A stretch of DNA of 64,000 bases. Source: Phycisphaerae bacterium (GTDB lineage: Bacteria; Planctomycetota; Phycisphaerae; Sedimentisphaerales; Anaerobacaceae). The stretch lies in assembly GCA_017993835.1 (NCBI GenBank), contig JAGOLX010000007.1, positions 82,913 to 146,912 of the forward strand, read 5' to 3'. Under the pieces are notes generated by a model. That model made no database searches and was not told the DNA's origin. It worked only from the letters and a program-made list of their open reading frames with translations. Position 1 is the first letter of the stretch. Each line of letters opens with the position of its first letter. Positions 1 through 64,000 of this stretch are shown piece by piece. The translations under genes and the position numbers were made by a program.

Positions 1-131
1 GTTTTGCAGGGACAACTGTGCGACGATACAATATGCGCCGGCGGGGCGGTGGATGGAATCGCATGGACGTGTGAGACCGACTGTGGAGTTGGAATCGCGG
101 CGGGCAGGCTGTGACGCATGGAGGTACCGCA

Positions 132-995
132 ATGAGAATCCCGAGGCACTGGACGAAGGGCTCCTACACAGGGCGGGATGACCAAGGCAAGGAAGTCACA
201 TACAGTGCCTGGGGCTGGTCTCTCGACAGCCCGGGCGCAGCGAAGGAAGATGCGATCGCGCGGGCCAGACGCATCTTTGACCACCTCGTCAATGGCAAGG
301 ATCTCGGCACGTACGAGTACTCCGACCGCCCGCTGCGAGAGGAGATCGTCGAGACGCTGCAGGACGGCGGCAAGGAGGTCGCCATCGTCACCCGCAATCG
401 CTACGGCGCGCTCGTGCTCAACGCGGCGTCGGTGTTGTTTGCCGATGTGGACTACCCTCGCGTCAGGGCAACCGGGCCGTGGGACGCGGTCCTTCTGGTC
501 TTCTCCGGGGCGCGCAGGCGGCGGCGGGCTGCCGCCCTCCAGGAGGCCACGTTGGCAGCGGTGCGGGAATGGTCGCAGGAGAATCCCAGTCAGGCGTTTC
601 GCATCTATCGCACGCGGGCCGGCCTGCGGCTGCTCTTCGTGGACAAGCTCTACGAGCCGAAGTCCGAGGAGACGGGCCGGATTCTCTTGGAACTGGGCAG
701 CGACCCGCTCTATCGCACGCTCACGCTGAAACAGGAATGCTTCCGGGCGCGTCTGACGCCCAAGCCTTGGCGGTGCGGCTGCAAGAATCCGCCGCATCAG
801 TATCCCTGGAAAGACCCGCAGGCGGAGCGGGCGTATCGCGACTGGGAACGGAGGTACGAACAGGCGTCGCGACGGTACGGAGTCTGCGAGTTCGTGGAGG
901 CCTGCGGCGCCGTCGCTTCCAACGATGTGATCGGTGCGGTTGTGGAGTTACACGACCGCCGGACCGGCGGTGGTCCGGACATGGAACTGGCCTAG
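132..995 (+). CDS. Conserved hypothetical protein with RIPRHW N-terminus
   Basis: The protein is 287 aa. The ATG at 132 is chosen over an in-frame GTG at 111 because GGAGGT lies six bases before it. I recognise the sequence style (RIPRHW near the start, a VTRN-Y-GALVLN segment, and TPKPWRCGC near residue 215) as that of a widespread bacterial hypothetical family, but I know no assigned function. It has a hydrophobic stretch followed by DVDYP near residue 105 and a YRTRAGLRLLF segment near residue 165. These faintly recall the DxD and small-x-H regions of primase-polymerase folds, but the similarity is too weak to name the protein. There is no signal peptide or membrane segment, so it is probably cytoplasmic. 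It converges on the ferritin-like gene two bases downstream. Confidence 0.75.
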   Translation: MRIPRHWTKGSYTGRDDQGKEVTYSAWGWSLDSPGAAKEDAIARARRIFDHLVNGKDLGTYEYSDRPLREEIVETLQDGGKEVAIVTRNRYGALVLNAASVLFADVDYPRVRATGPWDAVLLVFSGARRRRRAAALQEATLAAVREWSQENPSQAFRIYRTRAGLRLLFVDKLYEPKSEETGRILLELGSDPLYRTLTLKQECFRARLTPKPWRCGCKNPPHQYPWKDPQAERAYRDWERRYEQASRRYGVCEFVEACGAVASNDVIGAVVELHDRRTGGGPDMELA

Positions 996-997
996 TC

Positions 998-1474
998 TCA
1001 GGGTCGGCGCTGTGCGGCGTCTTGCCAGAGCTGCTGCACTTTCTGGAAGTGGGAACGGGTGCTCCGATCCAGGAGTTCCAGGGTCCGGCGCAACGTCGGG
1101 CTGTCGCTGGCGAACACCTCGAAGTACTTGTTCTCCAACAGCGCCCTCTCGATGTCCATGGCTGCGGAAAGGGCCTTCACGCGGGTCAGACTCGGATGGC
1201 TCGCCTGGTCGATGAGCTTGTTCACGTAGCCGATGGAGTGTTGAATAGCCGCGGTGGGGAAGCGGTCCACGATTACGCCGGCCGGATCGTCTTCGATCTT
1301 CGACTGGAGCGTCTCGATCCAATTGGCGTGCTGCTCTTCCTCCTGCGAGAGACTGACCCAGAATTCGCGCTCGTCCGGGAACCTGTCGGCATACACGGCG
1401 TACAGTTTCCCGATGAGCCTCTCGTGTTCTCTGAGCAGATTCAATGCCTGAGAGGTCGTGTCTTGAGCATTCAT
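998..1474 (-). CDS. Ferritin-like / rubrerythrin-type four-helix protein
   Basis: This is a 158 aa all-helical protein. Helix 1 carries REHERL, helix 2 EEEQHANW (an E-x-x-H pair), helix 3 DIERALLENKYFE, and helix 4 contains SHFQK. This spacing of Glu and His fits a di-iron ferritin-like domain such as a rubrerythrin without the rubredoxin tail. The likely role is iron handling or peroxide protection in an anaerobe, which is inference from the fold. The ATG at 1474 is preceded by GGGGGT at a normal distance. An alternative ATG lies at 1489 with AGGAAG too close to it. A bipartite motif about 120 bases upstream is shared with the neighbouring Cys-rich gene. Confidence 0.7.
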   Translation of the reverse strand: MNAQDTTSQALNLLREHERLIGKLYAVYADRFPDEREFWVSLSQEEEQHANWIETLQSKIEDDPAGVIVDRFPTAAIQHSIGYVNKLIDQASHPSLTRVKALSAAMDIERALLENKYFEVFASDSPTLRRTLELLDRSTRSHFQKVQQLWQDAAQRRP

Positions 1475-1595
1475 GTCGTCTACCCCCATCTTCCTGTTCT
1501 TCAGCTTGGCGACAGCCTCGGCACGGGGTCGTCATCGGATGACGCCTGGCGGCCGGTCCGCGCCCGCAGACACCCGGCCCACAGCGGGCACGGCC

Positions 1596-1635
1596 TCTAT
1601 CGACTGCAAGCAAGTGACACTTGAGGTCCGGGAAA
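1596..1635 (-). promoter_or_regulatory. Bipartite upstream motif, copy 1
   Basis: Read on the minus strand, the 16-base block TTTCCCGGACCTCAAG is followed after 15 bases by GTCGATAGA. It lies roughly 110-120 bases upstream of the ferritin-like gene. The same two blocks with the same 15-base spacing occur at 2020-2059 upstream of the Cys-rich gene. The spacer is only partly conserved, as expected for a promoter or regulator site. The identity of the sigma factor or regulator is unknown. Confidence 0.5.
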
Positions 1636-1702
1636 GACGCTTATTCCGATATGCAACCGACGGATCGATCACTTCGGCCTTGTTCCGTCGGGCGAGCCAG
1701 TC

Positions 1703-1939
1703 TCAGAATCGCTTCGCGCGGGATGAACGATCCGCGCGTGCGGCCGGCGCCGGATTGCGGTTCCTCACGCGGCAGTCCTTCGGCAGGAGCGTTCCCTCGT
1801 TGTGCCAACAGATGTAGCATTCGGTGGGTCGCACCCGCTGTCCCTGCACGGCGCAGTGGAGGGCGTGCGGGCAGTCGGTGCAGAGGTATTCACATCGCCT
1901 GCAGGGGCGCAGTCGCATCTTGATCGAGCCGGTATTCAT
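1703..1939 (-). CDS. Small Cys-rich, probably metal-binding protein
   Basis: The protein is 78 aa. The start at 1939 is set by a strong GGAGGAGGT about six bases before the ATG. Cysteines come in clusters: CRRCEYLCTDCPHALHC near residues 13-29, then CYIC near residues 41-44 and a further Cys near residue 55. The pattern suggests zinc or iron-sulfur binding, but I do not recognise the family. The C-terminal 20 residues are basic and look disordered. It points away from the antitoxin locus and shares the bipartite upstream motif with the ferritin-like gene, which suggests common control. Confidence 0.55.
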   Translation of the reverse strand: MNTGSIKMRLRPCRRCEYLCTDCPHALHCAVQGQRVRPTECYICWHNEGTLLPKDCRVRNRNPAPAARADRSSRAKRF

Positions 1940-2019
1940 CCACCACCTCCTCCCAAGGGCCGGCCGCGTACCTGAATCGTCGCCGACAGACATCCGGCTT
2001 GCGACCGACACAGTATCCA

Positions 2020-2059
2020 TCTATCGACAAGAACGAGACGACGCTTGAGGTCCGGGAAA
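2020..2059 (-). promoter_or_regulatory. Bipartite upstream motif, copy 2
   Basis: On the minus strand the TTTCCCGGACCTCAAG block, a 15-base spacer and GTCGATAGA lie about 80 bases before the start of the Cys-rich gene. The match to the copy at 1596-1635 is 16/16 in the first block and 9/9 in the second. The rest of the 1940-2261 interval holds nothing I can name. Confidence 0.5.
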
Positions 2060-2261
2060 CAGAGTGATTCCAGGGCAATCCGTCGTCAAAGTCTGGATCG
2101 CCGAGCGATTGGGCAAGGTGTCTTGAACTTGAGGGAGTGATGTGGAACGCGGACTTCCCGCACGTCCGGAATGCCGTTGGCATCAGTACTCCCGCATGGT
2201 CAGGTCGGTGATGTGTCGGAGGCGATTCGGATTGTTCACAGACATACGCACAACAAGAGTC

Positions 2262-2290
2262 TTGAAGTGTCGTCGCCAAGAGCATATGAT
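2262..2290 (+). promoter_or_regulatory. Sigma70-type promoter for the antitoxin locus
   Basis: The -35 box is TTGAAG (2262-2267) and the -10 box is TATGAT (2285-2290), with a 17-base spacer. It ends 28 bases before the antitoxin start, giving a short leader with GGAG seven bases before the ATG. Confidence 0.5.
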
Positions 2291-2317
2291 CTCAGCGCAT
2301 GGCGTTGGAGACACGCA

Positions 2318-2680
2318 ATGAAGGCCGAATCACGGAACTTGATCGAGGAAGCGCCGGGACTGCCGCCGATTGAGAGGGCTGCCCTGGTCGATCAGCTCCT
2401 CACCAGTCTCGACAAGCCTGACGAGGCGGTTGACCAACTGTGGCGACAAGAGATCGCCGCCAGGCTACGTGCCTACCGATCAGGTGATGCAGCCACCGTC
2501 TCGGCGGAAGACGTTCTTGCGGAATACAAGGCGAGACGAAAGTCTGGTTTCTCCAGGTTGCGAAGATCGAGCTTGACAGCACGGTTGAGTACTGCAATCG
2601 AGAACCGTCGAAAAGCATATGGCATCCCGGAGATTCCCCGGAATTGCCAGTTTCAGCTATGCCGTTCGCTGATAGGTTGA
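2318..2680 (+). CDS. Addiction-module antitoxin (Unstab_antitox type) with foreign C-terminal tail
   Basis: The product is 120 aa. The first 75 residues match the antitoxin family PF09720/TIGR02574: LPPIERAALVDQLLTSLD, then a W-R-Q-E-I-A-AR-L helix and the closing VSAEDVLAEYKARR. Family members usually stop there. Here the frame runs on for about 45 residues through what was the toxin gene, read in the wrong frame, so the tail is probably meaningless. The start at 2318 has GGAG at spacing seven and a promoter just upstream. The partner ParE toxin is broken (see 2536-2625), so the antitoxin is probably a leftover or an orphan regulator. Confidence 0.7.
   Translation: MKAESRNLIEEAPGLPPIERAALVDQLLTSLDKPDEAVDQLWRQEIAARLRAYRSGDAATVSAEDVLAEYKARRKSGFSRLRRSSLTARLSTAIENRRKAYGIPEIPRNCQFQLCRSLIG
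2536..2625 (+). pseudogene. ParE/RelE-type toxin remnant, start codon lost
   Basis: In the frame offset from the antitoxin, the sequence reads T-KVWFLQVAKIELDSTVEYCNRE. This is the typical first 25 residues of a ParE-family toxin (usual pattern: a VxFxxxAxxELDxAxxYY segment). The expected ATG directly before KVWF is ACG at 2536. Similarity ends near 2615 and the remaining roughly 70 residues of a normal toxin are missing. The frame continues without recognisable content to a stop at 2719-2721. A point mutation of the start plus a truncation is the simplest reading. Confidence 0.6.
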
Positions 2681-2717
2681 CTTGTTGTGGCCGGACGCCT
2701 ATGATGGCAGCACACCT

Positions 2718-3020
2718 ATGAATGCTAACGTGCAACTGGACCGCAGCGTTTTGTCCGAGTTCTGCCGGAAATGGCGGATACGGGAATTGTCTATTTTCGG
2801 CTCTGCCTTGCGGGAGGATTTCAACGCGAACAGCGACCTGGACTTTCTCGTGAGCTTCGAGCCGGGAACGCCGTTGGATATCGACCGGCTGCTGGACATG
2901 AAAGAGGAGTTGGAAGCTCGCTTCGGGCGTCCTGTTGACCTCGTGGAGAAGGAGGCGATGCGAAACCCGTGGAGAAAGCATGAGATTCTGAAGACCTGCC
3001 AGGTGCTCTATGCGGCTTGA
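2718..3020 (+). CDS. mntA: MntA-type minimal nucleotidyltransferase antitoxin
   Basis: This 100 aa protein contains the exact GS-x10-DxD signature of MNT antitoxins: GSALREDFNANSDLDFLV near residues 29-46. In characterised MntA-HepT modules this enzyme transfers AMP to a tyrosine of the HEPN toxin and silences it. The C-terminal half (EELEARFGRPVDLVEKEA) is typical of the family. The ATG at 2718 is chosen because the upstream in-frame codons cover the decayed toxin region. The hepT gene follows with an 11-base overlap, indicating translational coupling. All catalytic residues are present, so this pair looks functional. Confidence 0.85.
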   Translation: MNANVQLDRSVLSEFCRKWRIRELSIFGSALREDFNANSDLDFLVSFEPGTPLDIDRLLDMKEELEARFGRPVDLVEKEAMRNPWRKHEILKTCQVLYAA

Positions 3021-3369
3021 CGACAAGGACATGGCCCGCCTGTGGGATATGCTGGACGCGGCGAGAACGGCTATCGAATTCACGAGGGGAGTTGGATTCG
3101 AGAGCTTTCTCAAGGACCGCAAGACCCGCAACGCCGTAGAACGCAACCTGGAGATCATCGGAGAGGCGGCCCGACACGTTTCGCAGGAGACACGCGAGAG
3201 TCTTCCCGACATCCCATGGAGATCAGTGATCGGTCTGCGAAATGTCTTGACCCATGAGTACGGTGATATCCGCTACGAGATTCTCTGGACGATAGTCCGC
3301 GATAAGCTGCCTCCGCTGATCACGCGGTTGGAAGCGATGGGTGTCGACAGTCCTCCACCGACGGAGTAA
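3010..3369 (+). CDS. hepT: HepT-type HEPN ribonuclease toxin (DUF86)
   Basis: This is a 119 aa helical protein. It carries the HEPN R-x4-6-H motif as RNVLTHEY near residues 77-84, including the Tyr two residues after the His that is AMP-modified in the studied Shewanella module. Other family marks are the RNAVERNLEIIGEAA helix near residue 39 and a C-terminal DKLPPLI. The expected activity is RNA cleavage that is blocked by MntA. It overlaps the end of mntA, which fits a two-gene operon. Of the toxin-antitoxin-type loci in this window, it is the one whose toxin keeps both its full length and its active-site motif. Confidence 0.87.
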   Translation: MRLDDKDMARLWDMLDAARTAIEFTRGVGFESFLKDRKTRNAVERNLEIIGEAARHVSQETRESLPDIPWRSVIGLRNVLTHEYGDIRYEILWTIVRDKLPPLITRLEAMGVDSPPPTE

Positions 3370-3567
3370 CGGTAGGGGACAGGCCCTGCCCCGCACGACT
3401 GGCCGAACGGACTCCAAAGTGAGCATGACCCCATCGGAATTCGTCCCAGAAGGTGCCTTTCAGACAACAAAGCCCGGTGTGCCGGCGGCCTAATTCCTGG
3501 TTCAAGACGCGACCCGACCCCCTCCGACCCGCTCGTTCGCAAGCCCCAAAGGGCCACGGAAACCGTC
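3370..3567. other. Gene-free stretch after hepT
   Basis: I see no coding sequence with a supporting start or family match here. It begins with a palindromic GGGGACAGGCCCTGCCCC. It looks like eroded accessory DNA, and the following stretch holds a possible gene remnant. Confidence 0.4.
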
Positions 3568-3648
3568 GAGTTGGATGACGATATCCTCGTCCGCAAGGAC
3601 GGCACAGAGATCGTGGGTTTGACGATCATGAACGCGAGCAGCAAATAG
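3568..3648 (+). pseudogene. Possible DUF2283-type gene fragment
   Basis: In frame, the last 26 codons before a TAG read ELDDDILVRKDG then EIVGLTIMNASSK. This resembles the second half of small DUF2283-type proteins, which end in a glycine-rich strand and a G-hydrophobic-E/T-I-hydrophobic-x-A motif. No start or first half is visible upstream, so if real it is a truncated remnant. The match is short and could be chance. Confidence 0.3.
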
Positions 3649-3818
3649 ACGCGCCCGACGGGGGAGTCGGCGGCTGTTACTCCGCGGATTCCAGAGCAGC
3701 CTATCTGTTTCGGCTCTGAACTGAGTATGCTGAGCACGCCGACAGGCGAAAGAAATGAGTATGGCGTCCCCGAATTGAGCGGAATTCCCCCCCGGGAATT
3801 CCCAAACGATATTTACTA

Positions 3819-3847
3819 TTGACCCCTGCCCCTGATATTGCTATGGT
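3819..3847 (+). promoter_or_regulatory. Promoter for the methyltransferase
   Basis: TTGACC (3819-3824), a 17-base spacer and TATGGT (3842-3847). The predicted transcript would begin around 3854, leaving only 10-30 bases before the possible starts at 3867 or 3881. A GGAATTCC-CCCCC-GGGAATTCC palindrome lies just upstream (3781-3802). Confidence 0.5.
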
Positions 3848-3880
3848 GATGTCATGTAACCCACAAATGTACGATCAGCT

Positions 3881-4618
3881 GTGGCCGCATTCTCGCGTTT
3901 CTGTCCCTCGACTTGGATGAGCCGGATTGCTGACGACTGGAGGCGGCAACAATTTCATTTGGATTTGCTGGCACGTCACGCGCCCCATCCCGACTTGTCC
4001 ATCTGTGACATTGGCGCGGCGCTGGGCACGTTTTTCGCAGCCCTTACAGTGCGAGGATTTCACCTCGCCGTGCTGGTGGACAAGTTTGATGGGTCCGGGG
4101 ACATGGACCCGGCTGTGCGCCAGTACCATGCCGAGATCGGCGTCGAGGTCATCAACCGGGACGTTATCGCTGATGGCCTGGGCGGGATACCGGGCGACTT
4201 CGACGTAGTGACCACATTCGACTCGCTGGAGCACTGGCACCATTCCCCCAAGCGGCTGCTGCACGAGGTCACGCAGAAGTTGCGTCCGGGGGGTATCCTC
4301 ATCATCGGCGTGCCCAACTGCGCGAATGTCAAGAAGCGGGCACTGGCCATTCTTGGCCGCACGCAATGGAGCAGCATGGCCCACTGGTACGAGGAACGGG
4401 TTTTTACGGGTCATGTCCGCGAGCCCTCCGTTTCTGATCTGTACTACATCGCCCGCGACACAGGTCTGCGGGTGGAGGCGATCTATGGTCGCAACTGGCT
4501 CGGCTATCGACATCCCAAAAGATATGTGCGCTGGGCCACGGCACTGGCCGACTATCCTCTACAACTTAGGCCGTCGCTCTGTGCCGATTTGTATCTCGTC
4601 GGCCGTAAGACTCATTAG
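3881..4618 (+). CDS. Class I SAM-dependent methyltransferase
   Basis: This 245 aa protein has a Rossmann-type SAM site: CDIGAALGTF near residue 42 (motif I, D-x-G-x-x-x-G), an acidic segment LVDKFDG after strand 2, and FDVVTTFDSLEHWHHSPK near residues 110-127 as motif post-I/II. LRPGGILIIGVPN closes the core. The closest style is the Methyltransf_11/23 group that modifies small molecules or cell-surface sugars; the substrate is unknown. The start is uncertain. The GTG at 3881 opens the frame, but an ATG at 3867 in another frame begins MYDQLWPHSRVSVPRL, a plausible N-terminus that hits a stop, so a frameshift near 3910 is possible. Confidence 0.7.
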   Translation: MAAFSRFCPSTWMSRIADDWRRQQFHLDLLARHAPHPDLSICDIGAALGTFFAALTVRGFHLAVLVDKFDGSGDMDPAVRQYHAEIGVEVINRDVIADGLGGIPGDFDVVTTFDSLEHWHHSPKRLLHEVTQKLRPGGILIIGVPNCANVKKRALAILGRTQWSSMAHWYEERVFTGHVREPSVSDLYYIARDTGLRVEAIYGRNWLGYRHPKRYVRWATALADYPLQLRPSLCADLYLVGRKTH

Positions 4619-4888
4619 AGCGATGTCCCGAATGGCGGTCCGTTAAGGAAATAAATCTGGGGCTCACCCGGTTTTGTGTGTCTGGCCGGTCGGCGAGTCC
4701 TGGGTGCGTTTTCCCTTTTCGGGCTTCCCGCAGAGATGCCGAGATCGCGAAGGTGCGAGTGGGCCTGTGTTTGGGTCTTCTCTGCGGGCTTTGCGCCTTG
4801 GCGAGAGAACAAGGTTCGATTGCGGCCGAGGGCGGCGGCGGATCGTTCGCTTCTTTCAGACCCTGCGCCCCAGCGTTCCTGCGTGCGA
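4619..4888. other. Gene-free stretch between methyltransferase and DUF2442-like gene
   Basis: No supported gene. It contains a CTCTGCGGGCTTTGCGCC-type stretch near 4780-4800, of a kind that is often dispersed in several copies in bacterial genomes. I cannot show a second copy in this window. Confidence 0.3.
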
Positions 4889-5278
4889 TTATCGAGTGGG
4901 TGCCGCCGTCTTGTTCCTTGCGGAGGCTTTCACTGGCTTGCCGTATCGCTCGCAGAAGAATCGCACGCATTCCGTCGCTATGTCGATGGCTCGCTCATCG
5001 TATGCTCCCGTCTCTGGATTCGGCCAGATCAGCGCATAGTCGCCTCGAACTTGCTGGAACCGCTCTCGGTCTTTCAGTGCCTCGAACACACCTGCCGGGT
5101 TGTCCTCCACCACCAGGGGGCGGAAATCCAAGTCATAGATCGAAACATCCATTTCGTCCTCGAACCAGAGGCGCAGGACGTAATCACTGACGTGCTCGGC
5201 TTTGAGCAGGCCCTTCTCTTCCCGGGCCCTCCAGAGCGAAGGATCGTCCGCCACTGCAGTCCATTCTTGCCATTTCAT
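4889..5278 (-). CDS. DUF2442-like protein, last gene of the nucleotidyltransferase cluster
   Basis: The protein is 129 aa from the ATG at 5278; an ATG at 5302 or a TTG at 5314 are alternatives. The middle part (DYVLRLWFEDEMDVSIYDLDF, then GVFEALKDRERFQQVRGDYALIWPN) follows the DUF2442 layout of a beta sheet, a 'phenylalanine-L-D' helix and a W-P-N strand. The function is unknown; such proteins often sit beside toxin-like genes. The coding region starts close to or overlapping the end of the nucleotidyltransferase gene upstream, so the two are probably co-transcribed. No signal peptide is visible. Confidence 0.6.
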   Translation of the reverse strand: MKWQEWTAVADDPSLWRAREEKGLLKAEHVSDYVLRLWFEDEMDVSIYDLDFRPLVVEDNPAGVFEALKDRERFQQVRGDYALIWPNPETGAYDERAIDIATECVRFFCERYGKPVKASARNKTAAPTR

Positions 5279-5310
5279 GCGGCTGATCGTAAGCCTACAC
5301 ATCGGGCAAG

Positions 5311-5805
5311 TCAACCGGGCTTGGACGGTGATTCGTTGTCTGGATCAAGTCGCCTGTCGTTGGGCGGTTCTGTGGTTGTGAGGAGACGGATGTCCTCCAG
5401 GTCGATGTCGCGGCCGGCGGCACGTTTGGAGCGGATCAGGTCGTCACGCGACAGGATGAAGAACTGTTGGCCCTGGTAGGAAACCATCTGGCGATGAGCC
5501 CATGCTTCTGCGAAGGTCAGGCCTGGCGTGGAGGTCTGCACGTCTATGCGGACGCGGTCTTTGAACATCGTGATTTCGTGTGCCAACAATTCTGCCGCCG
5601 AAGTGAGCGAAGCGGTGCCCAGGCCGGCATCCAGGAGAGCATTCAGCAACCGCTCAGAATTCTCCGGCGTGGCTTCGATCAGGATGTCCAGGTCGAATGT
5701 AGCGCGAGGCACGCCGTGCAGGACGGAGGCAATCCCCCCAATCACAACATACTTCACATCATGTTGCTGAAAGGACTTGAATACGCCCTGCAACCGGTTG
5801 AGCAT
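5311..5805 (-). CDS. DUF6036-like nucleotidyltransferase-fold protein
   Basis: The product is 164 aa. The active-site region VVIGGIASVLHGVPRATFDLDILI near residues 20-43 has the G-G-x-A-x-x-x-H-G-x-x-R-x-T-x-D-x-D layout of the AbiEii/DUF6036 nucleotidyltransferase group. It also has a RIDVQTST segment and an SRDDLIRSKRAAGRDID tail with the conserved K-x-x-A-x-R-x-x-D helix. Members are often the antitoxin-like or regulatory half of two- or three-gene modules; the exact reaction here is not known. Its start overlaps the end of the upstream small gene by about 47 bases, which indicates tight coupling. Confidence 0.75.
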   Translation of the reverse strand: MLNRLQGVFKSFQQHDVKYVVIGGIASVLHGVPRATFDLDILIEATPENSERLLNALLDAGLGTASLTSAAELLAHEITMFKDRVRIDVQTSTPGLTFAEAWAHRQMVSYQGQQFFILSRDDLIRSKRAAGRDIDLEDIRLLTTTEPPNDRRLDPDNESPSKPG

Positions 5806-6025
5806 CTTTACGCTCCTGAAGTGCGGGATTGATGGTCAACGCCAGATCGGTGATTGAGCAGAGCATTTCCATCCGCTCAGCGAGTGGCAATGATTGGAAC
5901 CAGCAGGCTTTCGCTTCCGGAGTTTCTTCCCTGCGGTCGTGCGTGACGCTACCGTGTGTTCCTATCGCGTTTTCAGCCAAAACGTCTTTTCCGGGCATGT
6001 GATTCTCGTCGATCATTACCTCCAT
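5759..6025 (-). CDS. Small partner protein upstream of the nucleotidyltransferase
   Basis: The protein is about 88 aa from the ATG at 6025; ATGs at 6016 and 5998 are also possible, and a GGAGGT lies between them. The core KACWFQSLPLAERMEMLC followed by DLALTINPAL resembles short helical proteins commonly encoded just before DUF6036-type nucleotidyltransferases. I cannot name a function. The long overlap with the next gene argues that it is real and translated. No membrane segment or signal peptide. Confidence 0.6.
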   Translation of the reverse strand: MEVMIDENHMPGKDVLAENAIGTHGSVTHDRREETPEAKACWFQSLPLAERMEMLCSITDLALTINPALQERKDAQPVAGRIQVLSAT

Positions 6026-6114
6026 GATAGCACAGATTCGCAAGGGGATCAACCGAGCATCGAAGGTAATTCATTGTTGTATCCAGACAACCGAGCAGAG
6101 CATTCCCCTTTTCG

Positions 6115-6144
6115 TTGGATTCGGTTTTGACTTGGGCTTATGAT
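6115..6144 (+). promoter_or_regulatory. Putative promoter for the GH29 gene
   Basis: TTGGAT (6115-6120), an 18-base spacer and TATGAT (6139-6144). A transcript from here would carry about 65 bases before the fucosidase start at 6217, where GAAAGGAG is the ribosome site. Confidence 0.4.
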
Positions 6145-6216
6145 TTGGGCCGCAGGGCGATGCGGATGGTGTTGGGGCCTGCGGTTTGTGGAATTGGCTG
6201 GAAAGGAGTTGTCCCG

Positions 6217-7692
6217 ATGAAGAGAGGGATGGGTCTGGTGGGCGTGGCCTGTTCGGTGGCGGTGTGTCTGCAGGCGGGGAGTTGCGGGGCGGCGGAGAAG
6301 TACGATGCCAAGTGGGACTCGCTGGACTCCCGGCCTACGCCGTCGTGGTGGATCGACGCGAAGTTTGGTATTTTCGTACATTGGGGCGCCTACTCGGTGC
6401 CTGCCTGGTCCGTGCGGGGACAATACTCGGAGTGGTACTGGCACAACATCACGAACGACAAGGCCAAGAACGGGCCGTGGTGGCAGTACCACAAAAAGAC
6501 CTACGGCGAGGAGTTTCCCTATGCAGGTTTCGCCCCCATGTTCAAAGCGGAACTCTACGACCCGAACCATTGGGCGGAGGTCTTCCTTCGCTCGGGGGCA
6601 AAGTACGTCGTCGCGACCTCGAAGCACCACGATGGCTACTGCATGTGGCCAAGCCGGGAGGCCAATCGCAGTTGGGGCCGGCCGTGGAACTCGATGGACA
6701 TCGGTCCCGGCCGGGACCTGCTGGGCGAGCTGACCGGCGCGGTCCGCGCCAAGGGGCTCCGCATGGGCATCTACTATTCGCTCTACGAGTGGTACAACCC
6801 GCTCTGGGCGACGGATCGGGAGCTGTTCGTCGAGAAGCACACGTTCCCGCAGTTCCAGGACGTGGTGACGCGGTATCAGCCGGAGGTGATCTTCTCCGAC
6901 GGCGAGTGGGACATGCCCAGTAAGGACTGGCACAGCGAGGAGCTGCTCGCGTGGCTGTTCAACGAGTCGCCGGTCAAGGACAGCGTCGTGGTCAACGACC
7001 GCTGGGGTAAGGACTGCCGGCACAAGCACGGCGGCTATTTCACTACCGAGTATGGCGCGGGCCTGGCCAGCGGGGCGCACCCCTGGGAGGAGAACCGCGG
7101 CATGGGGTTCTCCTACGGCTACAGCCGGACCGAACCGCTCGCGGATTACCGCTCTGCGCGGGAGTTGGTCCTGATGCTGGTCGATATCGTCAGTCGCGGC
7201 GGCAATCTGCTTCTCGACATCGGTCCGGCGGCCGACGGCACCATCCCGGTCATCATGGAGGAGCGACTGACCCAGATCGGCGACTGGCTCAAGGTCAACG
7301 GCGAAGCCATCTACGGCGCGCGCAACTGGAAGCGGACGAACCAGTGGACCGAGGGTACGCGACCCGAAGTCGGCTACGGCAAGGAGTTCATGGCCAAGTA
7401 CGACATCAACGAGCTGACGGGCAAACCCACGCCCGACAAAGCGGTTATTGAGGCGTTCTTCACGACAAAGGGCGACACACTGTACGTTATCACGCCCCGT
7501 TGGCCCGGCGAGAAGCTGGTCGTGCGAGATATTGAGGTTTCGCCGGACACGACGGTAACGATGCTCGGTGTGGCGCAATCCATCCGCTGGGACCGGTCGG
7601 GGTCTGCCCTCACGATCCAGACGCCGGGGCTGTCGGTGGACGAGGCGCCTTGTCGCGATGCGTATGTGTTTAAGATCACTGGAGTTAGGTAG
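6217..7692 (+). CDS. Secreted alpha-L-fucosidase, glycoside hydrolase family 29
   Basis: The protein is 491 aa. It starts at 6217 after GAAAGGAG and opens with a Sec signal peptide (K-R then VGVACSVAVCL, cleavage near the GAA-E around residue 28). The GH29 catalytic barrel follows: WWIDAKFGIFVHWG near residue 45, SKHHDGYCMWPS near residue 138, and PEVIFSDGEWD near residue 223, where the Asp of FSDG is the expected nucleophile. LLLDIGPAADGTI near residue 330 is also characteristic. It should remove alpha-L-fucose from glycans such as fucoidan or host glycans, outside the cytoplasm. It opens the long co-directional block of sugar-degradation genes. Confidence 0.88.
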   Translation: MKRGMGLVGVACSVAVCLQAGSCGAAEKYDAKWDSLDSRPTPSWWIDAKFGIFVHWGAYSVPAWSVRGQYSEWYWHNITNDKAKNGPWWQYHKKTYGEEFPYAGFAPMFKAELYDPNHWAEVFLRSGAKYVVATSKHHDGYCMWPSREANRSWGRPWNSMDIGPGRDLLGELTGAVRAKGLRMGIYYSLYEWYNPLWATDRELFVEKHTFPQFQDVVTRYQPEVIFSDGEWDMPSKDWHSEELLAWLFNESPVKDSVVVNDRWGKDCRHKHGGYFTTEYGAGLASGAHPWEENRGMGFSYGYSRTEPLADYRSARELVLMLVDIVSRGGNLLLDIGPAADGTIPVIMEERLTQIGDWLKVNGEAIYGARNWKRTNQWTEGTRPEVGYGKEFMAKYDINELTGKPTPDKAVIEAFFTTKGDTLYVITPRWPGEKLVVRDIEVSPDTTVTMLGVAQSIRWDRSGSALTIQTPGLSVDEAPCRDAYVFKITGVR

Positions 7693-7836
7693 GTTCCGCG
7701 GGCTGAGCCCGAGGCAGGGGAACGTCGTGACATGGCGGCCGGTTGTCAGGCGGAGGTTCTGCGTCACTGCCGCGAAGGCGGGAATCCGGCTGTTCGAGCG
7801 GTCGTCGGCAGAGGGGCAAATTGGCGGGAAATAGAA

Positions 7837-7864
7837 TTGCCTGCGTATCTCAGACCGGTATAAT
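7837..7864 (+). promoter_or_regulatory. Strong -10 promoter ahead of the oxidoreductase block
   Basis: TTGCCT (7837-7842), a 16-base spacer and a consensus TATAAT (7859-7864). Transcription would start near 7871, about 228 bases before the first start codon at 8099. Confidence 0.6.
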
Positions 7865-7870
7865 TGAACA

Positions 7871-8098
7871 GCTTTGGGGGCCCCGAACGCAGGGGCGTGG
7901 GGGCCGTTGCAGGCGTCCCGAGGGGTGGGGGATGGTGGTTGGCTGTAAGGAGGTCGCTGGCTTGATGGGCCCGCCCAATGGCGTGGTCGCAATAAAGAGG
8001 GGATCGTAAGCGTTCTCTCCATACGAGAAGAGACGCTTTGCAGGAATGGTGTGCCAAACACCTGACGTGTCTTCGAGTCTTGATAAGGAGGTTACGAG
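7871..8098 (+). promoter_or_regulatory. Long G-rich 5' leader of the sugar-isomerase operon
   Basis: The predicted leader is GC- and G-run-rich and contains an imperfect hairpin at about 8007-8038 (AAGCGTTCTCTC pairing with GAGAAGAGACGCTT). It matches no riboswitch I know. A possible 25-codon reading frame begins at an ATG near 7932, with no ribosome site to support it. The preceding stretch, 7693-7836, holds a degenerate half of the CCCGCGAAxGCGGGAATCC repeat near 7771 and nothing else recognisable. Confidence 0.35.
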
Positions 8099-9100
8099 AT
8101 GGCTAGACCTGTAACGCTTTGCACCGGTCAATGGGCGGACCTGCCGCTGGAGACCTTGGCGAAGAAAGCGAAGAGTTGGGGGTATGACGGGCTGGAGCTG
8201 GCCTGCTGGGGCGACCACTTCGAGGTGGACAAAGCCCTCAAGGACGACAATTACTGCAAAGCCAAGCGGGACATGCTCAAGAAGCACGGCCTGGAGGTGT
8301 TTGCCATCTCGAACCACTTGGTCGGGCAGTGCATCTGCGACAACATCGACGCGCGTCACAAGGCGATCATTGGCCCGGAGATCTGGGGCGACGGCAAGCC
8401 GGAAGGCGTCAGGGAGCGAGCGGCGCAGGGTATGATCAATGCGGCCAAGGCCGCCAAGAAGCTCGGCGTCGGTGTCGTCAACGGCTTCACCGGCAGCTCG
8501 ATCTGGCATCTGCTGTATTCGTTCCCGCCGGCCTCGAAGGAAATGATCGACGCCGGCTACGCGGACTTCGCCAAACGGTTCATTCCCATCCTCGATGCGT
8601 TCAAGAAGGAAGGGATCAAGTTCGCCCTGGAAGTCCACCCGACGGAGATTGCATTCGATATCGCCTCCGCCCAGCGGGCAGTTGACGCGGTCAAGGGCCA
8701 CGAGTGCTTCGGCTTCAATTATGACCCGAGCCACTTCGGCTACCAACACGTGGACTACGTGAAATTCATCCGCACGTTCCCCAAGCGGATCTTCCACTGC
8801 CACATGAAGGACGTCTGGTGGGGCCATGGCGACGGCACTGTCGGCGTTTTCGGCGGCCACACCGACTTCACCGATCCGCGTCGGTACTGGGATTTCCGCT
8901 CTATCGGCCACGGCGACATCAACTTCGAGGAGATCATCGTGGCGCTCAACGATATCGGTTACCAGGGTCCGCTCTCCGTTGAGTGGGAAGACGGGCGAAT
9001 GGATCGCGAGCACGGGGCGGCCGAGGCCGTCCAGTTGATCAAGAAGGCCGACTTCAAGCCCTCGCAAATCGCCTTCGACTCGGCGTTCGAAAAGAAATGA
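8099..9100 (+). CDS. Cytoplasmic sugar isomerase/epimerase-like TIM barrel (AP_endonuc_2)
   Basis: The protein is 333 aa with no signal peptide. AAGGAGG precedes the ATG at 8099. It is a xylose-isomerase-like TIM barrel with the four expected metal ligands: Glu in FALEVHP (near residue 180), Asp in FNYDPSHF (near 211), His in FHCHMKD (near 233), and Glu in LSVEWED (near 299). The first strand reads [11 protein letters not shown]. It probably isomerises, epimerises or dehydrates a keto-sugar produced by the neighbouring oxidoreductases; the substrate is inferred from context only. A strong terminator-like hairpin follows it, so it may be expressed above the genes downstream. Confidence 0.83.
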
Positions 9101-9111
9101 TGACAATCAGA

Positions 9112-9155
9112 CTGAGGCCCGGATGCAGCGAAAGCGTCCGGGCCTCAGGGCTTTT
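9112..9155 (+). terminator. Rho-independent-type hairpin after the TIM-barrel gene
   Basis: A 15-bp stem (9112-9126 with 9134-9148, one G-T pair) with loop AGCGAAA is followed by GGCTTTT. It lies 12 bases after the stop codon. Because downstream genes are co-directional it may attenuate rather than end transcription. Confidence 0.7.
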
Positions 9156-9220
9156 GAAGAAACCGGCTGCGGAGATTCCGGAGTTCTCTGCGGCCAAGAA
9201 TTACCTGATAGAAGGGTGTA

Positions 9221-10507
9221 ATGGCACGAACGAACATCTGTCGTCGTGGATTCCTCAAGGCGGCGGCTGGCGTTGCGGCAGTGATGGGGGCACCCAGCAT
9301 CGTGCCGTCGTCGGCCTTTGGAGCCGGGGCGCCCAGCGAGCGGATTACGCTCGGATTCATCGCCTGCGGCAAGCAGAGCCAACATCTGATGCGGGCGTTC
9401 CTGAACCAGCCGGGTACGCACGTCGTAGCCGCCTGCGACGTGGACAAGCTCAAGCTCGAACGCAGCAGCAAGGGCATCGTCGACAAGCACTACGCGGACA
9501 AGAAGGACGGGTCGTACAAAGGTTGTGCGACCTATCGTGATTTCCGCGATGTGCTGGCTCGGCCGGATATCGACGCGGTCGTGATCTCGACGCCGGACCA
9601 TTGGCATACCGCCATCTCGATCGCGGCGTGCCAGGCGGGCAAGGACATCTACTGCGAGAAGCCCCTGACCCAGACGATTGCCGAGGCCAGGGCCCTGATC
9701 AACGCGGTTCGCACGTACAATCGCATTTTCCAGGTGGGCAGCATGCAGCGTTCCTCGCAGGAGTTCCGCTTCGCCTGCGAGCTGGTCCGCAACGGCTACA
9801 TCGGCGACGTCAAGCACGTAACGGTCGGCGTGGGCGGCCCGCCGGAGGACAAGCCCTTGCCGCCTGAGCCTGTGCCAGAATATCTGGACTGGGACATGTG
9901 GGTCGGGCCCGCCATGTGGCGACCCTACAACAACGATTTGGCCCCGCACATCAGCTTCGATGGTTTCCCGAACTGGCGTTATCATAGTTACTATGGCGGC
10001 GGCGGCATGACCGACTGGGGCGCCCACCATTTCGACATCGCCCAGTGGGGCCTTGGCATGGACGGCTCCGGGCCCGTCGAGATCATCCCCCCCGACGGCA
10101 AGGACTGCAAGGTCCTGACCTACAAGTACGCCAACGGCATCCCCATGACGCGGGACCAGGCCAACGGCGTGCTCTTCGAGGGGACCACGGGCAAGGTCGA
10201 GGTCAATCGCGGCTACCTGAAGACCTGGCCGGAGAAGCTCAAGGACCAGGTGATCGGGCCCAATCAGGTGCATCTGTACAACAGCAGGGACCATTATGCC
10301 GACTGGCTTGACGCGATCCGCAAACGCACCGACCCCATCTGCAGCATCGAAATCGGCGCCAGCTCGGTGACTGTGTGTCACCTCGGCAACATTGCCTACA
10401 GGCTGCAACGGCCGCTCAAGTGGGATCCGAAGCGCGAAGTCTTCGTCGGCGACGACGAAGCCAACCGCCTCTTGTCCCGCCCGTACCGCAGCCCGTGGGT
10501 TCTCTAG
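9221..10507 (+). CDS. Tat-exported GFO/IDH/MocA oxidoreductase 1
   Basis: The product is 428 aa. The N-terminus CRRGFLKAAAGVA carries the twin-arginine motif (R8-R9) and a hydrophobic stretch, so the protein should be exported already folded with its nicotinamide cofactor. The Rossmann domain begins ERITLGFIACGKQ near residue 42. The catalytic lysine motif is CEKPLTQ near residue 146, and the substrate-side motif D-W-G-A-H-H-F-D lies near residue 265. Family members oxidise or reduce sugar hydroxyls, often at C3. It is followed after 21 bases by a close relative (both retain a DW-x-x-HH-x-D-IA form), so the two form a sub-pair distinct from the later paralogues. Confidence 0.88.
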   Translation: MARTNICRRGFLKAAAGVAAVMGAPSIVPSSAFGAGAPSERITLGFIACGKQSQHLMRAFLNQPGTHVVAACDVDKLKLERSSKGIVDKHYADKKDGSYKGCATYRDFRDVLARPDIDAVVISTPDHWHTAISIAACQAGKDIYCEKPLTQTIAEARALINAVRTYNRIFQVGSMQRSSQEFRFACELVRNGYIGDVKHVTVGVGGPPEDKPLPPEPVPEYLDWDMWVGPAMWRPYNNDLAPHISFDGFPNWRYHSYYGGGGMTDWGAHHFDIAQWGLGMDGSGPVEIIPPDGKDCKVLTYKYANGIPMTRDQANGVLFEGTTGKVEVNRGYLKTWPEKLKDQVIGPNQVHLYNSRDHYADWLDAIRKRTDPICSIEIGASSVTVCHLGNIAYRLQRPLKWDPKREVFVGDDEANRLLSRPYRSPWVL

Positions 10508-10528
10508 TAGGCGTGAGGAGTACGATTC

Positions 10529-11818
10529 ATGAGCAGCATCTTTCGGTCACGTCGGCGATTCCTGCGGCATGTCGCGGGGATCTCGGCGGGTGTCGTGGGC
10601 TTTCCGCACATCGTCCCTTCGACGGTGCTCGGATCGTCGGCGCCGAGCGAGCGGATCACCCTCGGCTGCATCGGCGTCGGCGGCCAGGGCACAGGCAACA
10701 TGCAGGGCTTTCTCAGCAAGAAGGACGCCCAGGTTGTCGCGGTCTGCGACGTGGATAAGAAGAACCTCGATCGGGCGAAGTCGCTCGTTGACAAGAAGTA
10801 CGAGAACACCGGCTGTGCGACGTACCACGACTTTCGCGAGGTCATCGCGCGGGCCGATATCGATGCGCTGTCGCTGGCCATGCCGGACCATTGGCACTCG
10901 ATCCCGGTCGTCCTGGGCGCCCAGGCGGGCAAGGACATGTACGGCGAGAAGCCCCTTGCACGCACGATCCACGAAGGTATGGTGATGCGCGACGCGATGA
11001 ACCAGTACGGGCGCATCTGGCAGACCGGGAGCTGGCAGCGCTCGCAGGAGAATTTTCGCCACGCCTGTGAGCTGGTCCGCAACGGGCGGATCGGCAAGAT
11101 CCTTCGCGTGGAGGTCGGCCTGCCGACCGGCGGTGGGACCGACAACCGGCCGGTGCAGCCGGTGCCGGAGAACCTCGACTGGGATTTCTGGCTCGGCCCG
11201 GCGCCTTGGGTGCCATACCGAGGCGTCTCCCACTGGGATTGGCGATGGATCATGGATTACTCCGGCGGCCAGCTCACCGACTGGGCAGGCCACCACATCG
11301 ACATCGCCCACTGGGGCCTGGGCCTCGAAGAGACCGGCCCGGTCGAGATCGAAGGCAAAGGCGTCTATCCGAAGGACGGCCTGTTCAACGTGCCCACCGA
11401 GTACAAGTTTACCTGCAAGTACGCCAACGGCGTCGAGATGGTCGTCGCGAACGACCGGCAGGTGCCGAAGGGCATGGGCACCGTCTGGTATGGCGAGAAG
11501 GGCTGGGTCCACGTCGATCGCGGCCGGCAGGCGACGGAGCCGGCGAACCTGTGGAATGACGTGATCGGTCCCAACGAGATCCGCCTGTACGAGAGCCGCG
11601 ACCATCAGCAGAACTTCCTCGATTGCGTGAGGTCCCGCAGGAAGACGATCACGCCCATCGAGGTGGCGCATCGCTCGATCAGCGTGGGCCTGCTGGGCGA
11701 GATCGCCATGCTGTTGGAACGCAAGCTGCGCTGGAACCCCGAGAAAGAGGAATTCGTGAACGATCCCGAGGCCAATCGGATGCTGTCGCGTCCGATGCGG
11801 GCCCCGTGGCATCTGTAG
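10529..11818 (+). CDS. Tat-exported GFO/IDH/MocA oxidoreductase 2
   Basis: The product is 429 aa with Tat signal SRRRFLRHVAGISAG near residues 7-21. The NAD(P)-binding domain begins ITLGCIGVGGQGTG near residue 43. The catalytic motif is GEKPLAR near residue 140 and the active-site DWAGHHIDIAHW near residue 251. It lies 21 bases after oxidoreductase 1 and shares its DW-x-x-HH-x-D form, suggesting a recent duplication or a heteromeric pair acting on related substrates. The 3' side is separated from the ThuA gene by a 59-base perfect palindromic element. The sugar substrate cannot be told from sequence. Confidence 0.88.
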   Translation: MSSIFRSRRRFLRHVAGISAGVVGFPHIVPSTVLGSSAPSERITLGCIGVGGQGTGNMQGFLSKKDAQVVAVCDVDKKNLDRAKSLVDKKYENTGCATYHDFREVIARADIDALSLAMPDHWHSIPVVLGAQAGKDMYGEKPLARTIHEGMVMRDAMNQYGRIWQTGSWQRSQENFRHACELVRNGRIGKILRVEVGLPTGGGTDNRPVQPVPENLDWDFWLGPAPWVPYRGVSHWDWRWIMDYSGGQLTDWAGHHIDIAHWGLGLEETGPVEIEGKGVYPKDGLFNVPTEYKFTCKYANGVEMVVANDRQVPKGMGTVWYGEKGWVHVDRGRQATEPANLWNDVIGPNEIRLYESRDHQQNFLDCVRSRRKTITPIEVAHRSISVGLLGEIAMLLERKLRWNPEKEEFVNDPEANRMLSRPMRAPWHL

Positions 11819-11826
11819 GAAACCGG

Positions 11827-11885
11827 GTAGGGTGTGCTGTGCACACCGTGGCCTGGAAGAGGAAGGTGTGCACAGCACACCCTAC
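11827..11885. repeat. 59-base hyphenated palindrome (GTAGGGTGTGC type)
   Basis: A perfect 21-base inverted repeat (11827-11847 and 11865-11885) encloses a 17-base spacer. The outer ends read GTAG...CTAC. The element sits between stop and ribosome site without touching either, and resembles REP-type palindromes. The other GTAG-bounded element in this window is at 21373. Confidence 0.75.
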
Positions 11886-11905
11886 GATATCAGAAAGGAG
11901 CCGAT

Positions 11906-13525
11906 ATGGTGAGGTCGAGAATAGTTGGTGCCGTACTGCTGGGTGGTTTGTGCTTGTCCACGGCGGTGTGGGCGCAGTCGCCGAAGGAATTGCCTCAGGT
12001 GAGTGCTGACAAGATCGCCAAAATCACCGAGGCCATGCCGGCCAAGGCGGCGGTCGCTCCGGCGCAACCTCGCAAGATGCTGATCTTCTGGAAGTGCGAG
12101 ACGTTCTACCATGACGTGATCCCGGTGGCGAACGAGGCGCTGCGGATCATGGGCGAGAAGACCGGGGCCTTCCAGGTGACGGTCGTCACAGATGATTACA
12201 GCGTGTTCACGGCGGAGACGCTCAAGCAGTTCGATGCGGTTTGCCTGAACAACACGACGAGCCTGAAGTTCGACCCGGCTGCGACGCCGGAGCGGTGCAA
12301 GGCCCTGATGGACTTCGTCAAGAGCGGCAAAGGTCTGATCGGCATCCACGCCGCAGCGGACAACTTCTACCAGTGGCCGGAAGGCCAGGAGATGATGGGC
12401 AACAAGTTCACCGGTCATCCCTGGGGTGCCGGCGGCACCTGGGCCTACAAGATCGATGTGCCGGATCATCCCCTCATGGCGCCGTTCAAGGGCCAAGGCT
12501 TCAAGCTCAGCGACGAGATCTACCGGACGGACCCGCCGCTGTATTCCCGCGACAAGCAGTTCGTCCTGATGAGCCTTGACACCAGCGATCCGACGACCCG
12601 CAATGTTCGGGACTTCAAAGACACCGACGTCGACACGGGCATCACGTGGATCAAAGAGGTGGGCAAGGGTCGTCTGTTCTATTGCTCCTTTGGGCACAAT
12701 CACGCGATCTTCATGAATCCCACGCTGCTCGAGCACTACCTGCTTGGGATTCAGTTCGCGATGGGTGATCTGAAGGTGCCGACCCAGCCGATCGCAGGTG
12801 CGGCGCAGGGACAGACCGCCAACGCGCTGGTCGAGACGGTGAAAGCCTATGATTTCGGCCAGAGCCGCGAGGCGCTGACGCAGATCAGCGATGAGATCCG
12901 CAAGGCGTACGGCAAGCCCGACGAGCTGAAGAAGTTCGAAGCGTCGCTGATCGAGGTTCTCAAGTCGGACGCCAAGTACGCGGGCAAGCAGTACGCCTGC
13001 CGCGAGCTGAGCATCATCGGGACGAGCCAGTCGGCGCCGGTGCTGGCGGGGATGCTGACCAGCGAGGAGTACTCGGACATGGCCCGCTATGCCCTGGAGC
13101 GGATTCCCGGCGAGGCGGCGGACAAGGCGTTCCTGGACGCCCTCCCGAAGGCCAGGGGCAAGGCCAAGACCGGGATCGTCAACAGTCTCGGCGAGCGAGA
13201 ATGCGTCGCGGCGGCTCCCGCTATCGCGCAGCTCGTCGACAACTCGGACAAGGTGCTGGCCGGCGCTGCGATCAGCGCGTTGGGCAAGATCGGCGGACCC
13301 GAGGCCCTCAAGGGATTGGACAAGGCGCTCCAGACAGCGGCGGATGCCCAGAAGATGTCGGTCTACGACGCCTATCTGAAGGTCGCGGAGAAGATGGTGG
13401 CCGCGGGCGACAAGCTCGGCGCGCAGAAGATCTACATCAGCCTGAACAAGGACGGAGTGCCCCAACTGGTCCGCTCCGCGGCCATGAAGGGCATGGTGAA
13501 GTCCACGCAGAGCAGCAGCAGATAA
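11906..13525 (+). CDS. Secreted ThuA-domain protein with HEAT-like C-terminus
   Basis: The protein is 539 aa. The ATG at 11906 follows AAAGGAG. A Sec signal peptide ends near A-Q (residue 23). Residues 50-290 form a ThuA-like domain (PF06283): RKMLIFWKCETFYHD at its start, FDAVCLNNTT, GLIGIHAAADNFY near residue 145, and VGKGRLFYCSFGHN near residue 252. Agrobacterium ThuA works with the MocA-type ThuB in making or using 3-keto disaccharides. Residues 300-539 are helical repeats (SAPVLAGMLTSEEYSDMARYALE and similar), probably HEAT-like. It stands in the middle of the oxidoreductase series, matching that functional link. Confidence 0.82.
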   Translation: MVRSRIVGAVLLGGLCLSTAVWAQSPKELPQVSADKIAKITEAMPAKAAVAPAQPRKMLIFWKCETFYHDVIPVANEALRIMGEKTGAFQVTVVTDDYSVFTAETLKQFDAVCLNNTTSLKFDPAATPERCKALMDFVKSGKGLIGIHAAADNFYQWPEGQEMMGNKFTGHPWGAGGTWAYKIDVPDHPLMAPFKGQGFKLSDEIYRTDPPLYSRDKQFVLMSLDTSDPTTRNVRDFKDTDVDTGITWIKEVGKGRLFYCSFGHNHAIFMNPTLLEHYLLGIQFAMGDLKVPTQPIAGAAQGQTANALVETVKAYDFGQSREALTQISDEIRKAYGKPDELKKFEASLIEVLKSDAKYAGKQYACRELSIIGTSQSAPVLAGMLTSEEYSDMARYALERIPGEAADKAFLDALPKARGKAKTGIVNSLGERECVAAAPAIAQLVDNSDKVLAGAAISALGKIGGPEALKGLDKALQTAADAQKMSVYDAYLKVAEKMVAAGDKLGAQKIYISLNKDGVPQLVRSAAMKGMVKSTQSSSR

Positions 13526-13557
13526 CCGCACGTTGACATAGGAACGGGACCGTAGAA

Positions 13558-15420
13558 ATGCGATTGAAGCCGAAGAGCGTTGTATCGTTGTGGATCGCGG
13601 CGATTGCCGTTGCCATGCTGGGACCGGTGGTTTCGACCGCCGGCGCGGAGGAAGGCAACCAGGAAATCATGAAAATGGTGATCGACGCGTTGAAGAGCCC
13701 GGATGCGGAAATGCAGACGGGCGCCATCGCCATCGTGCGGGAGATCGGCGGCGCGGAAGTCACCAAAGCGTTGGCGCAGGAGCTGCCGAACCTGGGCCCG
13801 ACCGCCCAGGTGCAACTGCTCTCGGCTCTGGCGGATCGGGGCGACGTCCTGGCCCTGCCGGCGGTGATCGAGGCCGGCAAGTCGAAGGATGAATCCGTCC
13901 GCGTCGCGGCGCTGAAGGCCGTCGGCCAGCTTGGAAATGCGTCGAGCGTCCCACTGCTGGCGGAACGGGCAGCGTCGAGCAAGGGCGTCGAGCAGAAGGC
14001 CGCTCGCGAGAGTCTGTACCGGCTTCGCGGCGCCGAGGTCGACGCCGCAGTGCTGCAGAACCTGGCCGCCGCCAAGTCGGAGGTCAAGGTCGAGCTGGTC
14101 AGTGCGGTGGGCGAGCGCAACATCGCGGGTTCCGTCGAGACACTGCTCAAGGCCGCGAAGGACGAGGACCGCAAGGTCCGCACCGAATCGCTCAAGGTGC
14201 TCCGAGGGGTGGGCAAGCCCGAGGACATGCCCGCCTTGGTGAACCTGCTGCTGGAGGTCAAGACGGATTCCGACCGCACCGAAGCGGAGAAGACGATCGC
14301 CATCGTGGCGCACAAGATCGAAGACGCGACCCGCCAGGCAGCCGCGGTGTTGCAGGTGCTGCCGAATGTGAAGGACAACCCGAATCGCGCCTCGCTGCTG
14401 CGAGTGCTCGGTCGCATCGGCGACAGCAGCGCGCTGCCGACGTTGCGGACCGCGCTGACCGCGCGGGAGGCGGAGATCCAGGATGCCGCGATCCGCGCCC
14501 TATCCGACTGGCCGACCGCGGAACCGGTGCCCGATCTGCTTAAGGTGGCTCAGACCGCGGAAAACGCCAAGTACAAGGTGCTGGCGCTCCGGGGTTTCGT
14601 GCGGCTGCTCGGTCTGGCGAGCGATCGATCCGCCGAGGAGACGATCGATCTGTACAAGAAGGCGATGGAACTCGCGGTCGATGCCCAGGAGAAGAAACGG
14701 GTGCTCTCCGGCCTGGCCTCCGCAAAGTCGCTGGCCGCGTTGAACATGGCGGCGCAGTACTTGGATGATCTGCCTTTGCACCTGGAGGCGGAGTCGGCGA
14801 CCGTTCAAATCGCCCAGTCGGTCTACGGCGCCGATCCGGCTCGGACGAAGGAAGTCCTGGCGAAGGTGATCGCGGCCACCAAGCAGGACGCGGTTCGCCA
14901 GCAGGCCCAGGAGGTCATCGGCATGATCGAGCGGTTCGATGACTACATCGTCGCCTGGCAGGTCAGCGGTCCCTACACGAAGGACGTACAGGCGAACGAG
15001 CTGATCGATGCCGTGTTCCCGCCGGAGCAGGAAGGGCAGCAAGCCCAATGGCAGGCGATGCCCGCCGGAACCACGCCGGCAAGTCCCTGGCTGATCGAGC
15101 CCGACAAGGTCGCGACTCTGGCCGGCGACAAGCGCGTCGCGTATCTGCGAACGAAGATCTCGTCGCCGAAGGAGCAGAAGGCCCGCCTGGAGGTGGGCAG
15201 CGACGACGGCGTCAAGATCTGGCTCAACGGCCAGGTCGTGCACGCGAACAACGCGGAACGCGCGGTCCAGCCGGGCGAGGATAAGGTCGATGTGACGTTG
15301 AAAGAAGGCGCCAACTCGGTGCTGGTCAAGCTCGTGCAGAACGCGGGCCAGTGGGCGATGTGTCTGCGGTTCCGTGCGCCCGACGGCGGCAAGCTGGAAG
15401 GCCTGAAGGTTGAACCCTGA
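13558..15420 (+). CDS. Exported HEAT-repeat protein with C-terminal sugar-binding-like sandwich
   Basis: The protein is 620 aa. It starts 32 bases after the ThuA gene and has a Sec signal (SLWIAAIAVAMLGPVVSTAGA). Residues 35-460 are tandem helical HEAT-type repeats (for example SVRVAALKAVGQLGNASSVP), a scaffold for protein contacts. The C-terminus (residues 465-620) begins WQVSGPY and runs through LEVGSDDGVKIWLNGQVVHAN to NSVLVKLVQNAGQW. This is a beta-sandwich of the kind often attached to sugar-active proteins. The same sandwich, with its parts in a different order, is present in the next gene. The role is inferred as an accessory or substrate-binding protein of this locus. Confidence 0.78.
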   Translation: MRLKPKSVVSLWIAAIAVAMLGPVVSTAGAEEGNQEIMKMVIDALKSPDAEMQTGAIAIVREIGGAEVTKALAQELPNLGPTAQVQLLSALADRGDVLALPAVIEAGKSKDESVRVAALKAVGQLGNASSVPLLAERAASSKGVEQKAARESLYRLRGAEVDAAVLQNLAAAKSEVKVELVSAVGERNIAGSVETLLKAAKDEDRKVRTESLKVLRGVGKPEDMPALVNLLLEVKTDSDRTEAEKTIAIVAHKIEDATRQAAAVLQVLPNVKDNPNRASLLRVLGRIGDSSALPTLRTALTAREAEIQDAAIRALSDWPTAEPVPDLLKVAQTAENAKYKVLALRGFVRLLGLASDRSAEETIDLYKKAMELAVDAQEKKRVLSGLASAKSLAALNMAAQYLDDLPLHLEAESATVQIAQSVYGADPARTKEVLAKVIAATKQDAVRQQAQEVIGMIERFDDYIVAWQVSGPYTKDVQANELIDAVFPPEQEGQQAQWQAMPAGTTPASPWLIEPDKVATLAGDKRVAYLRTKISSPKEQKARLEVGSDDGVKIWLNGQVVHANNAERAVQPGEDKVDVTLKEGANSVLVKLVQNAGQWAMCLRFRAPDGGKLEGLKVEP

Positions 15421-15444
15421 TTGAATTGGATCGGAGAGACGGTC

Positions 15445-17025
15445 ATGAGAAGCGGTTACGCTGTCGAGAATCGCATGAGAATAGAAGTGTGGGTTGCCGC
15501 GTGTGTCGTCGCGCTGCTTTCCGTCGTGAGTGCCGGTGCGGCCGAGCCGGACCCCTTCATGGGGGATTGGCAAGGGCAGTGGGAGGTCACGGACGGGTAC
15601 GACTCCGGTTCCGCAGCGGCCCAGGTGATCGCCTTGGGTGACGGCCAGTACCAGGTGAAGCTGTTGGAAGGCCTGGCGGTCACGACGGCGCCCTACGCTG
15701 TGCTCGATGGCCAGGTCCGGGATGGCAAGCTCGCGCTCTCCGGGCGTCTGAATCCGAACAGCTCGCCCATCGAGGGGACCGTCGAGATGACCGTCGAGCG
15801 GGACAAGTTCACCGGTCGGTTCCAGGGCCAGACCGGCGGCGGTGAGCCGATCAAGGGCACGTTCTCGCTGGAGAGGACCGTTCGGCAGTCGCCCACGCTG
15901 GGGGCCAAACCGCCCGCCGGCGCGATCGTACTCTTCGACGGCACGAACTTCGACAAATGGGTTCGTTTCGGTTACTCCAGGGGTGTGATCAACATCATCG
16001 ACGCCATCGGCAACGCACAGGATGCGGCCGCCTACCTGAAGGCGGGTCTCTGGTCGCCGAAGTCGCAGAAGGCCACCTTGCAGCTTGGCACCGACGACGG
16101 CGTCAAAGCGTGGCTCAACGGCAAGCTGATTCATGCGAACAACGCCGCTCGCGGGGTCGTGGTCGATCAGGACAAGGTCGAAGTCTCCCTGCAGGAAGGG
16201 ATGAACGAACTGCTGCTGAAGGTGACCAACGGTGGGGGCGACTGGGGAGCGGTCGTCCGGTTCGTGGGCCAGGACGGGAAACCGCTGGTGAATCTGAACG
16301 AGGTTTCGCAGCAGCAAGCGAAGGGCTCGAACGAGTACCTGCGAGCCAACAATGGTTTCCTCACGCAGTGGCAGATCGCGGGGCCGTACCAGGAGGCGGG
16401 CAAAGACGCCGGCGCGATCTTCGATGTCGCCTTTGCGCCCGAGAATGCCCCTGGATCCAAGGTGAACTGGAAATGGATCAACGTGAACGATCCGGCCGGC
16501 GACCGGGTGAAGTGGCCCATCGTGGACGGCGCCATGGAGGTCAAGGCCGGCACGGGCAACATCATAACCAAGGGCAAATTCAAGGACTTCAAGCTCCACG
16601 TGGAGTTCCGCACGCCGTTCATGCCCAATGCCCGGGGCCAGGGCCGCGGCAACAGCGGCGTGTACGTCCAGGGACGCTACGAGATCCAGGTGCTGGACAG
16701 CTACGGCCTGGAGGGTCTGGACAACGAGTGCGGCGGCATCTACAAGATCGGCGCCCCCATGGTGAACATGTGCCTGCCGCCGATGCAGTGGCAGACGTAC
16801 GACATCACGTTCCAGGCCCCTCGTTTCGACGCCGGCGGCAACAAGACGGAAAACGCGGTCGTCACGGTGGTTCACAACGGCGTGACGATCCACGACCGTC
16901 GCAAGCTCCCGGTCCCGACGGGCGGAGCGATCGATGGCAACCTCTCCGAGCCGGGCGGGATCTATCTCCAGGATCACGGCAATCCCGTGCAGTTCCGGAA
17001 CATCTGGCTTGTGGAGACCCAATGA
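15445..17025 (+). CDS. Exported DUF1080 protein whose domain is interrupted by a rearranged sandwich
   Basis: The product is 526 aa. The ATG at 15445 has GGAGAG upstream. A Sec signal ends near residue 33. Residues 38-155 are a lipocalin-like barrel (MGDWQGQWEV start). A DUF1080 domain begins IVLFDGTNFDKW near residue 162, breaks off, and resumes NVNDPAGDRVKWPIVDGAME near residue 344, ending RNIWLVETQ. Between the halves lies the same sandwich as in the HEAT protein, but with its second part (AAYLKAGLW, LGTDDGVKAWLNG) ahead of its first part (WQIAGPY). DUF1080 enzymes hydrolyse 3-keto-disaccharides. GNSGVYVQGRYEIQVLDS near residue 400 is the conserved core of the active face. Confidence 0.82.
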   Translation: MRSGYAVENRMRIEVWVAACVVALLSVVSAGAAEPDPFMGDWQGQWEVTDGYDSGSAAAQVIALGDGQYQVKLLEGLAVTTAPYAVLDGQVRDGKLALSGRLNPNSSPIEGTVEMTVERDKFTGRFQGQTGGGEPIKGTFSLERTVRQSPTLGAKPPAGAIVLFDGTNFDKWVRFGYSRGVINIIDAIGNAQDAAAYLKAGLWSPKSQKATLQLGTDDGVKAWLNGKLIHANNAARGVVVDQDKVEVSLQEGMNELLLKVTNGGGDWGAVVRFVGQDGKPLVNLNEVSQQQAKGSNEYLRANNGFLTQWQIAGPYQEAGKDAGAIFDVAFAPENAPGSKVNWKWINVNDPAGDRVKWPIVDGAMEVKAGTGNIITKGKFKDFKLHVEFRTPFMPNARGQGRGNSGVYVQGRYEIQVLDSYGLEGLDNECGGIYKIGAPMVNMCLPPMQWQTYDITFQAPRFDAGGNKTENAVVTVVHNGVTIHDRRKLPVPTGGAIDGNLSEPGGIYLQDHGNPVQFRNIWLVETQ

Positions 17026-17083
17026 GGGTTCGCCACGGAAACGGTGGCTTGAATCAGCGTTTTCTTTTTGAGGACTGACATCC

Positions 17084-18472
17084 ATGGAAGACAAGACGAA
17101 CAGGCAAGGACGAGAGGGAAAGTTCTCTCGTCGTGATTTCATGGGCGCGGCGGCCGCTGTTGCGGCGTTCACTGTCGTGCCCCGGCACGTCCTGGGCGGC
17201 GCGGGCAACACGCCCCCGAGCGGGAAGCTGAACATCGCCGGCGTCGGCATCGGCGGCATGGGACAGAGCAACATCGGCAAGTGCGCCGAAGCGGGCGAGA
17301 ACATCGTCGCGCTGTGCGACGTGGACGCCAAGTACGCGGCTGCGGTGTTCAAGAAGTACCCGAACGCCCGCATGTGGACGGACTTCCGCAAGATGCTCGA
17401 CGAGCAGAAGGACATCGACGCGGTGGTCGTCGCCACGCCGGACCATCTGCACGCCGTGGTTGCGATGGCCGCCATGCAGAGGGGCAAGCACGTCTACGTC
17501 CAGAAGCCGCTGACGCGGACCGTGTGGGAGGCCCGCATGCTGACGGAGGCCGCCCGCAAGTACAAGGTGCAGACCCAGATGGGCAACCAGGGCCATTCCA
17601 GCGAGGAAGTCCGCCTGGTTTGCGAATGGATCCAGGACGGCGCGATCGGCGACGTTCGCGAGGTACACTGCTGGACGAATCGCCCGGTATGGCCGCAGGG
17701 CATTGGCCGGCCCGAGGGCACGCCCCCGGTGCCGGAAGGCCTGGACTGGGACCTCTGGATCGGCCCGTCGCCGATGCGGCCCTACAATCCGGCGTACCTG
17801 CCGTTCAACTGGCGCGCGTGGATCGACTTCGGCGCCGGCGCCCTGGGCGACATGGGATGCCACGTGATGGATGCGGCGTTCTGGTCGCTGAAGCTCAAGT
17901 ACCCGGTGCGTGTCCAGGCCAGTCACTCCTGGGAAGTCAAGGAGATGTGGACGCGGTGGGGCAACCAGGAGACGTACCCCGACGCCGAGGTGGTGCACTA
18001 TCAATTCCCCGCGCGCGGGAACATGCCGCCGGTGAAGCTGCACTGGTACGACGGCGGCCTCCTGCCGGAGCGGCCCGACGATCTCGAACCGGGACGCAAG
18101 ATCCCGGAAAGCGGAACGATCTTCGTCGGGGACAAGGGCAAGCTCATCTGCGACACGTACGCCGAGAACCCCCGGATCTTCCCGGAGAGCAAGATGAAGG
18201 CCTATAAACGGCCGAAGAAGACCCTGCGCCGGGTCGCGGGCGGTCCGGGCGGCCACGAGAAGGATTGGATCAACGCCTGCAAAGGCGGGCCGGCTGCCAG
18301 CTCGAATTTCGACTACTCCGGCCCGTTCACCGAGACGGTGGTTATGGGCAACCTGGCCGTGCTCAATCCCGACAAGGTCCTGGAGTGGGACGGCGAGAAC
18401 ATGCGGATGACCAACGACGACGCGGCCAACGCCTTCGTCAAACCAGACTACCGTGCAGGATGGTCCCTGTAG
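17084..18472 (+). CDS. Tat-exported GFO/IDH/MocA oxidoreductase 3 (QKP variant)
   Basis: The protein is 462 aa. The Tat signal FSRRDFMG (R16-R17) leads into [13 protein letters not shown]. The Rossmann start is [14 protein letters not shown] near residue 49. The usual E-K-P triad is Q-K-P here (VQKPLTRTV, near residue 140); the same change occurs in oxidoreductase 7, so it is unlikely to be an error. The active-site segment [12 protein letters not shown] lies near residue 256. It begins a run of six related genes up to 25679. GAGGA about ten bases before the ATG serves as the ribosome site. Confidence 0.87.
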
Positions 18473-18518
18473 GAACGAACCGTTTTTATCAATCATTGGA
18501 AGTAAAGGAGCCAAGCTC

Positions 18519-19895
18519 ATGGCAAACATCACACGTCGTCAGTTCATCGGAGGCGCAGCCGCCGTCGGAGCCGTCAGCACCATCGGCTTCCCGAATCTCG
18601 TCCGGGGCCAGGGACTCAACGAGAAGCTCCAGGTGGGATTCGTCGCCGTAGGGGGCCGCGCCGGCGCCCACACGGAGGCCTCCCACAGGGCGGGCCTCCA
18701 GTGCATCGCTTTTGCGGAAGTGGACAAGACTCGCTGGAACGGCGTCACAGGCCGGCAGGGCTGGGAACAGGCGAAAGGGTACACGGATTGGCGGAAGGTG
18801 TTCCAGAACCATAGCAAGGAGCTGGATGTGGTCTTCGTGGCGACCCCCGATCACACCCATTTTGCCCCGACGATGACCGCGATCTCGATGGGCATCCACT
18901 GCTACACGGAGAAGCCGCTGACCTGGTCGGTCCGCGAGGCGCAACTGCTGGCGGCCGCCTACGCCAAGAATCCGAAGGTCGTCACGCAGCAGGGCAACCA
19001 GGGCCATGCCGGCGACGGCTGGCGGAAGGCATACGAGCTGGTCAAGGCCGGCGCGGTCGGGGATGTCAAGGAGTTCCACACCTGGACGAATCGTCCGATC
19101 TGGCCGCAGGGCGGCGACCGTCCGGAAGGGTCCGATCCGGTCCCCGAGACCCTGGACTGGGAAGCCTGGATTGGCCCGGCTCCGATGCGTCCCTACAAGG
19201 GCAACAGGACGTATCACGATTTCGCCTGGCGCGGCTTCGTCGATTTCGGTTCCGGCGCCCTGGGCGACATGGCCTGCCACACGACGGACGGGATCTACTC
19301 GATCATGAATCCGGGCTACGCCGCGACGGCCGAGCCGTACATCATGACCGGACCCGTCAAGGATCAATGGCCGGCCGGCATGATCGTCAAGAGCACCTAC
19401 CGCGCCAAAGACGGCCGCCCGGGGTTCAAGACCTTCTGGTACGAGGGCAATGATGGAGCCGGCAAGCCGCTCATGCCGGATACGCCGGAGGAGCTGGAGA
19501 TCGACGGCCGCAAACTGCCGAGAACCGGGAACCTGATCATCGGCACCAAGGGCAAGATGCTGGTCATCGGCGACTACTGGGAAACCCCGATGATCATCCC
19601 CGAGGCCAGACGCAAGGAGTTCGGCCAGGCGCCGCAACTGCTCGAGCGCTCGCCGGGCCATCACGAGGAGTTCTTCATGGCCTGCCGAGGCGAGAAGCCG
19701 CGTGAGTTCAGCCAGTCCAACTTCAGCTATTCGGGCCCGATGGCCGCCAACATCCAGCTTGGCAATCTGTGCGCCCGCGCCGGGAAGAAGCTCGAACTGG
19801 ATGAAACCGGCAAGATCACCAACGATTCGAAGATCAACGATCTGGCCTGGCGCGAGCCTCGCACCGGTTGGGGTCCGCTGGAAATGAAGGTCTAG
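18519..19895 (+). CDS. Tat-exported GFO/IDH/MocA oxidoreductase 4
   Basis: The protein is 458 aa. The start at 18519 is supported by AAAGGAG nine bases upstream. The Tat motif is TRRQFIGG (R6-R7), and the rest of the signal (AVSTIGFPNLVRG) differs from the PRHVLGG type of its neighbours. The catalytic motif is TEKPLTW near residue 130 and DMACHTTDGIYS near residue 250. The body has a longer loop after the sheet domain (TYRAKDGRPGFKTFWYEGND). It is the most divergent member of the six-gene run. A hairpin follows 35 bases after the stop. Confidence 0.87.
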   Translation: MANITRRQFIGGAAAVGAVSTIGFPNLVRGQGLNEKLQVGFVAVGGRAGAHTEASHRAGLQCIAFAEVDKTRWNGVTGRQGWEQAKGYTDWRKVFQNHSKELDVVFVATPDHTHFAPTMTAISMGIHCYTEKPLTWSVREAQLLAAAYAKNPKVVTQQGNQGHAGDGWRKAYELVKAGAVGDVKEFHTWTNRPIWPQGGDRPEGSDPVPETLDWEAWIGPAPMRPYKGNRTYHDFAWRGFVDFGSGALGDMACHTTDGIYSIMNPGYAATAEPYIMTGPVKDQWPAGMIVKSTYRAKDGRPGFKTFWYEGNDGAGKPLMPDTPEELEIDGRKLPRTGNLIIGTKGKMLVIGDYWETPMIIPEARRKEFGQAPQLLERSPGHHEEFFMACRGEKPREFSQSNFSYSGPMAANIQLGNLCARAGKKLELDETGKITNDSKINDLAWREPRTGWGPLEMKV

Positions 19896-19930
19896 GCCAA
19901 CCTCGCAACGAGGTGGTTCGCAAGGTTTCC

Positions 19931-19970
19931 AAGCCGGGGCGCCATGCCCGCGCATGGCGCCCGGCTTTGT
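19931..19970 (+). terminator. GC-rich hairpin after oxidoreductase 4
   Basis: AAGCCGG-G-GCGCCATGC (19931-19947) pairs with GCATGGCGCCCGGCTT (19952-19967) with one bulged G, then TTGTT. The short T tract makes it a partial terminator or an RNA-stability element. Confidence 0.5.
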
Positions 19971-20008
19971 TCTCGATGACAAACCGCAAGAAAAGAGGCA
20001 GGGGGATC

Positions 20009-21373
20009 ATGACGAATTCGCAGACGCAGAAATCGGATGATTTGGGCCTGTCACGCCGGAAGTTCGTTGGCGCCGCGGCGGCTGTGGCGGCGTTCACCGC
20101 GGTCCCTCGCCACGTCCTGGGCGGGGCGCGACATGTGGCGCCCAGCGAGAAGCTCAACATCGCAGGCATCGGGATCGGCGGGCGAGGCGAAGGCGACCTC
20201 GACGAGTGCCGGACCGAGAATATCGTCGCGTTGTGCGACGTGGACGAGCGTCATGCGGGCCGGGTGTTCAAGAAGTACCCGGATGCGAGGAAGTGGACGG
20301 ACTTCCGCAAGATGCTCGACGAGCAGAAGGACATCGACGCGGTGGTGATCGCGACGCCGGACCATCTGCACGCGGTGGTTGCGATGGCTGCGATCAAACG
20401 CGGAAAGCACGTCTATTGCGAGAAGCCCCTGACGCACTGCATCTGGGAGGCCCGACAACTGACGCTGGCGGCCCGCGAAGCGAAGGTCGCGACCCAGTTG
20501 GGCAATCAGGGTCAGGCGACCGAGGGCAACCGCCTGGTCTCGGAGTTCATCTGGGACGGTGCGATCGGGCCGGTCCGCGAGGTCCACGCATGGTGCAATC
20601 GGCCCATTTCCCAGCGAGGGATCGGCCGGCCGACGGAGACGCCGGACGTGCCGGCGACGCTGAACTGGGATCTCTGGCTCGGACCCGCGAAGTACCGGCC
20701 GTATCATCCTGTCTATCTGCCCTTCAGTTGGCGAAGCTGGTGGGACTTCGGCACGGGCGTTCTCGGCGACATCGGCTGCCACCAGCTCGACCCCGTCTTC
20801 CGGGCGCTCAAGCTGGGCTATCCCCTCTCGGTCGAAGCCTGCTCGAGCAGCATGGACGAGCCGGCCGCCGTGAAGGAGGAGACGGCTCCGAAGTCGTCCA
20901 TTGTCCGTTTCGAATTCCCTGCCCGCGAGGGGTTCCCGCCTTTGCTGCTGACCTGGTACGACGGCGGCCTGATGCCCCAGCGGCCGGCGGAGCTGGCGGA
21001 GGGATTGAGGTTCGGCGAGGCCGACGACAATCTGTTCATCGGCGACAAGGGCAAGATGCTGGGCTACCGCCTGATCCCGGAGGCCCGGATGAAGGAATAT
21101 GTCAAGCCGCCGCAGAGGATCGAGCGTTCGCCGGGCCACCATAAGGAGTGGCTTGACGCCTGCAGAGGCGGCAAGCCCGCGCGGGCCAATTTCGATTGGG
21201 CGGGACCGCTGACTGAGGTCGTCCTGCTCGGCAACGTCGCCTTGAAGATGGAAAGACAGCTCTATGAGAAAGGCCTCAAGCTCCGCTACGATGGCCCGAA
21301 CATGCAGGTGACCAACCTGCCGGAGGCCAACAAGCACATCCGGGACGAGTACCGCGAAGGGTGGAGCCTCTAG
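20009..21373 (+). CDS. Tat-exported GFO/IDH/MocA oxidoreductase 5
   Basis: The protein is 454 aa from the ATG at 20009 (AGGGGG upstream). The Tat motif is LSRRKFVG (R16-R17) and the signal ends [13 protein letters not shown]. The Rossmann domain starts KLNIAGIGIGGRGEG near residue 48. CEKPLTHCI lies near residue 138 and DIGCHQLDPVFRAL near residue 254. The sequence between these motifs is close to oxidoreductases 6 to 8 (RPYHPVYLPFSWRSWWDFG). It is probably a paralogue for another linkage or sugar. Its stop codon touches the first base of the triple-hairpin repeat at 21373. Confidence 0.88.
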   Translation: MTNSQTQKSDDLGLSRRKFVGAAAAVAAFTAVPRHVLGGARHVAPSEKLNIAGIGIGGRGEGDLDECRTENIVALCDVDERHAGRVFKKYPDARKWTDFRKMLDEQKDIDAVVIATPDHLHAVVAMAAIKRGKHVYCEKPLTHCIWEARQLTLAAREAKVATQLGNQGQATEGNRLVSEFIWDGAIGPVREVHAWCNRPISQRGIGRPTETPDVPATLNWDLWLGPAKYRPYHPVYLPFSWRSWWDFGTGVLGDIGCHQLDPVFRALKLGYPLSVEACSSSMDEPAAVKEETAPKSSIVRFEFPAREGFPPLLLTWYDGGLMPQRPAELAEGLRFGEADDNLFIGDKGKMLGYRLIPEARMKEYVKPPQRIERSPGHHKEWLDACRGGKPARANFDWAGPLTEVVLLGNVALKMERQLYEKGLKLRYDGPNMQVTNLPEANKHIRDEYREGWSL

Positions 21374-21452
21374 TAGCACGGGCATCTTGCCCGTGATTTC
21401 CGAGTCATGGGCGGGACGCCCATGTTACTCATGGGCAAGATGCCCATGCTAC
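21373..21452. repeat. 80-base triple-hairpin palindromic element
   Basis: Three hairpins with 8-bp stems and 3-base loops lie in tandem: CACGGGCA-TCT-TGCCCGTG, CATGGGCG-GGA-CGCCCATG (21406-21424) and CATGGGCA-AGA-TGCCCATG. The outer 24-base arms (21373-21396, 21429-21452) are also complementary to each other with two differences and end GTAG/CTAC. As RNA it could fold either as three hairpins or as one branched stem. Confidence 0.75.
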
Positions 21453-21509
21453 GACGCGTACTGTAACAGAAGGGTCCGTGGCGCAATGACTGATATGAGG
21501 AGTAGTATC

Positions 21510-22868
21510 GTGGAACAGAAGAAGAACATGACACGACGTGACTTCATGGGCGCCGCCGCGGGCGTGGCGGCCTTCACCGTGGTTCCTCGCCATGTGGTTG
21601 CCGGCTCAGGCGGCGCGGCCCCCAGTGAGAAGATCAACATCGCCGGGGTAGGCGTGGGCGGGCAGGGCGGACATGACATCGACCAGCTCAACAGTCAGAA
21701 CATCGTCGCCTTGTGCGACGTGGACTGGCGTCATGCCGCCGGGTGCTTCAAACGGTATCCGAACGCCAAGCAGTACAAGGACTTCCGCGAGATGCTCGAC
21801 AAGGAGGACAAGAACATCGACGGGGTGGTCGTCGGGACGCCGGACCACATGCACGCGATCGTCTCCATGGCCGCCATCAAACGGGGCAAGCACGTCTATT
21901 GCGAGAAGCCTCTGACGCACACCGTCCGCGAGGCCAGGCTCCTGGCCGAGGCCGCTCGCGAAGCCAAGGTCGCCACGCAGATGGGCAACCAGGGCCAGGC
22001 CGGCGACGAGGTCCGCCTGTTGTGCGAGACCATCTGGGACGGCGCGATCGGTCAGGTCCGCGAGGTCCACGTCTGGACGGACCGCCCGCTCAACGGGACG
22101 AACAACTGGTACTGGCCGCAGGGGGTGGGCCGGCCGGGCGGACAAGACCCGGTTCCCGAGGCGCTCGACTGGGATCTCTGGATCGGCCCGGCGCCGATGC
22201 GTCCCTACGTAGGCAACAGGGTCTATCATCCGTTTGTCTGGCGCGGCTGGTGGGATTTCGGCACCGGCGCGTTGGGGGACATCGGCTGCCACAGCCTTTC
22301 GTCCATATTCCGGGCGCTGAAGCTCGGCCACCCCACGAGTGTGGAAGCCTGCTGTACGCTGGTCAACAATGAGACGTACCCGGTGGCGTCGCGCGTGACC
22401 TACGAGTTTCCCGCCCGGGGGGATCTGGCGCCGGTGACGCTGCACTGGTATGACGGCGGGATGAAGCCGCCCCGGCCGGCGGAACTGGGAGCGGGGCGTC
22501 GATGGGATACGAACGGCGCGCTCTTCATCGGCGACAAGGGTAAGATGTACGGCGGCCGCCTGCTGCCGGAGTCGCGACAGAGAGACTATCGCAAGCCGCC
22601 GCAGAAGCTGGAGCGTTCGCCCGGCCACTACATCGAATGGGTCATTGCCTGCAAGGGGGGCAAGCCCGCCGGGTCGAACTTCCCCGACCATGCCGGCCTG
22701 CTGGCCCAGGTGGTTCTGCTGGGCAACGTCGCCCTGCGTCCCGCGCTGAAGGCGGACAAGTACCTGGGGACGAAGCTCCTCTGGGACGGCGACAAGTTCG
22801 AATTCACGAATGTGCCGGAGGCGAATCAGTACCTGACCAAGGAATACCGGGCAGGTTGGGCCATCTGA
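21510..22868 (+). CDS. Tat-exported GFO/IDH/MocA oxidoreductase 6
   Basis: The protein is 452 aa from a GTG at 21510, chosen because GAGGAG lies seven bases before it; ATGs at 21486 and 21495 lack such a site. The Tat motif is MTRRDFMG (R9-R10), followed by [13 protein letters not shown]. The Rossmann domain starts KINIAGVGVGGQGG. CEKPLTHTV lies near residue 132. The active-site segment reads DIGCHSLSSIFRAL near residue 256: the usual second Asp (H-x-x-D) is Ser, unlike the other paralogues. This may change proton transfer or substrate choice. It is otherwise full length and intact. Confidence 0.87.
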   Translation: MEQKKNMTRRDFMGAAAGVAAFTVVPRHVVAGSGGAAPSEKINIAGVGVGGQGGHDIDQLNSQNIVALCDVDWRHAAGCFKRYPNAKQYKDFREMLDKEDKNIDGVVVGTPDHMHAIVSMAAIKRGKHVYCEKPLTHTVREARLLAEAAREAKVATQMGNQGQAGDEVRLLCETIWDGAIGQVREVHVWTDRPLNGTNNWYWPQGVGRPGGQDPVPEALDWDLWIGPAPMRPYVGNRVYHPFVWRGWWDFGTGALGDIGCHSLSSIFRALKLGHPTSVEACCTLVNNETYPVASRVTYEFPARGDLAPVTLHWYDGGMKPPRPAELGAGRRWDTNGALFIGDKGKMYGGRLLPESRQRDYRKPPQKLERSPGHYIEWVIACKGGKPAGSNFPDHAGLLAQVVLLGNVALRPALKADKYLGTKLLWDGDKFEFTNVPEANQYLTKEYRAGWAI

Positions 22869-22885
22869 TTGACGAGGACTGACGG

Positions 22886-24253
22886 ATGATTGATTCCATC
22901 GACAGACGCAGATTCCTGAGCAGCGCGGCGGGGGCGGTCGCGGCTTTCACCGTGGTGCCCAGGCACGTGCTGGGCGGGGCGGGCAGCCAGCCCCCGAGCG
23001 AGAAGCTCAACCTGGCGGCCATCGGCATCGGCGGCATGGGCTCGTCCAACATCAGCCAGTGCAGCAGCGAGAACTTCGTTGCCCTGTGCGACGTCGATGA
23101 CGGGTACGCCGGGAAGGTGTTCAGCAGGTTCCCCAACGCGAGGAAGTACAAGGACTTCCGCGTCATGCTGGACAAGGAAGACAAGAACATCGAAGGCGTC
23201 ATCATCGCGACGCCGGACCACACGCACGGCGTGGTCGCGATGGCCTGCATCCAGCGAGGCAAACACATCTACCTGCAGAAGCCCCTGGCGCACTCGATTT
23301 ATGAGGTTCGCAAGCTCACCGAGGCCGCCCGCGAGGCCAAGGTGCAGACGCAGATGGGCAACCAGGGACATTCCTCCGACGAGATTCGGATGCTCTATGA
23401 GTGGATTCAGGATGGAGCGATCGGTCCGGTCCACGAGGTTTACGCATGGACCGATCGACCGGTCGGCGGCGATCCGTGGTCGGACTTCCCGATCATGGCC
23501 AGACCGAAGGACACGCCGGAAGTGCCCAAGACGCTCGACTGGGACTTGTGGCTCGGTCCCGCCCAGTATCGTCCGTATCATCCGATCTACCACCCCATGT
23601 CCTGGCGGGGATTCTGGGACTTCGGCACCGGCCCTCTGGGCGACATGGGCTGCCACATTGTCGATCCGGCGTTCTGGGTGCTCAATCTCGGTCAGCCCAC
23701 GCGGGTGGAAGCGACCACGACGCACTATCAGCCGGAGGTAGCGTCCGAGACCTATCCGCGGGCCGCGATCATTCGATACGAATTCCCCGCTCGCGGCGAC
23801 ATGCCGCCTGTGAAGCTCACCTGGACCGACGGGCGGCTGATGCCGCCGCGGCCCAGGGAACTGGAGCGCGGCCGCAAGCTGGAGGGCAGCGGCGCGTTGT
23901 TCATCGGCGAGAAGGGCACGATCATGCACGGCTCGCACGGCGCCGGCGGCGTGCGGATCATCCCCGAGACGAAGATGAAAGACTACAAACGGCCTGAGAA
24001 GACTCTCCCGCGAGTCCAAGGCGGTCAGAGCGGCCACGAGCAGGATTGGATCCGCGCCTGCAAGGACGGCAGACCCGCCAGTTCGAGCTTCGAGTACGGC
24101 GGCCCGCTCACGGAGATGGTCCTGCTGGGCGTGCTCGCGATGCGGTTCAAGGACATGCCGCTCGAATGGGACGCGGCGAATTTGAAAGTGACGAATCTGC
24201 CTGAGGCAGAGAAGTATATCCACCCGCCGTTCCGCGACGGATGGAGCCTGTAG
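22886..24253 (+). CDS. Tat-exported GFO/IDH/MocA oxidoreductase 7 (QKP variant)
   Basis: The protein is 455 aa with the Tat signal DRRRFLSSAAG and then [13 protein letters not shown]. It starts 17 bases after oxidoreductase 6, with GAGGACTGACGG before the ATG. The catalytic triad is Q-K-P (LQKPLAHSI, near residue 132) as in oxidoreductase 3. DMGCHIVDPAFWVL lies near residue 253. The C-terminal part (PEKTLPRVQGGQSGHEQDW) is closest to oxidoreductase 3, so these two form a sub-clade inside the array. The last codons encode the F-R-D-G-W-S-L ending shared by most members. Confidence 0.88.
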   Translation: MIDSIDRRRFLSSAAGAVAAFTVVPRHVLGGAGSQPPSEKLNLAAIGIGGMGSSNISQCSSENFVALCDVDDGYAGKVFSRFPNARKYKDFRVMLDKEDKNIEGVIIATPDHTHGVVAMACIQRGKHIYLQKPLAHSIYEVRKLTEAAREAKVQTQMGNQGHSSDEIRMLYEWIQDGAIGPVHEVYAWTDRPVGGDPWSDFPIMARPKDTPEVPKTLDWDLWLGPAQYRPYHPIYHPMSWRGFWDFGTGPLGDMGCHIVDPAFWVLNLGQPTRVEATTTHYQPEVASETYPRAAIIRYEFPARGDMPPVKLTWTDGRLMPPRPRELERGRKLEGSGALFIGEKGTIMHGSHGAGGVRIIPETKMKDYKRPEKTLPRVQGGQSGHEQDWIRACKDGRPASSSFEYGGPLTEMVLLGVLAMRFKDMPLEWDAANLKVTNLPEAEKYIHPPFRDGWSL

Positions 24254-24365
24254 AAATTTGCTATTTACGATTGACAATTGACCATTTGTGGGTGCTGTGT
24301 GCACGCTCGCGAGGACAGGCTCGACCGAGTGGGCAAGACATGCTTCTGATTGAGAGGGCTGTACA
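24254..24365. repeat. Spacer with GATTGACAATTGACC-type repeat and a GTGCTGTGTGCACGC remnant
   Basis: The start of the spacer contains ATTTACGATTGACAATTGACC, related to the GATTGA-rich spacers at 25681 and 32198. Next comes GGGTGCTGTGTGCACGC, which looks like a damaged half of the palindrome at 11827. No gene is present. Confidence 0.4.
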
Positions 24366-25679
24366 GTGAAAGAGACGCGAATGAATCGAAGACAGTTCCT
24401 GGGCAGTGCGGCCGCGGTGGCGGCGTTCACGATCGTGCCGCGACATGTGCTGGCCGGGTCCGGGCAGACCCCGCCCAGCGAGAAACTCAATATCGCCTGC
24501 GTCGGCATCGGCGGCCAGGGCGCCAGCGACATCAACGACGTCAGCAGCGAGAACATCGTCGCTCTGTGCGATGTCGACTGGAGCAATCACACCGCGGGGA
24601 CCTTCCGGAGGTTCCCCAATGCCAGGAAGTACAAGGACTTCCGCAAGATGCTCGATGCGGAGGACAAGAACATCGACGCCGTGACGGTTGCGACGCCCGA
24701 CAACATCCACGCCGTGGCGGCCATGGCTGCGATGAAGCATGGCAAGCACGTCTATTGCGAGAAACCTCTGTGCCACGACGTGTATGAAGTCCGCCAGCTC
24801 ACGGAAGCCGCCCGCAAGTACAAAGTCGTCACGCAGATGGGCACGCAGATCCACGGCACCGCGGAAATGAAGCTGTTCGTGGAGATCGTGCATTCCGGCG
24901 TGATCGGCAAGGTCCACAAGGTGGATCTCTGGAGCGGCAAAAACTGGGGCGGCGGCGAGCGCCCGACGGACACGCCTCCTGTGCCCGAGACGCTGGACTG
25001 GGATCTGTGGCTCGGACCCGCGCCGTACCGTCCCTATCATCCGTGCTATCTGCCGGGCCAGTGGCGACGATGGCTCGATTTCGGGACGGGCACGCTGGGC
25101 GACATGGGCTGCCATATCATCGACCCCGCCTGGTGGGCGCTGGATCTAGGGCACCCGACGAGCATATCTGCCACGCCGGGACCGTTCAGCAAGGAGACAT
25201 ATCCCCAGAAGACGATCATCACCTGGGAGTTCAAGGCCAGCGGCGACAGGCCGGCGCTGACGGTGAGCTGGTACGACGGCGAGAATGCTCCGCCGCGACC
25301 GCCGCAACTGGAGTCCAATCGGAAAATGCCCGATCAGGGCGGCGTCTACTACGGCGACAAGGGCACCATCCTGTACCCGCACTGCGGCAGCCCGCGTCTG
25401 ATCCCGGAGACGGCGATGAAGGGATTCAAGGTGCCGGAGCCGACCTTCGACCGCACCGCGAACCACTACCAGGACTGGATCCGCGGCTGCAAAGGGGGCC
25501 CCAAACCCCTGTCGAACTTCGACTACGCAGGTCCGCTGACCGAAGCGATCCTGCTCGGCAACGTCGCGGCCTTCGCGGGGCAGAAGCTCGAATGGGACGG
25601 CGCGAACATGAAGGTGACGAACCTGCCCGAGGCGAACAAGTTCCTCCGTCGGACCTACCGCGAGGGCTGGAGCCTGTAG
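24366..25679 (+). CDS. Tat-exported GFO/IDH/MocA oxidoreductase 8
   Basis: The protein is 437 aa, the second shortest of the nine. The GTG at 24366 follows GAGAGG at a usable distance; an ATG at 24381 is the alternative and would start MNRRQFLG. The Tat motif is NRRQFLG, then AAFTIVPRHVLAG. CEKPLCHDV lies near residue 133 and DMGCHIIDPAWWAL near residue 246. The segment after the first motif (MGTQIHGTAEMKLFVEIVHSG) differs from the NQGH or NQGQ form of its neighbours, pointing to a different substrate. An exported TIM-barrel/DUF1080 fusion gene follows. Confidence 0.87.
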   Translation: MKETRMNRRQFLGSAAAVAAFTIVPRHVLAGSGQTPPSEKLNIACVGIGGQGASDINDVSSENIVALCDVDWSNHTAGTFRRFPNARKYKDFRKMLDAEDKNIDAVTVATPDNIHAVAAMAAMKHGKHVYCEKPLCHDVYEVRQLTEAARKYKVVTQMGTQIHGTAEMKLFVEIVHSGVIGKVHKVDLWSGKNWGGGERPTDTPPVPETLDWDLWLGPAPYRPYHPCYLPGQWRRWLDFGTGTLGDMGCHIIDPAWWALDLGHPTSISATPGPFSKETYPQKTIITWEFKASGDRPALTVSWYDGENAPPRPPQLESNRKMPDQGGVYYGDKGTILYPHCGSPRLIPETAMKGFKVPEPTFDRTANHYQDWIRGCKGGPKPLSNFDYAGPLTEAILLGNVAAFAGQKLEWDGANMKVTNLPEANKFLRRTYREGWSL

Positions 25680-25680
25680 C

Positions 25681-25719
25681 GATTGATGAAGGATGATTGA
25701 CGATTGATGATTGGTGGGT
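25681..25719. repeat. GATTGATGA-rich short repeat spacer
   Basis: GATTGATGAAGGATGATTGACGATTGATGATTGG, given in parts as GATTGATGA / GGATGATTGAC / GATTGATGATTGG, fills the gap between two genes. Similar runs occur at 24266 and 32207. Confidence 0.45.
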
Positions 25720-25747
25720 AGAAGCACAATCTCAAGGAGAAGGACAA

Positions 25748-27178
25748 ATGGATAGAAGGATGAAGTCGGGAATGATTCTGCTGCTTGCAGCGGCTTGTGT
25801 CTGTGTCGGCGCCACCGGAGCGCAGGCGAAAGAGAAATGGCGACTGGGACCCCAGGCGTACAGCTTCAACCGGTTCACCTTTGCCGAGGCGGTGGCCAAG
25901 GCGAAGCTGCTGAACCTCAAGTACATGGAGATCTATCCGGGACAGCGGATCGGCGGCGGCGTCGACGGCCAGATCAGCCACAACATGACCGCCGAGCAGA
26001 AGCAGGTGGTCAAGAAGATCCTCGCCGACGCGGGCGTCACACTGACCAACTACGGCGTCGTGGGTCTTCCGAATGACGAAGCGGAATGCCGCAAGGTGTT
26101 CGACTTCGCGAAGGAAATGGGCCTCGAGAACATTACGTCGGAGCCGCCGGAAGACGCGTTCGATCTGATCGACAAACTCTGCCAGGAGTACAAGATCGGC
26201 GTCGCGGTCCACAACCATCCGCAGCCATCGCACTACTGGAACTACGAGACCGTGCTGAAAGTCTGTGAAGGGCGCAGCAACTGGATCGGCGCCTGCGCCG
26301 ACACCGGGCACTGGACGCGGTCGAATATCGATCCGGTTGTGGCAGTCAAGGAACTCGGCAAGAGGGGACGGATTCGTAGCTTCCACTTCAAGGATCTGAA
26401 CAAGTTCGGTCGAGATGCCCATGACGTCCCTTGGGGCACCGGCGTGAGCAAGGCCGGCGAGGTGCTGGCGGAAGTGTCGCGGCAGGGATTCGAGGGGAGC
26501 TTCTCCATCGAGTACGAGCACAACTGGGACAACAGCGTGCCGGATATCAAGCTGTGTGTCGAGTGGTTCAAGAAGACCGCCGCAGTGCTGGATAACACGC
26601 CGTTCAAAGACGTATTCAAGAGGGATCTGTCCAACGGGATCATGGAGCCGAAGGGCTGGTCGTATGACGCCGACGGCGTCCTGGCTCCGGTCGCTGGCGG
26701 CCACGGCGACATCTGGACCAAAGAGCGCTACGGCAACTTCATTCTCGAGCTGGATTTCAAGGTCCCCGAGAAGGGCAACAGCGGCGTCTTCATCCGCACG
26801 GGCAATCTCCAGAACTGGATCAACACTGCCATCGAGGTGCAGATCCACGCCACCGACGACGGCACCAAGCACGGCCAGTGCGGCGCGATCTACGACTGCC
26901 TGTCGCCCTCGAAGGCCGCCCAGAAGACCCCCGGCGAGTGGAACCACTATGTCATCACCTGCCTGGACAACAAGATCTACGTGAACCTCAACGGCGAGGA
27001 CATCATCGACATGGACCTGGATCAGTGGACCGAGGCCGGCAAGAACCCCAACCCGCCGGGCACGAAGAACAAGTTCTCGACGGCCTACAAGGACATGCCG
27101 CGAGAAGGCCACCTGGGCTTCCAGTATCACGGCAACCCGGTGTGGTTCAAGAACCTCATGATTAAACCGCTTGACTAA
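25748..27178 (+). CDS. Exported TIM-barrel isomerase fused to a DUF1080 domain
   Basis: The protein is 476 aa. The start at 25748 follows AAGGAGAAGGA. A Sec signal (MILLLAAACVCVGATGAQA) ends near residue 27. Residues 30-290 are an AP_endonuc_2-type barrel with metal ligands in place: Glu in ITSEPPED, His in VAVHNHPQ, Asp/His in CADTGHW, His in FHFKDLNKF, and Glu in SIEYEHNW. Residues 298-476 are a DUF1080 sandwich (GNFILELDFKVPEKGNSGVF near residue 335, HLGFQYHGNPVWFKN near the end). Both catalytic steps proposed for 3-keto sugar breakdown are thus on one chain outside the cytoplasm. That linkage is inference; the domain assignments are strong. Confidence 0.85.
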   Translation: MDRRMKSGMILLLAAACVCVGATGAQAKEKWRLGPQAYSFNRFTFAEAVAKAKLLNLKYMEIYPGQRIGGGVDGQISHNMTAEQKQVVKKILADAGVTLTNYGVVGLPNDEAECRKVFDFAKEMGLENITSEPPEDAFDLIDKLCQEYKIGVAVHNHPQPSHYWNYETVLKVCEGRSNWIGACADTGHWTRSNIDPVVAVKELGKRGRIRSFHFKDLNKFGRDAHDVPWGTGVSKAGEVLAEVSRQGFEGSFSIEYEHNWDNSVPDIKLCVEWFKKTAAVLDNTPFKDVFKRDLSNGIMEPKGWSYDADGVLAPVAGGHGDIWTKERYGNFILELDFKVPEKGNSGVFIRTGNLQNWINTAIEVQIHATDDGTKHGQCGAIYDCLSPSKAAQKTPGEWNHYVITCLDNKIYVNLNGEDIIDMDLDQWTEAGKNPNPPGTKNKFSTAYKDMPREGHLGFQYHGNPVWFKNLMIKPLD

Positions 27179-27200
27179 TGCACGCTGTATCGAGGTATCT

Positions 27201-28604
27201 ATGATGAGCAACAGATCTCTTGCAGGCTACGGGCTGTTCTGGGTCACGGCGGTGCTGGCCTGTGGTTTCGTGACGGGGACCGCCTTCGCGGGCAACGCGT
27301 CGTCGGACGGCTGGACCGTCCTGTTCAACGGGAAGGACCTCACCGGCTGGGACGGCGACCCGCGGCTCTGGTCCGTCAAAGACGGCGTCATCCGCGGCGA
27401 GACGACCGCGGAGAAGCCGACGCAGGGCAACACGTTCCTCGTCTATCGCGGCGGGCAGTTCAACGATTTCGAACTGACTCTCAAGGCTCGCCTCCTGAGC
27501 GGCAACTCCGGCGTTCAGTATCGCAGCAAGGAATTCGACAAGTGGCGGATCGCCGGCTATCAGGCGGATATCCTCGATGACCTGAATCTGGTCGGCTTCC
27601 TCTATCATGAGGGCGGCCGAGGCTTCCTGGCCACCCTGGGCGATTTCACGATCGTCGACGGCAAGGGCGAGAAGCAGGTCATCGGCAACGTCAACGACAA
27701 GAAGGCCCTGGCCGAGGCCGGTTTCTACAGAGCGAAGGACTGGAACGAGTTCGTGATCGTCTGCCGGGGCAACCACGTCGCCCACTATCTGAACGGCTAC
27801 CAGACCATCGAGCTGATCGACAACGACCGAGCCGTGAACCCGGACGATCCGAAGGATCAGAAGGGGGCTTCGCGTACCGGCTTGCTGGCCCTGCAGCTCC
27901 ATGCGGGTCCGCCGATGGCGGTCGAGTTCAAGGACATCCGGATTCGACCGATTCCGCCTGTCCACGGTGACGCAGTGCCGATCTTCAACGGCCGGGACCT
28001 CAGCGAGTGGCAGGCCAAGGGCGACTCGGGCAAGGCCAACAAATGGACTGTCGGCAAGGCCAAGGTCTCCGCGAGCAATCCCAAGCTGCTGGAGAAGGTC
28101 GAAGGCGCAGGCGAGTTGATCAATCTGACTGGCGCCCACGGCGAGAGCCAGGACTTCTACTCGAAGGCCAAGTTCGGCGATTGCCGGATCGAGGTCGAAG
28201 TCATGGTGCCGCAAGGCTCGAACTCCGGCGTCTACGTGATGGGCGAGTACGAGGTCCAGGTTCTGGACAGCTTCGGCAAGGCCCAGATGGGCAGCGGCGA
28301 CATGGGCGCGATCTACGGCGGGTTCTCCCCGCCGGTGAACGCATCGAAGAAGCCCGGTGAGTGGCAGCAGTACGTGATCGAGTGGCGGGCCCCCCGATTC
28401 GACGCCAACGGCACCAAGACGAAGAACGCCATGTTCGTGAAGGTCGAGCTCAATGGGCAGGTCCTGCACAAGGACCTGGAGATGCCCGGCCCGACCCCCG
28501 GCGGCGTGACCGGCAAAGAAGCTCCCACGGGACCTTTGATGTTCCAGGGCAACCACGGCCCGGTCGCGTATCGCAATATCGTCGTGACGCCTCTGGTGAA
28601 ATGA
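27201..28604 (+). CDS. Exported protein with two tandem DUF1080 domains
   Basis: The protein is 467 aa from the ATG at 27201, with GAGGT five bases upstream. The signal peptide covers residues 1-31. DUF1080 domain 1 is at residues 34-255 (TVLFNGKDLTGWDGDPRLW, LLSGNSGVQYRSKEF, HLNG-type strand AHYLNGYQTIE). Domain 2 is at residues 258-467 (VPIFNGRDLSEWQAKG, GSNSGVYVMGEYEVQVLDS, LMFQGNHGPVAYRNI). Domain 2 resembles the DUF1080 part of the gene at 15445, so the domains have different origins. The expected activity is cleavage of 3-keto-glycosides; two domains may allow two linkages. It ends the first transcription block before a new promoter. Confidence 0.85.
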   Translation: MMSNRSLAGYGLFWVTAVLACGFVTGTAFAGNASSDGWTVLFNGKDLTGWDGDPRLWSVKDGVIRGETTAEKPTQGNTFLVYRGGQFNDFELTLKARLLSGNSGVQYRSKEFDKWRIAGYQADILDDLNLVGFLYHEGGRGFLATLGDFTIVDGKGEKQVIGNVNDKKALAEAGFYRAKDWNEFVIVCRGNHVAHYLNGYQTIELIDNDRAVNPDDPKDQKGASRTGLLALQLHAGPPMAVEFKDIRIRPIPPVHGDAVPIFNGRDLSEWQAKGDSGKANKWTVGKAKVSASNPKLLEKVEGAGELINLTGAHGESQDFYSKAKFGDCRIEVEVMVPQGSNSGVYVMGEYEVQVLDSFGKAQMGSGDMGAIYGGFSPPVNASKKPGEWQQYVIEWRAPRFDANGTKTKNAMFVKVELNGQVLHKDLEMPGPTPGGVTGKEAPTGPLMFQGNHGPVAYRNIVVTPLVK

Positions 28605-28681
28605 CGCCCCCGTGCGGGGCGTGTGACTGTATGGACGTGTCTGTTGTTATCGGACGGAACGAAAAAAGCCGCCGACTTTTC

Positions 28682-28710
28682 TTGACAGCGGTTTTCGTCA
28701 CCTCCATAAT
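28682..28710 (+). promoter_or_regulatory. Near-consensus sigma70-type promoter
   Basis: TTGACA (28682-28687), a 17-base spacer and CATAAT (28705-28710): 11 of 12 consensus bases. It should drive oxidoreductase 9 and the cytochromes from about 28717. Confidence 0.75.
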
Positions 28711-28730
28711 AACCGGCTAAACTAGGAACT

Positions 28731-28782
28731 GGAGTTCTGTAAAATAGGCGATTAGGCCTAATCCTCCATTTTGCAGGACTCC
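28731..28782. promoter_or_regulatory. 52-base imperfect inverted repeat in the leader of oxidoreductase 9
   Basis: Arms 28731-28756 and 28757-28782 match at 21 of 26 positions and meet without a loop at the perfect core GATTAGGCCTAATC. Lying 15-65 bases downstream of the predicted transcription start, it could be a repressor site on DNA or an attenuating stem in RNA. Confidence 0.6.
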
Positions 28783-28799
28783 GGTCAGACACATGGTTC

Positions 28800-28815
28800 T
28801 GAACTGCACAGTTCA
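28800..28815. promoter_or_regulatory. TGAACTG-CA-CAGTTCA operator-like dyad
   Basis: A 7-base inverted repeat with a 2-base spacer sits 25 bases before the start of oxidoreductase 9, within the transcribed leader. This is the size of a typical helix-turn-helix dimer site. No regulator gene is close by. Confidence 0.45.
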
Positions 28816-28839
28816 ATTTTTGGAGCAAGTAGAGGTACA

Positions 28840-30195
28840 ATGAGCGAGTCGAAAGCACAATCGGGCATCGATAGACGCAGTTTCCTGCGTTCCACCGCAG
28901 CAGTCGGCGCCGGTCTGGCCTTTGCCCCGCGGATGTTCGCGGCGGCCACTGGCGGCGAGAAGGACATCAACGTCGCCCTGCTCGGCGCCGGCGCTGAGGG
29001 GCAGATCCTCATGGAAGCCTGCCTCAAGATCCCCAACGTCAAGTTCAAGGCCGTCTGCGACATCTGGGAGAGCTATAACCAGAAGCGCGTGGCCAACCTG
29101 CTGCGCCGGTATCAGCACGAGTGCAGCACCTATGTCGATTACAAGGAAATGCTCGACAAGGAGAAGGGCAAGATCGACGCGGTCATCATTGCAACGCCGG
29201 ACTTCTGGCACGCCGAGCACGCGATTGCCTGTATGGAAGCCGGGCTCGACGTGTATTGCGAGAAGGAGATGTCCAACGACCTGGGCAAGGCCAGGCAAAT
29301 GGTCGAAGCCCAGAAGAAGACGGGCAAGCTCCTGCAGATCGGCCACCAGCGGCGCAGCAATCCGCGGTACCTGCACTGCTACAACAAGGTCCTGAAGGAG
29401 GCCAAGATGCTCGGCCGGATCACCACGGTCAACGGACAGTGGAACCGCGGGGTCCAGGAGCCTTTGTCCTCCCCTCCGAAGTACGCGATCGACGAAGCGA
29501 CCCTGACCAAGTACGGCTTCAGCTCGATGGAGCAGTTCCGGAACTGGCGGTGGTATAAGAAACTGGGCGGCGGTCCCATCGTGGATCTCGGCTCGCACCA
29601 GATCGACATCTACTCCTGGTTCCTCAATGCACTACCGAAGGGCGTCATCGCCAGCGGCGGCACGGACTACTACGACAAGAACACCCACGAGTGGTACGAC
29701 ACGGTCATGTCCATCTTTGATTTCGAGACGAAGGAAGGCGTCGTCCGAGCGTACTACCAGGTGCTGACGACCAACAGCAACCAGGGGTACTTCGAGACAT
29801 TCATGGGCGACCAGGGCTCGCTGGTGATTTCGGAATCCGCGTCGCGTGGTTCGGTCTACCGCGAGCAGAGCGCCCAGGTTGAGTGGGACAAGTGGGTCAA
29901 GCTCGGCTTCGTGAACGAGCCCAAGAAGGAAGAGAAGAAGGCGGACGCGACGACCGCGGCCCTGGATGTCCGCGAAACGCTCGCGCCTCCGGCCTACGAG
30001 ATTCCGGTGAAGATGGACGGCATCCCCTACCATCTGCCGCACTTGGCGAACTTCTTCAATGCCATGAGAGGCAAAGAGAAGCTCAACTGCCCGGCCGAGG
30101 TCGGATACGAGACCGCCGTCATGGTGCTCAAGGTCAACGAGGCCGTCGAGGCCGCCAAGAGGCTCGAGTTCAAGCCCGACGAATTCAAGGTCTAA
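28840..30195 (+). CDS. Tat-exported GFO/IDH/MocA oxidoreductase 9 (EKE variant)
   Basis: The protein is 451 aa from the ATG at 28840 (AGAGGT just upstream). The Tat motif is IDRRSFLR (R12-R13). It is the outlier of the family here: the catalytic segment is YCEKEMSN near residue 142 (Glu in place of Pro after the Lys), the active-site segment is DLGSHQIDIYSW near residue 249, and there is a charged insert PKKEEKKADATT near residue 367. It has its own promoter and operator-like sites and is followed by the cytochrome pair, so it may be the member that passes electrons onward. That role is inference from position. Confidence 0.85.
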   Translation: MSESKAQSGIDRRSFLRSTAAVGAGLAFAPRMFAAATGGEKDINVALLGAGAEGQILMEACLKIPNVKFKAVCDIWESYNQKRVANLLRRYQHECSTYVDYKEMLDKEKGKIDAVIIATPDFWHAEHAIACMEAGLDVYCEKEMSNDLGKARQMVEAQKKTGKLLQIGHQRRSNPRYLHCYNKVLKEAKMLGRITTVNGQWNRGVQEPLSSPPKYAIDEATLTKYGFSSMEQFRNWRWYKKLGGGPIVDLGSHQIDIYSWFLNALPKGVIASGGTDYYDKNTHEWYDTVMSIFDFETKEGVVRAYYQVLTTNSNQGYFETFMGDQGSLVISESASRGSVYREQSAQVEWDKWVKLGFVNEPKKEEKKADATTAALDVRETLAPPAYEIPVKMDGIPYHLPHLANFFNAMRGKEKLNCPAEVGYETAVMVLKVNEAVEAAKRLEFKPDEFKV

Positions 30196-30277
30196 GACCG
30201 GTCTTGTCGGCGCCTCTTTGCATCGGAAGTCAGTTCCCGGCCCAACGCCGGGAGAGTAGAAAGGAACTGATACAGCC

Positions 30278-32197
30278 TTGAAACGAAGACTGATTGCAGC
30301 GCTTATCGTGTCGTTGGTGCTGTCGGCGAGTCTCCTTGCCGCCGAGGAAGCTGCGAAGCTCCTCGGGGATGAGAGCGACGGGAGCCGGGCGCATCCGATT
30401 CACCGGATTCCGCTGTTCTCCGAGAGTGAGAAAGGCGAGAAAGGCCCGCAGATCGATCCGAACGATCCGCTGGCGATGCCGTTCTCGACTCGGTTCACCT
30501 GCGGGGAGTGTCACACCTACGGGGCGATCAGCAAGGGCTGGCATTTCAGCTCGCTGGACAGCAACGTCCCCGCCGGCCGTCCGGGCGAGCCGTGGTTGTA
30601 CTTCAATTCGAAGCTGGGCATTCAACTGCCGTTGTCCTATCGGGCCTGGCCGGGCGCGTACCGTCCGGAGCAGTTCGGGCTGTCCCTTGCGGAGTTCACC
30701 AAGATCTTCGCGAGGCACATGCCGGGCGGCGGTCCCGGAGAGGCCACTCCGTCGGATGCCGAGGCGCGCGCCAACCAATACGTCACGGGAAAACTGGAGG
30801 CCAACTGCCTGGCGTGCCACAATGCGCACCCGGGCCAGGACCAGGGCGGCGCCGACGGCTACGCCATCCAGGTGAGCAAGACGAACTTCCGCTGGGCGGC
30901 TGCTGCTTCCTGCGAGTTTGCGGATGTCAGCGGTTCGGTGACGGACGCGGGTCCGACGTACGATCCCTTCATGCCCGATGAGACCGAAGAGAAGGCGCCT
31001 CGCACGTCGTATGACAAGAAGGCGTTCGACGCTAAGGGCAACGTCTTCATGGAGATCGTGCGAGAGGCGCCGAAGCAGCGGTGCTACTTCTGCCACAGCG
31101 ATCTGTTCTGCGGGGAGAACGACGAGAAGACCGAGAAGTGGTGTGCCGACGAGGACATCCACATGACCGCCGGGCTCACCTGCGTGGACTGCCATCGCAA
31201 CGGCTTGGATCACAACATCGTCCGAGGCTATGAGGGCGAAACGGCCGATTCCGCCAATCCGATGGCTGCGACGACCTCCTGTCGCGGCTGCCATCTGGGC
31301 GACGAGAACGGCAACCGGGAAACCGGGGGGCGGCTGGGAGCGCCGGTGCCTTTGCACAAGGGCATCCCGACCGTTCACTTCGAGCGGCTGACCTGCACGG
31401 CGTGTCATTCCGGTCCCTGGCCGACCGACAAGCCCGTGCTGGCCAAGACGTCGCGGGCGCACCGCCTGGGAACGATCAACGTGCCCAAGGAGCCGCGTGT
31501 CCTGCCGCACGTCTGGGCGCCGGTATTCGTCAAGGAAGCTGTGGCCGACCCCAACAGCACAGCCAAGATCGGTCCGCACAAGCTCGTCTGGCCTTCCTTC
31601 TGGGGCACGGTGGACGCGAACGACGTTGTCAAACCCGTCGAGCTGGCCGTGGTCACCGACGTGGTCGGCGCGGCGCTGAAGGATCTCCCTGTTGCTGCTA
31701 CAGGCGACTGGAGCGAGCTGAAAGAAGAGCAGATCGGCCAGGTGCTGAAGGCCCTGGGCGAATCGGGCCAGCAGAAGCCCGTCTACATCACCGGCGGCAT
31801 GTTGTTCGAGCTGGACGACGCGGGCGCTGTGACGAGTCGGGCGGATCATCCGGCTGCGGCGCCCTATGCTTGGGCAATGGCCCACAACGTCCGGCCTGCG
31901 GCGCAGTCGCTGGGCGTCGGCAAGTGTACGGTCTGCCACTCGACGAACTCCGCGTTCTTCTTCGGCCAGGTGGCGGTCGATTCGCCCGTCGCTTCGGTGA
32001 GCAGTCTGACGAAGACACAGTATGAATTCCAGAAGGCGTCGCACGCCCGGACGTGGTTCTTCGCCTTCTCCTTCCTCTTCCGCCCGTGGTTCAAGGTCGT
32101 GGCGATTGGCGCGACCGCCGTGATTGGCATCATCCTGCTGCTGTACGGGCTCAAGGCGCTGGGTGCGGTTGCCAAGGTATTGTCCGAGCAAGAATGA
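30278..32197 (+). CDS. Membrane-anchored seven-haem cytochrome c
   Basis: The protein is 639 aa from a TTG at 30278, with AAAGGA upstream. It has a Sec signal peptide (residues 1-21). Seven CxxCH haem sites are present: CGECH (~75), CLACH (~178), CYFCH (~269), CVDCH (~303), CRGCH (~335), CTACH (~373) and CTVCH (~551). One transmembrane helix near the C-terminus (VVAIGATAVIGIILLLYG) anchors the periplasmic haem domain. Such proteins carry electrons between the quinone pool and outside partners. With the cytochrome b gene next door it probably forms a two-subunit complex. I do not recognise a specific catalytic family such as nitrite or tetrathionate reductase. Confidence 0.82.
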   Translation: MKRRLIAALIVSLVLSASLLAAEEAAKLLGDESDGSRAHPIHRIPLFSESEKGEKGPQIDPNDPLAMPFSTRFTCGECHTYGAISKGWHFSSLDSNVPAGRPGEPWLYFNSKLGIQLPLSYRAWPGAYRPEQFGLSLAEFTKIFARHMPGGGPGEATPSDAEARANQYVTGKLEANCLACHNAHPGQDQGGADGYAIQVSKTNFRWAAAASCEFADVSGSVTDAGPTYDPFMPDETEEKAPRTSYDKKAFDAKGNVFMEIVREAPKQRCYFCHSDLFCGENDEKTEKWCADEDIHMTAGLTCVDCHRNGLDHNIVRGYEGETADSANPMAATTSCRGCHLGDENGNRETGGRLGAPVPLHKGIPTVHFERLTCTACHSGPWPTDKPVLAKTSRAHRLGTINVPKEPRVLPHVWAPVFVKEAVADPNSTAKIGPHKLVWPSFWGTVDANDVVKPVELAVVTDVVGAALKDLPVAATGDWSELKEEQIGQVLKALGESGQQKPVYITGGMLFELDDAGAVTSRADHPAAAPYAWAMAHNVRPAAQSLGVGKCTVCHSTNSAFFFGQVAVDSPVASVSSLTKTQYEFQKASHARTWFFAFSFLFRPWFKVVAIGATAVIGIILLLYGLKALGAVAKVLSEQE

Positions 32198-32206
32198 ACA
32201 CATTGA

Positions 32207-32262
32207 TGATTGATAGAGGATGATGGATGATTGTCAATCATCCATCGGCAATCATCCATAAT
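32207..32262. repeat. GATTGATAGAGGATGATGG-type spacer with perfect palindrome
   Basis: GATGGATGATTG (32222-32233) and CAATCATCCATC (32235-32246) form a 12-bp perfect palindrome with a single-base centre, flanked by further GATTGA and AATCATCCAT copies. It belongs with the spacers at 24266 and 25681 and lies between the two cytochrome genes. Confidence 0.5.
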
Positions 32263-32282
32263 CCATTGAATGGGTAATCGGG

Positions 32283-32933
32283 ATGTTTCAAACGGTTGCG
32301 ATCCTAGCTCTCCTGGTGACATTCATCGGCATCGCTCTGCACTGGGTCCTGACCCCGACGGGGGGGGCGCGATGCCCGCTCAGCGGCGCGGTCCATGTCT
32401 TCAGTCTGCTGCTCGTCGAGCAGAAGTCGAGCCTGCTGGGCGCGTTGAAGAAGCTCTGCTATCTCGTCGCGATGGTCTGCTTTCTGGTTCTGGCCTTCAC
32501 CGGGTTCTGGCCGACGCTCGTCCATGGGGAGCATATCTCCGGGTTCCTCATGTACATCCACGCGACGTTTGCCCCGGTCTTTGCGTTGTGTCTGGCGATC
32601 CTGGCGATCACCTGGGCGGGCAGCAACCGGTTCAGCTTCGCGGATGCCCCCTGGCTGACGCGGCTGCTCCGACGCGTGACGAGCCTCCGCGTCCCGGTCG
32701 ATGACCGCCCCTGGCGCTGCTCGCTGGCGGTGTACAAGCTGGCCTTCTGGGCGATCCTGTTCCTGGCGCTGCCCCTGGTCTTGTCCATCGTGGTCAGCAT
32801 GTTCCACCTGCTGGGCACCGATTGGCAGTACTTCACGCTGGCGGCGCATCGGTGGATCAGCCTGGTCTTTGCGATTGCGGTGATTGTCCATACTTACTTG
32901 GCGATACGACTGCGGATGGCGTGCCGCGACTAG
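32283..32933 (+). CDS. Integral membrane cytochrome b-type subunit (NarI/b561-like)
   Basis: The protein is 216 aa with about five transmembrane helices. Histidines suitable as haem b ligands are in helix 1 (ALHWVL), helix 3 (GFLMYIHATFAP) and the last helix (LAAHRWISLVFAIAVIVHTYL, with two His 13 residues apart on one helix). This layout resembles NarI or formate-dehydrogenase gamma subunits, which exchange electrons between quinol and a periplasmic partner. It follows the seven-haem cytochrome gene by 85 bases, and the pair is most likely a quinone-linked electron-transfer module for the locus. The direction of electron flow cannot be told. Confidence 0.72.
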   Translation: MFQTVAILALLVTFIGIALHWVLTPTGGARCPLSGAVHVFSLLLVEQKSSLLGALKKLCYLVAMVCFLVLAFTGFWPTLVHGEHISGFLMYIHATFAPVFALCLAILAITWAGSNRFSFADAPWLTRLLRRVTSLRVPVDDRPWRCSLAVYKLAFWAILFLALPLVLSIVVSMFHLLGTDWQYFTLAAHRWISLVFAIAVIVHTYLAIRLRMACRD

Positions 32934-33106
32934 GCGCGTCGTCGGATCGTGCGAGTGTGCGGTTGAGAAGCCGGGCCTTGAACGCTTGCGGGCCCGGCAT
33001 CAGTACATCAGGGCGCAGGGACGGGCCTTGCTCGGACCGGCTCAGCGACCTGTTGAAGTGATGGGGAGAATGTGTGAGTCGGGTATTTGATTAAGGAGAG
33101 CCGATC

Positions 33107-34507
33107 ATGAGTAATGGAACGTTGCCAAGTTACCTGAGTATGGCCAAAGCCAATCCGCCCACCAACCGGGCGCCGTGGTACAAGAACACCGCACCAACCT
33201 ACGCGGGCATCTTCCTGTGGTTTGCATTCTGGATGCAGGCTCCCAGCGGGGGTACGATGGGACCCGGCACAACCGGGGTTCCAGGTGGCCTGTTGTCTCA
33301 AGGAATCGGAGTTGCTCTTCTCGGCCTGATCGTCGCAGCGCTGCTGTGCCATTTCCTCTTCTACTACGTTCCGGGCATGCTTGGTCTCAAGACAGGTTTG
33401 CCACTGTACGTCGTTGGCACCTCGACGTACGGAACCCAGGGTGGTTTTCTCATGCCGGGTTTCCTGATGGGAGTCCTGCAGTTCGGCTGGCTCGGTGTCA
33501 ATGCCTATTTCTCTTCGCAGGCGCTGGCGCCCCTTGTTGGCGGCAACGTTGTGGCTGTGAAGATCCTGGCGGTTATCTGGGCGGTTCTGGCTGCATTCGT
33601 CGGGCTCAAGGGGATTCAGTACGTAGCAAAGGTTGCCACGTTCCTGCCCTTGATACCCCTGGCTGCTCTGCTGATTCTCCTGGTGAAGACGCTGGGCGGC
33701 ATAAGCAGTTTTGACCCTGAGAAGTACGTGGCGGCAGGCGTCCTTGCAGAGAAGGGCGGCGCCGGTCTCGGCTTCCTCGGCGTAATCGCGCTGAGTATGA
33801 CATATGTCATCGGATTCTTCGCTACAGCCGGTGCTGCGGGCGTGGATTTTGGAACTGGAAGCCGGGATGCGAAAGATGTTCAGATGGGTGGCTTGGTCGG
33901 TATCGCGGTGGCCACGATCATATCGGCTGGAATCGCCGTTCTGATTGGTGCCGGGGCTTTTGGAAAGACCGGGACCTACGCTGTGAATCCTGCTGATCCT
34001 GGGTTCATGGGAAGTGTCCTGGGGTCTACTGGGGCTGGCGCCGTGGTGGGTGTGTTGCTGGCCGTTGCGGCTTTCCCGTCTGCCTGCTTCTCATCCCTTA
34101 TCGCAGCCAACAGCTTCAAGACTGTGATGCCGAAGGTGAATCCTTTCATCTCCGTGAGCGTTGGTGCCGCAGTCAGCGTCCTGCTGGCCGTAACCGGCTG
34201 GGCAGGCAAGGCAGGAAGTGTCTTCACGGTTATTGGTGCCTCTTTCGGACCCATCTGCGGCGCCATGCTGGTGGACTACTACCTGTCCGGCCAGAAATGG
34301 GCCGGTCCGCGTCAGGGCTGGAACCTGGCGGGCTGGATCTCCTGGGCTGTCGGCTTCATGGTCGGAATTGCGCCTCTCGTCAAGATCGCTAATGTCCCGG
34401 CGGCACCCTTGATGGCCTTCATCGTCGGCGCCGTCGTGTACTTCGTCCTGGCCAAGGCAGGTTTGCAGCCGCCTGTGGTTCCGATGCCCACCGCTGAGTC
34501 GAAGTAA
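33107..34507 (+). CDS. NCS1-type permease (cytosine/purine/allantoin family)
   Basis: The protein is 466 aa. TTAAGGAGAG precedes the ATG at 33107. It has about twelve hydrophobic helices. The N-terminal APWYKNTAPTYAGIFLWFAFW and the GLPLYVVGTSTYGTQGGF segment match the style of NCS1 transporters such as CodB, which import cytosine or related nitrogen compounds with Na+ or H+. The exact substrate is not clear; no deaminase or hydantoinase gene is adjacent. The third-base usage is less GC-rich than in the neighbouring genes. A strong terminator follows, so it forms its own unit. The 173-base upstream gap contains a GCCGGGCC/GGCCCGGC hairpin but no known riboswitch. Confidence 0.75.
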   Translation: MSNGTLPSYLSMAKANPPTNRAPWYKNTAPTYAGIFLWFAFWMQAPSGGTMGPGTTGVPGGLLSQGIGVALLGLIVAALLCHFLFYYVPGMLGLKTGLPLYVVGTSTYGTQGGFLMPGFLMGVLQFGWLGVNAYFSSQALAPLVGGNVVAVKILAVIWAVLAAFVGLKGIQYVAKVATFLPLIPLAALLILLVKTLGGISSFDPEKYVAAGVLAEKGGAGLGFLGVIALSMTYVIGFFATAGAAGVDFGTGSRDAKDVQMGGLVGIAVATIISAGIAVLIGAGAFGKTGTYAVNPADPGFMGSVLGSTGAGAVVGVLLAVAAFPSACFSSLIAANSFKTVMPKVNPFISVSVGAAVSVLLAVTGWAGKAGSVFTVIGASFGPICGAMLVDYYLSGQKWAGPRQGWNLAGWISWAVGFMVGIAPLVKIANVPAAPLMAFIVGAVVYFVLAKAGLQPPVVPMPTAESK

Positions 34508-34560
34508 GCGGATCGATCCACTCCGCAGCCCGCCACGGGCAGCACTCTATGAATGATCGT

Positions 34561-34597
34561 GCAGGGATTCGGGGATTCTCGAATCCCTGCTTTTTTT
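34561..34597 (+). terminator. Rho-independent terminator after the permease
   Basis: GCAGGGATTCG (34561-34571) pairs perfectly with CGAATCCCTGC (34580-34590) and is followed by seven T. It is one of the clearest terminators in the window. Confidence 0.9.
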
Positions 34598-34641
34598 CGT
34601 GGATCGTGGGAAGCATGTAACAAAATGCCTTGGGGCGCAAC

Positions 34642-34670
34642 TTGACAAGGGATACTCAGGCGGCTACTAT
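34642..34670 (+). promoter_or_regulatory. Promoter for the lipoprotein gene
   Basis: TTGACA (34642-34647), a 17-base spacer and TACTAT (34665-34670). The leader to the start at 34773 is about 96 bases. Confidence 0.6.
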
Positions 34671-34772
34671 GCCCCTTTTGGCCGGTCGGGACGCGACCCG
34701 AGTCGGCTCTGCACTCTGGGACGTCGAGGTAGAGTGTCATATACTGGGTTTCATGTGATTGAGGTTAGTGAG

Positions 34773-35657
34773 ATGAGAAAGAAGTCCGATTCCATGATGA
34801 AAGCAGTCTTTGTAGTGGCTTTGACGGCCCTGCTGTGTCTGGGCATGTCGTGCAAGAAACAGCCCGACCCGGCGCCGAGTCAGCCTGCGGCCAAGGATAC
34901 CCAAGCGAAGCCCGCCGAGGCGAAACCGGCTGAGGTAGAACCGGCGGAAGTGAAGCCGGCGGAGACCCCTGCCCAGCCGACGGTGACGGAAGCCGCGAAA
35001 CCTGCGGAAACAACCCCGGCTCCCGCTCCCGCCCAGGCGGCGGCTCCTGCGGGCTATGCGCCCCTCGCCCTCGAGCTGCCCAAGCCGATGTTCGTCGGCA
35101 CGCCGCAGGACATGAAGGTGGACAACCTGGAGAAGCCGCTGGGAAGGGCCCGCCCGCCGTTCCTGGCCCCCGCGGGCGCCGCTCTGCTGTCCAGGGGCAA
35201 GCCCGTCTCCGCCAGCGATGAAGAGCCCATCATCGGCGAGATCGAGATGATCACCGATGGCGACAAGGAAGCCGCCGACGGCAGCTACGTCGAGCTCGGA
35301 CCCCTGATGCAGTACGTGACCATCGATCTCGAGAAGCAGTGCGAGCTGTACGCCATCGTGGTGTGGCACTATCACAAGCAGCCCCGCGTGTACCACGATG
35401 TGGTCATCCAACTGTCGAACGACAAGGACTTCATCACGGACGTCAAGACGGTCTTCAACAACGACACCGACAACTCCTCGGGTCAGGGCATCGGCAAAGA
35501 CATGCACTACGTCGAGACCAACGAGGGTAAGCTGATCGACCTGGTTTCGCAGGGCAGCCCGAAGGCCCGCTACATCCGTCTGTACAGCAATACGAACACG
35601 AGCAACGACCTGAACCACTACATCGAGGTCGAAGCTTTCGGCAAGCCGGTGGAATGA
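34773..35657 (+). CDS. Probable lipoprotein with PAE-rich linker and discoidin-like domain
   Basis: The protein is 294 aa; the ATG at 34773 has GAGG upstream. The signal sequence ends LGMSC-KK, so the Cys near residue 27 may be lipidated, though the lipobox is not perfect. Residues 30-100 are a low-complexity linker with repeated K-P-A-E and P-A-E-V units, fit to span the envelope. Residues 130-294 resemble an F5/8 type C (discoidin) fold: SASDEEPIIGEIEMITDGDKEAADGSY, then strands to ARYIRLYSN. Such domains bind sugars or proteins. The membrane glycosyltransferase gene overlaps its stop by four bases (ATGA), so the two are coupled. Confidence 0.7.
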   Translation: MRKKSDSMMKAVFVVALTALLCLGMSCKKQPDPAPSQPAAKDTQAKPAEAKPAEVEPAEVKPAETPAQPTVTEAAKPAETTPAPAPAQAAAPAGYAPLALELPKPMFVGTPQDMKVDNLEKPLGRARPPFLAPAGAALLSRGKPVSASDEEPIIGEIEMITDGDKEAADGSYVELGPLMQYVTIDLEKQCELYAIVVWHYHKQPRVYHDVVIQLSNDKDFITDVKTVFNNDTDNSSGQGIGKDMHYVETNEGKLIDLVSQGSPKARYIRLYSNTNTSNDLNHYIEVEAFGKPVE

Positions 35658-37444
35658 CAACGGTACGGATGGGGAATAGCCCTTGGGTCGCGTGGCTTCG
35701 TCATCCCTTCACTTGCGCTTCATTCGGGACGACAGCCGGCGTGGGCGGGGCGACCCGGATCCCCACGACGTGCCTGGATCGAGCCTCGCACGGTCAGAGG
35801 CTCAGGCTATTCTGGTTCTGGATTTTCATCGCGGCGCTCGGAGCGTTGGCGTTCCGAGCGCCGCGTCTTTCCATGCGGCCGATGCACACCGACGAGGCCG
35901 TCCACGCCGACAAATTCGGCACGCTCCTCGAATACGGAACGTATGAGTATGACCCCCACGAGTACCACGGTCCCACGCTCAATTACTTCACGCTGATCCC
36001 CGCCTGGCTGGGTCGCGAACGCACGTACACGGAAGTCACCGAGTTCACGCTGCGCATCGTGCCTGTGGTCTGGGGCACGATCCTCGTTGTGCTGATCGCG
36101 GGCCTGTCGCGAGGTCTCGGATGGGCGGCGCTGGCAGCGGCGGTCCTGGCGGCCTTCTCGCCGGCGATGGTCTTCTACAGCCGGTACTACATCCAGGAGA
36201 TGCTGCTGGCCAGTTTCACGCTGGGCGTCATCGTCTGTGGATATCGCTACGTGCGGACGAGATCGCTCGTCTGGGTTCTGGCGACAGGCGGATTCGCGGG
36301 ACTGATGCACGCCACGAAAGAGACTGCGATTATCGCATTCGGCTCGATGGTGCTGGCGCTGGCTCTCGTGGTACTGACCCAGTCGGGCGCGGACCGACGG
36401 CGCGTCCTCGCCGGCGTCAACTGGCTCCACGTCCTGTTGGGCGTCGTCGCCGCGGCGGTCGTTTCGGCCCTGCTGTTCTCCGTCTTTCTCCGTCGTCCCG
36501 CAGGCATTTTCGACTCCTACCGCACGTACGCGACGTACTTCGGTCGGGCAGGGGGACAGGACACCGCGCACGTGCATCCGTGGTATTATTACCTGCAGAT
36601 CCTCCTCTATGCTCGATATGCCCACGGCCCGATCTGGACCGAAGCCTGGATCGTTCTGCTGGCGGTCGTGGGTCTGGCGCCCGTGGTGAGAGGGGCACAG
36701 GTCGGACGGATCGATCGCAAGCTCGTGCGATTCGTCGCGATCTACACCCTCGCGATGACCGTCCTCTACTCGGCAATTCCCTACAAGACGCCGTGGTGCC
36801 TGTTGAGCTTCCTGACCGGCCTGATTCTGCTGGCGGGCGTCGGGATGGTGACGCTCTGGACCTGGGCGAGAACACCCGTCCATCGCGGTCTCGTGGCAAT
36901 GCTGGCGGTGGCCGCGGTGGGGCATCTGGCGTTTCTGTCGTACCGCGCGAACTTCGTATATTCCTCCGACTGCCGCAATCCCTATGTGTATGCCCACCCC
37001 ACGGACGAGATCTTCACCGCGGTGAAGATCGTCCAGGAGTACGCCGCGACGACGGGTGTAGGCCGATCCGAGGACCGGCCGATCCAGGTCGCAGTCCCGG
37101 GCAAGGACTACTGGCCGCTTCCCTGGTACTTTCGAGACCTCTTTGTCGGATATACGTCCGAGATCCCGAGCGAAGTGGGGCCGCTGATACTGCTTTCGGA
37201 CCAGCTCGAGGGCGCCCTCCAGCGCCGGATCTACGAGGAGACGCCCCGCGAGCAGCAGTGGCTGCCGATGTACCTGTTTGACAAGCCGTACTACATCTGG
37301 TTCAGGCCGGGAGTGAAGCTGACGGGATTCGTTCGCAAAGACCTCTGGGACGAGAACGCGGCCCGCCAGTCGGACGCCGCGGCATTGATCGAGGCAAGCC
37401 ATGACAGACAAGACCCGCCCAGCGGAGACGCAGTTCGTCCATAG
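35654..37444 (+). CDS. TIGR03663-type membrane glycosyltransferase (PMT-like)
   Basis: The protein is 596 aa with about ten transmembrane helices. The catalytic loop after helix 1 reads MHTDEAVHADKFG near residue 77, where the D-E pair corresponds to the metal/sugar site of dolichyl-phosphate-mannose-protein mannosyltransferases. YSRYYIQEM near residue 175 and the YHGPTLNY loop fit the TIGR03663 family. It should move a sugar from a polyprenyl phosphate donor to a protein or polymer outside the membrane. The N-terminal 45 residues before the first helix are unusually polar, so the true start could be later. It overlaps both neighbours. Confidence 0.72.
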   Translation: MTTVRMGNSPWVAWLRHPFTCASFGTTAGVGGATRIPTTCLDRASHGQRLRLFWFWIFIAALGALAFRAPRLSMRPMHTDEAVHADKFGTLLEYGTYEYDPHEYHGPTLNYFTLIPAWLGRERTYTEVTEFTLRIVPVVWGTILVVLIAGLSRGLGWAALAAAVLAAFSPAMVFYSRYYIQEMLLASFTLGVIVCGYRYVRTRSLVWVLATGGFAGLMHATKETAIIAFGSMVLALALVVLTQSGADRRRVLAGVNWLHVLLGVVAAAVVSALLFSVFLRRPAGIFDSYRTYATYFGRAGGQDTAHVHPWYYYLQILLYARYAHGPIWTEAWIVLLAVVGLAPVVRGAQVGRIDRKLVRFVAIYTLAMTVLYSAIPYKTPWCLLSFLTGLILLAGVGMVTLWTWARTPVHRGLVAMLAVAAVGHLAFLSYRANFVYSSDCRNPYVYAHPTDEIFTAVKIVQEYAATTGVGRSEDRPIQVAVPGKDYWPLPWYFRDLFVGYTSEIPSEVGPLILLSDQLEGALQRRIYEETPREQQWLPMYLFDKPYYIWFRPGVKLTGFVRKDLWDENAARQSDAAALIEASHDRQDPPSGDAVRP

Positions 37445-38390
37445 CGACTGGGCGGCTGTGTCCGGCGTACACCGCTTCTCGCACCAGGCGATGGCGACCA
37501 CGTTCGAGGTAAGAGTCCAGCACGAGGACCGCACCTATGCCCAGCAGGCCGCGGCGGCCGCGTTCGATGAGGTCGATCGCATCGAAGGCGTCCTGAGCCG
37601 GTACCTGGAGTCCAGCGATGTGACGCAGATCAACCACCTGCCCGCGGGCACACCCGTACACATTGCGCTGGACACCTTCGAGTGCCTGCGAATCAGCGCC
37701 GAGATGCACTCGCAGACGGGCGGGGCATTCGATGTCACCGTGGGGTTCCTCATCGATTGCTGGCGGGACGAGGAGAAAAGGCCGCGAACGCCGTCGGCCG
37801 AGGAACTGCAGTTTGCCCTCGACCACACCGGCACGGATCTGATCCTGCTCGACGAACCGACGTGCGCCGTGGCTCTGCTGGCTAGTCCCCTGCGGATCGA
37901 CCTGGGCGGCGTGGGCAAGGGCTACGCGGTGGATCGGATGGCCGAGATGCTGAAGGAGTGGGATATCGATCGCGCGTTGATTCACGGTGGGTTCAGCTCG
38001 GTACTGGCCATCGAGCCTCCCGTCGGCATGGAGGGTTGGCCTGTCACGCTCAGTCATCCGAGGGATCGCAGCCGAACGCTCGCCCGGCTTTCTCTGTCGC
38101 ACGGTTCCGTGAGCGGCTCCGGCGTCGAGAAGGGCCAGCATATCATCGACCCGCGCACCGGCCGGCCCGTCGAGGGCAAGCTGGCGACTTGGTCGGTAGC
38201 GCCCGACGCTGCCTGCGCGGACGCCCTCTCCACCGCCTTCATGGTGATGACGGCGGCGGAGGTGGCAGACTACTGTCGCGACCATTCCGATGTCCGCGGA
38301 TTGCTCATTCTGCCGGAGGATGCCGGAACTGGTCGAGCGGAGCAAATCGTGCCTGTCGGGACGTGGGGGGCAGGGGAACTCCTCCTGTGA
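37401..38390 (+). CDS. apbE: FAD:protein FMN transferase (ApbE family)
   Basis: The protein is 329 aa and begins 44 bases inside the end of the upstream gene. Family marks are MATTFEVRV near residue 31, the FDVTVGFLIDCW segment, DLGGVGKGYAVDRMAEML near residue 172, HGGFSSVLAIE near residue 195, and the metal-binding HIIDPRTGRPVEG near residue 250 with ADALSTAFMV. ApbE proteins attach FMN to a Thr/Ser of electron-transfer subunits such as RnfG or NqrC. No lipoprotein signal is visible, unlike many ApbE proteins, so this one may act in the cytoplasm. No target subunit is encoded in the window. Confidence 0.9.
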   Translation: MTDKTRPAETQFVHSDWAAVSGVHRFSHQAMATTFEVRVQHEDRTYAQQAAAAAFDEVDRIEGVLSRYLESSDVTQINHLPAGTPVHIALDTFECLRISAEMHSQTGGAFDVTVGFLIDCWRDEEKRPRTPSAEELQFALDHTGTDLILLDEPTCAVALLASPLRIDLGGVGKGYAVDRMAEMLKEWDIDRALIHGGFSSVLAIEPPVGMEGWPVTLSHPRDRSRTLARLSLSHGSVSGSGVEKGQHIIDPRTGRPVEGKLATWSVAPDAACADALSTAFMVMTAAEVADYCRDHSDVRGLLILPEDAGTGRAEQIVPVGTWGAGELLL

Positions 38391-38424
38391 CGCCGCAGGG
38401 GGAGGATGGTGCGTCGCATGGACC

Positions 38425-39159
38425 CTACTTCCGCCGTGCATCCCTGGCCATCGCCCGTTTGATCCTGTGCAGTTCGACGAGTACGGACCAGGGGGTTCGC
38501 GTGACGGAGAGCCGGCTGTCCGGATCGCAGACCCACTCGACGGGAAACTCGCCGATGCGGTAGCCCTTGCGGAGGGCCCGCAGGATGATCTCGATGTCGA
38601 ACATGAAGCCGTCGGAGGTGCACTCCGCGTACAGTTCCCTCGCAATGTCGCCTTTGTACATCTTGAATCCACACTGGGTGTCCGTCAGTTCCCGCGGCAC
38701 GCCCAGCATGGTGCGGACCATGAACTTGAAGGTGCGGGACAGGAGCCGACGGTGCAATGGTTGATCCTGGAGAATGTCGCTCTGGATGTGCCGGCGAGAG
38801 CCGTGGGCCATGTCGCACTGGTCGTTTCGGAGCATCTCCAGGCCCAGGAGGGCATTGCCGTAGGGGATGCACAGCCCGCAGTCGGCGAACATGGCATACC
38901 GGCCGGTGGAGGCCATCATTCCCGTGCGGACGCCGTGGCCTTTCCCGCGGTGTTGCTCGTAGCGAATGACGTTCAGCTTCACTCCCGATGGGACTGCGAC
39001 CGCTCGGGCCGCTTGTGTCGTGTCGTCCTCGCTGCCGTCATCGACGACGAGGATCTCGCCCGCCAGACTGTTGGCCACGAGGAACTCCGAGGCGGCCTTC
39101 ACATCTCGCGCGATCTTCCTGCTTTCCTCGAAGGCCGGTATTACGATCGACAAATCCAT
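38425..39159 (-). CDS. GT2 glycosyltransferase (dolichyl-phosphate glucosyltransferase-like)
   Basis: The product is 244 aa from the ATG at 39159, with AGGAA at spacing seven. The GT-A domain shows MDLSIVIPAFEES at the start, VVDDGSEDDT near residue 38, GKGHGVRTGMMASTGRY near residue 63, then ADCGLCIP where family members have D-A-D, and TDTQCGFKMYKGD near residue 150. The overall layout is that of dolichyl/undecaprenyl-phosphate glucosyltransferases, which make the lipid-linked sugar donor. It converges on apbE and is near the PMT-like enzyme, which would use such a donor; that link is inference. The D-x-D site is atypical (ADCG). Confidence 0.8.
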   Translation of the reverse strand: MDLSIVIPAFEESRKIARDVKAASEFLVANSLAGEILVVDDGSEDDTTQAARAVAVPSGVKLNVIRYEQHRGKGHGVRTGMMASTGRYAMFADCGLCIPYGNALLGLEMLRNDQCDMAHGSRRHIQSDILQDQPLHRRLLSRTFKFMVRTMLGVPRELTDTQCGFKMYKGDIARELYAECTSDGFMFDIEIILRALRKGYRIGEFPVEWVCDPDSRLSVTRTPWSVLVELHRIKRAMARDARRK

Positions 39160-39334
39160 GCCGCATTCCTGACAAAGAAGTAGCACACGCTGCTTTCACG
39201 AGTCCCGATTATAAGGCCCGTGACGCGACTGGCAAAGGCGGAAACAACAAAGCCAACACGCTTCCTGGTCATTGAGTCGACGTTGCTGGGTCGAAAGGCT
39301 GGACTTGGCGATCGATATCGTGTAAGATAATGAA

Positions 39335-39579
39335 ATGCCTGTCGTCCTGAGACATAAGGGTTCCGGTTTTTCTTTCACTCGAACGAGGGCGACCCGTTGG
39401 AGCCATTGCACATCCACGTACGCAAAGGGGAGTGCGTCGCAAAGTTCTGGTTGGAACCGGAGCCCGGTGTGGCGCGTGCATACGGATTGACTTCTGGTGA
39501 GCTGCGTGAGCTGCTTGCCGTTGCCATCGAGAACCGTGAGTTGATTCGGAGATATTGGAATGAACACTTTGGTGTCTGA
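39335..39579 (+). pseudogene. DUF4160 gene with a one-base frameshift
   Basis: From the ATG at 39335 the frame reads MPVVLRHKG, then becomes meaningless. In the next frame it continues RFFFHSNEGD, then EPLHIHVRKGE and YGLTSGELREL, the standard DUF4160 sequence to the stop at 39579. Joining the two needs one extra base near 39360-39363 (GGGTTCCGG instead of GGGTTTCCGG). DUF4160 proteins are small and often paired with DUF2442, as here. Either the gene is dead or the base call is wrong. An in-frame TTG at 39397 could give a 60 aa fragment. It overlaps the DUF2442 gene by 20 bases. Confidence 0.65.
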
Positions 39580-39823
39580 TGCTCTGGCAAAACGGGTCTG
39601 GTTCGATGAGGACACCATGTGGGTTGATCTGGTGGATGGGCGTACGCTCGGTGTCCCACTGGCGTATTTTCCCCGGCTTCTCAACGCCTCGCCTACCCAG
39701 CGGATGAAGTATGTGGTGAGCGGCGGGGGAACAGGCCTGCATTGGGATGATCTCGATGAAGACATCGACGTTCCTGCCTTGCTCCTCGGTGTTGGCGACA
39801 GAACCCGCAAGTCGGCGTCGTAG
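39560..39823 (+). CDS. DUF2442 protein
   Basis: The protein is 87 aa. VWFDEDTMWVDLVDGRTLGVPLAYFPRLL near residues 13-41, followed by GTGLHWDDLDEDIDVPALL, is the complete DUF2442 pattern. The function is unknown. It commonly sits directly after DUF4160, and the pair behaves in genomes like a small two-gene module, possibly toxin-antitoxin. Here the partner is frameshifted while this gene is intact, the situation expected if DUF2442 is the harmless half. That reading is inference. Confidence 0.8.
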   Translation: MNTLVSDALAKRVWFDEDTMWVDLVDGRTLGVPLAYFPRLLNASPTQRMKYVVSGGGTGLHWDDLDEDIDVPALLLGVGDRTRKSAS

Positions 39824-39858
39824 GAAACAGGCACGATGTTTTCGGAACTCGCTCAACG

Positions 39859-40527
39859 ATGAAATCGAAAAAGGCCACTCTGATCTTCGGGCTGCTGGCC
39901 ATCTTCTGCTTGGCTAGCGCTGGCGCGTATTGGGCGTGGGAGGAGCGCTTTTGGCCATTCTGCACCGGCAGAAAAGACGAGGCGTTTCTCGACACGACTT
40001 TCGGGATGTCCCCACAAGAGGTGCGCAGGTCGCTGGCCCATCATGGAGCACAGTTGTTGAGTTACGCGGAGTATCGGAAGACCGAGCCAGAGCCGAGCAT
40101 AGACACGTTCGGCGCCATTCCGGTATTCTCCGACGATCGCCGGGAAGACGCCTCGCTCTATATGTCGTCGATTGAGATGTTCGACTCGAAGGTGGAGGCA
40201 GAGTTTAATTTTCGACGCTGGCGTTTGGCCTCGGTCGGAGTTCACATTGACCCGATTGCACGAAGCGAAGCCGAGTCTGTGGTCGCTGGCATTGAGTCCA
40301 AGCTGCGCAGCACCTACCAGTTTTCACATCGCGAGGAGAGCCGCGATATCCCCGGCGCTTACACGCTGCATTTTGCGTCGTCGAGCACCACGCCTTCATT
40401 GTGGGTCAACCTCACGGACCGTGCGCGGCCAATCATCATTTTGACCGTTGTGGATCCGACGACCCAGTTGGCTCGGAAGCGTGAGATTGAGAACAGAGAG
40501 CACACGGTATTTGGAGGGGATAAATGA
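39859..40527 (+). CDS. Hypothetical protein with N-terminal membrane anchor
   Basis: The protein is 222 aa. Residues 1-5 are positively charged and residues 8-27 hydrophobic (TLIFGLLAIFCLASAGAYWAW), so it is either a signal anchor or a secreted protein with an uncleaved helix. The remaining domain (TTFGMSPQEVRRSLAHHGAQLL near residue 47) resembles small helix-strand modules where G-M-S-x-x-E-V-R starts a repeat-like fold seen in many envelope proteins of unknown role. No catalytic motif is seen. The gene lies 35 bases after DUF2442 but probably belongs to no common pathway. Confidence 0.55.
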   Translation: MKSKKATLIFGLLAIFCLASAGAYWAWEERFWPFCTGRKDEAFLDTTFGMSPQEVRRSLAHHGAQLLSYAEYRKTEPEPSIDTFGAIPVFSDDRREDASLYMSSIEMFDSKVEAEFNFRRWRLASVGVHIDPIARSEAESVVAGIESKLRSTYQFSHREESRDIPGAYTLHFASSSTTPSLWVNLTDRARPIIILTVVDPTTQLARKREIENREHTVFGGDK

Positions 40528-40631
40528 AGAGACTGGCTGACAGGAACGCTGGAGGCTACTGACGTCACAGATGCGCGAAGTCGGATCTGGCAGCAGGCCG
40601 TTGAAGACGTGGGATGGGGCACGGAAAGGAA

Positions 40632-40663
40632 AAGGGCGGCGGTCCTTGATAGACGCCGCCCTT
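40632..40663 (-). terminator. Terminator of the aminotransferase operon
   Basis: AAGGGCGGCG (40632-40641) pairs perfectly with CGCCGCCCTT (40654-40663). Read on the minus strand the stem is followed by TTTCCTTTCC. It lies 30 bases after the stop of the aminotransferase gene. Confidence 0.75.
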
Positions 40664-40692
40664 GAAGACTTGAAGCTGATGCTTCTATTGGC

Positions 40693-41784
40693 TTACTTGA
40701 TCTCTTCGGCGATCCAGCCGCAGAGTTCTTGCACTTCCTGGAGCGTGATGTCGCCCATGTGGGCAATGCGGAAGGTCTTGTCCTTCAGATCGCCGTAGCC
40801 GGCGCTGAAGATCGTGTTGTGCTTGGCCTTGACGGCCTTGATGACGTCGCCGACGTTGATGCCGCGGGTGTTCTTGATCGTGGTCAGCGTGTTGGACGCG
40901 TACTTCTCCTCGCAGAACAGCTCGAATCCCTTGCTCTTCGCCCAATCCCGGCAGAAATCGCCCATCTTCTTGTGCCGGGCCCAGACGTTCTCGATGCCCT
41001 CGTTGACGAACTTCTGGCACTGGTAGTGCAGGCCCATGATGTGCGGGATGCTCGGGGTCACGAGCGTCTGGTTCTTCTCGGCGGCCTTGGCCCACTGGAT
41101 GAAGTCGAAGTAGTAACCGCGAGCGGGGACGCTCTTGGCCTTTTCGACGGCCCGCTTGCTGACTGCGGCAACCGTGAATCCCGGCGGCAGGGCGAACGCC
41201 TTCTGTACCGACGCGAACACGACGTCCCAGCCGAGCTCGTCGAAATGGATCGGCTGGCCGATCATGCCGCTGACCGCGTCCACGAAGACCAGCACGTTCG
41301 GGTGCTTGGCTTTCATCATCTTGGCGATGTCGTAGATCGGGTTCATCAGGCCGGTGCTCGTCTCGTTGTAGATCAGCGTGATCGCCGCGTACTTGCCGGC
41401 CGAGAGCTTGGCGTCGATCTGCTCGGGCAGGGTCGGCTTGCCCCACTCGACCTTGAGCAGATCGACCTTGCGGCCGCACTCTTTCACCACGTCCGCCCAC
41501 TTGTCGCTGAACGCCCCGCAGCAGGTGGCGAGCACCGTCTCGTCCGGGTGTACGCAGTTGCGAATCGACGCCTCCCAGAGCCCCGAGCCGCTGGAGGTGG
41601 AGAGGAAGATGTATTGATTCGTGAACAGCAGCTTCTTGAGCATGTCCACGACTTCGCCGTGGAGCACGCCGTACTCCTTGTCGCGATGCCCGAGCGTCCG
41701 TTGCGCCAACTGCTGCAGCACATCGTCTTTCACCTGCACGGGGCCGGGGATGAACAATCTCGGCGGGTTCTTCCAGTCTGCCAT
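40693..41784 (-). CDS. Class V aminotransferase (serine-pyruvate / phosphoserine aminotransferase-like)
   Basis: The protein is 363 aa. It begins with the family start FIPGPVQVKDDVLQQLAQ and H-R-D near residue 34. A phosphate-binding STSSGSGLWEASIRN lies near residue 63, the PLP-contacting Asp in VFVDAVSGMIG near residue 167, and the Schiff-base lysine in ASVQKAFALPPG near residue 194. Members transfer amino groups among serine, glyoxylate, pyruvate or 3-phosphohydroxypyruvate. Because the next gene (upstream on this strand, 16 bases away) is DUF1015, which clusters with serine-synthesis genes in anaerobes, a role in serine biosynthesis is the best guess. Substrate assignment needs enzyme data. 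Confidence 0.82.
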   Translation of the reverse strand: MADWKNPPRLFIPGPVQVKDDVLQQLAQRTLGHRDKEYGVLHGEVVDMLKKLLFTNQYIFLSTSSGSGLWEASIRNCVHPDETVLATCCGAFSDKWADVVKECGRKVDLLKVEWGKPTLPEQIDAKLSAGKYAAITLIYNETSTGLMNPIYDIAKMMKAKHPNVLVFVDAVSGMIGQPIHFDELGWDVVFASVQKAFALPPGFTVAAVSKRAVEKAKSVPARGYYFDFIQWAKAAEKNQTLVTPSIPHIMGLHYQCQKFVNEGIENVWARHKKMGDFCRDWAKSKGFELFCEEKYASNTLTTIKNTRGINVGDVIKAVKAKHNTIFSAGYGDLKDKTFRIAHMGDITLQEVQELCGWIAEEIK

Positions 41785-41800
41785 TTGCGCTCTCCAACAG

Positions 41801-43087
41801 TTACAGTTTTTGGATGGTCAACCCGGTGTACATCTTCGGGTAGAAGTACGTCGATTTGTGGGGCATCCGTTCGCCCGCGTCGGTGATCCTCGCGAGGTGC
41901 TGCATCTTGACAGGGTTTGTGAAGAAGGCAACCTGCTTGCGGCCGGAATCGACCTGGCGGATGATCTCGTCGATGGCGTTGGGCACGTCCTTGACGTACT
42001 CGACGAAATCGGAATTGCCCATCTTCTCCTCGGTCAGGCCGAGTTGCCCCTCCAGAATGAGCTTCTGAAGGACCGAGACGTCCAGCGTCCGCCAGGCCTC
42101 GCTCTTGTCCGGGGCCGCAGTTTCCATGAGCGACTTGTCTTTCAGGACTGCGACGTAGAAGTTCCCATTGCCCAGGTAGATGCCCAAGGGGGTTTCATCT
42201 CGCTCATGTACGGTCTTCATCATTTTGAGCATTTCTTGCTTATCGCCGATCTTCATCACGGTGAAGCCGGGAGCCAAACGCAGGATGAACTCCTGCCATT
42301 TGAAGCCATCGATGGCACCGACGACGCGGTGAGTTGCCAGGACCACGAGGCCCTTCTGGGCGGTGTTCGTGAAGGCAAGCATCTGGTACTTCGCGGCGGG
42401 ATTGCCGCTCTCGCGCATGTAGGTCAGCCCGGTCGTGTAGCGGTGGTGACCGTCGGCGATGATGACGCTCTTGTCGCCCATCATCCGCACGATGGCTTGG
42501 ATCCCACTGGCGTCAGTGATGGCGAACAGTTGGTGTCGCACGCCGTGGTCGTCGACGAAGTCCACGAGGGGCTTCTGCTCGGCCGCCCTGGTGATGATCT
42601 CGTCGGCGACGCCCTTCGGGTCATCGTACAGCATGAAGACCAGGCCGAACCGTGCGGCGGTCGCCTTCTTGAGGTTCAGGCGATCCTGCACGGGCTTGGC
42701 GAAGACCTGCTCGTGCGGCCGGACGACCTTGCCGAATTCCTCCAGCTTGCCCAACGCGATGAACGTCAACCGGCGGTAGGACACGCCATTCATCTCGAAA
42801 TCCTGGACATACCCGTAGATAGTGTCGCGGTCGTCGGGTTTCAGGGCACCCTCGCCGATCCATTTCTGGAGGAACTCAGCCGCGCGGGTGTACGGATTGC
42901 TCTGGCCGTTGTCCGAGGGGGCAGGCCTGCCTTTGGTGATCCGCACGATATTGTGTTCGCTCCGGCGGTAGAGTTCCTCTCGCTCGGCGTCGCTGATTAC
43001 ATCGTAGGGCGGCGCGATGCACCGGCCCACGTCGCCGACGACGCCCGGATCGAACCGAAACGCTTTGAACGGTCTTACTTCCATCAT
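41801..43087 (-). CDS. DUF1015 family protein, serine-pathway associated
   Basis: The protein is 428 aa from the ATG at 43087; a second ATG follows directly at 43084. Upstream codons would run into non-coding sequence. Typical DUF1015 marks are EVRPFKAFRFDP at the start, IAPPYDVISDAEREEL near residue 26, RPHEQVFAKPVQDRL near residue 122, and SVIIADGHHRYTTGLTYM near residue 207, the last being a probable metal or active-site segment (D-G-H-H-R). The family has no firmly established reaction to my knowledge. Its pairing with an aminotransferase points to serine or related amino acid metabolism. No export signal is present. Confidence 0.82.
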   Translation of the reverse strand: MMEVRPFKAFRFDPGVVGDVGRCIAPPYDVISDAEREELYRRSEHNIVRITKGRPAPSDNGQSNPYTRAAEFLQKWIGEGALKPDDRDTIYGYVQDFEMNGVSYRRLTFIALGKLEEFGKVVRPHEQVFAKPVQDRLNLKKATAARFGLVFMLYDDPKGVADEIITRAAEQKPLVDFVDDHGVRHQLFAITDASGIQAIVRMMGDKSVIIADGHHRYTTGLTYMRESGNPAAKYQMLAFTNTAQKGLVVLATHRVVGAIDGFKWQEFILRLAPGFTVMKIGDKQEMLKMMKTVHERDETPLGIYLGNGNFYVAVLKDKSLMETAAPDKSEAWRTLDVSVLQKLILEGQLGLTEEKMGNSDFVEYVKDVPNAIDEIIRQVDSGRKQVAFFTNPVKMQHLARITDAGERMPHKSTYFYPKMYTGLTIQKL

Positions 43088-43273
43088 CAGAGGCCTTGCT
43101 GTCCTTGCACCAACCGGGTTTCCAAGTGTAAGAAAGGCCGGATAATACCGGCGCCGGACCCGATTGTCAAGCAGGAACGCCTGCCCCCAGGGCGCCAAGT
43201 GTGCCTGCGTCGTCTGGCGGGTCCAGAGGACCTTGGTTCAACAGCATCTATAGGCTGCGCCTGCCACGAAGGT

Positions 43274-43382
43274 TGTCATTCCCGCAAACGCGGGAATCCA
43301 CATTCTGGGACATCTGCCACCGCATGACTTCTGGATTCCCGCCCCCGATCGCGTCGAGGGCAGGCTTTACGCGGGAATGATA
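43274..43382 (-). repeat. Bipartite GTCATTCCCGC...GGGAATCC repeat, copy C
   Basis: This copy starts TGTCATTCCCGC-AAAC-GCGGGAATCCA, continues to TTCTGGATTCCCGC and GTCGAGGGCAGG, and closes GCGGGAATGA. Reverse-complemented, the copy at 61872-61984 aligns to it along its whole length, so this copy is in the opposite orientation. The remaining parts of the 43088-43570 gap show no gene. Confidence 0.75.
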
Positions 43383-43570
43383 GAGCCCGCATGACGCCTT
43401 GGTGCATACGGCGATCCCACCTGCCAGTTTGGCACCCCCACCCCACGCCCCTGTAGGTGGTAAGTCCATTGGAGAGAATGGTTTATGGATTCTCCTCGTT
43501 CGGGCACGCAGTTTGCATCTGTTGAGTTTATACAGACAAATGATGTGAAACGGCATGTTGGAACTTACCC

Positions 43571-46162
43571 ATGAAATTCGAGAAGTTCACACTGAAAGCA
43601 CAAGAGGCACTGGCGACTGCCCAGCAGATCGCGATGGCGAAGTCACACACCGTCCTGTCGCCGCTGCATCTGCTCAGCGCCCTGTTGAGCGATGAGGGCG
43701 GCGTGGCCGAGATGACCCTCGCGAAGGCCGGCGCCAATGTCAAACGGATCCAGGACATGACCGAGAGCGAGTTGGGGCACCTTGCCCAGGGCAGCAGCTC
43801 GGGGCAGATGATGCCCGACCCCGTGTTCAACCAGGTTGTGCTCGACGCGCAGAACCGGGCCGACAAGATGGGCGACGAGTACCTCAGTGCCGAGCACCTG
43901 TTGCTGTCGCTGGCGGGCGTCCGGAGCGATGCGAAGGAGATTCTCGACGTCAATTCGGTGACCGTGCAGAAGCTCCAAGATGCGCTGAAGGACGTTCGCG
44001 GGGGTGCGAAGGTTACCGACCAGACGCCCGAGGAGAAGTACAAAGCCCTGGAGCGCTACGGCATCGACCTGCTGGAGCAGGCCCGCAAAGGCAAGCTCGA
44101 CCCGGTCATCGGGCGGGATGAGGAGATTCGCCGGTGCATGCAGGTCTTGAACCGTCGGACGAAGAACAATCCCGTTCTGATCGGCGAGCCGGGCGTAGGC
44201 AAGACCGCCATCGTCGAGGGTCTAGCCCAGCGAATTGTCGCGGGCGACGTCCCCGCCGGGCTCAAGAACAAGCGTGTCATCGGACTGGACATGGGCGCGC
44301 TGATCGCCGGCACCAAGTTCCGAGGCGAGTTCGAGGACCGCCTCAAAGCGGTGCTCAAGGAGGTTATCGCGGCCCAGGGGCAGATCATCCTGTTCATCGA
44401 CGAGCTGCACACGGTCGTCGGCGCCGGCAAGGCGGAAGGCGCCGTCGATGCAGGCAACCTGCTGAAGCCCTCGCTGGCGCGAGGCGAGCTGCGATGCATC
44501 GGTGCGACCACCATCGACGAGTACCGCAAGCATATCGAGAAAGACGCGGCCCTCGAACGGCGCTTCCAGCCGATCCTCGTCGAACCGCCGAGCGTTGAGG
44601 CGACCATTGCCATCCTCCGTGGCCTGAAGAACCGCTACGAGACCCACCACGCCGTGCGAATTACCGACGCCGCCATTGTCGCGGCGGCCACCCTGTCGCA
44701 GCGGTACATCACCGACCGCTGGCTGCCGGACAAGGCCATCGACCTGATCGATGAGGCCGCGTCCACGCTGAGGATCGAGAACGACTCCGTGCCCGCCGAG
44801 CTCGACGATATCCGTCGGGGAATCATACAGCTCCAGATCGAGCGGGAGGCGCTCAAGAAAGAAAAGGACCCTGCCAGCCAGGACCGGCTCAAGAAGGCCG
44901 AGAAGCAACTCGCGGAACTCGAAGAGCAGAATCGACAACTGACCGCGCAGTGGGAAATGGAGAAGGGCGGCATCGATCAGGTCAAGGCCCTCAAACAACA
45001 GACCGAGGAGGCCCAGAGGCAGTTCGAAGACGCCCAGCGTCGCGGCGAGTTGGAACGGGCCGCCCGATTAAAGTACGAGACCATCGCCAACCTCCGGAAG
45101 GAGCTGGCGGAGAAAGAGGGGCAGTTGGCCAAATCCGAGAAGGCCAAGATGCTGCACAACGAAGTGACGGCCGAGCACATCGCCGAGGTCGTCGCCAAGT
45201 GGACCAACATCCCGGTCACCCGACTGCTGTCGGGCGAGCGGGAGCGGCTCATGGCGATGGAGGAGCAGATCCGCAAGCGGGTCGTCGGCCAGGATGATGC
45301 GGTCCGCGCGTTGTGCGATGCGGTCCGGCGGAGTCGCGCGGGCCTGTCCGACCCGAACCGGCCGATCGGGACCTTCCTGTTCCTCGGGCCGACGGGCGTG
45401 GGCAAGACGGAACTGGCGAAGGCCCTCGCGGACTTCCTGTTCAACGATCCGAACGCGATGGTTCGCATCGATATGAGCGAGTTCATGGAGCAGCACTCGG
45501 TGGCGCGTCTCATTGGCGCCCCGCCGGGATACGTCGGGTACGAAGAGGGCGGCCGGCTGACCGAATCGGTCCGACGAAAACCCTATTCCGTGATCCTGCT
45601 CGACGAGGTGGAGAAGGCCCACCCGGACGTGTTCAACGTCCTGCTGCAAGTCTTCGACGACGGCCGGCTCACCGACGGCAAGGGCCGCACCGTCGATTTC
45701 AAGAACACCGTCATCATCATGACGAGCAACATCGCCAGCCAGCAGATTCAGAAGCTCACGGAAGAGCAGGGGGCCGACTGGGAGATCGAAGCCCACGTCA
45801 AGGACGTGCTCAAGCAGGTCTTCAAGCCGGAGTTCCTCAATCGCATCGACGAGGTCGTCGTATTCCACATGCTCAGTCGCGAGAACCTCAAGAGGATCGT
45901 CGATATTCAGCTCGGCTACCTGTCCGAGAGACTCAAGGACCGCAAGATCCGGATCGAGTTCACCGATAAGGCCAGGGACCTGGTCCTGGAGGAGGGCTAC
46001 GACCCGGTCTTCGGCGCCCGCCCGCTCAAGCGGACGATCCAGCAGCAGGTGGAGAACCCGCTGGCGATGGAACTGCTCGCAGGCAAGTTCTCCGATGGCG
46101 ACACGATCCGAATCGACGCCGGCTCCCGCGGCTTCGTCTTCGAGAAGGCCAACCAGTCCTGA
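43571..46162 (+). CDS. clpB: ATP-dependent disaggregase ClpB
   Basis: The protein is 863 aa, the normal length for ClpB. The N-terminal Clp_N repeats run from residue 1 to about 145 ([16 protein letters not shown]). AAA-1 has Walker [14 protein letters not shown] near residue 205 and Walker [15 protein letters not shown]. The coiled-coil middle domain (residues 400-525, for example [17 protein letters not shown]) is specific to ClpB rather than ClpA/C. AAA-2 has [15 protein letters not shown] near residue 608 and [16 protein letters not shown]. With DnaK it dissolves aggregated proteins in the cytoplasm. No CIRCE element is visible upstream; the gene stands alone. Confidence 0.96.
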
Positions 46163-46170
46163 CGGGCGAG

Positions 46171-46305
46171 TCACTGCCTGCGGTTTCGCAAATCTCTGCG
46201 AAGCCTGCGCGGATCTCTGGCACAATGAAACAGACCGAAGACCACCACGCGGTCTTCTTCGACCTCGACCTCGACCTCGGGCAGGAATCGCAGGACGTAT
46301 GTCAT
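46171..46305 (-). pseudogene. Internally deleted ParE/RelE-type toxin (44 aa)
   Basis: The ATG at 46305 overlaps the antitoxin stop as ATGA, the normal arrangement. The product reads MTYVLRFLPEVEVEVEE, the start of a ParE-type toxin, then jumps directly to DRVVVFGLFHCARDP and RRLRRDLRNRRQ, the end of one (V-x-V-x-x-x-x-H-x-x-R-D-P is the family's last strand). About 45-50 central residues are missing without loss of frame. GTCGAG repeats at the junction (GAGGTCGAGGTCGAGGTCG) may have mediated the deletion. The active centre is gone, so the protein should be harmless. Confidence 0.65.
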
Positions 46306-46523
46306 TTCTGCGTCTCTATCCGATGGCGTAGTTCGTCGAGCGTGAGCAGTTCACCAGGACTCCTCTCGTGTTTGGCCAGCCGTCTGTCGAGTTCGGCGCA
46401 ATGGCTCTGGGGCATCGGAACGCTCGATGCCTCCGAGACGATGCTTTCCCAGAGGTCCTCCAGGAAGAGGATTCTCTCCGGGATGCTCAGCCTCGCAAGT
46501 TCAGGTACATCATCGAGACGCAT
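46302..46523 (-). CDS. Addiction-module antitoxin (Unstab_antitox type)
   Basis: The product is 73 aa from the ATG at 46523, with AGGAG at spacing eight. ARLSIPERILFLEDLWESI near residues 10-28, HCAELDRRLAKHE near residue 40 and LTLDELRHRIE at the end give the full pattern of the PF09720 antitoxins. It overlaps the deleted toxin by four bases. Because the toxin is gutted, this gene may survive as a neutral relic or protect against related toxins elsewhere; neither can be judged here. It is the second member of this family in the window (see 2318). Confidence 0.78.
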   Translation of the reverse strand: MRLDDVPELARLSIPERILFLEDLWESIVSEASSVPMPQSHCAELDRRLAKHERSPGELLTLDELRHRIETQK

Positions 46524-46729
46524 TCTTCGTACTCCTGCAGACACGTACCATCCAGTTCCCTTCAGCATGTTCCATGATACCCATTTAACAGCTCATCGCC
46601 AAGTTTTCCGTGCTGCCAGCCGGAGGTTCAGCGAATAGGACGACGAACGAGAGTTGATGGTGTCTCGTATTGTCTGTACAGGGTGGATTTCGCGGCAAGA
46701 GAACTGGTCTATCGGTCAAGGAGTCACAT

Positions 46730-47191
46730 ATGAGTAGATTGTCGGTGGGGGACAAGGCGCCGGCCTTCTCGCTGAAGGATCAGAACGGCAAGAAGGTCTC
46801 GTTGTCCGATTTCAAGGGTCGCAAGCTGCTGTTGTACTTCTATCCGAAGGCGGATACGCCAGGCTGCACGAGGCAATCCGTCTGCGTTCGCGATGCGTCT
46901 GCGGAATTCGCCAAGGCGGGTGTAGCTGTCGTCGGGATCAGTCCCGATCCTCCCGACAAGCAGAAGAAGTTCGACGACAAGCACTCTCTGGGATTCCTGC
47001 TGCTCTGCGATATCGATCACAAGGTGGCACAGGCCTACGGCGCCTGGGGCAAGAAATCCATGTACGGCAAGACTTACGAGGGGATCATCCGCTCCTCGTT
47101 CCTCATCGACGAAGACGGCAGGGTCCTTCATGCGTCCTACAAGGTCAAGCCTGAGGACACGGTGCCCAACGCCCGCAAGGTACTCGCCTGA
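46730..47191 (+). CDS. bcp: Thiol peroxidase Bcp / PrxQ-type peroxiredoxin
   Basis: The protein is 153 aa from the ATG at 46730, with AAGGAG upstream. PKADTPGCTRQSVCVRD near residues 38-54 contains the peroxidatic Cys (TPGCT) and a resolving Cys five residues later, the atypical 2-Cys form of Bcp. VGISPDPPDKQKKFDDKH and RSSFLIDEDGRVLH complete the thioredoxin fold. It reduces hydrogen and organic peroxides using thioredoxin, which is encoded at 51726. Cytoplasmic. Confidence 0.93.
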   Translation: MSRLSVGDKAPAFSLKDQNGKKVSLSDFKGRKLLLYFYPKADTPGCTRQSVCVRDASAEFAKAGVAVVGISPDPPDKQKKFDDKHSLGFLLLCDIDHKVAQAYGAWGKKSMYGKTYEGIIRSSFLIDEDGRVLHASYKVKPEDTVPNARKVLA

Positions 47192-47203
47192 TGCGGCTGC
47201 ATC

Positions 47204-48364
47204 TCACTTGGGGGCAGCCGAGCGGTTCTTCCAGAGTTCTACAGGCTGGAACGGGCCACTCCAGTTGCCGCCGATGAGGTCGATGTCGCCATCTGCACCG
47301 ATGTCGCCGGCCTGGATGCAGTGGGAGCCCTGGGTCGAGAGGACCTGCCTGTCCCATGCCGATCCCTTGTCGCGACTCACGAAGGCGACCACCTCGTCCG
47401 GGTCATTGCCCTGGTGCATTTCGGAAATGGCGATGTCGACAAGCCCGTCGGCGTTGAAGTCGGCGGTTGCCAGACCATGAATGACACACTCGATTCGGTC
47501 TGCCAAGATGTGTTCGGCCCAGCCCCCTTGTCGCGGGTCCGGCGGGGCCTCGAACCAGGAGAGCCGATGCCAGTTGCCCTGCAGTTCCGAGGGCGAGAGC
47601 ACGACATCGGGCCGGCCATCAAGGTTGATATCGGCCACTTCCACGCTGGCACTCGGATGCCATTCGCAGAATCTGTGGGGCTGCCAGGAGCCATCGAGGA
47701 TGCGGCCGTCATTCTCGAACCAGGAGCCGCCGATGACCACGTCCCGGTCACCGTCCCGGTCGATGTCGCCGAGTGCGAGCCCTTCGCCGTGTGGACATTC
47801 GAGGATCTTGTGTCTCCACGTATCACCCGCGTCCTGGCGCCACAGGTAGATCCTGTTGCCTGCGTTGGCCCCGAAATCCGACTGGTCCCGCGTGACGATG
47901 TCGAGCCGGCCGTCGGCGTCCAGGTCTGCCAACTCGATATCGTGCGTGCGGTGGTCCGTCACCTGATGGGCGGTCCAGTGGCTCCCGGCCGGACTCGCCG
48001 CTGGCAGGGGGTTCTCATACCAGATCAGCCCGCCCATGACGATATCGAGGTCCCCGTCTGCGTCGATGTCGCCCGCCTCGCCATCCACGGTCCGGTAGCC
48101 CCCGTCGGCGATGACCGCCTTCGTCCAGTCGGGATATCTGTACCAGGCCAGTGGCCCGGCCCGCCCCCCGATGACGATGTCCGGGAACCCGTCCCCGTCG
48201 ATGTCTGCGATGATCTTGGCCCACGGGTCCTTGACGCTGTCGTCAATGGCGACGCGCTCAAACGGGACCTGACCGGCTGCCGGGAGCGGAACCTGCCATG
48301 CCAGGACGATGCCCGATGCCAGGAGAACCGTCCAGTGTCTCACACCTGTCGCGACCTCACACAT
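47204..48364 (-). CDS. Secreted seven-bladed FG-GAP/VCBS beta-propeller protein
   Basis: The product is 386 aa from the ATG at 48364, with AGGAG upstream. The signal peptide HWTVLLASGIVLAWQVPLPAAG ends near residue 31. Seven calcium-loop repeats of the type D-I-D-x-D-G-x-x-D-I-V are present: DIDGDGFPDIVIG, DIDADGDLDIVMG, DLDADGRLDIVT, DIDRDGDRDVVIG, DINLDGRPDVVLS, DFNADGLVDIAIS and DIGADGDIDLIGG. This predicts a complete seven-bladed propeller of the FG-GAP/VCBS class. Such proteins bind polysaccharides or surface partners and are common in planctomycetes; the ligand is unknown. It converges on bcp. Confidence 0.85.
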   Translation of the reverse strand: MCEVATGVRHWTVLLASGIVLAWQVPLPAAGQVPFERVAIDDSVKDPWAKIIADIDGDGFPDIVIGGRAGPLAWYRYPDWTKAVIADGGYRTVDGEAGDIDADGDLDIVMGGLIWYENPLPAASPAGSHWTAHQVTDHRTHDIELADLDADGRLDIVTRDQSDFGANAGNRIYLWRQDAGDTWRHKILECPHGEGLALGDIDRDGDRDVVIGGSWFENDGRILDGSWQPHRFCEWHPSASVEVADINLDGRPDVVLSPSELQGNWHRLSWFEAPPDPRQGGWAEHILADRIECVIHGLATADFNADGLVDIAISEMHQGNDPDEVVAFVSRDKGSAWDRQVLSTQGSHCIQAGDIGADGDIDLIGGNWSGPFQPVELWKNRSAAPK

Positions 48365-48608
48365 CGCTCTCCTGCACTTTTTCTGATATACCACGGTATG
48401 TTGAACCGGGCCCTGTCGGGGACAGTATCTGCAAGGAGGATACCGCGGGGACGTAGGACCCCGCAAGGGTTTCTCTGGTGGTTCTTTGGATATCTATCGG
48501 CAGTCGTGTTGTGTTCCCGAATGGCCGGGGCTCTCCGGCGTCCCGGGGGCCGCATGTCGCGACCTTCGGGGTGTCCCTGAGTTTTTTCCTTACCGGCGTG
48601 AAAATTGT

Positions 48609-48637
48609 TTGCCTGTCACCGGGGTCGGGACTACAAT
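48609..48637 (+). promoter_or_regulatory. Promoter for the small HTH gene
   Basis: TTGCCT (48609-48614), a 17-base spacer and TACAAT (48632-48637). It is 54 bases before the start at 48691. The rest of the 48365-48608 gap shows no gene. Confidence 0.6.
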
Positions 48638-48690
48638 TCTCTGGTGGCTAAAGTCAATCCACAATGATTGATATGGAAAGGAGTCACGCA

Positions 48691-48882
48691 ATGGCCAGAA
48701 ACAAGATCAAGGGGGCGTGGACGAAAGACGATGTGAAAGAGCTCAAGAAGCTGTTCCCGAATCGCCCGACGGCGGAGGTGGCATCTCAGCTCGGCCGCCC
48801 CACGGAGGCTGTGAAGAAGAAGGCGTCCCGGATGGGACTGAGGAAGTCCAGAGTGTACATGAAGGGTCTGGGACGGACGTGA
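48691..48882 (+). CDS. Small SANT/Myb-like DNA-binding protein
   Basis: The protein is 63 aa from the ATG at 48691, with AAAGGAG at spacing seven. GAWTKDDVKELKKLFPN then TAEVASQLGRPTEAVKKKA and GLRKS give three helices with the Trp-start and the A-x-x-L-G-R-P-x-x-A-V recognition helix of a compact SANT/Myb-type HTH. The basic content (K/R-rich) supports DNA binding. It stands alone with its own promoter and a 580-base gap after it, as expected for a global or nucleoid-type regulator. The target is unknown. Confidence 0.75.
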   Translation: MARNKIKGAWTKDDVKELKKLFPNRPTAEVASQLGRPTEAVKKKASRMGLRKSRVYMKGLGRT

Positions 48883-49381
48883 TCGAGCGGTCGTCTCTCT
48901 TCTCATCGGGCCAACGGGTGAGGAGCGGCCGCGACGAGGGGGCATCGGTCCCTCGGCTCCGAGGGGCGTCCGGCCGGGTTTGAGACACATGGAAGCGACC
49001 GGCGATGAGGGCTGACCGGCGGTTGCGTTTCCTATCTGGCTGTGCTCCTCCGCTCTGGGCAGGGGACCACGGTCTTCGACATCGCGTTCCGGCCCGAAGG
49101 ACCCGTGAATCCTGGAGGTGTGGCCTGGGCGCTCTAGGGGAGGTGTCGTCCGTGTGCGGAGGAGCTTCGTGCTCGGACTTGACGAGGGGGTTTGCCGAAA
49201 CAGACATCGCTGGGACCCTGTTGGGTGCGCCCCGTCAGAGCGGTTCTCCAAGGGATCTTCAGGTCGCACGCGGCTGCAAGAGCCGGTGTGTCCTCAGTCC
49301 GCCCTCAGCGGAACACCCCCTGGAGCGCAGACATCCCGCCGCAAGATCCCTGTCTGCGAGGCACAAGACCGGGCAAATCGC
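48883..49381. other. 500-base stretch without a recognised gene
   Basis: Overlapping reading frames on both strands are present but none has a ribosome site, family match or normal composition. It does not match RNase P, tmRNA, SRP or 6S patterns that I know. An unrecognised RNA is possible given the promoter-bearing genes on both sides. Confidence 0.35.
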
Positions 49382-49410
49382 TTGACAGAGCCGCCTATCC
49401 TCAGTATCCT
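49382..49410 (+). promoter_or_regulatory. Promoter for the trpS cluster
   Basis: TTGACA (49382-49387), a 17-base spacer and TATCCT (49405-49410). It lies 56 bases before the trpS start. Confidence 0.6.
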
Positions 49411-49466
49411 CGCGGCGCTGATTCTACCCAGCTATTCCTGGTTCTTGTTTGGCTTTGGAGGTTGCC

Positions 49467-50438
49467 TTGAGAGTACTTTCGGGCATTCAGCCGTCAGGTC
49501 GGCTGCACATTGGCAACTATTTCGGTGCGATGCGGCAGCACCTGCAACTGCAGGCGGAGCATGAAGCCTACTACTTCATAGCAGATTACCATGCGCTGAC
49601 CAGCAATCCGTCGCCCGAGGCGATTGCGAGGCACACGCTCGACGTCGCGATGGATTACATGGCTCTGGGTCTCGATCCGGAGAGGACCGTGTTCTGGCGC
49701 CAGTCGGATATGCCCGAGGTAACCGAGCTGACCTGGCTGTTGTCCTGCGTGACCCCGATGAGCCTGCTGCAGAAGTGCGTCAGCTACAAGGACAAGATCG
49801 CCCAGGGCCTGAGCGCCAACCATGGGCTCTTCGCCTACCCGGTCCTCCAGGCGGCCGACATCCTGATCTTCCAATCGAATCTCGTGCCCGTCGGGGCCGA
49901 CCAGAAGCAGCACATCGAGGTAACTCGCGACATCGCGCTGCGGTTCAACAACGCCTATGGCGAGGTCTTCACGCTGCCGGAGGACTATATCCTCGAATCG
50001 GTGGCGGTGGTCCCCGGCGTGGACGGGCGCAAGATGAGCAAGAGCTACGGCAACACGATCGAGATCTTCGAGCCCGAGAAGACCATCAAGAGCAAGATCA
50101 TGAAGATGGTGACGGATTCGACGCCGGTGGAGGCCCCCAAGGACCCAACCAAGTGCAACGTCTTCGCGCTGCTCAAGCTGGTCGCATCGCCGGAGGAACT
50201 GGCCCAGTGGGAACAGCGTTACCGCAACGGCGGCATGGGCTACGGGGAAGCCAAGAAACGTCTGGTGGAGTTGACGGTCGAGTATTTCAAGCCTTATCGG
50301 CAAAGGCGGGCCGAGCTCGAGAACAGCCTGGACGTCGTTGACGCCATGCTCAAGAAGGGTGCGGAGCGGGCGCGGGCCGTGGCCTCGCAGACGCTCCTGA
50401 AGGCCCGGCAAGCCGTGGGGTTGGGAGCCAAACGATGA
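49467..50438 (+). CDS. trpS: Tryptophan--tRNA ligase
   Basis: The protein is 323 aa. A TTG at 49467 is chosen because GGAGGT lies five bases before it and the product then begins LSGIQPSGRLHIGNYFGAM, as all TrpS do. HIGN (residues 14-17) is the HIGH signature, and GRKMSKSYGN near residue 190 is the KMSKS loop. DQKQHIEVTRDIA near residue 149 is the tryptophan/ATP site region. It charges tRNA-Trp in the cytoplasm. The stop overlaps the DUF2007 start by four bases, beginning a cluster with scpA. Confidence 0.95.
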   Translation: MRVLSGIQPSGRLHIGNYFGAMRQHLQLQAEHEAYYFIADYHALTSNPSPEAIARHTLDVAMDYMALGLDPERTVFWRQSDMPEVTELTWLLSCVTPMSLLQKCVSYKDKIAQGLSANHGLFAYPVLQAADILIFQSNLVPVGADQKQHIEVTRDIALRFNNAYGEVFTLPEDYILESVAVVPGVDGRKMSKSYGNTIEIFEPEKTIKSKIMKMVTDSTPVEAPKDPTKCNVFALLKLVASPEELAQWEQRYRNGGMGYGEAKKRLVELTVEYFKPYRQRRAELENSLDVVDAMLKKGAERARAVASQTLLKARQAVGLGAKR

Positions 50439-50749
50439 ACGAGAAACTCGTCACGGTGGCGCGGTACACGGACTACATGGATGCGGACCTGGCCCGACAG
50501 ATGCTCGAAGACGAGGGGATCAAGGCCTTCGTCATGGGACAGAACTCCGGCGTGGCTTGGGGAGTGCCCCCGGTGAACCACATTGAACTCCAGACGCCCG
50601 AGAGCCAGGCACAGGAGGCAAAGGAAATCCTGGAGGCCGCCGGCACGCTGGAATCGGGCGAGGGCCCGGAGTCCGGAGAGGATGACGACTGGGACGACGA
50701 TGATCTGGAACCGGGCGACGATCTGGACTCGCCCGAGGAACAGGAGTAG
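50435..50749 (+). CDS. DUF2007-type small protein with acidic tail
   Basis: The protein is 104 aa. VTVARYTDYMDADLARQMLEDEGI then AFVMGQNSG and IELQTPESQAQEAKEIL give the DUF2007 ('putative signal transducing') fold of a beta-alpha-beta unit. The last 35 residues are almost wholly Asp/Glu/Gly (DDDWDDDDLEPGDD) and must be disordered. It is coupled to trpS by an ATGA overlap and followed three bases after its stop by scpA. The function is unknown; the position between trpS and scpA suggests constant housekeeping expression. Confidence 0.8.
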   Translation: MNEKLVTVARYTDYMDADLARQMLEDEGIKAFVMGQNSGVAWGVPPVNHIELQTPESQAQEAKEILEAAGTLESGEGPESGEDDDWDDDDLEPGDDLDSPEEQE

Positions 50750-50752
50750 CCG

Positions 50753-51706
50753 TTGGCCGATTACCGCGTCAACCTTGATATCTTCGCCGGACCGCTCGAC
50801 CTGCTGCTGTACCTGGTCCGCAAGGAAGAGGTGGATATCTACGATATCCCCATCGCCAAGATCACCGACCAGTACCTGCAATATGTGGACATCATCAAGC
50901 AATTCGACATCGATCTGGCGGGGGATTTCCTGGTCATGGCCGCCACGTTGATGGAGATCAAATCGGCCATGCTCCTGCCGAAGGAGGCTGCCGAGCAGGC
51001 GGGTCCGGACAATTCCGGCGACCCGCGGGCCGAACTGATTCGCCAACTCCTGGAGTACAAGAGATTCAAAGATGCGGCCAATCTGCTGGACGCCGCGGCC
51101 GAGCGGCACCAGGAGCGGTTTGGCCGCCCGACCAGCCTGGTCGAGAAGATGGTCCCGAACGCGGAGCCCGAGATCGACATGGACCAGGTCAGCATCTGGG
51201 ACCTGCTCGAGGCCTTCGACACGATCTGCAAGGCCACCGGCACCAGCGCCTACACCGGACACATCCGCGACGATACGCCGATCGATCTGTACCAGATCGA
51301 GGTTCTGCACCGGCTCCAGACGGAGGGTCCGCTGACCTTTGCGAGGATCTTCGAGTCTCGTCCCAATCGCCTGGTGATGGTCGGGATCTTCCTGGCGATG
51401 CTGGAGCTGATTCGCGACAAGCTCGTCTGGGCGGAGCAGGACGAATCGTCCGCGCAGATCTATCTGCGTGCCTTGACGGAGGAGCCTGCGGAGGAGGCGG
51501 TCCGGCGGGCCATCATGGCCGTCGGCGAGGTGGAGAACGAACCGATGCAGCCCGAGGAGGTCGCGCACACGCCGCCCATCCCGATCGTGGAGTTGCCCGC
51601 GAAGTCGAGGGCAGAGGGCGAACTCCAGGACGAAGACCTCGACCTGGATGAGGAGGATGACGACTTGGCCTCGGCCGATGATGATTTTGTGTTTGACGAA
51701 CCATAA
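50753..51706 (+). CDS. scpA: Segregation and condensation protein A
   Basis: The protein is 317 aa from a TTG at 50753, with CAGGAG upstream. It begins YRVNLDIFAGPLDLLLYLVRKEEVDIYDIPIAKITDQ (split here: YRVNLDIFAGPLDLLLYL / VRKEEVDIYDIPIAKI), the kleisin N-terminal signature. DLAGDFLVMAATLMEIKS follows. The C-terminal winged-helix region (TFARIFESRPNRLVMVGIF) binds SMC. ScpA closes the SMC ring with ScpB in chromosome condensation. The extra acidic tail (EDLDLDEEDDDLASADDDF) echoes that of DUF2007. No scpB is present in the window. Confidence 0.9.
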   Translation: MADYRVNLDIFAGPLDLLLYLVRKEEVDIYDIPIAKITDQYLQYVDIIKQFDIDLAGDFLVMAATLMEIKSAMLLPKEAAEQAGPDNSGDPRAELIRQLLEYKRFKDAANLLDAAAERHQERFGRPTSLVEKMVPNAEPEIDMDQVSIWDLLEAFDTICKATGTSAYTGHIRDDTPIDLYQIEVLHRLQTEGPLTFARIFESRPNRLVMVGIFLAMLELIRDKLVWAEQDESSAQIYLRALTEEPAEEAVRRAIMAVGEVENEPMQPEEVAHTPPIPIVELPAKSRAEGELQDEDLDLDEEDDDLASADDDFVFDEP

Positions 51707-51725
51707 GCATAGAAAGGATAGGCTC

Positions 51726-52052
51726 ATGGCAGGCAATGTCGTTGAGCTGTCGGACGCCAGTTTCGATGAAACGGTGCACAACTCGACAGTCCCGGTCCTG
51801 GTGGACTTCTGGGCCCCGTGGTGCGGACCCTGCAGGATGCTGGCCCCGATCATCGAGCAGGTCGCAGGGGAGTTTGCGGGCAAGGCCCAGGTGTGCAAGC
51901 TCAACACGGACGAGGCTCGGGACACCGCGGTCGAATTCAGCATCAGCGCGATTCCGACGGTGATCTTGTTCAAGGACGGGCAGATCCAGAAGAAGTGGGT
52001 GGGCCTGACCAGCAAGAAGGATATCAGCGAAGCGATCAGCAAGCTGCTCTGA
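51726..52052 (+). CDS. trxA: Thioredoxin
   Basis: The protein is 108 aa from the ATG at 51726. FWAPWCGPCRMLAPIIEQVA near residues 27-46 carries the CGPC redox site, and ISAIPTVILFKDG near residue 73 the cis-proline. It is full length, without a signal peptide, so cytoplasmic. It is the likely electron donor for the Bcp peroxidase encoded at 46730. It lies 19 bases after scpA. Confidence 0.95.
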   Translation: MAGNVVELSDASFDETVHNSTVPVLVDFWAPWCGPCRMLAPIIEQVAGEFAGKAQVCKLNTDEARDTAVEFSISAIPTVILFKDGQIQKKWVGLTSKKDISEAISKLL

Positions 52053-52083
52053 GGCGGCAGCGACGCGGCGCATCGAGGATTGA

Positions 52084-52935
52084 ATGTCTCACAAGATCGT
52101 AGGCAAGCGACAAATAGGCGAAGATGTCTTCTGGGCTAAGGTGGAGGCGCCGCTCATTGCGGCGGCCCGCAAGCCCGGCCAGTTCATTATCTTGTGCATC
52201 GATAGCGAGTACTCCGAGCGGATCCCCCTGACCATTGCAGGGGCCGACCCCGCCCAGGGGACGATCGAGCTGATCTGGCAGCGCCTCGGCAAGACGACCG
52301 CCGAGCTGGCGAATCTGAATGAAGGCGACGAGATCGCCAATATCGCCGGGCCGCTGGGCACCCCGACGCACATCGACCGCTTCGGCACGGTGGTTTGCGT
52401 CGGCGGCGGGATCGGCAATGCGCCGCTGCTGCCCATCGCTACGGCGCTGCGCCAGGCGGGCAACCGGATCATCTCCATCCTCGGGGCCCGAGACAAGAGC
52501 CGGGTGATTCTGGAAGATCGCTTCGCCGAGGTCAGCGACGAAATGATCGTCTGCACCGACGACGGTTCCTACGGGCGCAAGGCCCTCGTCACCGAGCCGC
52601 TGAAAGAAGTCTGCGGTCGGGATCCCAAGCCGGACCACGCGTTCATCATCGGCCCGACCCCCATGATGAAGTTCTGCTGTGAAGTGACGCGTCCCTTCGG
52701 CGTGCCGACCCAGGTCTCGCTCAACACGATCATGGTGGATGGGACGGGCATGTGCGGCGGCTGTCGCGTCGAAGTGGACGGCAAACCCAAGTTCGTCTGT
52801 GTCGACGGTCCCGAGTTCGACGGGCACAAGGTCAATTTCGACCTGATGATCAAGCGCCTGAACGCCTACAAGAAGCAGGAACAGCACGCCTACGAGAAGT
52901 ACAAGCATCAGTGCCGGATCGGCCTGGATGGGTGA
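52084..52935 (+). CDS. nfnA: NfnA-type FAD/[2Fe-2S] subunit (ferredoxin-NADP reductase alpha)
   Basis: The protein is 283 aa. The FAD-binding barrel has RIPLTIAGADP near residue 42. The NAD-binding half starts VCVGGGIGNAPLLPIA near residue 103. The iron-sulfur site DGTGMCGGCRVEV, then KFVCVDGPEFDGH near residues 219-247, has the Asp plus three Cys arrangement described for SudB/NfnA. With the next gene it forms the NADH-dependent reduced ferredoxin:NADP+ oxidoreductase, which couples the two pyridine pools by electron bifurcation in anaerobes. The alternative, a plain glutamate-synthase or sulfide-dehydrogenase role, cannot be excluded. Confidence 0.85.
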   Translation: MSHKIVGKRQIGEDVFWAKVEAPLIAAARKPGQFIILCIDSEYSERIPLTIAGADPAQGTIELIWQRLGKTTAELANLNEGDEIANIAGPLGTPTHIDRFGTVVCVGGGIGNAPLLPIATALRQAGNRIISILGARDKSRVILEDRFAEVSDEMIVCTDDGSYGRKALVTEPLKEVCGRDPKPDHAFIIGPTPMMKFCCEVTRPFGVPTQVSLNTIMVDGTGMCGGCRVEVDGKPKFVCVDGPEFDGHKVNFDLMIKRLNAYKKQEQHAYEKYKHQCRIGLDG

Positions 52936-52948
52936 ACGGCAGCGGCAG

Positions 52949-52965
52949 GGTGGGCTATGCCCACC
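52949..52965. repeat. GGTGGGC-TAT-GCCCACC mini-hairpin
   Basis: A 7-bp stem with a 3-base loop lies between nfnA and nfnB. It matches the architecture of the triple hairpin at 21373 (GGGC core, 3-base loop), and similar GGTGGGC palindromes are common between genes in planctomycetes. It pushes the two subunit genes about 95 bases apart. Confidence 0.55.
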
Positions 52966-53030
52966 GATTCCTCCCCGATGAAATAAGAACCGACGATGAC
53001 GGGCACGCCCCGCCCGATGGAAACCTCGAA

Positions 53031-54521
53031 GTGACAGAGCAAGAGACGAAGCAGTTGCTGCAGGAGTTGCTGCACAAGCAGAAGAAGGGCGAACTGAAGG
53101 TCAAGGATCGCCTGGCGATCCCGGCGCAGGAGATGCCCCAGCAGGACCCGGCTGTCCGTCGGGGAAACGTGAGCGAAGTGGCCCTGGGTTACACCGAGGA
53201 ACAGGCCCGGCTTGAGGCGATGCGATGCCTCCAGTGCCGGAATGCCCCGTGCGTGGAGGGCTGCCCCGTCCGCATCCGGATCCGAGACTTCGTTGGCGCC
53301 ATCGCGCAGGGCGACTACGCCAAGGCGCTGGAGATCATCAAGGAGAATTCCCTGCTGCCTGCGGTGTGCGGCCGGGTCTGTCCGCAGGAGGTCCAGTGCC
53401 AGGAGAAATGCACGGTGGGCCTGAGCCTCAAGGACGTCTCCAAAGCCGTTTCCATCGGGCGGCTCGAACGATTCGTGGCTGATCTGGCGGGCGCGGGCAC
53501 GTTGCCCTCGGAGACGCCCGCCGTGGCGCCGGCTTCCGGCAAGAAGGTCGCGATCATCGGGTCCGGACCGGGAGGCATTGTCGCGGCGGCCGATGCCCGC
53601 AGGGCCGGGCACGAGGTGACGGTGTTCGAGGCCTTTCACAAGCCCGGCGGCGTCATGCTCTATGGCATCCCCGAGTTCCGATTGCCCAAGGCCATCGTGC
53701 GACAGGAGCTGGAAACCCTCAAGAAGATGGGCGTCCGGATCGTCACGAACTTCATCGTCGGCCGGACCAGGACCGTCGAGCAACTGATGAACAAGGACGG
53801 CTTCGATGCCGTCTATATCGGCGTCGGCGCCGGTCTGCCCAGCTTTATGAACATCGAGGGCGAATCGCTCGTCGGCGTCTACAGCGCCAACGAATACCTG
53901 ACGCGGGCCAACCTGATGAAAGCCTATGACTTCGGCAACGGCGCCGACACGCCCATCGCGCGGTCCAAGCGGGTGGCCGTGGTCGGCGGCGGCAACGTCG
54001 CCATGGACTCCGCGAGGACGGCTCTCCGCCTGGGGGCCGAGAAGGTCTATCTGATCTACCGTCGGACCGAGCAGGAGATGCCCGCTCGCGTGGAGGAAGT
54101 CCACCACGCCAGGGAAGAGGGGGTCGAATTCCACCTGCTCCAGAACCCCAAGCGCATCCTGGGGGACGCGGCGGGCAACGTGACCGGCATCGAATGCCTC
54201 CGCTACGAGTTGGGCGAGCCGGACGCCTCCGGCCGACGGCGACCCGTCGCGATCCCCGGCTCGGAGTTCCAGATCGAGGTCGATACCGTCATCATCGCCA
54301 TCGGCAATCTGGCCAATCCGCTGATCCGCCAGACCACGCCGGGCCTCGAGTTCGACAAGCGGGGCAATATCGTGGTGGACGAGCGATGCCGGACCTCAAT
54401 GCCAGGCGTCTTCGCCGGCGGTGACATCGTGCTCGGCGCCGCCACGGTGATCCTGGCCATGGGCCAGGGCCGAATCGCCGCTGCCGCCATGAACGAGTAC
54501 CTTGCACAGAAACCGAAGTGA
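53031..54521 (+). CDS. nfnB: NfnB-type NADP-binding [4Fe-4S] subunit (GltD-like)
   Basis: The protein is 496 aa from a GTG at 53031; sequence farther upstream contains the mini-hairpin and is not family-like. Cys-rich domain: CLQCRNAPCVEGCPV near residue 66, CGRVCPQEVQCQEKC near residue 113. FAD site KKVAIIGSGPGGIVAAADARR near residue 171, split here as KKVAIIGSGPGG / IVAAADARR. Second nucleotide site VAVVGGGNVAMDSARTA near residue 318. The end has the usual GVFAGGDIVLGAATVILAMG. It completes the Nfn complex with nfnA. Its start has only a weak GGAA upstream. Confidence 0.88.
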   Translation: MTEQETKQLLQELLHKQKKGELKVKDRLAIPAQEMPQQDPAVRRGNVSEVALGYTEEQARLEAMRCLQCRNAPCVEGCPVRIRIRDFVGAIAQGDYAKALEIIKENSLLPAVCGRVCPQEVQCQEKCTVGLSLKDVSKAVSIGRLERFVADLAGAGTLPSETPAVAPASGKKVAIIGSGPGGIVAAADARRAGHEVTVFEAFHKPGGVMLYGIPEFRLPKAIVRQELETLKKMGVRIVTNFIVGRTRTVEQLMNKDGFDAVYIGVGAGLPSFMNIEGESLVGVYSANEYLTRANLMKAYDFGNGADTPIARSKRVAVVGGGNVAMDSARTALRLGAEKVYLIYRRTEQEMPARVEEVHHAREEGVEFHLLQNPKRILGDAAGNVTGIECLRYELGEPDASGRRRPVAIPGSEFQIEVDTVIIAIGNLANPLIRQTTPGLEFDKRGNIVVDERCRTSMPGVFAGGDIVLGAATVILAMGQGRIAAAAMNEYLAQKPK

Positions 54522-54583
54522 GAGGGGCTTGCAGGCCTTGCATTGATGTCCGTCCCGTTGGGGAAGGCTGGTCCTCGATCCTC

Positions 54584-54612
54584 TTGCACAATCGACGGCC
54601 CGGCGGTATAGT
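54584..54612 (+). promoter_or_regulatory. Promoter for tRNA-Arg
   Basis: TTGCAC (54584-54589), a 17-base spacer and TATAGT (54607-54612), about 70 bases before the tRNA. Confidence 0.5.
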
Positions 54613-54683
54613 CTGTTGGGAGATCCGTCCGGATGGGCCTTCCGCATGAGACGCTCTGCGGTGATCTCCACGTGAAAGAATCG

Positions 54684-54757
54684 GCGCCCGTAGCTCAGTT
54701 GGATAGAGCAACGGATTTCTAATCCGTCGGTCGGGGGTTCGAATCCCTCCGGGCGCG
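54684..54757 (+). tRNA. tRNA-Arg (anticodon UCU)
   Basis: A 74-base cloverleaf: acceptor stem GCGCCCG/CGGGCGC, D stem GCTC/GAGC, anticodon stem ACGGA/TCCGT with loop TTTCTAA (anticodon TCT), and T stem GGGGG/CCCTC with loop TTCGAAT. The discriminator base is G. CCA is not encoded. It reads AGA codons, which are rare in the GC-rich genes here. Confidence 0.95.
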
Positions 54758-54811
54758 TTGCAGAGGCGGCGACGGACCCCAGAGTTCCTTCTGTCGAACC
54801 GAGGTTTCTTC

Positions 54812-57118
54812 ATGGATGACGCAGCATTCAGTGAGCCGACGAGGACATCTATCCGCAAGGCTCTTCCGATCGTCGCCGTGTGGCTGGGCTTGGTCGGGTA
54901 CGCCGGTCTTGTTTGCTCTTCGCCTGCGGTCGCAGCAAGCCCGGCCGACACCCGGACGGCTACGGATCGGGATTTCCGACGGGACTTCGCGGAACCGCCA
55001 CAATGCTACTGGCCGCGCCCGTTGTGGTTTTGGAACAACACGCCGGTTAGCGCAGAGACCGTCCGGGACCAGATGGTCAAGAGCCGGGATCTCTGTCGCT
55101 ACGGCGGGTTCGGCATCCTGCCGTTCGGCAAGGAGTTCTCGCCGCCCTATCTGAGCGATGCCTATTTCGCCGTCTACGCGGCGGCGCTGGACCAGGCGAA
55201 GACGCTCGGGCTCACTCTGTCGCTCTACGACGAATACGGCTTCCCCAGCGGCTCGGCGGGGTCGCGGAACTCCAGTGACACCAGCCTGTTCGCCCAGCGT
55301 TGGCCGCAGTTGACCATCAAGCGGCTGGACAAGCACGAATGGGTACTCGACGGCCCGACTCGATTCGAGCAGACCCTGCCCGACGGGAAGCTCATGGCGG
55401 TCGTCGCGATGAACACCGGCACGCTCGAGCGGGTGGATCTGACGGGCAGCGTTCGCGAGGCCAAGGTGGATTGGCAGGCGCCTGATGGTTCGTGGAAGGT
55501 CATGTGCTTCGTGTGCGTGATCGATGGCGACCCGATCTGCGATTATCTCGATCCCGAGGCGGTGGACCGGTTCATCGACATCACGCACCAAGCCTACTAT
55601 GATCGCTTCGCCGCCCATTTCGGCACGACCATCGATTCGACCTTCTTCGACGAGCCGACGCTCTACCGGGCGAACGGACGGACTTGGACGGACCGGTTCA
55701 ACGACCAGTTCATCGCCCGGCATGGTTTTGACCCGCGTCCTTACTACCCGGCCCTGTGGTATGACATCGGTCCCGAGACGCAGGCCGCGAGGAACTGCCT
55801 GTTCGGCTTCCGCGCGGAGTTGTACGCAACGGGTTTCCCCAAGCGAATCCAGGATTGGTGTGACGCCCACGGCATCACCGCTACCGGCCACCAGGATCAG
55901 GAGGAGGTGGTCAATCCCGTGTCGGTCTCGGGCGACCTGATGAAGTGCTTTCAGTACCTCGACATCCCGGGGATCGACAAGATCGGCGGCGACCGGCCCG
56001 CCGAGCGCTTCTATAAGGTTGTCAGCTCGGCCGCGTACAATTGGGACAAGTCCTTGGTGATGTCCGAGACCTACGGCGCGATGGGCGATCTGGGATGGGA
56101 CGCCATCTACGCGGTAGCGATGGAGCAGTACACCAAAGGAATCAACATGCTGATCCCACACGCGGTGTGGTACGACGACCGCAACGTCACGTTCAAGCCC
56201 GAGCTGTCCTGGCGGAACCCTCTGTATGCCGAGGGGTTGCCCGAGTTCAACACGTATCTGGCCCGCCTGAATGTCCTCCTGCAGAACGATGCCGCCCACA
56301 TTGCCGACATTGCGGTGCTCTACCCCATCGCGACGTTGCAGGGCAGCCACCACCTGGATGGCCCGCTCGGCTACTACCAGGGCGGAGTCGTGGTCCCGGA
56401 GGCGGACTACGTCGTGCTGGGCGAATTGCTGGCTGTGGACCTGGGCCGGGATTATACCTTCCTGCACCCCGAGGTCCTGGAGAGCAAATGCGCCCTCGAC
56501 GATAGTCAGTTGGTGCTGCTCAACCGGGTTCATCCCGGCCGGTTCAGCGTTCTGGTTCTCCCGGGGCACAAGACCATCCGCTGGAGCAGTCTCCGGAAGA
56601 TCCAGGCCTTCTACGAACAAGGCGGCCATATCGTCGCGACAGGGCAGCTTCCCTTCAAGTCAGCCGAGTTCGGTCATGATAAGGATGTTGTCCGGACCAC
56701 CGAACTGCTGTTCGGATCTGACCCGGCGGGGACCGACGAAGGGAAAGGCTTCGCAATTCGTCGGAATCGCAGGGGCGGTTGTGCGATTCACCTCAACGCA
56801 CTGACGGCAGAGACCTTGCGCGGGGCGCTCGATACGGTTGGGACCGCCTATGACGTTGTCTTCGAGCCCGGCCGGACGCTTTGCTACATCCATAAGTCTT
56901 GGAACGACCGGCACATCTATTTCTTTGCCAACCTTGACTCGAAGCGGACCGAGAGGACGGTTACGCTTCGGGGACGGCACGAACTGCAAGCCTGGGACCC
57001 GCACACCGGCGCCATCCTGCCGGTCCAGGCGACCTACCACACGTCGGAGGGGACGGACTTCACTCGGATTGAGATCTCGCTGCGACATCTGAGGTCTTTG
57101 TTCCTCGTGTCCTTCTGA
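54812..57118 (+). CDS. GH106-like glycosyl hydrolase (alpha-L-rhamnosidase superfamily), exported
   Basis: The protein is 768 aa from the ATG at 54812 (GAGG upstream), 54 bases after the tRNA. A long N-terminal signal (IVAVWLGLVGYAGLVCSSPAVA) ends near residue 45. The barrel starts YWPRPLWFWNN near residue 66. TFFDEPTLYRANGRTW near residue 275 has an acidic pair typical of GH106 barrels, and VMSETYGAMGDLGWDAIY near residue 417 a further Glu. The C-terminal part is a beta sandwich (RTVTLRGRHELQAWDPHTG). Substrates are probably rhamnose-containing polysaccharides. Assignment to GH106 is from layout and key segments; a related unnamed family is possible. Confidence 0.65.
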   Translation: MDDAAFSEPTRTSIRKALPIVAVWLGLVGYAGLVCSSPAVAASPADTRTATDRDFRRDFAEPPQCYWPRPLWFWNNTPVSAETVRDQMVKSRDLCRYGGFGILPFGKEFSPPYLSDAYFAVYAAALDQAKTLGLTLSLYDEYGFPSGSAGSRNSSDTSLFAQRWPQLTIKRLDKHEWVLDGPTRFEQTLPDGKLMAVVAMNTGTLERVDLTGSVREAKVDWQAPDGSWKVMCFVCVIDGDPICDYLDPEAVDRFIDITHQAYYDRFAAHFGTTIDSTFFDEPTLYRANGRTWTDRFNDQFIARHGFDPRPYYPALWYDIGPETQAARNCLFGFRAELYATGFPKRIQDWCDAHGITATGHQDQEEVVNPVSVSGDLMKCFQYLDIPGIDKIGGDRPAERFYKVVSSAAYNWDKSLVMSETYGAMGDLGWDAIYAVAMEQYTKGINMLIPHAVWYDDRNVTFKPELSWRNPLYAEGLPEFNTYLARLNVLLQNDAAHIADIAVLYPIATLQGSHHLDGPLGYYQGGVVVPEADYVVLGELLAVDLGRDYTFLHPEVLESKCALDDSQLVLLNRVHPGRFSVLVLPGHKTIRWSSLRKIQAFYEQGGHIVATGQLPFKSAEFGHDKDVVRTTELLFGSDPAGTDEGKGFAIRRNRRGGCAIHLNALTAETLRGALDTVGTAYDVVFEPGRTLCYIHKSWNDRHIYFFANLDSKRTERTVTLRGRHELQAWDPHTGAILPVQATYHTSEGTDFTRIEISLRHLRSLFLVSF

Positions 57119-57143
57119 GCGAATGAAAAACGAAAGGATTCTG

Positions 57144-57173
57144 TTGATCGAGGGGGCAGGGATAGGGTATAGA
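57144..57173 (+). promoter_or_regulatory. Putative promoter for the Clp_N gene
   Basis: TTGATC (57144-57149), an 18-base spacer and TATAGA (57168-57173), 64 bases before the start at 57238. Confidence 0.4.
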
Positions 57174-57237
57174 CTGGCAATCGATTCTCGCTGCACGGCG
57201 GCGGGCAATGGAGCAATGGCAGGGTGAAAGGATTCTC

Positions 57238-57693
57238 ATGTTCGAGCGGTTCACCGAACACGCGAGGCACGTGATGGAACTGGCAAGTCGCGAGGCCCAA
57301 CGGTTCGGCAACGAGTACGTCGGGACCGAGCACCTCCTGTGGGGATTGGCGAAGGAGACTCACGGCGTCGCGGCGACGGTGCTGGAGCACTTTCACGTCG
57401 ATCTGAAGCCATTGCGGCGGGAGATGGAGGAGATGCTCAAGAGCCGGCCGCACGTCGAAGACGTTGAGAAGTTGCCCCAGTCCGTCCACGCCAAGGAAGT
57501 CATCCAGCGCGCGGTCGAAGAGGCGCGGGCGATGCGCCACAACTACGTGGGCACCGAGCACATCCTGCTCGGCATGATGCACAACAGCCAAGCAGTCGCC
57601 GCCCAGGTTCTGGCGGACTTCGATCTCGATCTCGACGCCGTGCGGGAGGAAGTCCGCAGAGTTGTCGCGTCGGGGACGGCCTCCTCGGAGTGA
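57238..57693 (+). CDS. Free-standing Clp N-terminal (Clp_N) domain protein
   Basis: The protein is 151 aa from the ATG at 57238, with AAAGGA upstream. MFERFTEHARHVMELASREAQ then EYVGTEHLLWGLAKE and, later, NYVGTEHILLGMMHN are the two Clp_N repeats found at the front of ClpC. No ATPase domain follows. Such ClpS-like or orphan N-domain proteins may bind substrates or adaptors in place of, or for, a ClpC. The second repeat (H-N-Y-V-G-T-E-H-I-L-L-G) is nearly identical to ClpC. It converges on the SEC-C gene eight bases away. Confidence 0.82.
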   Translation: MFERFTEHARHVMELASREAQRFGNEYVGTEHLLWGLAKETHGVAATVLEHFHVDLKPLRREMEEMLKSRPHVEDVEKLPQSVHAKEVIQRAVEEARAMRHNYVGTEHILLGMMHNSQAVAAQVLADFDLDLDAVREEVRRVVASGTASSE

Positions 57694-57701
57694 GGGCGAT
57701 C

Positions 57702-59183
57702 TCAACTGCCGGATGCGGTCGTCTCGGATCGGCCGCAGCATTTCTTGTACTTTCGCCCGCTACCGCAGGGGCAGGGGGCATTGCGGGCGACCTTCGATCC
57801 GTACTCGACGATCGGGATGGTCGGTTCTCGCGTCTCCTTCCGCTTTTGTGGCTCCAGTTTCGCCAGGGCCTCTTCGTATTCATGGAACTGCTGATCCATG
57901 AACGTCTGCTCGCGCTGCGGGTCCCTCGGATTCAGGCCATTCTCCATGCTTTCTATGATGTATCGCTTGTTCGAGTTCCAGTTCCTGGGATCGTTGCCTG
58001 CTGCGACGATCTGATCGGTCCAGCCGTGGATCGTCTGCGTCAGCACAGCAATGCCGGGTACGAGGCCCTCGAATTGGAGCCAGTAGAGGAATGCTTCGGT
58101 GACCGGCACGACCATTTCGAGCACGCCGACATCTGCCAGGAGCTTCCGCGGCACGATGTCCAGCAGGAGTTCTCGCATTGCCGATTCATCCCATCGGGCG
58201 GGAGCCAGATCGAGATAGACGAACGAGTTGTAGAGGAGTTCCTCCACGATGAATGACGCGTGGTCGCGGAGCTCTCGCGGCATGGCCATGGCCACAGGGG
58301 AATAGCAGAACGAGGCCGCCATCAGACTCGCGCGCATCCGGTCCTTGTCCTCATTCTGATCCTCTATCTCGTCCAGGTCCTCCGTCTCGTCGAGGTATTC
58401 GTCTTCGTAGTCGCCGTCCTCCTCTTCCCATTCGCAGGCGCTTCTGCACCGAGGAGCGAGCCATTCCTCGACCGGCTGTTCCCAGAGTTCCGCCAACGGG
58501 GTGAACTCCAATCGGCCCTGGAGGAGCTTCAACGCATCCTCGTAATCCGCAGCGAAGAACGATGGGCTGGACCTCGAGATCAGTCGCTCGATCAAGTCCG
58601 TGTATTGCGTGCATTGAAGGGCAGCGAGCGTCCAGGCAGCCTGCACACCATCCACGGGATCGGCCTGGCCGCGGTCGATGCGTTCGAGCAACTCGGCGCA
58701 CTCTCGAACGACCCGGCTGCGAAGGTCTTCATCGTCGGTCTTGGCCCCGAGCACGGTCAGGTCCCAGAGGAAGCACCATGCTCCTCCGGTATCCGGCTCC
58801 CGGGCGATGGCGTCGAACACGGCCGGGAGGATGACCGATCCCATCGTGCCGGCGGCGGCTGTCAGGACCTCCATCGAGAGGTCGGCGTCGTCGCGTCCGG
58901 CCTGTACGAGCCTCTCGATCAGGAGCGGGGCGATTTCGCGTCGCCTTGGCTCGTCCAGGCCGGGCGCCGCCCAGGCGAAGATGCCTGTCACGAGCAAATC
59001 GGCGACGCCCGTGTCGTCGGAGAGGGCTTCGTAGGCCCGGTCGTACAGATCGAAGAGCCTGGGAATCAACTCACGATCCGCAACCACTGCGTTCGCGAAA
59101 GTACGCAGGGCAGACCACGGGACATCGCCATCTTGGCAGTTCAGTTCTTCCCAGGGCAGCGATGTGGGCGATTCAGCGTTCAT
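57702..59183 (-). CDS. SEC-C motif protein with helical-repeat body
   Basis: The protein is 493 aa. The C-terminus NAPCPCGSGRKYKKCCG is a complete SEC-C zinc motif (C-x-C-x8-C-C), as at the end of SecA. The body is alpha-helical with no known catalytic site (LLIERLVQAGRDDADLSMEV and similar repeats). An acidic stretch EWEEEDGDYEDEYLDETED near residue 262 is probably a flexible loop. SEC-C motifs contact ribosomes or SecB, so a role in protein quality control or translation is possible but unproven. It starts 19 bases after the GH127 stop on the same strand's downstream side, so it is the last but independent gene of that pair. Confidence 0.7.
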   Translation of the reverse strand: MNAESPTSLPWEELNCQDGDVPWSALRTFANAVVADRELIPRLFDLYDRAYEALSDDTGVADLLVTGIFAWAAPGLDEPRRREIAPLLIERLVQAGRDDADLSMEVLTAAAGTMGSVILPAVFDAIAREPDTGGAWCFLWDLTVLGAKTDDEDLRSRVVRECAELLERIDRGQADPVDGVQAAWTLAALQCTQYTDLIERLISRSSPSFFAADYEDALKLLQGRLEFTPLAELWEQPVEEWLAPRCRSACEWEEEDGDYEDEYLDETEDLDEIEDQNEDKDRMRASLMAASFCYSPVAMAMPRELRDHASFIVEELLYNSFVYLDLAPARWDESAMRELLLDIVPRKLLADVGVLEMVVPVTEAFLYWLQFEGLVPGIAVLTQTIHGWTDQIVAAGNDPRNWNSNKRYIIESMENGLNPRDPQREQTFMDQQFHEYEEALAKLEPQKRKETREPTIPIVEYGSKVARNAPCPCGSGRKYKKCCGRSETTASGS

Positions 59184-59201
59184 CTCACGAATTCCTTTCT
59201 C

Positions 59202-61673
59202 CTACTCGATCCGCCATTCGAGAATACCGGCCGAGCAGTCGGGTTGCAGTTGCACTTCGATCCGCAGGGCGGAGGTCTTCGCTTCGTCGAAGGTCGCCCG
59301 GTTGAACTGGTCCTTCGCCACGCCGCAGGCGGAGGCGTTGACGACGTCTCTCCATTGGTCGCCTTCCTTGTAGAACACCTTCCAGGATTGCGGGGTGCGA
59401 CAGCCGCCGCCGGTGGCGGTGTCGTCGAACCAGTAGACCTCGACCCCGCGGATTGCACGCGGCTCTCCGAAATCGTACTGGACCCACTCGGTTGTCCCTT
59501 TGTGCGGCCACCATGTGAATCGCGCCATGCCCTGGTCGTTCGAGCTGATCGGGAGGTCGCCATCGCTTAATGCGGCGGTCGTGTCGGACTCCCAGCAATG
59601 GGAGACGCTGGCGGGGATCTTGGCCTTGCCCCGAGGCGCCCGCCACTCGGTGGCGTTCGCGCCCTCGCCGATCCAGGGGAAGGCGGAGATTCGCAGGCGG
59701 GCGGCGCCCACCGGGATCAGCGTGACGGTCTCGACGGGTTCCTCCGATCGGACGGGACTCGATTGGACCTCGGCGATCAGGCCTTGGGCGTCCGCCTGCC
59801 AGTTCGGGATCTTCTTTGCCTGGGCCTGGATCTCGATGGGGGCGGCCTCGGCCGCGAAGGGCTGATTGCTCGCAGGCCAGCCCTTCGTCCGGACCTCGAA
59901 CTGCTTGGCCAGTGGTTTGGTCGCATCGATCACGAGGCCGTAGTTCCAGGCGGTGGTCGGGTAGACCTCGAAACCGGGCCACGGGTCGGTGCCGCCCTCA
60001 CGGACGTACCTCTCGCCGATCTGGAGCGAGTAGGTGAGTGGGCCGCGATCCACGCAGACGCTGTTGCCGCTGCGAATCCAGTAGCGAAGGCGAAGCTCCA
60101 TCGGGAACACCAGTTCCAGGGAGTCGCCATCCTTCCACTGTTGGTCCACGACGATGAAGGTCCGCGGCTCGGCGTGAACGGGCGTGTTCTTACCGTTGAT
60201 TCGCAGGACAGGCTTCTCGCACCAGCCGGGCACGCGCAGATACAGCGGGAACCTGGCAGGCTTGTCCGCGCCGATGGCCAGACGGATCGTGTCCTCGAAG
60301 GGATACTGCGTCTTGGTCTGGATCGTGACCTGTTTGTCGTTGCCGACCTTGGCGGTGACTTCGGAGGCGCCGTAGAAGACTGCGGCCAGACCGTTGTCGG
60401 GCGTCGCCATCCACAGGTTCTCCGCGAAGTACGGCCAGCCGTGCGAGACGTTGTGCTGGCAGCAGCGGAAACTGTGTGGATCGTAGGAGAACATGTCGCC
60501 GCCGTTCTGAATGCCGGGGGCCTTGTTCCCGCTGTCGAGCTGACACTGGTTCGGACTGACCAGATAGTGCAACGCCTTGAGGTCGGCCGTCATCGCGGGC
60601 GGGAACGTGTTGAACGCGACGTCCTCGCAGCGGTCCGCCCAGTTCAGGTCGCCCGCGATCTGGAGCAGCATCTCGCAGGAGAGCATGAACTCGACCGAGG
60701 CGCAGGTCTCGATTCCCTGTCGGGGGCCGTAATAGCCCCTGCGGCAGTTCTCGTCGCCGCCGAACATGCCGCCGGGGACCTGGCCGTAAGTGCCCCAGAC
60801 CATCGCGTAATTCCGCTCCGTCGCCTGGAGGAAGTAGGGGTCGTGCGACTGCTGGTAGTAGACCGCCGGGGCGCGGAAGCACTGGGCGATATTCACGTTG
60901 TGCCAGCTTGCGACCGTCTCGGTCCAGTCGGCCATGTTGCGCTGGATCTTCTCTGCTAGTTGCAGCAGGAACTCCCGGCCCGTGCGATTGTAGAGCCAGT
61001 AGACGCTGGCGAGATTGTCGCCTGCCCGCTGCTGTTGCCAGAAGGGCGGCAGGAAGTCCTCGTCCGACAGCGTCAGCTCCCACTGGAAGTACTCCTGCAT
61101 GAGTTCCAGCACCCGCGGGTCGCTGGTGTACTCGTAATAGGTTTGCAGCGCGTTGAGTGCGACCATGTTGGGCCACAGGTCGGGAGCCTTCTTGTTGTCG
61201 CCTGCTCCGGTTCTGTTGGCGGCCGGCCCGAACCAGCCGTCAGCTTGGCGGCTGCCCAGGATGCCCTCGATCCAGACCTTGGTTTCGTCGATAATCCGCT
61301 GGTCGCCGAGGACATAGCCGGTGTCGCCGAAGCCCTTGAGCCAGTAGGGCAGCTCCTCCCAGGGGCTGTGGCCCTCGCCGTTGGGGGCCAGCCAGGCGTT
61401 GCCCTCCTTCTTGAGGAACGGGCTGATCTCGGTGAGGCGCCCCGAGAAGCCGTCCGCCTGGAGTTCGAGCTGCCGCCGGAGCCAGCCTGCGGGTTTGATC
61501 GATCCGATGGGCAGCTTGATCAGCGGGCTGGGCGTCAGGGGTTTGGCGTTGCTCACGTAGAAATCGTTCGTTGCCGTGGTCGGCGGGACCGGCGTCATGC
61601 GGATCGCGGCGTGCAGCGTGGTTGCCGATGCCCATGTCACAGTCGCGAGGAATAGGATTCTCAATCTGGTCAT
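59202..61673 (-). CDS. Exported beta-L-arabinofuranosidase, GH127, with discoidin-like C-terminus
   Basis: The product is 823 aa. The ATG at 61673 has AGGAG six bases upstream; the open frame extends further but only into the repeat at 61872-61984. A Sec signal (ILFLATVTWASATTLHA) ends near residue 23. The GH127 barrel covers residues 50-560. GIETCASVEFML near residue 318 and FRCCQHNVSHGWPYF near residue 398 supply the Glu-Cys-Cys-Cys zinc set described for HypBA1, with one of the CC cysteines as nucleophile. Residues 690-823 look like an F5/8 type C carbohydrate-binding domain. It should remove beta-L-arabinofuranose or a related sugar. Confidence 0.87.
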   Translation of the reverse strand: MTRLRILFLATVTWASATTLHAAIRMTPVPPTTATNDFYVSNAKPLTPSPLIKLPIGSIKPAGWLRRQLELQADGFSGRLTEISPFLKKEGNAWLAPNGEGHSPWEELPYWLKGFGDTGYVLGDQRIIDETKVWIEGILGSRQADGWFGPAANRTGAGDNKKAPDLWPNMVALNALQTYYEYTSDPRVLELMQEYFQWELTLSDEDFLPPFWQQQRAGDNLASVYWLYNRTGREFLLQLAEKIQRNMADWTETVASWHNVNIAQCFRAPAVYYQQSHDPYFLQATERNYAMVWGTYGQVPGGMFGGDENCRRGYYGPRQGIETCASVEFMLSCEMLLQIAGDLNWADRCEDVAFNTFPPAMTADLKALHYLVSPNQCQLDSGNKAPGIQNGGDMFSYDPHSFRCCQHNVSHGWPYFAENLWMATPDNGLAAVFYGASEVTAKVGNDKQVTIQTKTQYPFEDTIRLAIGADKPARFPLYLRVPGWCEKPVLRINGKNTPVHAEPRTFIVVDQQWKDGDSLELVFPMELRLRYWIRSGNSVCVDRGPLTYSLQIGERYVREGGTDPWPGFEVYPTTAWNYGLVIDATKPLAKQFEVRTKGWPASNQPFAAEAAPIEIQAQAKKIPNWQADAQGLIAEVQSSPVRSEEPVETVTLIPVGAARLRISAFPWIGEGANATEWRAPRGKAKIPASVSHCWESDTTAALSDGDLPISSNDQGMARFTWWPHKGTTEWVQYDFGEPRAIRGVEVYWFDDTATGGGCRTPQSWKVFYKEGDQWRDVVNASACGVAKDQFNRATFDEAKTSALRIEVQLQPDCSAGILEWRIE

Positions 61674-61820
61674 CGTTGTCTCCTGTGCCAATACTCCATC
61701 CTGGACCCGGCACACACTCCGGCCGCGTCGCCCGACGGTCCTGTCATATCGAGCCCAGGATAGCAGATCTTCTGCCAAAAGCAAACCGCTGTGTCGCACA
61801 AGAGGACGCGATCCGCAGTG

Positions 61821-61984
61821 CATGACCGTTCTCACGGCCTCCCGCAGAGTGACGAAACGCTGGCCCGACACTGTCATTCCTGCCACACCTGCCCTCGACC
61901 TGATCGGGGGGTCAAGCAGGAATCCAGAAACCGTGGCATGCGACGGGTCCCAGGGAGTGGATTCCCGCTTGCGCGGGAATGACA
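61821..61984 (+). repeat. Direct-repeat copy A, containing the bipartite GTCATTCCTGC...GCGGGAATGACA element
   Basis: CATGACCGTTCTCACGGCC begins a stretch that aligns along its length with 63609-63745. The core is 61872-61984: TGTCATTCCTGC, then GAATCCAG and CCGTGGCATGCGAC, then GGATTCCCGC-TTGC-GCGGGAATGACA. Compared with copy B it has 24 extra bases inside the first half. The downstream sequence to about 62040 (ACGGTCATGCA) also matches copy B's right flank more loosely. The 61674-62147 gap holds no gene. Confidence 0.75.
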
Positions 61985-62147
61985 TTCCGGGGTTTCCATG
62001 CACGTGTATTGTACGCGTGCAGATACGGTCATGCATCCCGAAGCCCGGTTTTTGTCTGTTTCTGTTGTCCCCTCCTATGTGCTATGCTATCATCCTCGCT
62101 TCGACCACGAAAGAGTCAGTATTCACGAGGTTTCAGCGTGGGGTCCT

Positions 62148-63551
62148 ATGACTGCTTCCAGGAAACACCGGTTGATCGAGATCGAGTGGCCGACGTCTGG
62201 CGAATGCCCGCCGCCGGCGAGAGCGGGCGTTGTCGAATTTCAGTCGCGGATCGATGCGGCCATCGACGCGATGGACAAGCTCGGGCTGACGCATCTGGTC
62301 GTCTACGGCGACCGCGAGCACTTCGCCAACATGGCCTGGTTCACCGGCTTCGACCCCCGTTTCGAGGAGGCCCTGTTCGTCCTCGGCGGCCAGAGGGACC
62401 CGCTGCTGGTCGTGGGCAACGAGTGCGAAGGATATCTGCCGGTCAGTCCGCTGTTCACCGCGGGCAGGCTGCGGAGCGAGCGGTTCCAGCCTTTCTCGCT
62501 GCTGAACCAGCCGCGGAGCAGCAGCCGGCTCCTGAAGGACATCTTCGCAGGCGAGGGGATCGAGCCGGGGGCGAAGGTCGGATGCGTGGGCTGGAAGTAC
62601 TTCGCCGACACTGAGCACCCCGACGGCAAGCACGCCATCGACCTGCCTTCCTACATCGCGGACACGCTTCGCGACCTGGCGGGTCGGGACAGCGTGACGA
62701 ACGCCACCGCCATGCTGATGCACCCGGGCACGGGTCTGCGGACCTTCTGTTCGCCCGCGGAGATCGCCTATTTCGAGTACACCAACATCCTCGCGTCCGA
62801 GGGCATGAAACGCATGCTCTTCGGCCTGCGCGAGGGGATGACCGACTGCGAGCTGGCCCAGCTGGCTCGCTATAACGGCGTGCCCCAGGGTTGTCACATG
62901 ACGCTCGCCACCGGCGATCTGCCCGGCCTGTCGGGTCCCGTCGGTGCAACGATCCGCAAGGGGACGCCGCTCTCGACCAACATCTGCTATTGGGGCAGCA
63001 ACATCTGTCGCGCGGGCTGGGTCGCGTCGTCCGCCGGTGATCTGCCCGAGAAAGCGAAAGACTACGTCCAGCGATTCGCAGGCCCTTATTTCGAGGCGAT
63101 GAGCGAGTGGTTCGACCTGCTGCGGATCGGGACGTCGGGAGGCGAGCTGGCCCGCCTGATCGCTGAGAAGCTGCCCTTCGACAAGTTCGGCATCTTCCTG
63201 AACCCCGGCCATCTCATCCACCTCGACGAATGGCTCAGCTCGCCGATCTATCCCGGCTCGGATGTCCCGCTGCATTCCGGCATGGCGATGCAGGTCGATG
63301 TGATTCCGTCGTCGCCCATCTACTCCTCGACCCGGATGGAGGATGGCGTGGTGATTGCCGACGAGACGCTCCGCCGTGAGATTCAGCAGGAGTTCCCCGA
63401 CTGCTTCGCCCGCTGCCAGAGGCGTCGCGACTTCATGGCGAACGTGCTGGGCATCCCGCTGCCCGAGGAGATCCTGCCGCTGTCGAACATCCCGGCCATC
63501 GTGCCACCGTTCTTCCTGAACCCGAACACGATCCTGGCGATGGAGGCATGA
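62148..63551 (+). CDS. M24-fold (aminopeptidase P / creatinase-like) protein with altered metal site
   Basis: The protein is 467 aa from the ATG at 62148; GTGGGG at spacing six is the only ribosome-like site. The N-terminal domain (HLVVYGDREHFANMAWFTGFDPRFEEALFVL, split here as HLVVYGDREHFANMAW / FTGFDPRFEEALFVL) is of creatinase type. The C-terminal pita-bread domain keeps the His (NPGHLIHLDEW near residue 356) and the last Glu (TRMEDGVVI near residue 397). However, the two Asp ligands are Asn (STNICYWGSNICRAGW near residue 283), and the first Glu is Asp (QVDVIP near residue 383). It is therefore unlikely to bind two metals; a metal-free hydrolase, as creatinase is, fits better. The gene is framed by direct repeats A and B. 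Confidence 0.7.
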   Translation: MTASRKHRLIEIEWPTSGECPPPARAGVVEFQSRIDAAIDAMDKLGLTHLVVYGDREHFANMAWFTGFDPRFEEALFVLGGQRDPLLVVGNECEGYLPVSPLFTAGRLRSERFQPFSLLNQPRSSSRLLKDIFAGEGIEPGAKVGCVGWKYFADTEHPDGKHAIDLPSYIADTLRDLAGRDSVTNATAMLMHPGTGLRTFCSPAEIAYFEYTNILASEGMKRMLFGLREGMTDCELAQLARYNGVPQGCHMTLATGDLPGLSGPVGATIRKGTPLSTNICYWGSNICRAGWVASSAGDLPEKAKDYVQRFAGPYFEAMSEWFDLLRIGTSGGELARLIAEKLPFDKFGIFLNPGHLIHLDEWLSSPIYPGSDVPLHSGMAMQVDVIPSSPIYSSTRMEDGVVIADETLRREIQQEFPDCFARCQRRRDFMANVLGIPLPEEILPLSNIPAIVPPFFLNPNTILAMEA

Positions 63552-63608
63552 GGGGGCTTCCCTGCCCTGTGTTGGCGAGAAGGGATGGGCGCTCGTAGGG
63601 TCCGGGTC

Positions 63609-63745
63609 CATGACCGTAGTTGCGTCCTCCCGTCGGATGGCGAGGCGCTGCCCGGACACTGTCATTCCTGCGCCAAGCAGGAATCCAGGAACCGTGGCAT
63701 GCGACGTGTCCCAGGGAGTGGATTCCCGCTTGCGCGGGAATGACA
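63609..63745 (+). repeat. Direct-repeat copy B
   Basis: This is the shorter counterpart of copy A: CATGACCGTAGTTGCG, CGCTGCCCGGACAC, then the core 63660-63745 with GAATCCAGGAACCGTGG and a final GCGGGAATGACA. The hairpin CCCGC-TTGC-GCGGG is exact in both copies. The remaining 63746-63913 contains a further matching flank (CACGGTCATGCA) and no gene. Confidence 0.75.
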
Positions 63746-63913
63746 ATCAGCGGTCCACATGGATCTCCCCGGTACGCACGCACGGTCATGCACCCTACGA
63801 GGGAGTTCTCTCGGCGAGAGCATTGACCGCCTGCGGTCCGGCGTGCTATCCTCCTTTCCGCGAGGGGAGGGGATTCGGATTGCCGGAAGTGTCCGAGAGA
63901 AAGGATGGCCGCT

Positions 63914-64000
63914 ATGAGCGACAAGACCGCCGCGTCGATCTTCCCGTCCAGTGAAGCGATTCCCGAGCAGCACCGCATCACGACTGCCATCGAGCAGCGG
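63914..64000 (+). CDS. Start of a gene cut by the window end (possible aldehyde dehydrogenase)
   Basis: Only 29 codons are visible, from an ATG with AAAGGA upstream. The product begins MSDKTAASIFPSSEAIPEQ. The segment IPEQHRITTAIEQR resembles the N-termini I associate with NADP-dependent glyceraldehyde-3-phosphate or related aldehyde dehydrogenases of planctomycetes, where a 'YLVNGE' strand would follow. This is a weak identification because no catalytic part is present. Sequence beyond 64000 would settle it. Confidence 0.3.
   Translation, partial: MSDKTAASIFPSSEAIPEQHRITTAIEQR

What the first reader, a model, noticed from the sequence alone, without database searches (positions are those of the whole stretch)
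28840..32933. Seven-haem cytochrome c and cytochrome b placed directly after an oxidoreductase: possible electron outlet for sugar oxidation
The gene at 30278 has seven CxxCH sites and a C-terminal anchor, and the next gene is a NarI/b561-like membrane subunit. They follow oxidoreductase 9, which has its own promoter. If exported MocA enzymes keep their cofactor bound, they need a way to re-oxidise it; a haem chain to the quinone pool would do this. To my knowledge MocA enzymes are not normally linked to cytochromes.
Basis: inference. Interest (0 to 1): 0.7.

Follow-up and report, generated by a model that had tools for sequence, protein, structure and literature searches.

The report
Sugar oxidoreductase wired to seven-haem cytochrome
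In a large group of mostly uncultured sediment bacteria, an enzyme predicted to oxidise sugars outside the cell membrane is almost always made together with a dedicated seven-haem electron-carrying protein and a membrane cytochrome, which suggests an undescribed electron path in bacteria that appear to lack the usual quinone carriers.

Summary
OR9 (28840-30195) is a Tat-exported MocA-family oxidoreductase. Cyt7 (30278-32197) has seven CxxCH sites, seven further invariant His (enough for bis-His haems) and a C-terminal anchor; cytb (32283-32933) is b561-like. A sigma-70-type promoter before OR9 is conserved in 19 of 23 orthologous loci; a strong terminator follows the next gene, a permease. Of 40 loci sampled from the order without regard to neighbours, 36 have OR9 within 1.1 kb upstream of cyt7 and all 40 have a cytb downstream. 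Beyond the order, other MocA plus ApbE genes adjoin distant cyt7 relatives, and one genome has an unrelated eight-haem cytochrome in cyt7's place. Exported MocA and haem proteins very probably work together. The proposed destination, the quinone pool, is not supported: 87 of 110 cyt7-bearing genomes, including this one and 16 of 17 near-complete ones, lack MqnA/D and MenD. Ten genomes keep OR9 without cyt7, so the outlet is not obligatory. Electron direction, final acceptor and the role of the linked ApbE are untested. I found no description of a MocA-multihaem module in the library searched. Verdict: new variant of a known kind (periplasmic dehydrogenase plus cytochrome).

The parts
28682..28710 (+). 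sigma-70-type promoter of the OR9 unit (TTGACA-17-CATAAT)
   Evidence: 11 of 12 consensus match; at least 10 of 12 upstream of OR9 in 19 of 23 orthologous loci, 2% in shuffles
28840..30195 (+). OR9: Tat-exported Gfo/Idh/MocA-family oxidoreductase (451 aa); glycine motif, EKE (not EKP) and DLGxHQID conserved
   Evidence: PF01408 66.6 bits, Tat signal; alignment A2; AF2 pLDDT 84.5 with MocA folds as best PDB matches
30278..32197 (+). cyt7: exported, membrane-anchored seven-haem cytochrome c
   Evidence: seven CxxCH; Cytochrome_C7/c3 domain; seven motif His plus seven invariant distal His; single copy in genome
30500..30514 (+). haem 1 site CGECH (the others start at 30806, 31082, 31181, 31280, 31394 and 31925)
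   Evidence: sequence, invariant in alignment A1
32042..32188 (+). C-terminal helix of cyt7, including its membrane anchor
   Evidence: model helix residues 589-637, sequence
32283..32933 (+). cytb: b561-like membrane cytochrome; H93 and H189 conserved, H20 and H203 in many relatives
   Evidence: PF01292 31.7 bits; His counts and presence downstream of cyt7 in 40 of 40 loci
33107..34507 (+). permease (distant NCS1/allantoin-permease-like), last gene of the unit; an MFS transporter takes its place in some relatives
   Evidence: NF008476 39 bits, far below cut-off; neighbourhoods
34561..34590 (+). intrinsic terminator closing the OR9-cyt7-cytb-permease unit
   Evidence: 13-pair stem then TTTTTTT
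34773..35657 (+). ned: F5/8C-like lipoprotein, start of a second conserved unit (probable start; open frame from 34599)
   Evidence: PF22633 sub-threshold; within 5 kb of cyt7 in 31 of 40 loci
35654..37444 (+). Agl23-type glycosyltransferase
   Evidence: TIGR03663 171 bits, cut-off 126
37401..38390 (+). ApbE: FAD:protein FMN transferase, recurrent partner of the module
   Evidence: PF02424 192 bits; one of two apbE genes in the genome; OR9-apbE-cyt7 order in L077 and L114

Best explanation
OR9, cyt7 and cytb form one transcription unit that makes a periplasmic redox module. OR9 is exported folded, with its NAD-type cofactor, by Tat. Cyt7 is a bis-His seven-haem wire anchored in the inner membrane, and cytb is its membrane partner. 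Most likely OR9 oxidises a sugar or glycoside product of this BT2158-like 3-keto-sugar locus, and its reduced cofactor is re-oxidised by cyt7, possibly through a flavin put in place by the linked ApbE. The destination of the electrons is probably not a home-made menaquinone pool in most hosts: it could be an external acceptor, the cytosolic side through cytb, or a scavenged quinone. Shown: gene content, conserved promoter and order, conserved haem ligands, replacement of the cytochrome, absence of known menaquinone genes. Inferred: electron transfer between OR9 and cyt7, its direction, the role of the flavin, the substrate.
For: OR9 is within 1.1 kb upstream of cyt7 in 36 of 40 loci of the order; those neighbours are 42-89% identical to OR9 and only 24-31% to the next-best window MocA protein. 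The pair co-occurs in 104 genomes, with 6 cyt7-only, 10 OR9-only and 39 with neither. The promoter is conserved in 19 of 23 loci, with a terminator after the permease. Cytb lies downstream in 40 of 40. Outside the order, OR9 sits next to cyt7 in L108, L110, L112 and L113, with apbE between them in L114; non-OR9 MocA plus apbE lie beside distant cyt7 relatives in L115, L119-L121, L123, L124 and L127. G064 has an unrelated 8-haem cytochrome 28 bp after OR9, then apbE. Seven invariant distal His fit full bis-His ligation. Another MocA lies upstream in 31 of 40 loci and a DUF1080-type protein in 26. Precedent: purified D3dgpA (a MocA enzyme) holds near-equimolar NAD(H) and its bound NADH is re-oxidised by a second sugar (PMC11239390); BT2158 is a periplasmic glycoside 3-dehydrogenase (PMC11300592).
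Against: No biochemical evidence that any MocA enzyme passes electrons to a haem; a hydride-to-haem step needs a one-electron mediator, and no conserved ApbE target motif was found in the cluster. Two genomes keep OR9-permease-ned-agl23-apbE but lack cyt7 and cytb; other OR9-only genomes keep OR9 with a transporter, and solitary OR9 paralogues have no cytochrome. The order lacks known quinone pathways in most members, so the usual acceptor is missing. Gene linkage can reflect shared regulation, not contact, and related genomes are not independent.
Confidence: 0.5

Rival explanations
1. Cyt7-cytb is a respiratory reductase of the octahaem tetrathionate reductase/NrfA superfamily that takes electrons from the membrane and reduces an external inorganic compound. 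Its place beside MocA genes reflects co-regulation, not electron exchange.
For: Best structural match is 1sp3, Shewanella octahaem cytochrome c (Z 6.9 over 320 residues, next row 4.9); weak sequence match to NrfA (E 2.5e-4). A membrane cytb partner is usual for such reductases (general knowledge).
Against: All seven haems can be bis-His ligated, leaving no obvious open catalytic haem. Known quinone pathways are missing in most carriers. The linkage with MocA outlasts changes of most other neighbours and recurs with different MocA genes.
Confidence: 0.2
2. Electrons run the other way: reductant from the cell passes through cytb and cyt7 to OR9, which reduces keto-sugars outside the membrane as an electron sink for fermentation.
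For: The order is described as strictly fermentative (PMC11266412) and mostly lacks quinone genes; MocA reactions are reversible and D3dgpA reduces 3-oxo-glucose.
Against: Known cytb partners exchange electrons with quinones, which seem absent; there is no candidate cytosolic donor in the cluster; the locus is catabolic in content (MocA, DUF1080, TIM-barrel genes).
Confidence: 0.15
3. OR9 is a self-recycling NAD enzyme (like GFOR, or NAD-dependent glycosidases) with no net electron output; the cytochromes only rescue wrongly reduced enzyme or serve the ApbE/ned unit.
For: OR9 exists without cyt7 in ten genomes and in solitary paralogues; GFOR, DgpA and NAD-dependent glycosidases are among the closest folds.
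Against: Conserved promoter-led clustering with cyt7 in most genomes and an independent pairing with another multihaem cytochrome.
Confidence: 0.15

Closest known systems
Periplasmic dehydrogenase-cytochrome pairs (FAD/GMC glucoside 3-dehydrogenase with cytochrome c; PQQ alcohol dehydrogenases), from general knowledge
   Same: An exported sugar or alcohol dehydrogenase encoded with a dedicated haem acceptor, re-oxidised outside the cytosol
   Different: Here the catalytic subunit is an NAD-type MocA protein and the acceptor a 7-haem bis-His cytochrome with a b-type partner
BT2158-type periplasmic glycoside 3-dehydrogenase locus of Bacteroides (NF058561)
   Same: Exported MocA enzymes; the upstream MocA genes of the window score up to 573 bits and sit with DUF1080 and TIM-barrel genes
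   Different: OR9 scores only 82 bits; the paper read on BT2158 mentions no cytochrome
D3dgpA/DgpA and glucose-fructose oxidoreductase
   Same: MocA fold; D3dgpA is purified with bound NAD(H) and works ping-pong
   Different: Their NAD(P)H is re-oxidised by a second sugar, not by a cytochrome
Octahaem tetrathionate reductase (1sp3) and NrfA
   Same: Distant fold and motif similarity of cyt7
   Different: Seven haems, all with candidate bis-His ligation, plus a C-terminal anchor and a MocA neighbour
ApbE-linked extracytosolic electron transfer (eLife 2021, PMC8238504)
   Same: apbE placed with extracytosolic redox genes; flavin and cytochrome interchangeable in some respiratory systems
   Different: No [ST]GA[ST] target found here; MocA is not mentioned in that paper

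Membership tests
Gfo/Idh/MocA oxidoreductases (PF01408) | Rossmann domain above the Pfam cut-off, with glycine motif and catalytic Lys and His | tested here: met
   66.6 bits against 24; G49, G51, K142, D249 and H253 invariant, G54 nearly so, in 35 orthologues; EKE replaces EKP
BT_2158 glycoside 3-dehydrogenase (NF058561) | score at or above 750 bits | tested here: not met
   OR9 82 bits; upstream MocA genes up to 573 bits, also below
Prokaryotic cytochrome b561 (PF01292) | score above the gathering cut-off | tested here: met
   31.7 against 30.1 bits, only just
Prokaryotic cytochrome b561 (PF01292) | four His ligands for two haems b | tested here: inconclusive
   H93 in 29 and H189 in 32 of 36 rows, H203 in 21, H20 in 18
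Formate dehydrogenase gamma subunit (TIGR01583) | score above cut-off | tested here: not met
   23.7 against 115.85 bits
Octahaem tetrathionate reductase | eight haems | tested here: not met
   seven CxxCH in cyt7
Octahaem tetrathionate reductase/NrfA superfamily | shared fold | tested here: inconclusive
   1sp3 Z 6.9 over 320 residues; Foldseek alone found nothing at E<=0.001
ApbE flavin transferase (PF02424) | score above cut-off | tested here: met
   192 bits against 25.6
ApbE-flavinylated systems | conserved [ST]GA[ST] target in a neighbouring exported protein | tested here: not met
   no conserved motif in OR9, cyt7, cytb, ned, permease or agl23
Quinone-reducing respiratory module | host can make menaquinone by a known pathway | tested here: not met
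   own genome has no MqnA/D and no MenD above cut-off; 87 of 110 carriers have neither
Sugar dehydrogenase-cytochrome pair | dehydrogenase reduces the cytochrome | not testable with these tools
   needs purified proteins

The most novel reading that the evidence does not exclude
A MocA-family NAD enzyme, exported with its cofactor, is wired to a haem chain, with a covalently bound flavin as the two-electron to one-electron step, in bacteria without quinones; the chain delivers sugar electrons to an external or cross-membrane acceptor. That would be a new class of sugar-linked electron export.
Probability: 0.3. Interest if true: 0.8.

Novelty: new variant of a known kind. Interest (0 to 1): 0.62.

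Why it matters
How periplasmic MocA sugar dehydrogenases, found in gut and sediment bacteria, re-oxidise their cofactor is largely open; the solution known from the papers read here is transfer to a second sugar. This conserved operon names concrete proteins to test. It also questions the picture of these Planctomycetota as purely fermentative, because most carry a conserved, promoter-driven c- and b-type cytochrome module without genes for menaquinone.

Tried and rejected
Foldseek with the cyt7 model gave only chance matches, mostly proteasome chains; the second look gave 1sp3. phmmer of cyt7 against the PDB found nothing. The idea that OR9-only genomes had lost cytochromes in general was rejected: 9 of the 10 still have a cytochrome c assembly hit, all but G013. 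An ApbE target inside the cluster was sought and not found. The EKE motif as a mark of cytochrome coupling was rejected: solitary OR9 paralogues have it, and the cytochrome-linked MocA of L115 and L121 have EKP. My first OR9 profile held one wrong row (the 2069-aa neighbour in L076), so its hit in L076 is false; order-level OR9 counts are from the clean profile, and the OR9 hits that I cite also match the independent MocA profile. Paper searches for MocA with multihaem cytochromes found no such system, but the library lacks most subscription journals. I could not look for the module outside Planctomycetota beyond one genome-contig scan, which returned only Planctomycetota.
Full report
What is there. 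The window is contig C17:82913-146912 of a 6.37 Mb, 99% complete genome. The three genes are as described: OR9 (28840-30195), cyt7 (30278-32197) and cytb (32283-32933), followed by a permease (33107-34507). A promoter-like site (TTGACA-17-CATAAT) lies at 28682-28710 and a 13-pair hairpin with seven T at 34561-34590. The same promoter type stands upstream of OR9 in 19 of 23 orthologous loci, against 2% in shuffled sequence. I therefore read OR9-cyt7-cytb-permease as one transcription unit. A second unit (ned, agl23, apbE) follows and is also conserved.

Proteins. OR9 keeps the MocA glycine motif, the catalytic lysine (in EKE rather than EKP) and the DLGxHQID motif in 35 aligned sequences, and a twin-arginine signal. 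Its model (pLDDT 84.5) matches DgpA, inositol dehydrogenase, NAD-dependent glycosidases and GFOR. It is not a BT2158-type enzyme (82 bits against a cut-off of 750), whereas several upstream MocA proteins of the window reach 447-573 bits. Cyt7 keeps all seven CxxCH and seven further fully invariant His (42, 89, 295, 312, 360, 367, 536), enough for bis-His ligation of every haem. That fits a wire better than an enzyme, but does not prove it. Its model (pLDDT 79) resembles Shewanella octahaem tetrathionate reductase (Z 6.9 over 320 residues, clear of the next row), and a profile finds NrfA weakly. In two relatives the first haem motif is CX3CH or CX4CH. Cytb keeps two His in most sequences and a second pair in about half.

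Conservation. Cyt7 is single-copy here and present in 110 of 161 genomes of the order. I read 40 loci chosen for contig length, not for neighbours. With a clean OR9 profile, OR9 lies within 1.1 kb upstream in 36 of 40, in 35 of them directly and once with apbE between. Of the other four, L048 and L069 hold runs of N near this place, and L048 still shows an OR9 fragment. A cytb follows in all 40. Other MocA genes lie upstream in 31 and a DUF1080-type protein in 26. Over 159 genomes OR9 and cyt7 occur together in 104, cyt7 alone in 6, OR9 alone in 10, neither in 39 (relatedness inflates the apparent significance). Across the phylum (35 of 392 genomes), OR9 is again next to cyt7 in four loci outside the order and separated only by apbE in L114; one family and L115 have a non-OR9 MocA plus apbE, mostly with a sulfatase-modifying-factor-like gene, beside a distant 7-haem relative.

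Natural experiments. G064 carries an unrelated 8-haem cytochrome 28 bp after OR9, then apbE: an independent pairing of OR9 with a multihaem protein. Against this, G012 and G013 keep OR9-permease-ned-agl23-apbE without cyt7 and cytb, other genomes keep OR9 with a transporter only, and solitary OR9 paralogues have no cytochrome. So the link is common but not obligatory.

Where the electrons go. MqnA/MqnD occurs in 18 and MenD above cut-off in 13 of 159 genomes; 87 of 110 cyt7 carriers, and 16 of 17 that are at least 97% complete, have neither, while one family of the same order (f5) has MqnA/D in nearly all members, which serves as a positive control. This genome also lacks cydA. A published survey calls Sedimentisphaerales strictly fermentative (PMC11266412); that this order is Sedimentisphaerales is my inference from genome sizes and record titles. 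Cytochrome c assembly genes are detected in 103 of the 110 carriers. A haem chain to the quinone pool is thus unlikely in most hosts unless quinone is scavenged or made by an unknown route.

Mechanism. The best reading is a periplasmic redox module in which OR9, exported with its cofactor, is re-oxidised by cyt7. Precedent for bound NAD recycled in place by MocA enzymes is good (D3dgpA, PMC11239390) and a periplasmic MocA dehydrogenase is known (BT2158, PMC11300592). The step from hydride to haem needs a mediator; the recurrent ApbE (one of two in the genome) suggests a covalent flavin, but no target motif was found. Direction is inferred from the catabolic setting only; the reverse flow and an OTR-like reductase remain open.

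Novelty. Sugar and alcohol dehydrogenases paired with cytochromes are known, but with flavin or PQQ enzymes (general knowledge). I found no report of a MocA enzyme so paired in the library searched, which is incomplete. I call it a new variant of a known kind.

Noticed in passing
window 17126-25679: Upstream MocA genes score 447-573 bits with NF058561 (BT2158-type glycoside 3-dehydrogenase), with DUF1080 and TIM-barrel genes nearby: a large 3-keto-glycoside locus; the genome has 78 MocA matches.
   Followed up: partly
L130:6912-9437: OR9 followed at 28 bp by an unrelated 8-haem cytochrome and then apbE, in a genome without cyt7.
   Followed up: partly
L115, L119, L120, L121, L123, L124, L127: A distant 7-haem cyt7 relative lies near a non-OR9 MocA gene and apbE, mostly with a sulfatase-modifying-factor-like gene between: another arrangement of MocA, apbE and multihaem cytochrome.
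   Followed up: partly
order-wide: Most genomes of the order have c-type cytochrome assembly genes and a multihaem cytochrome but no known menaquinone pathway.
   Followed up: partly
L061 and L062, cyt7: First haem motif is CX3CH (CGGVCH) or CX4CH (CGGPDCH) instead of CxxCH; in L061 the cytb is also a different, longer b-type protein.
   Followed up: no
window 34773-38390: ned-agl23-apbE form a second conserved unit after the terminator; why an Agl23-type glycosyltransferase and a discoidin-like lipoprotein accompany a redox module is unexplained.
   Followed up: no
own genome G000 C18:67808 and C68:40656: FMN_bind domains in open frames of about 1280 aa, candidate flavinylated proteins far from the cyt7 locus.
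   Followed up: no
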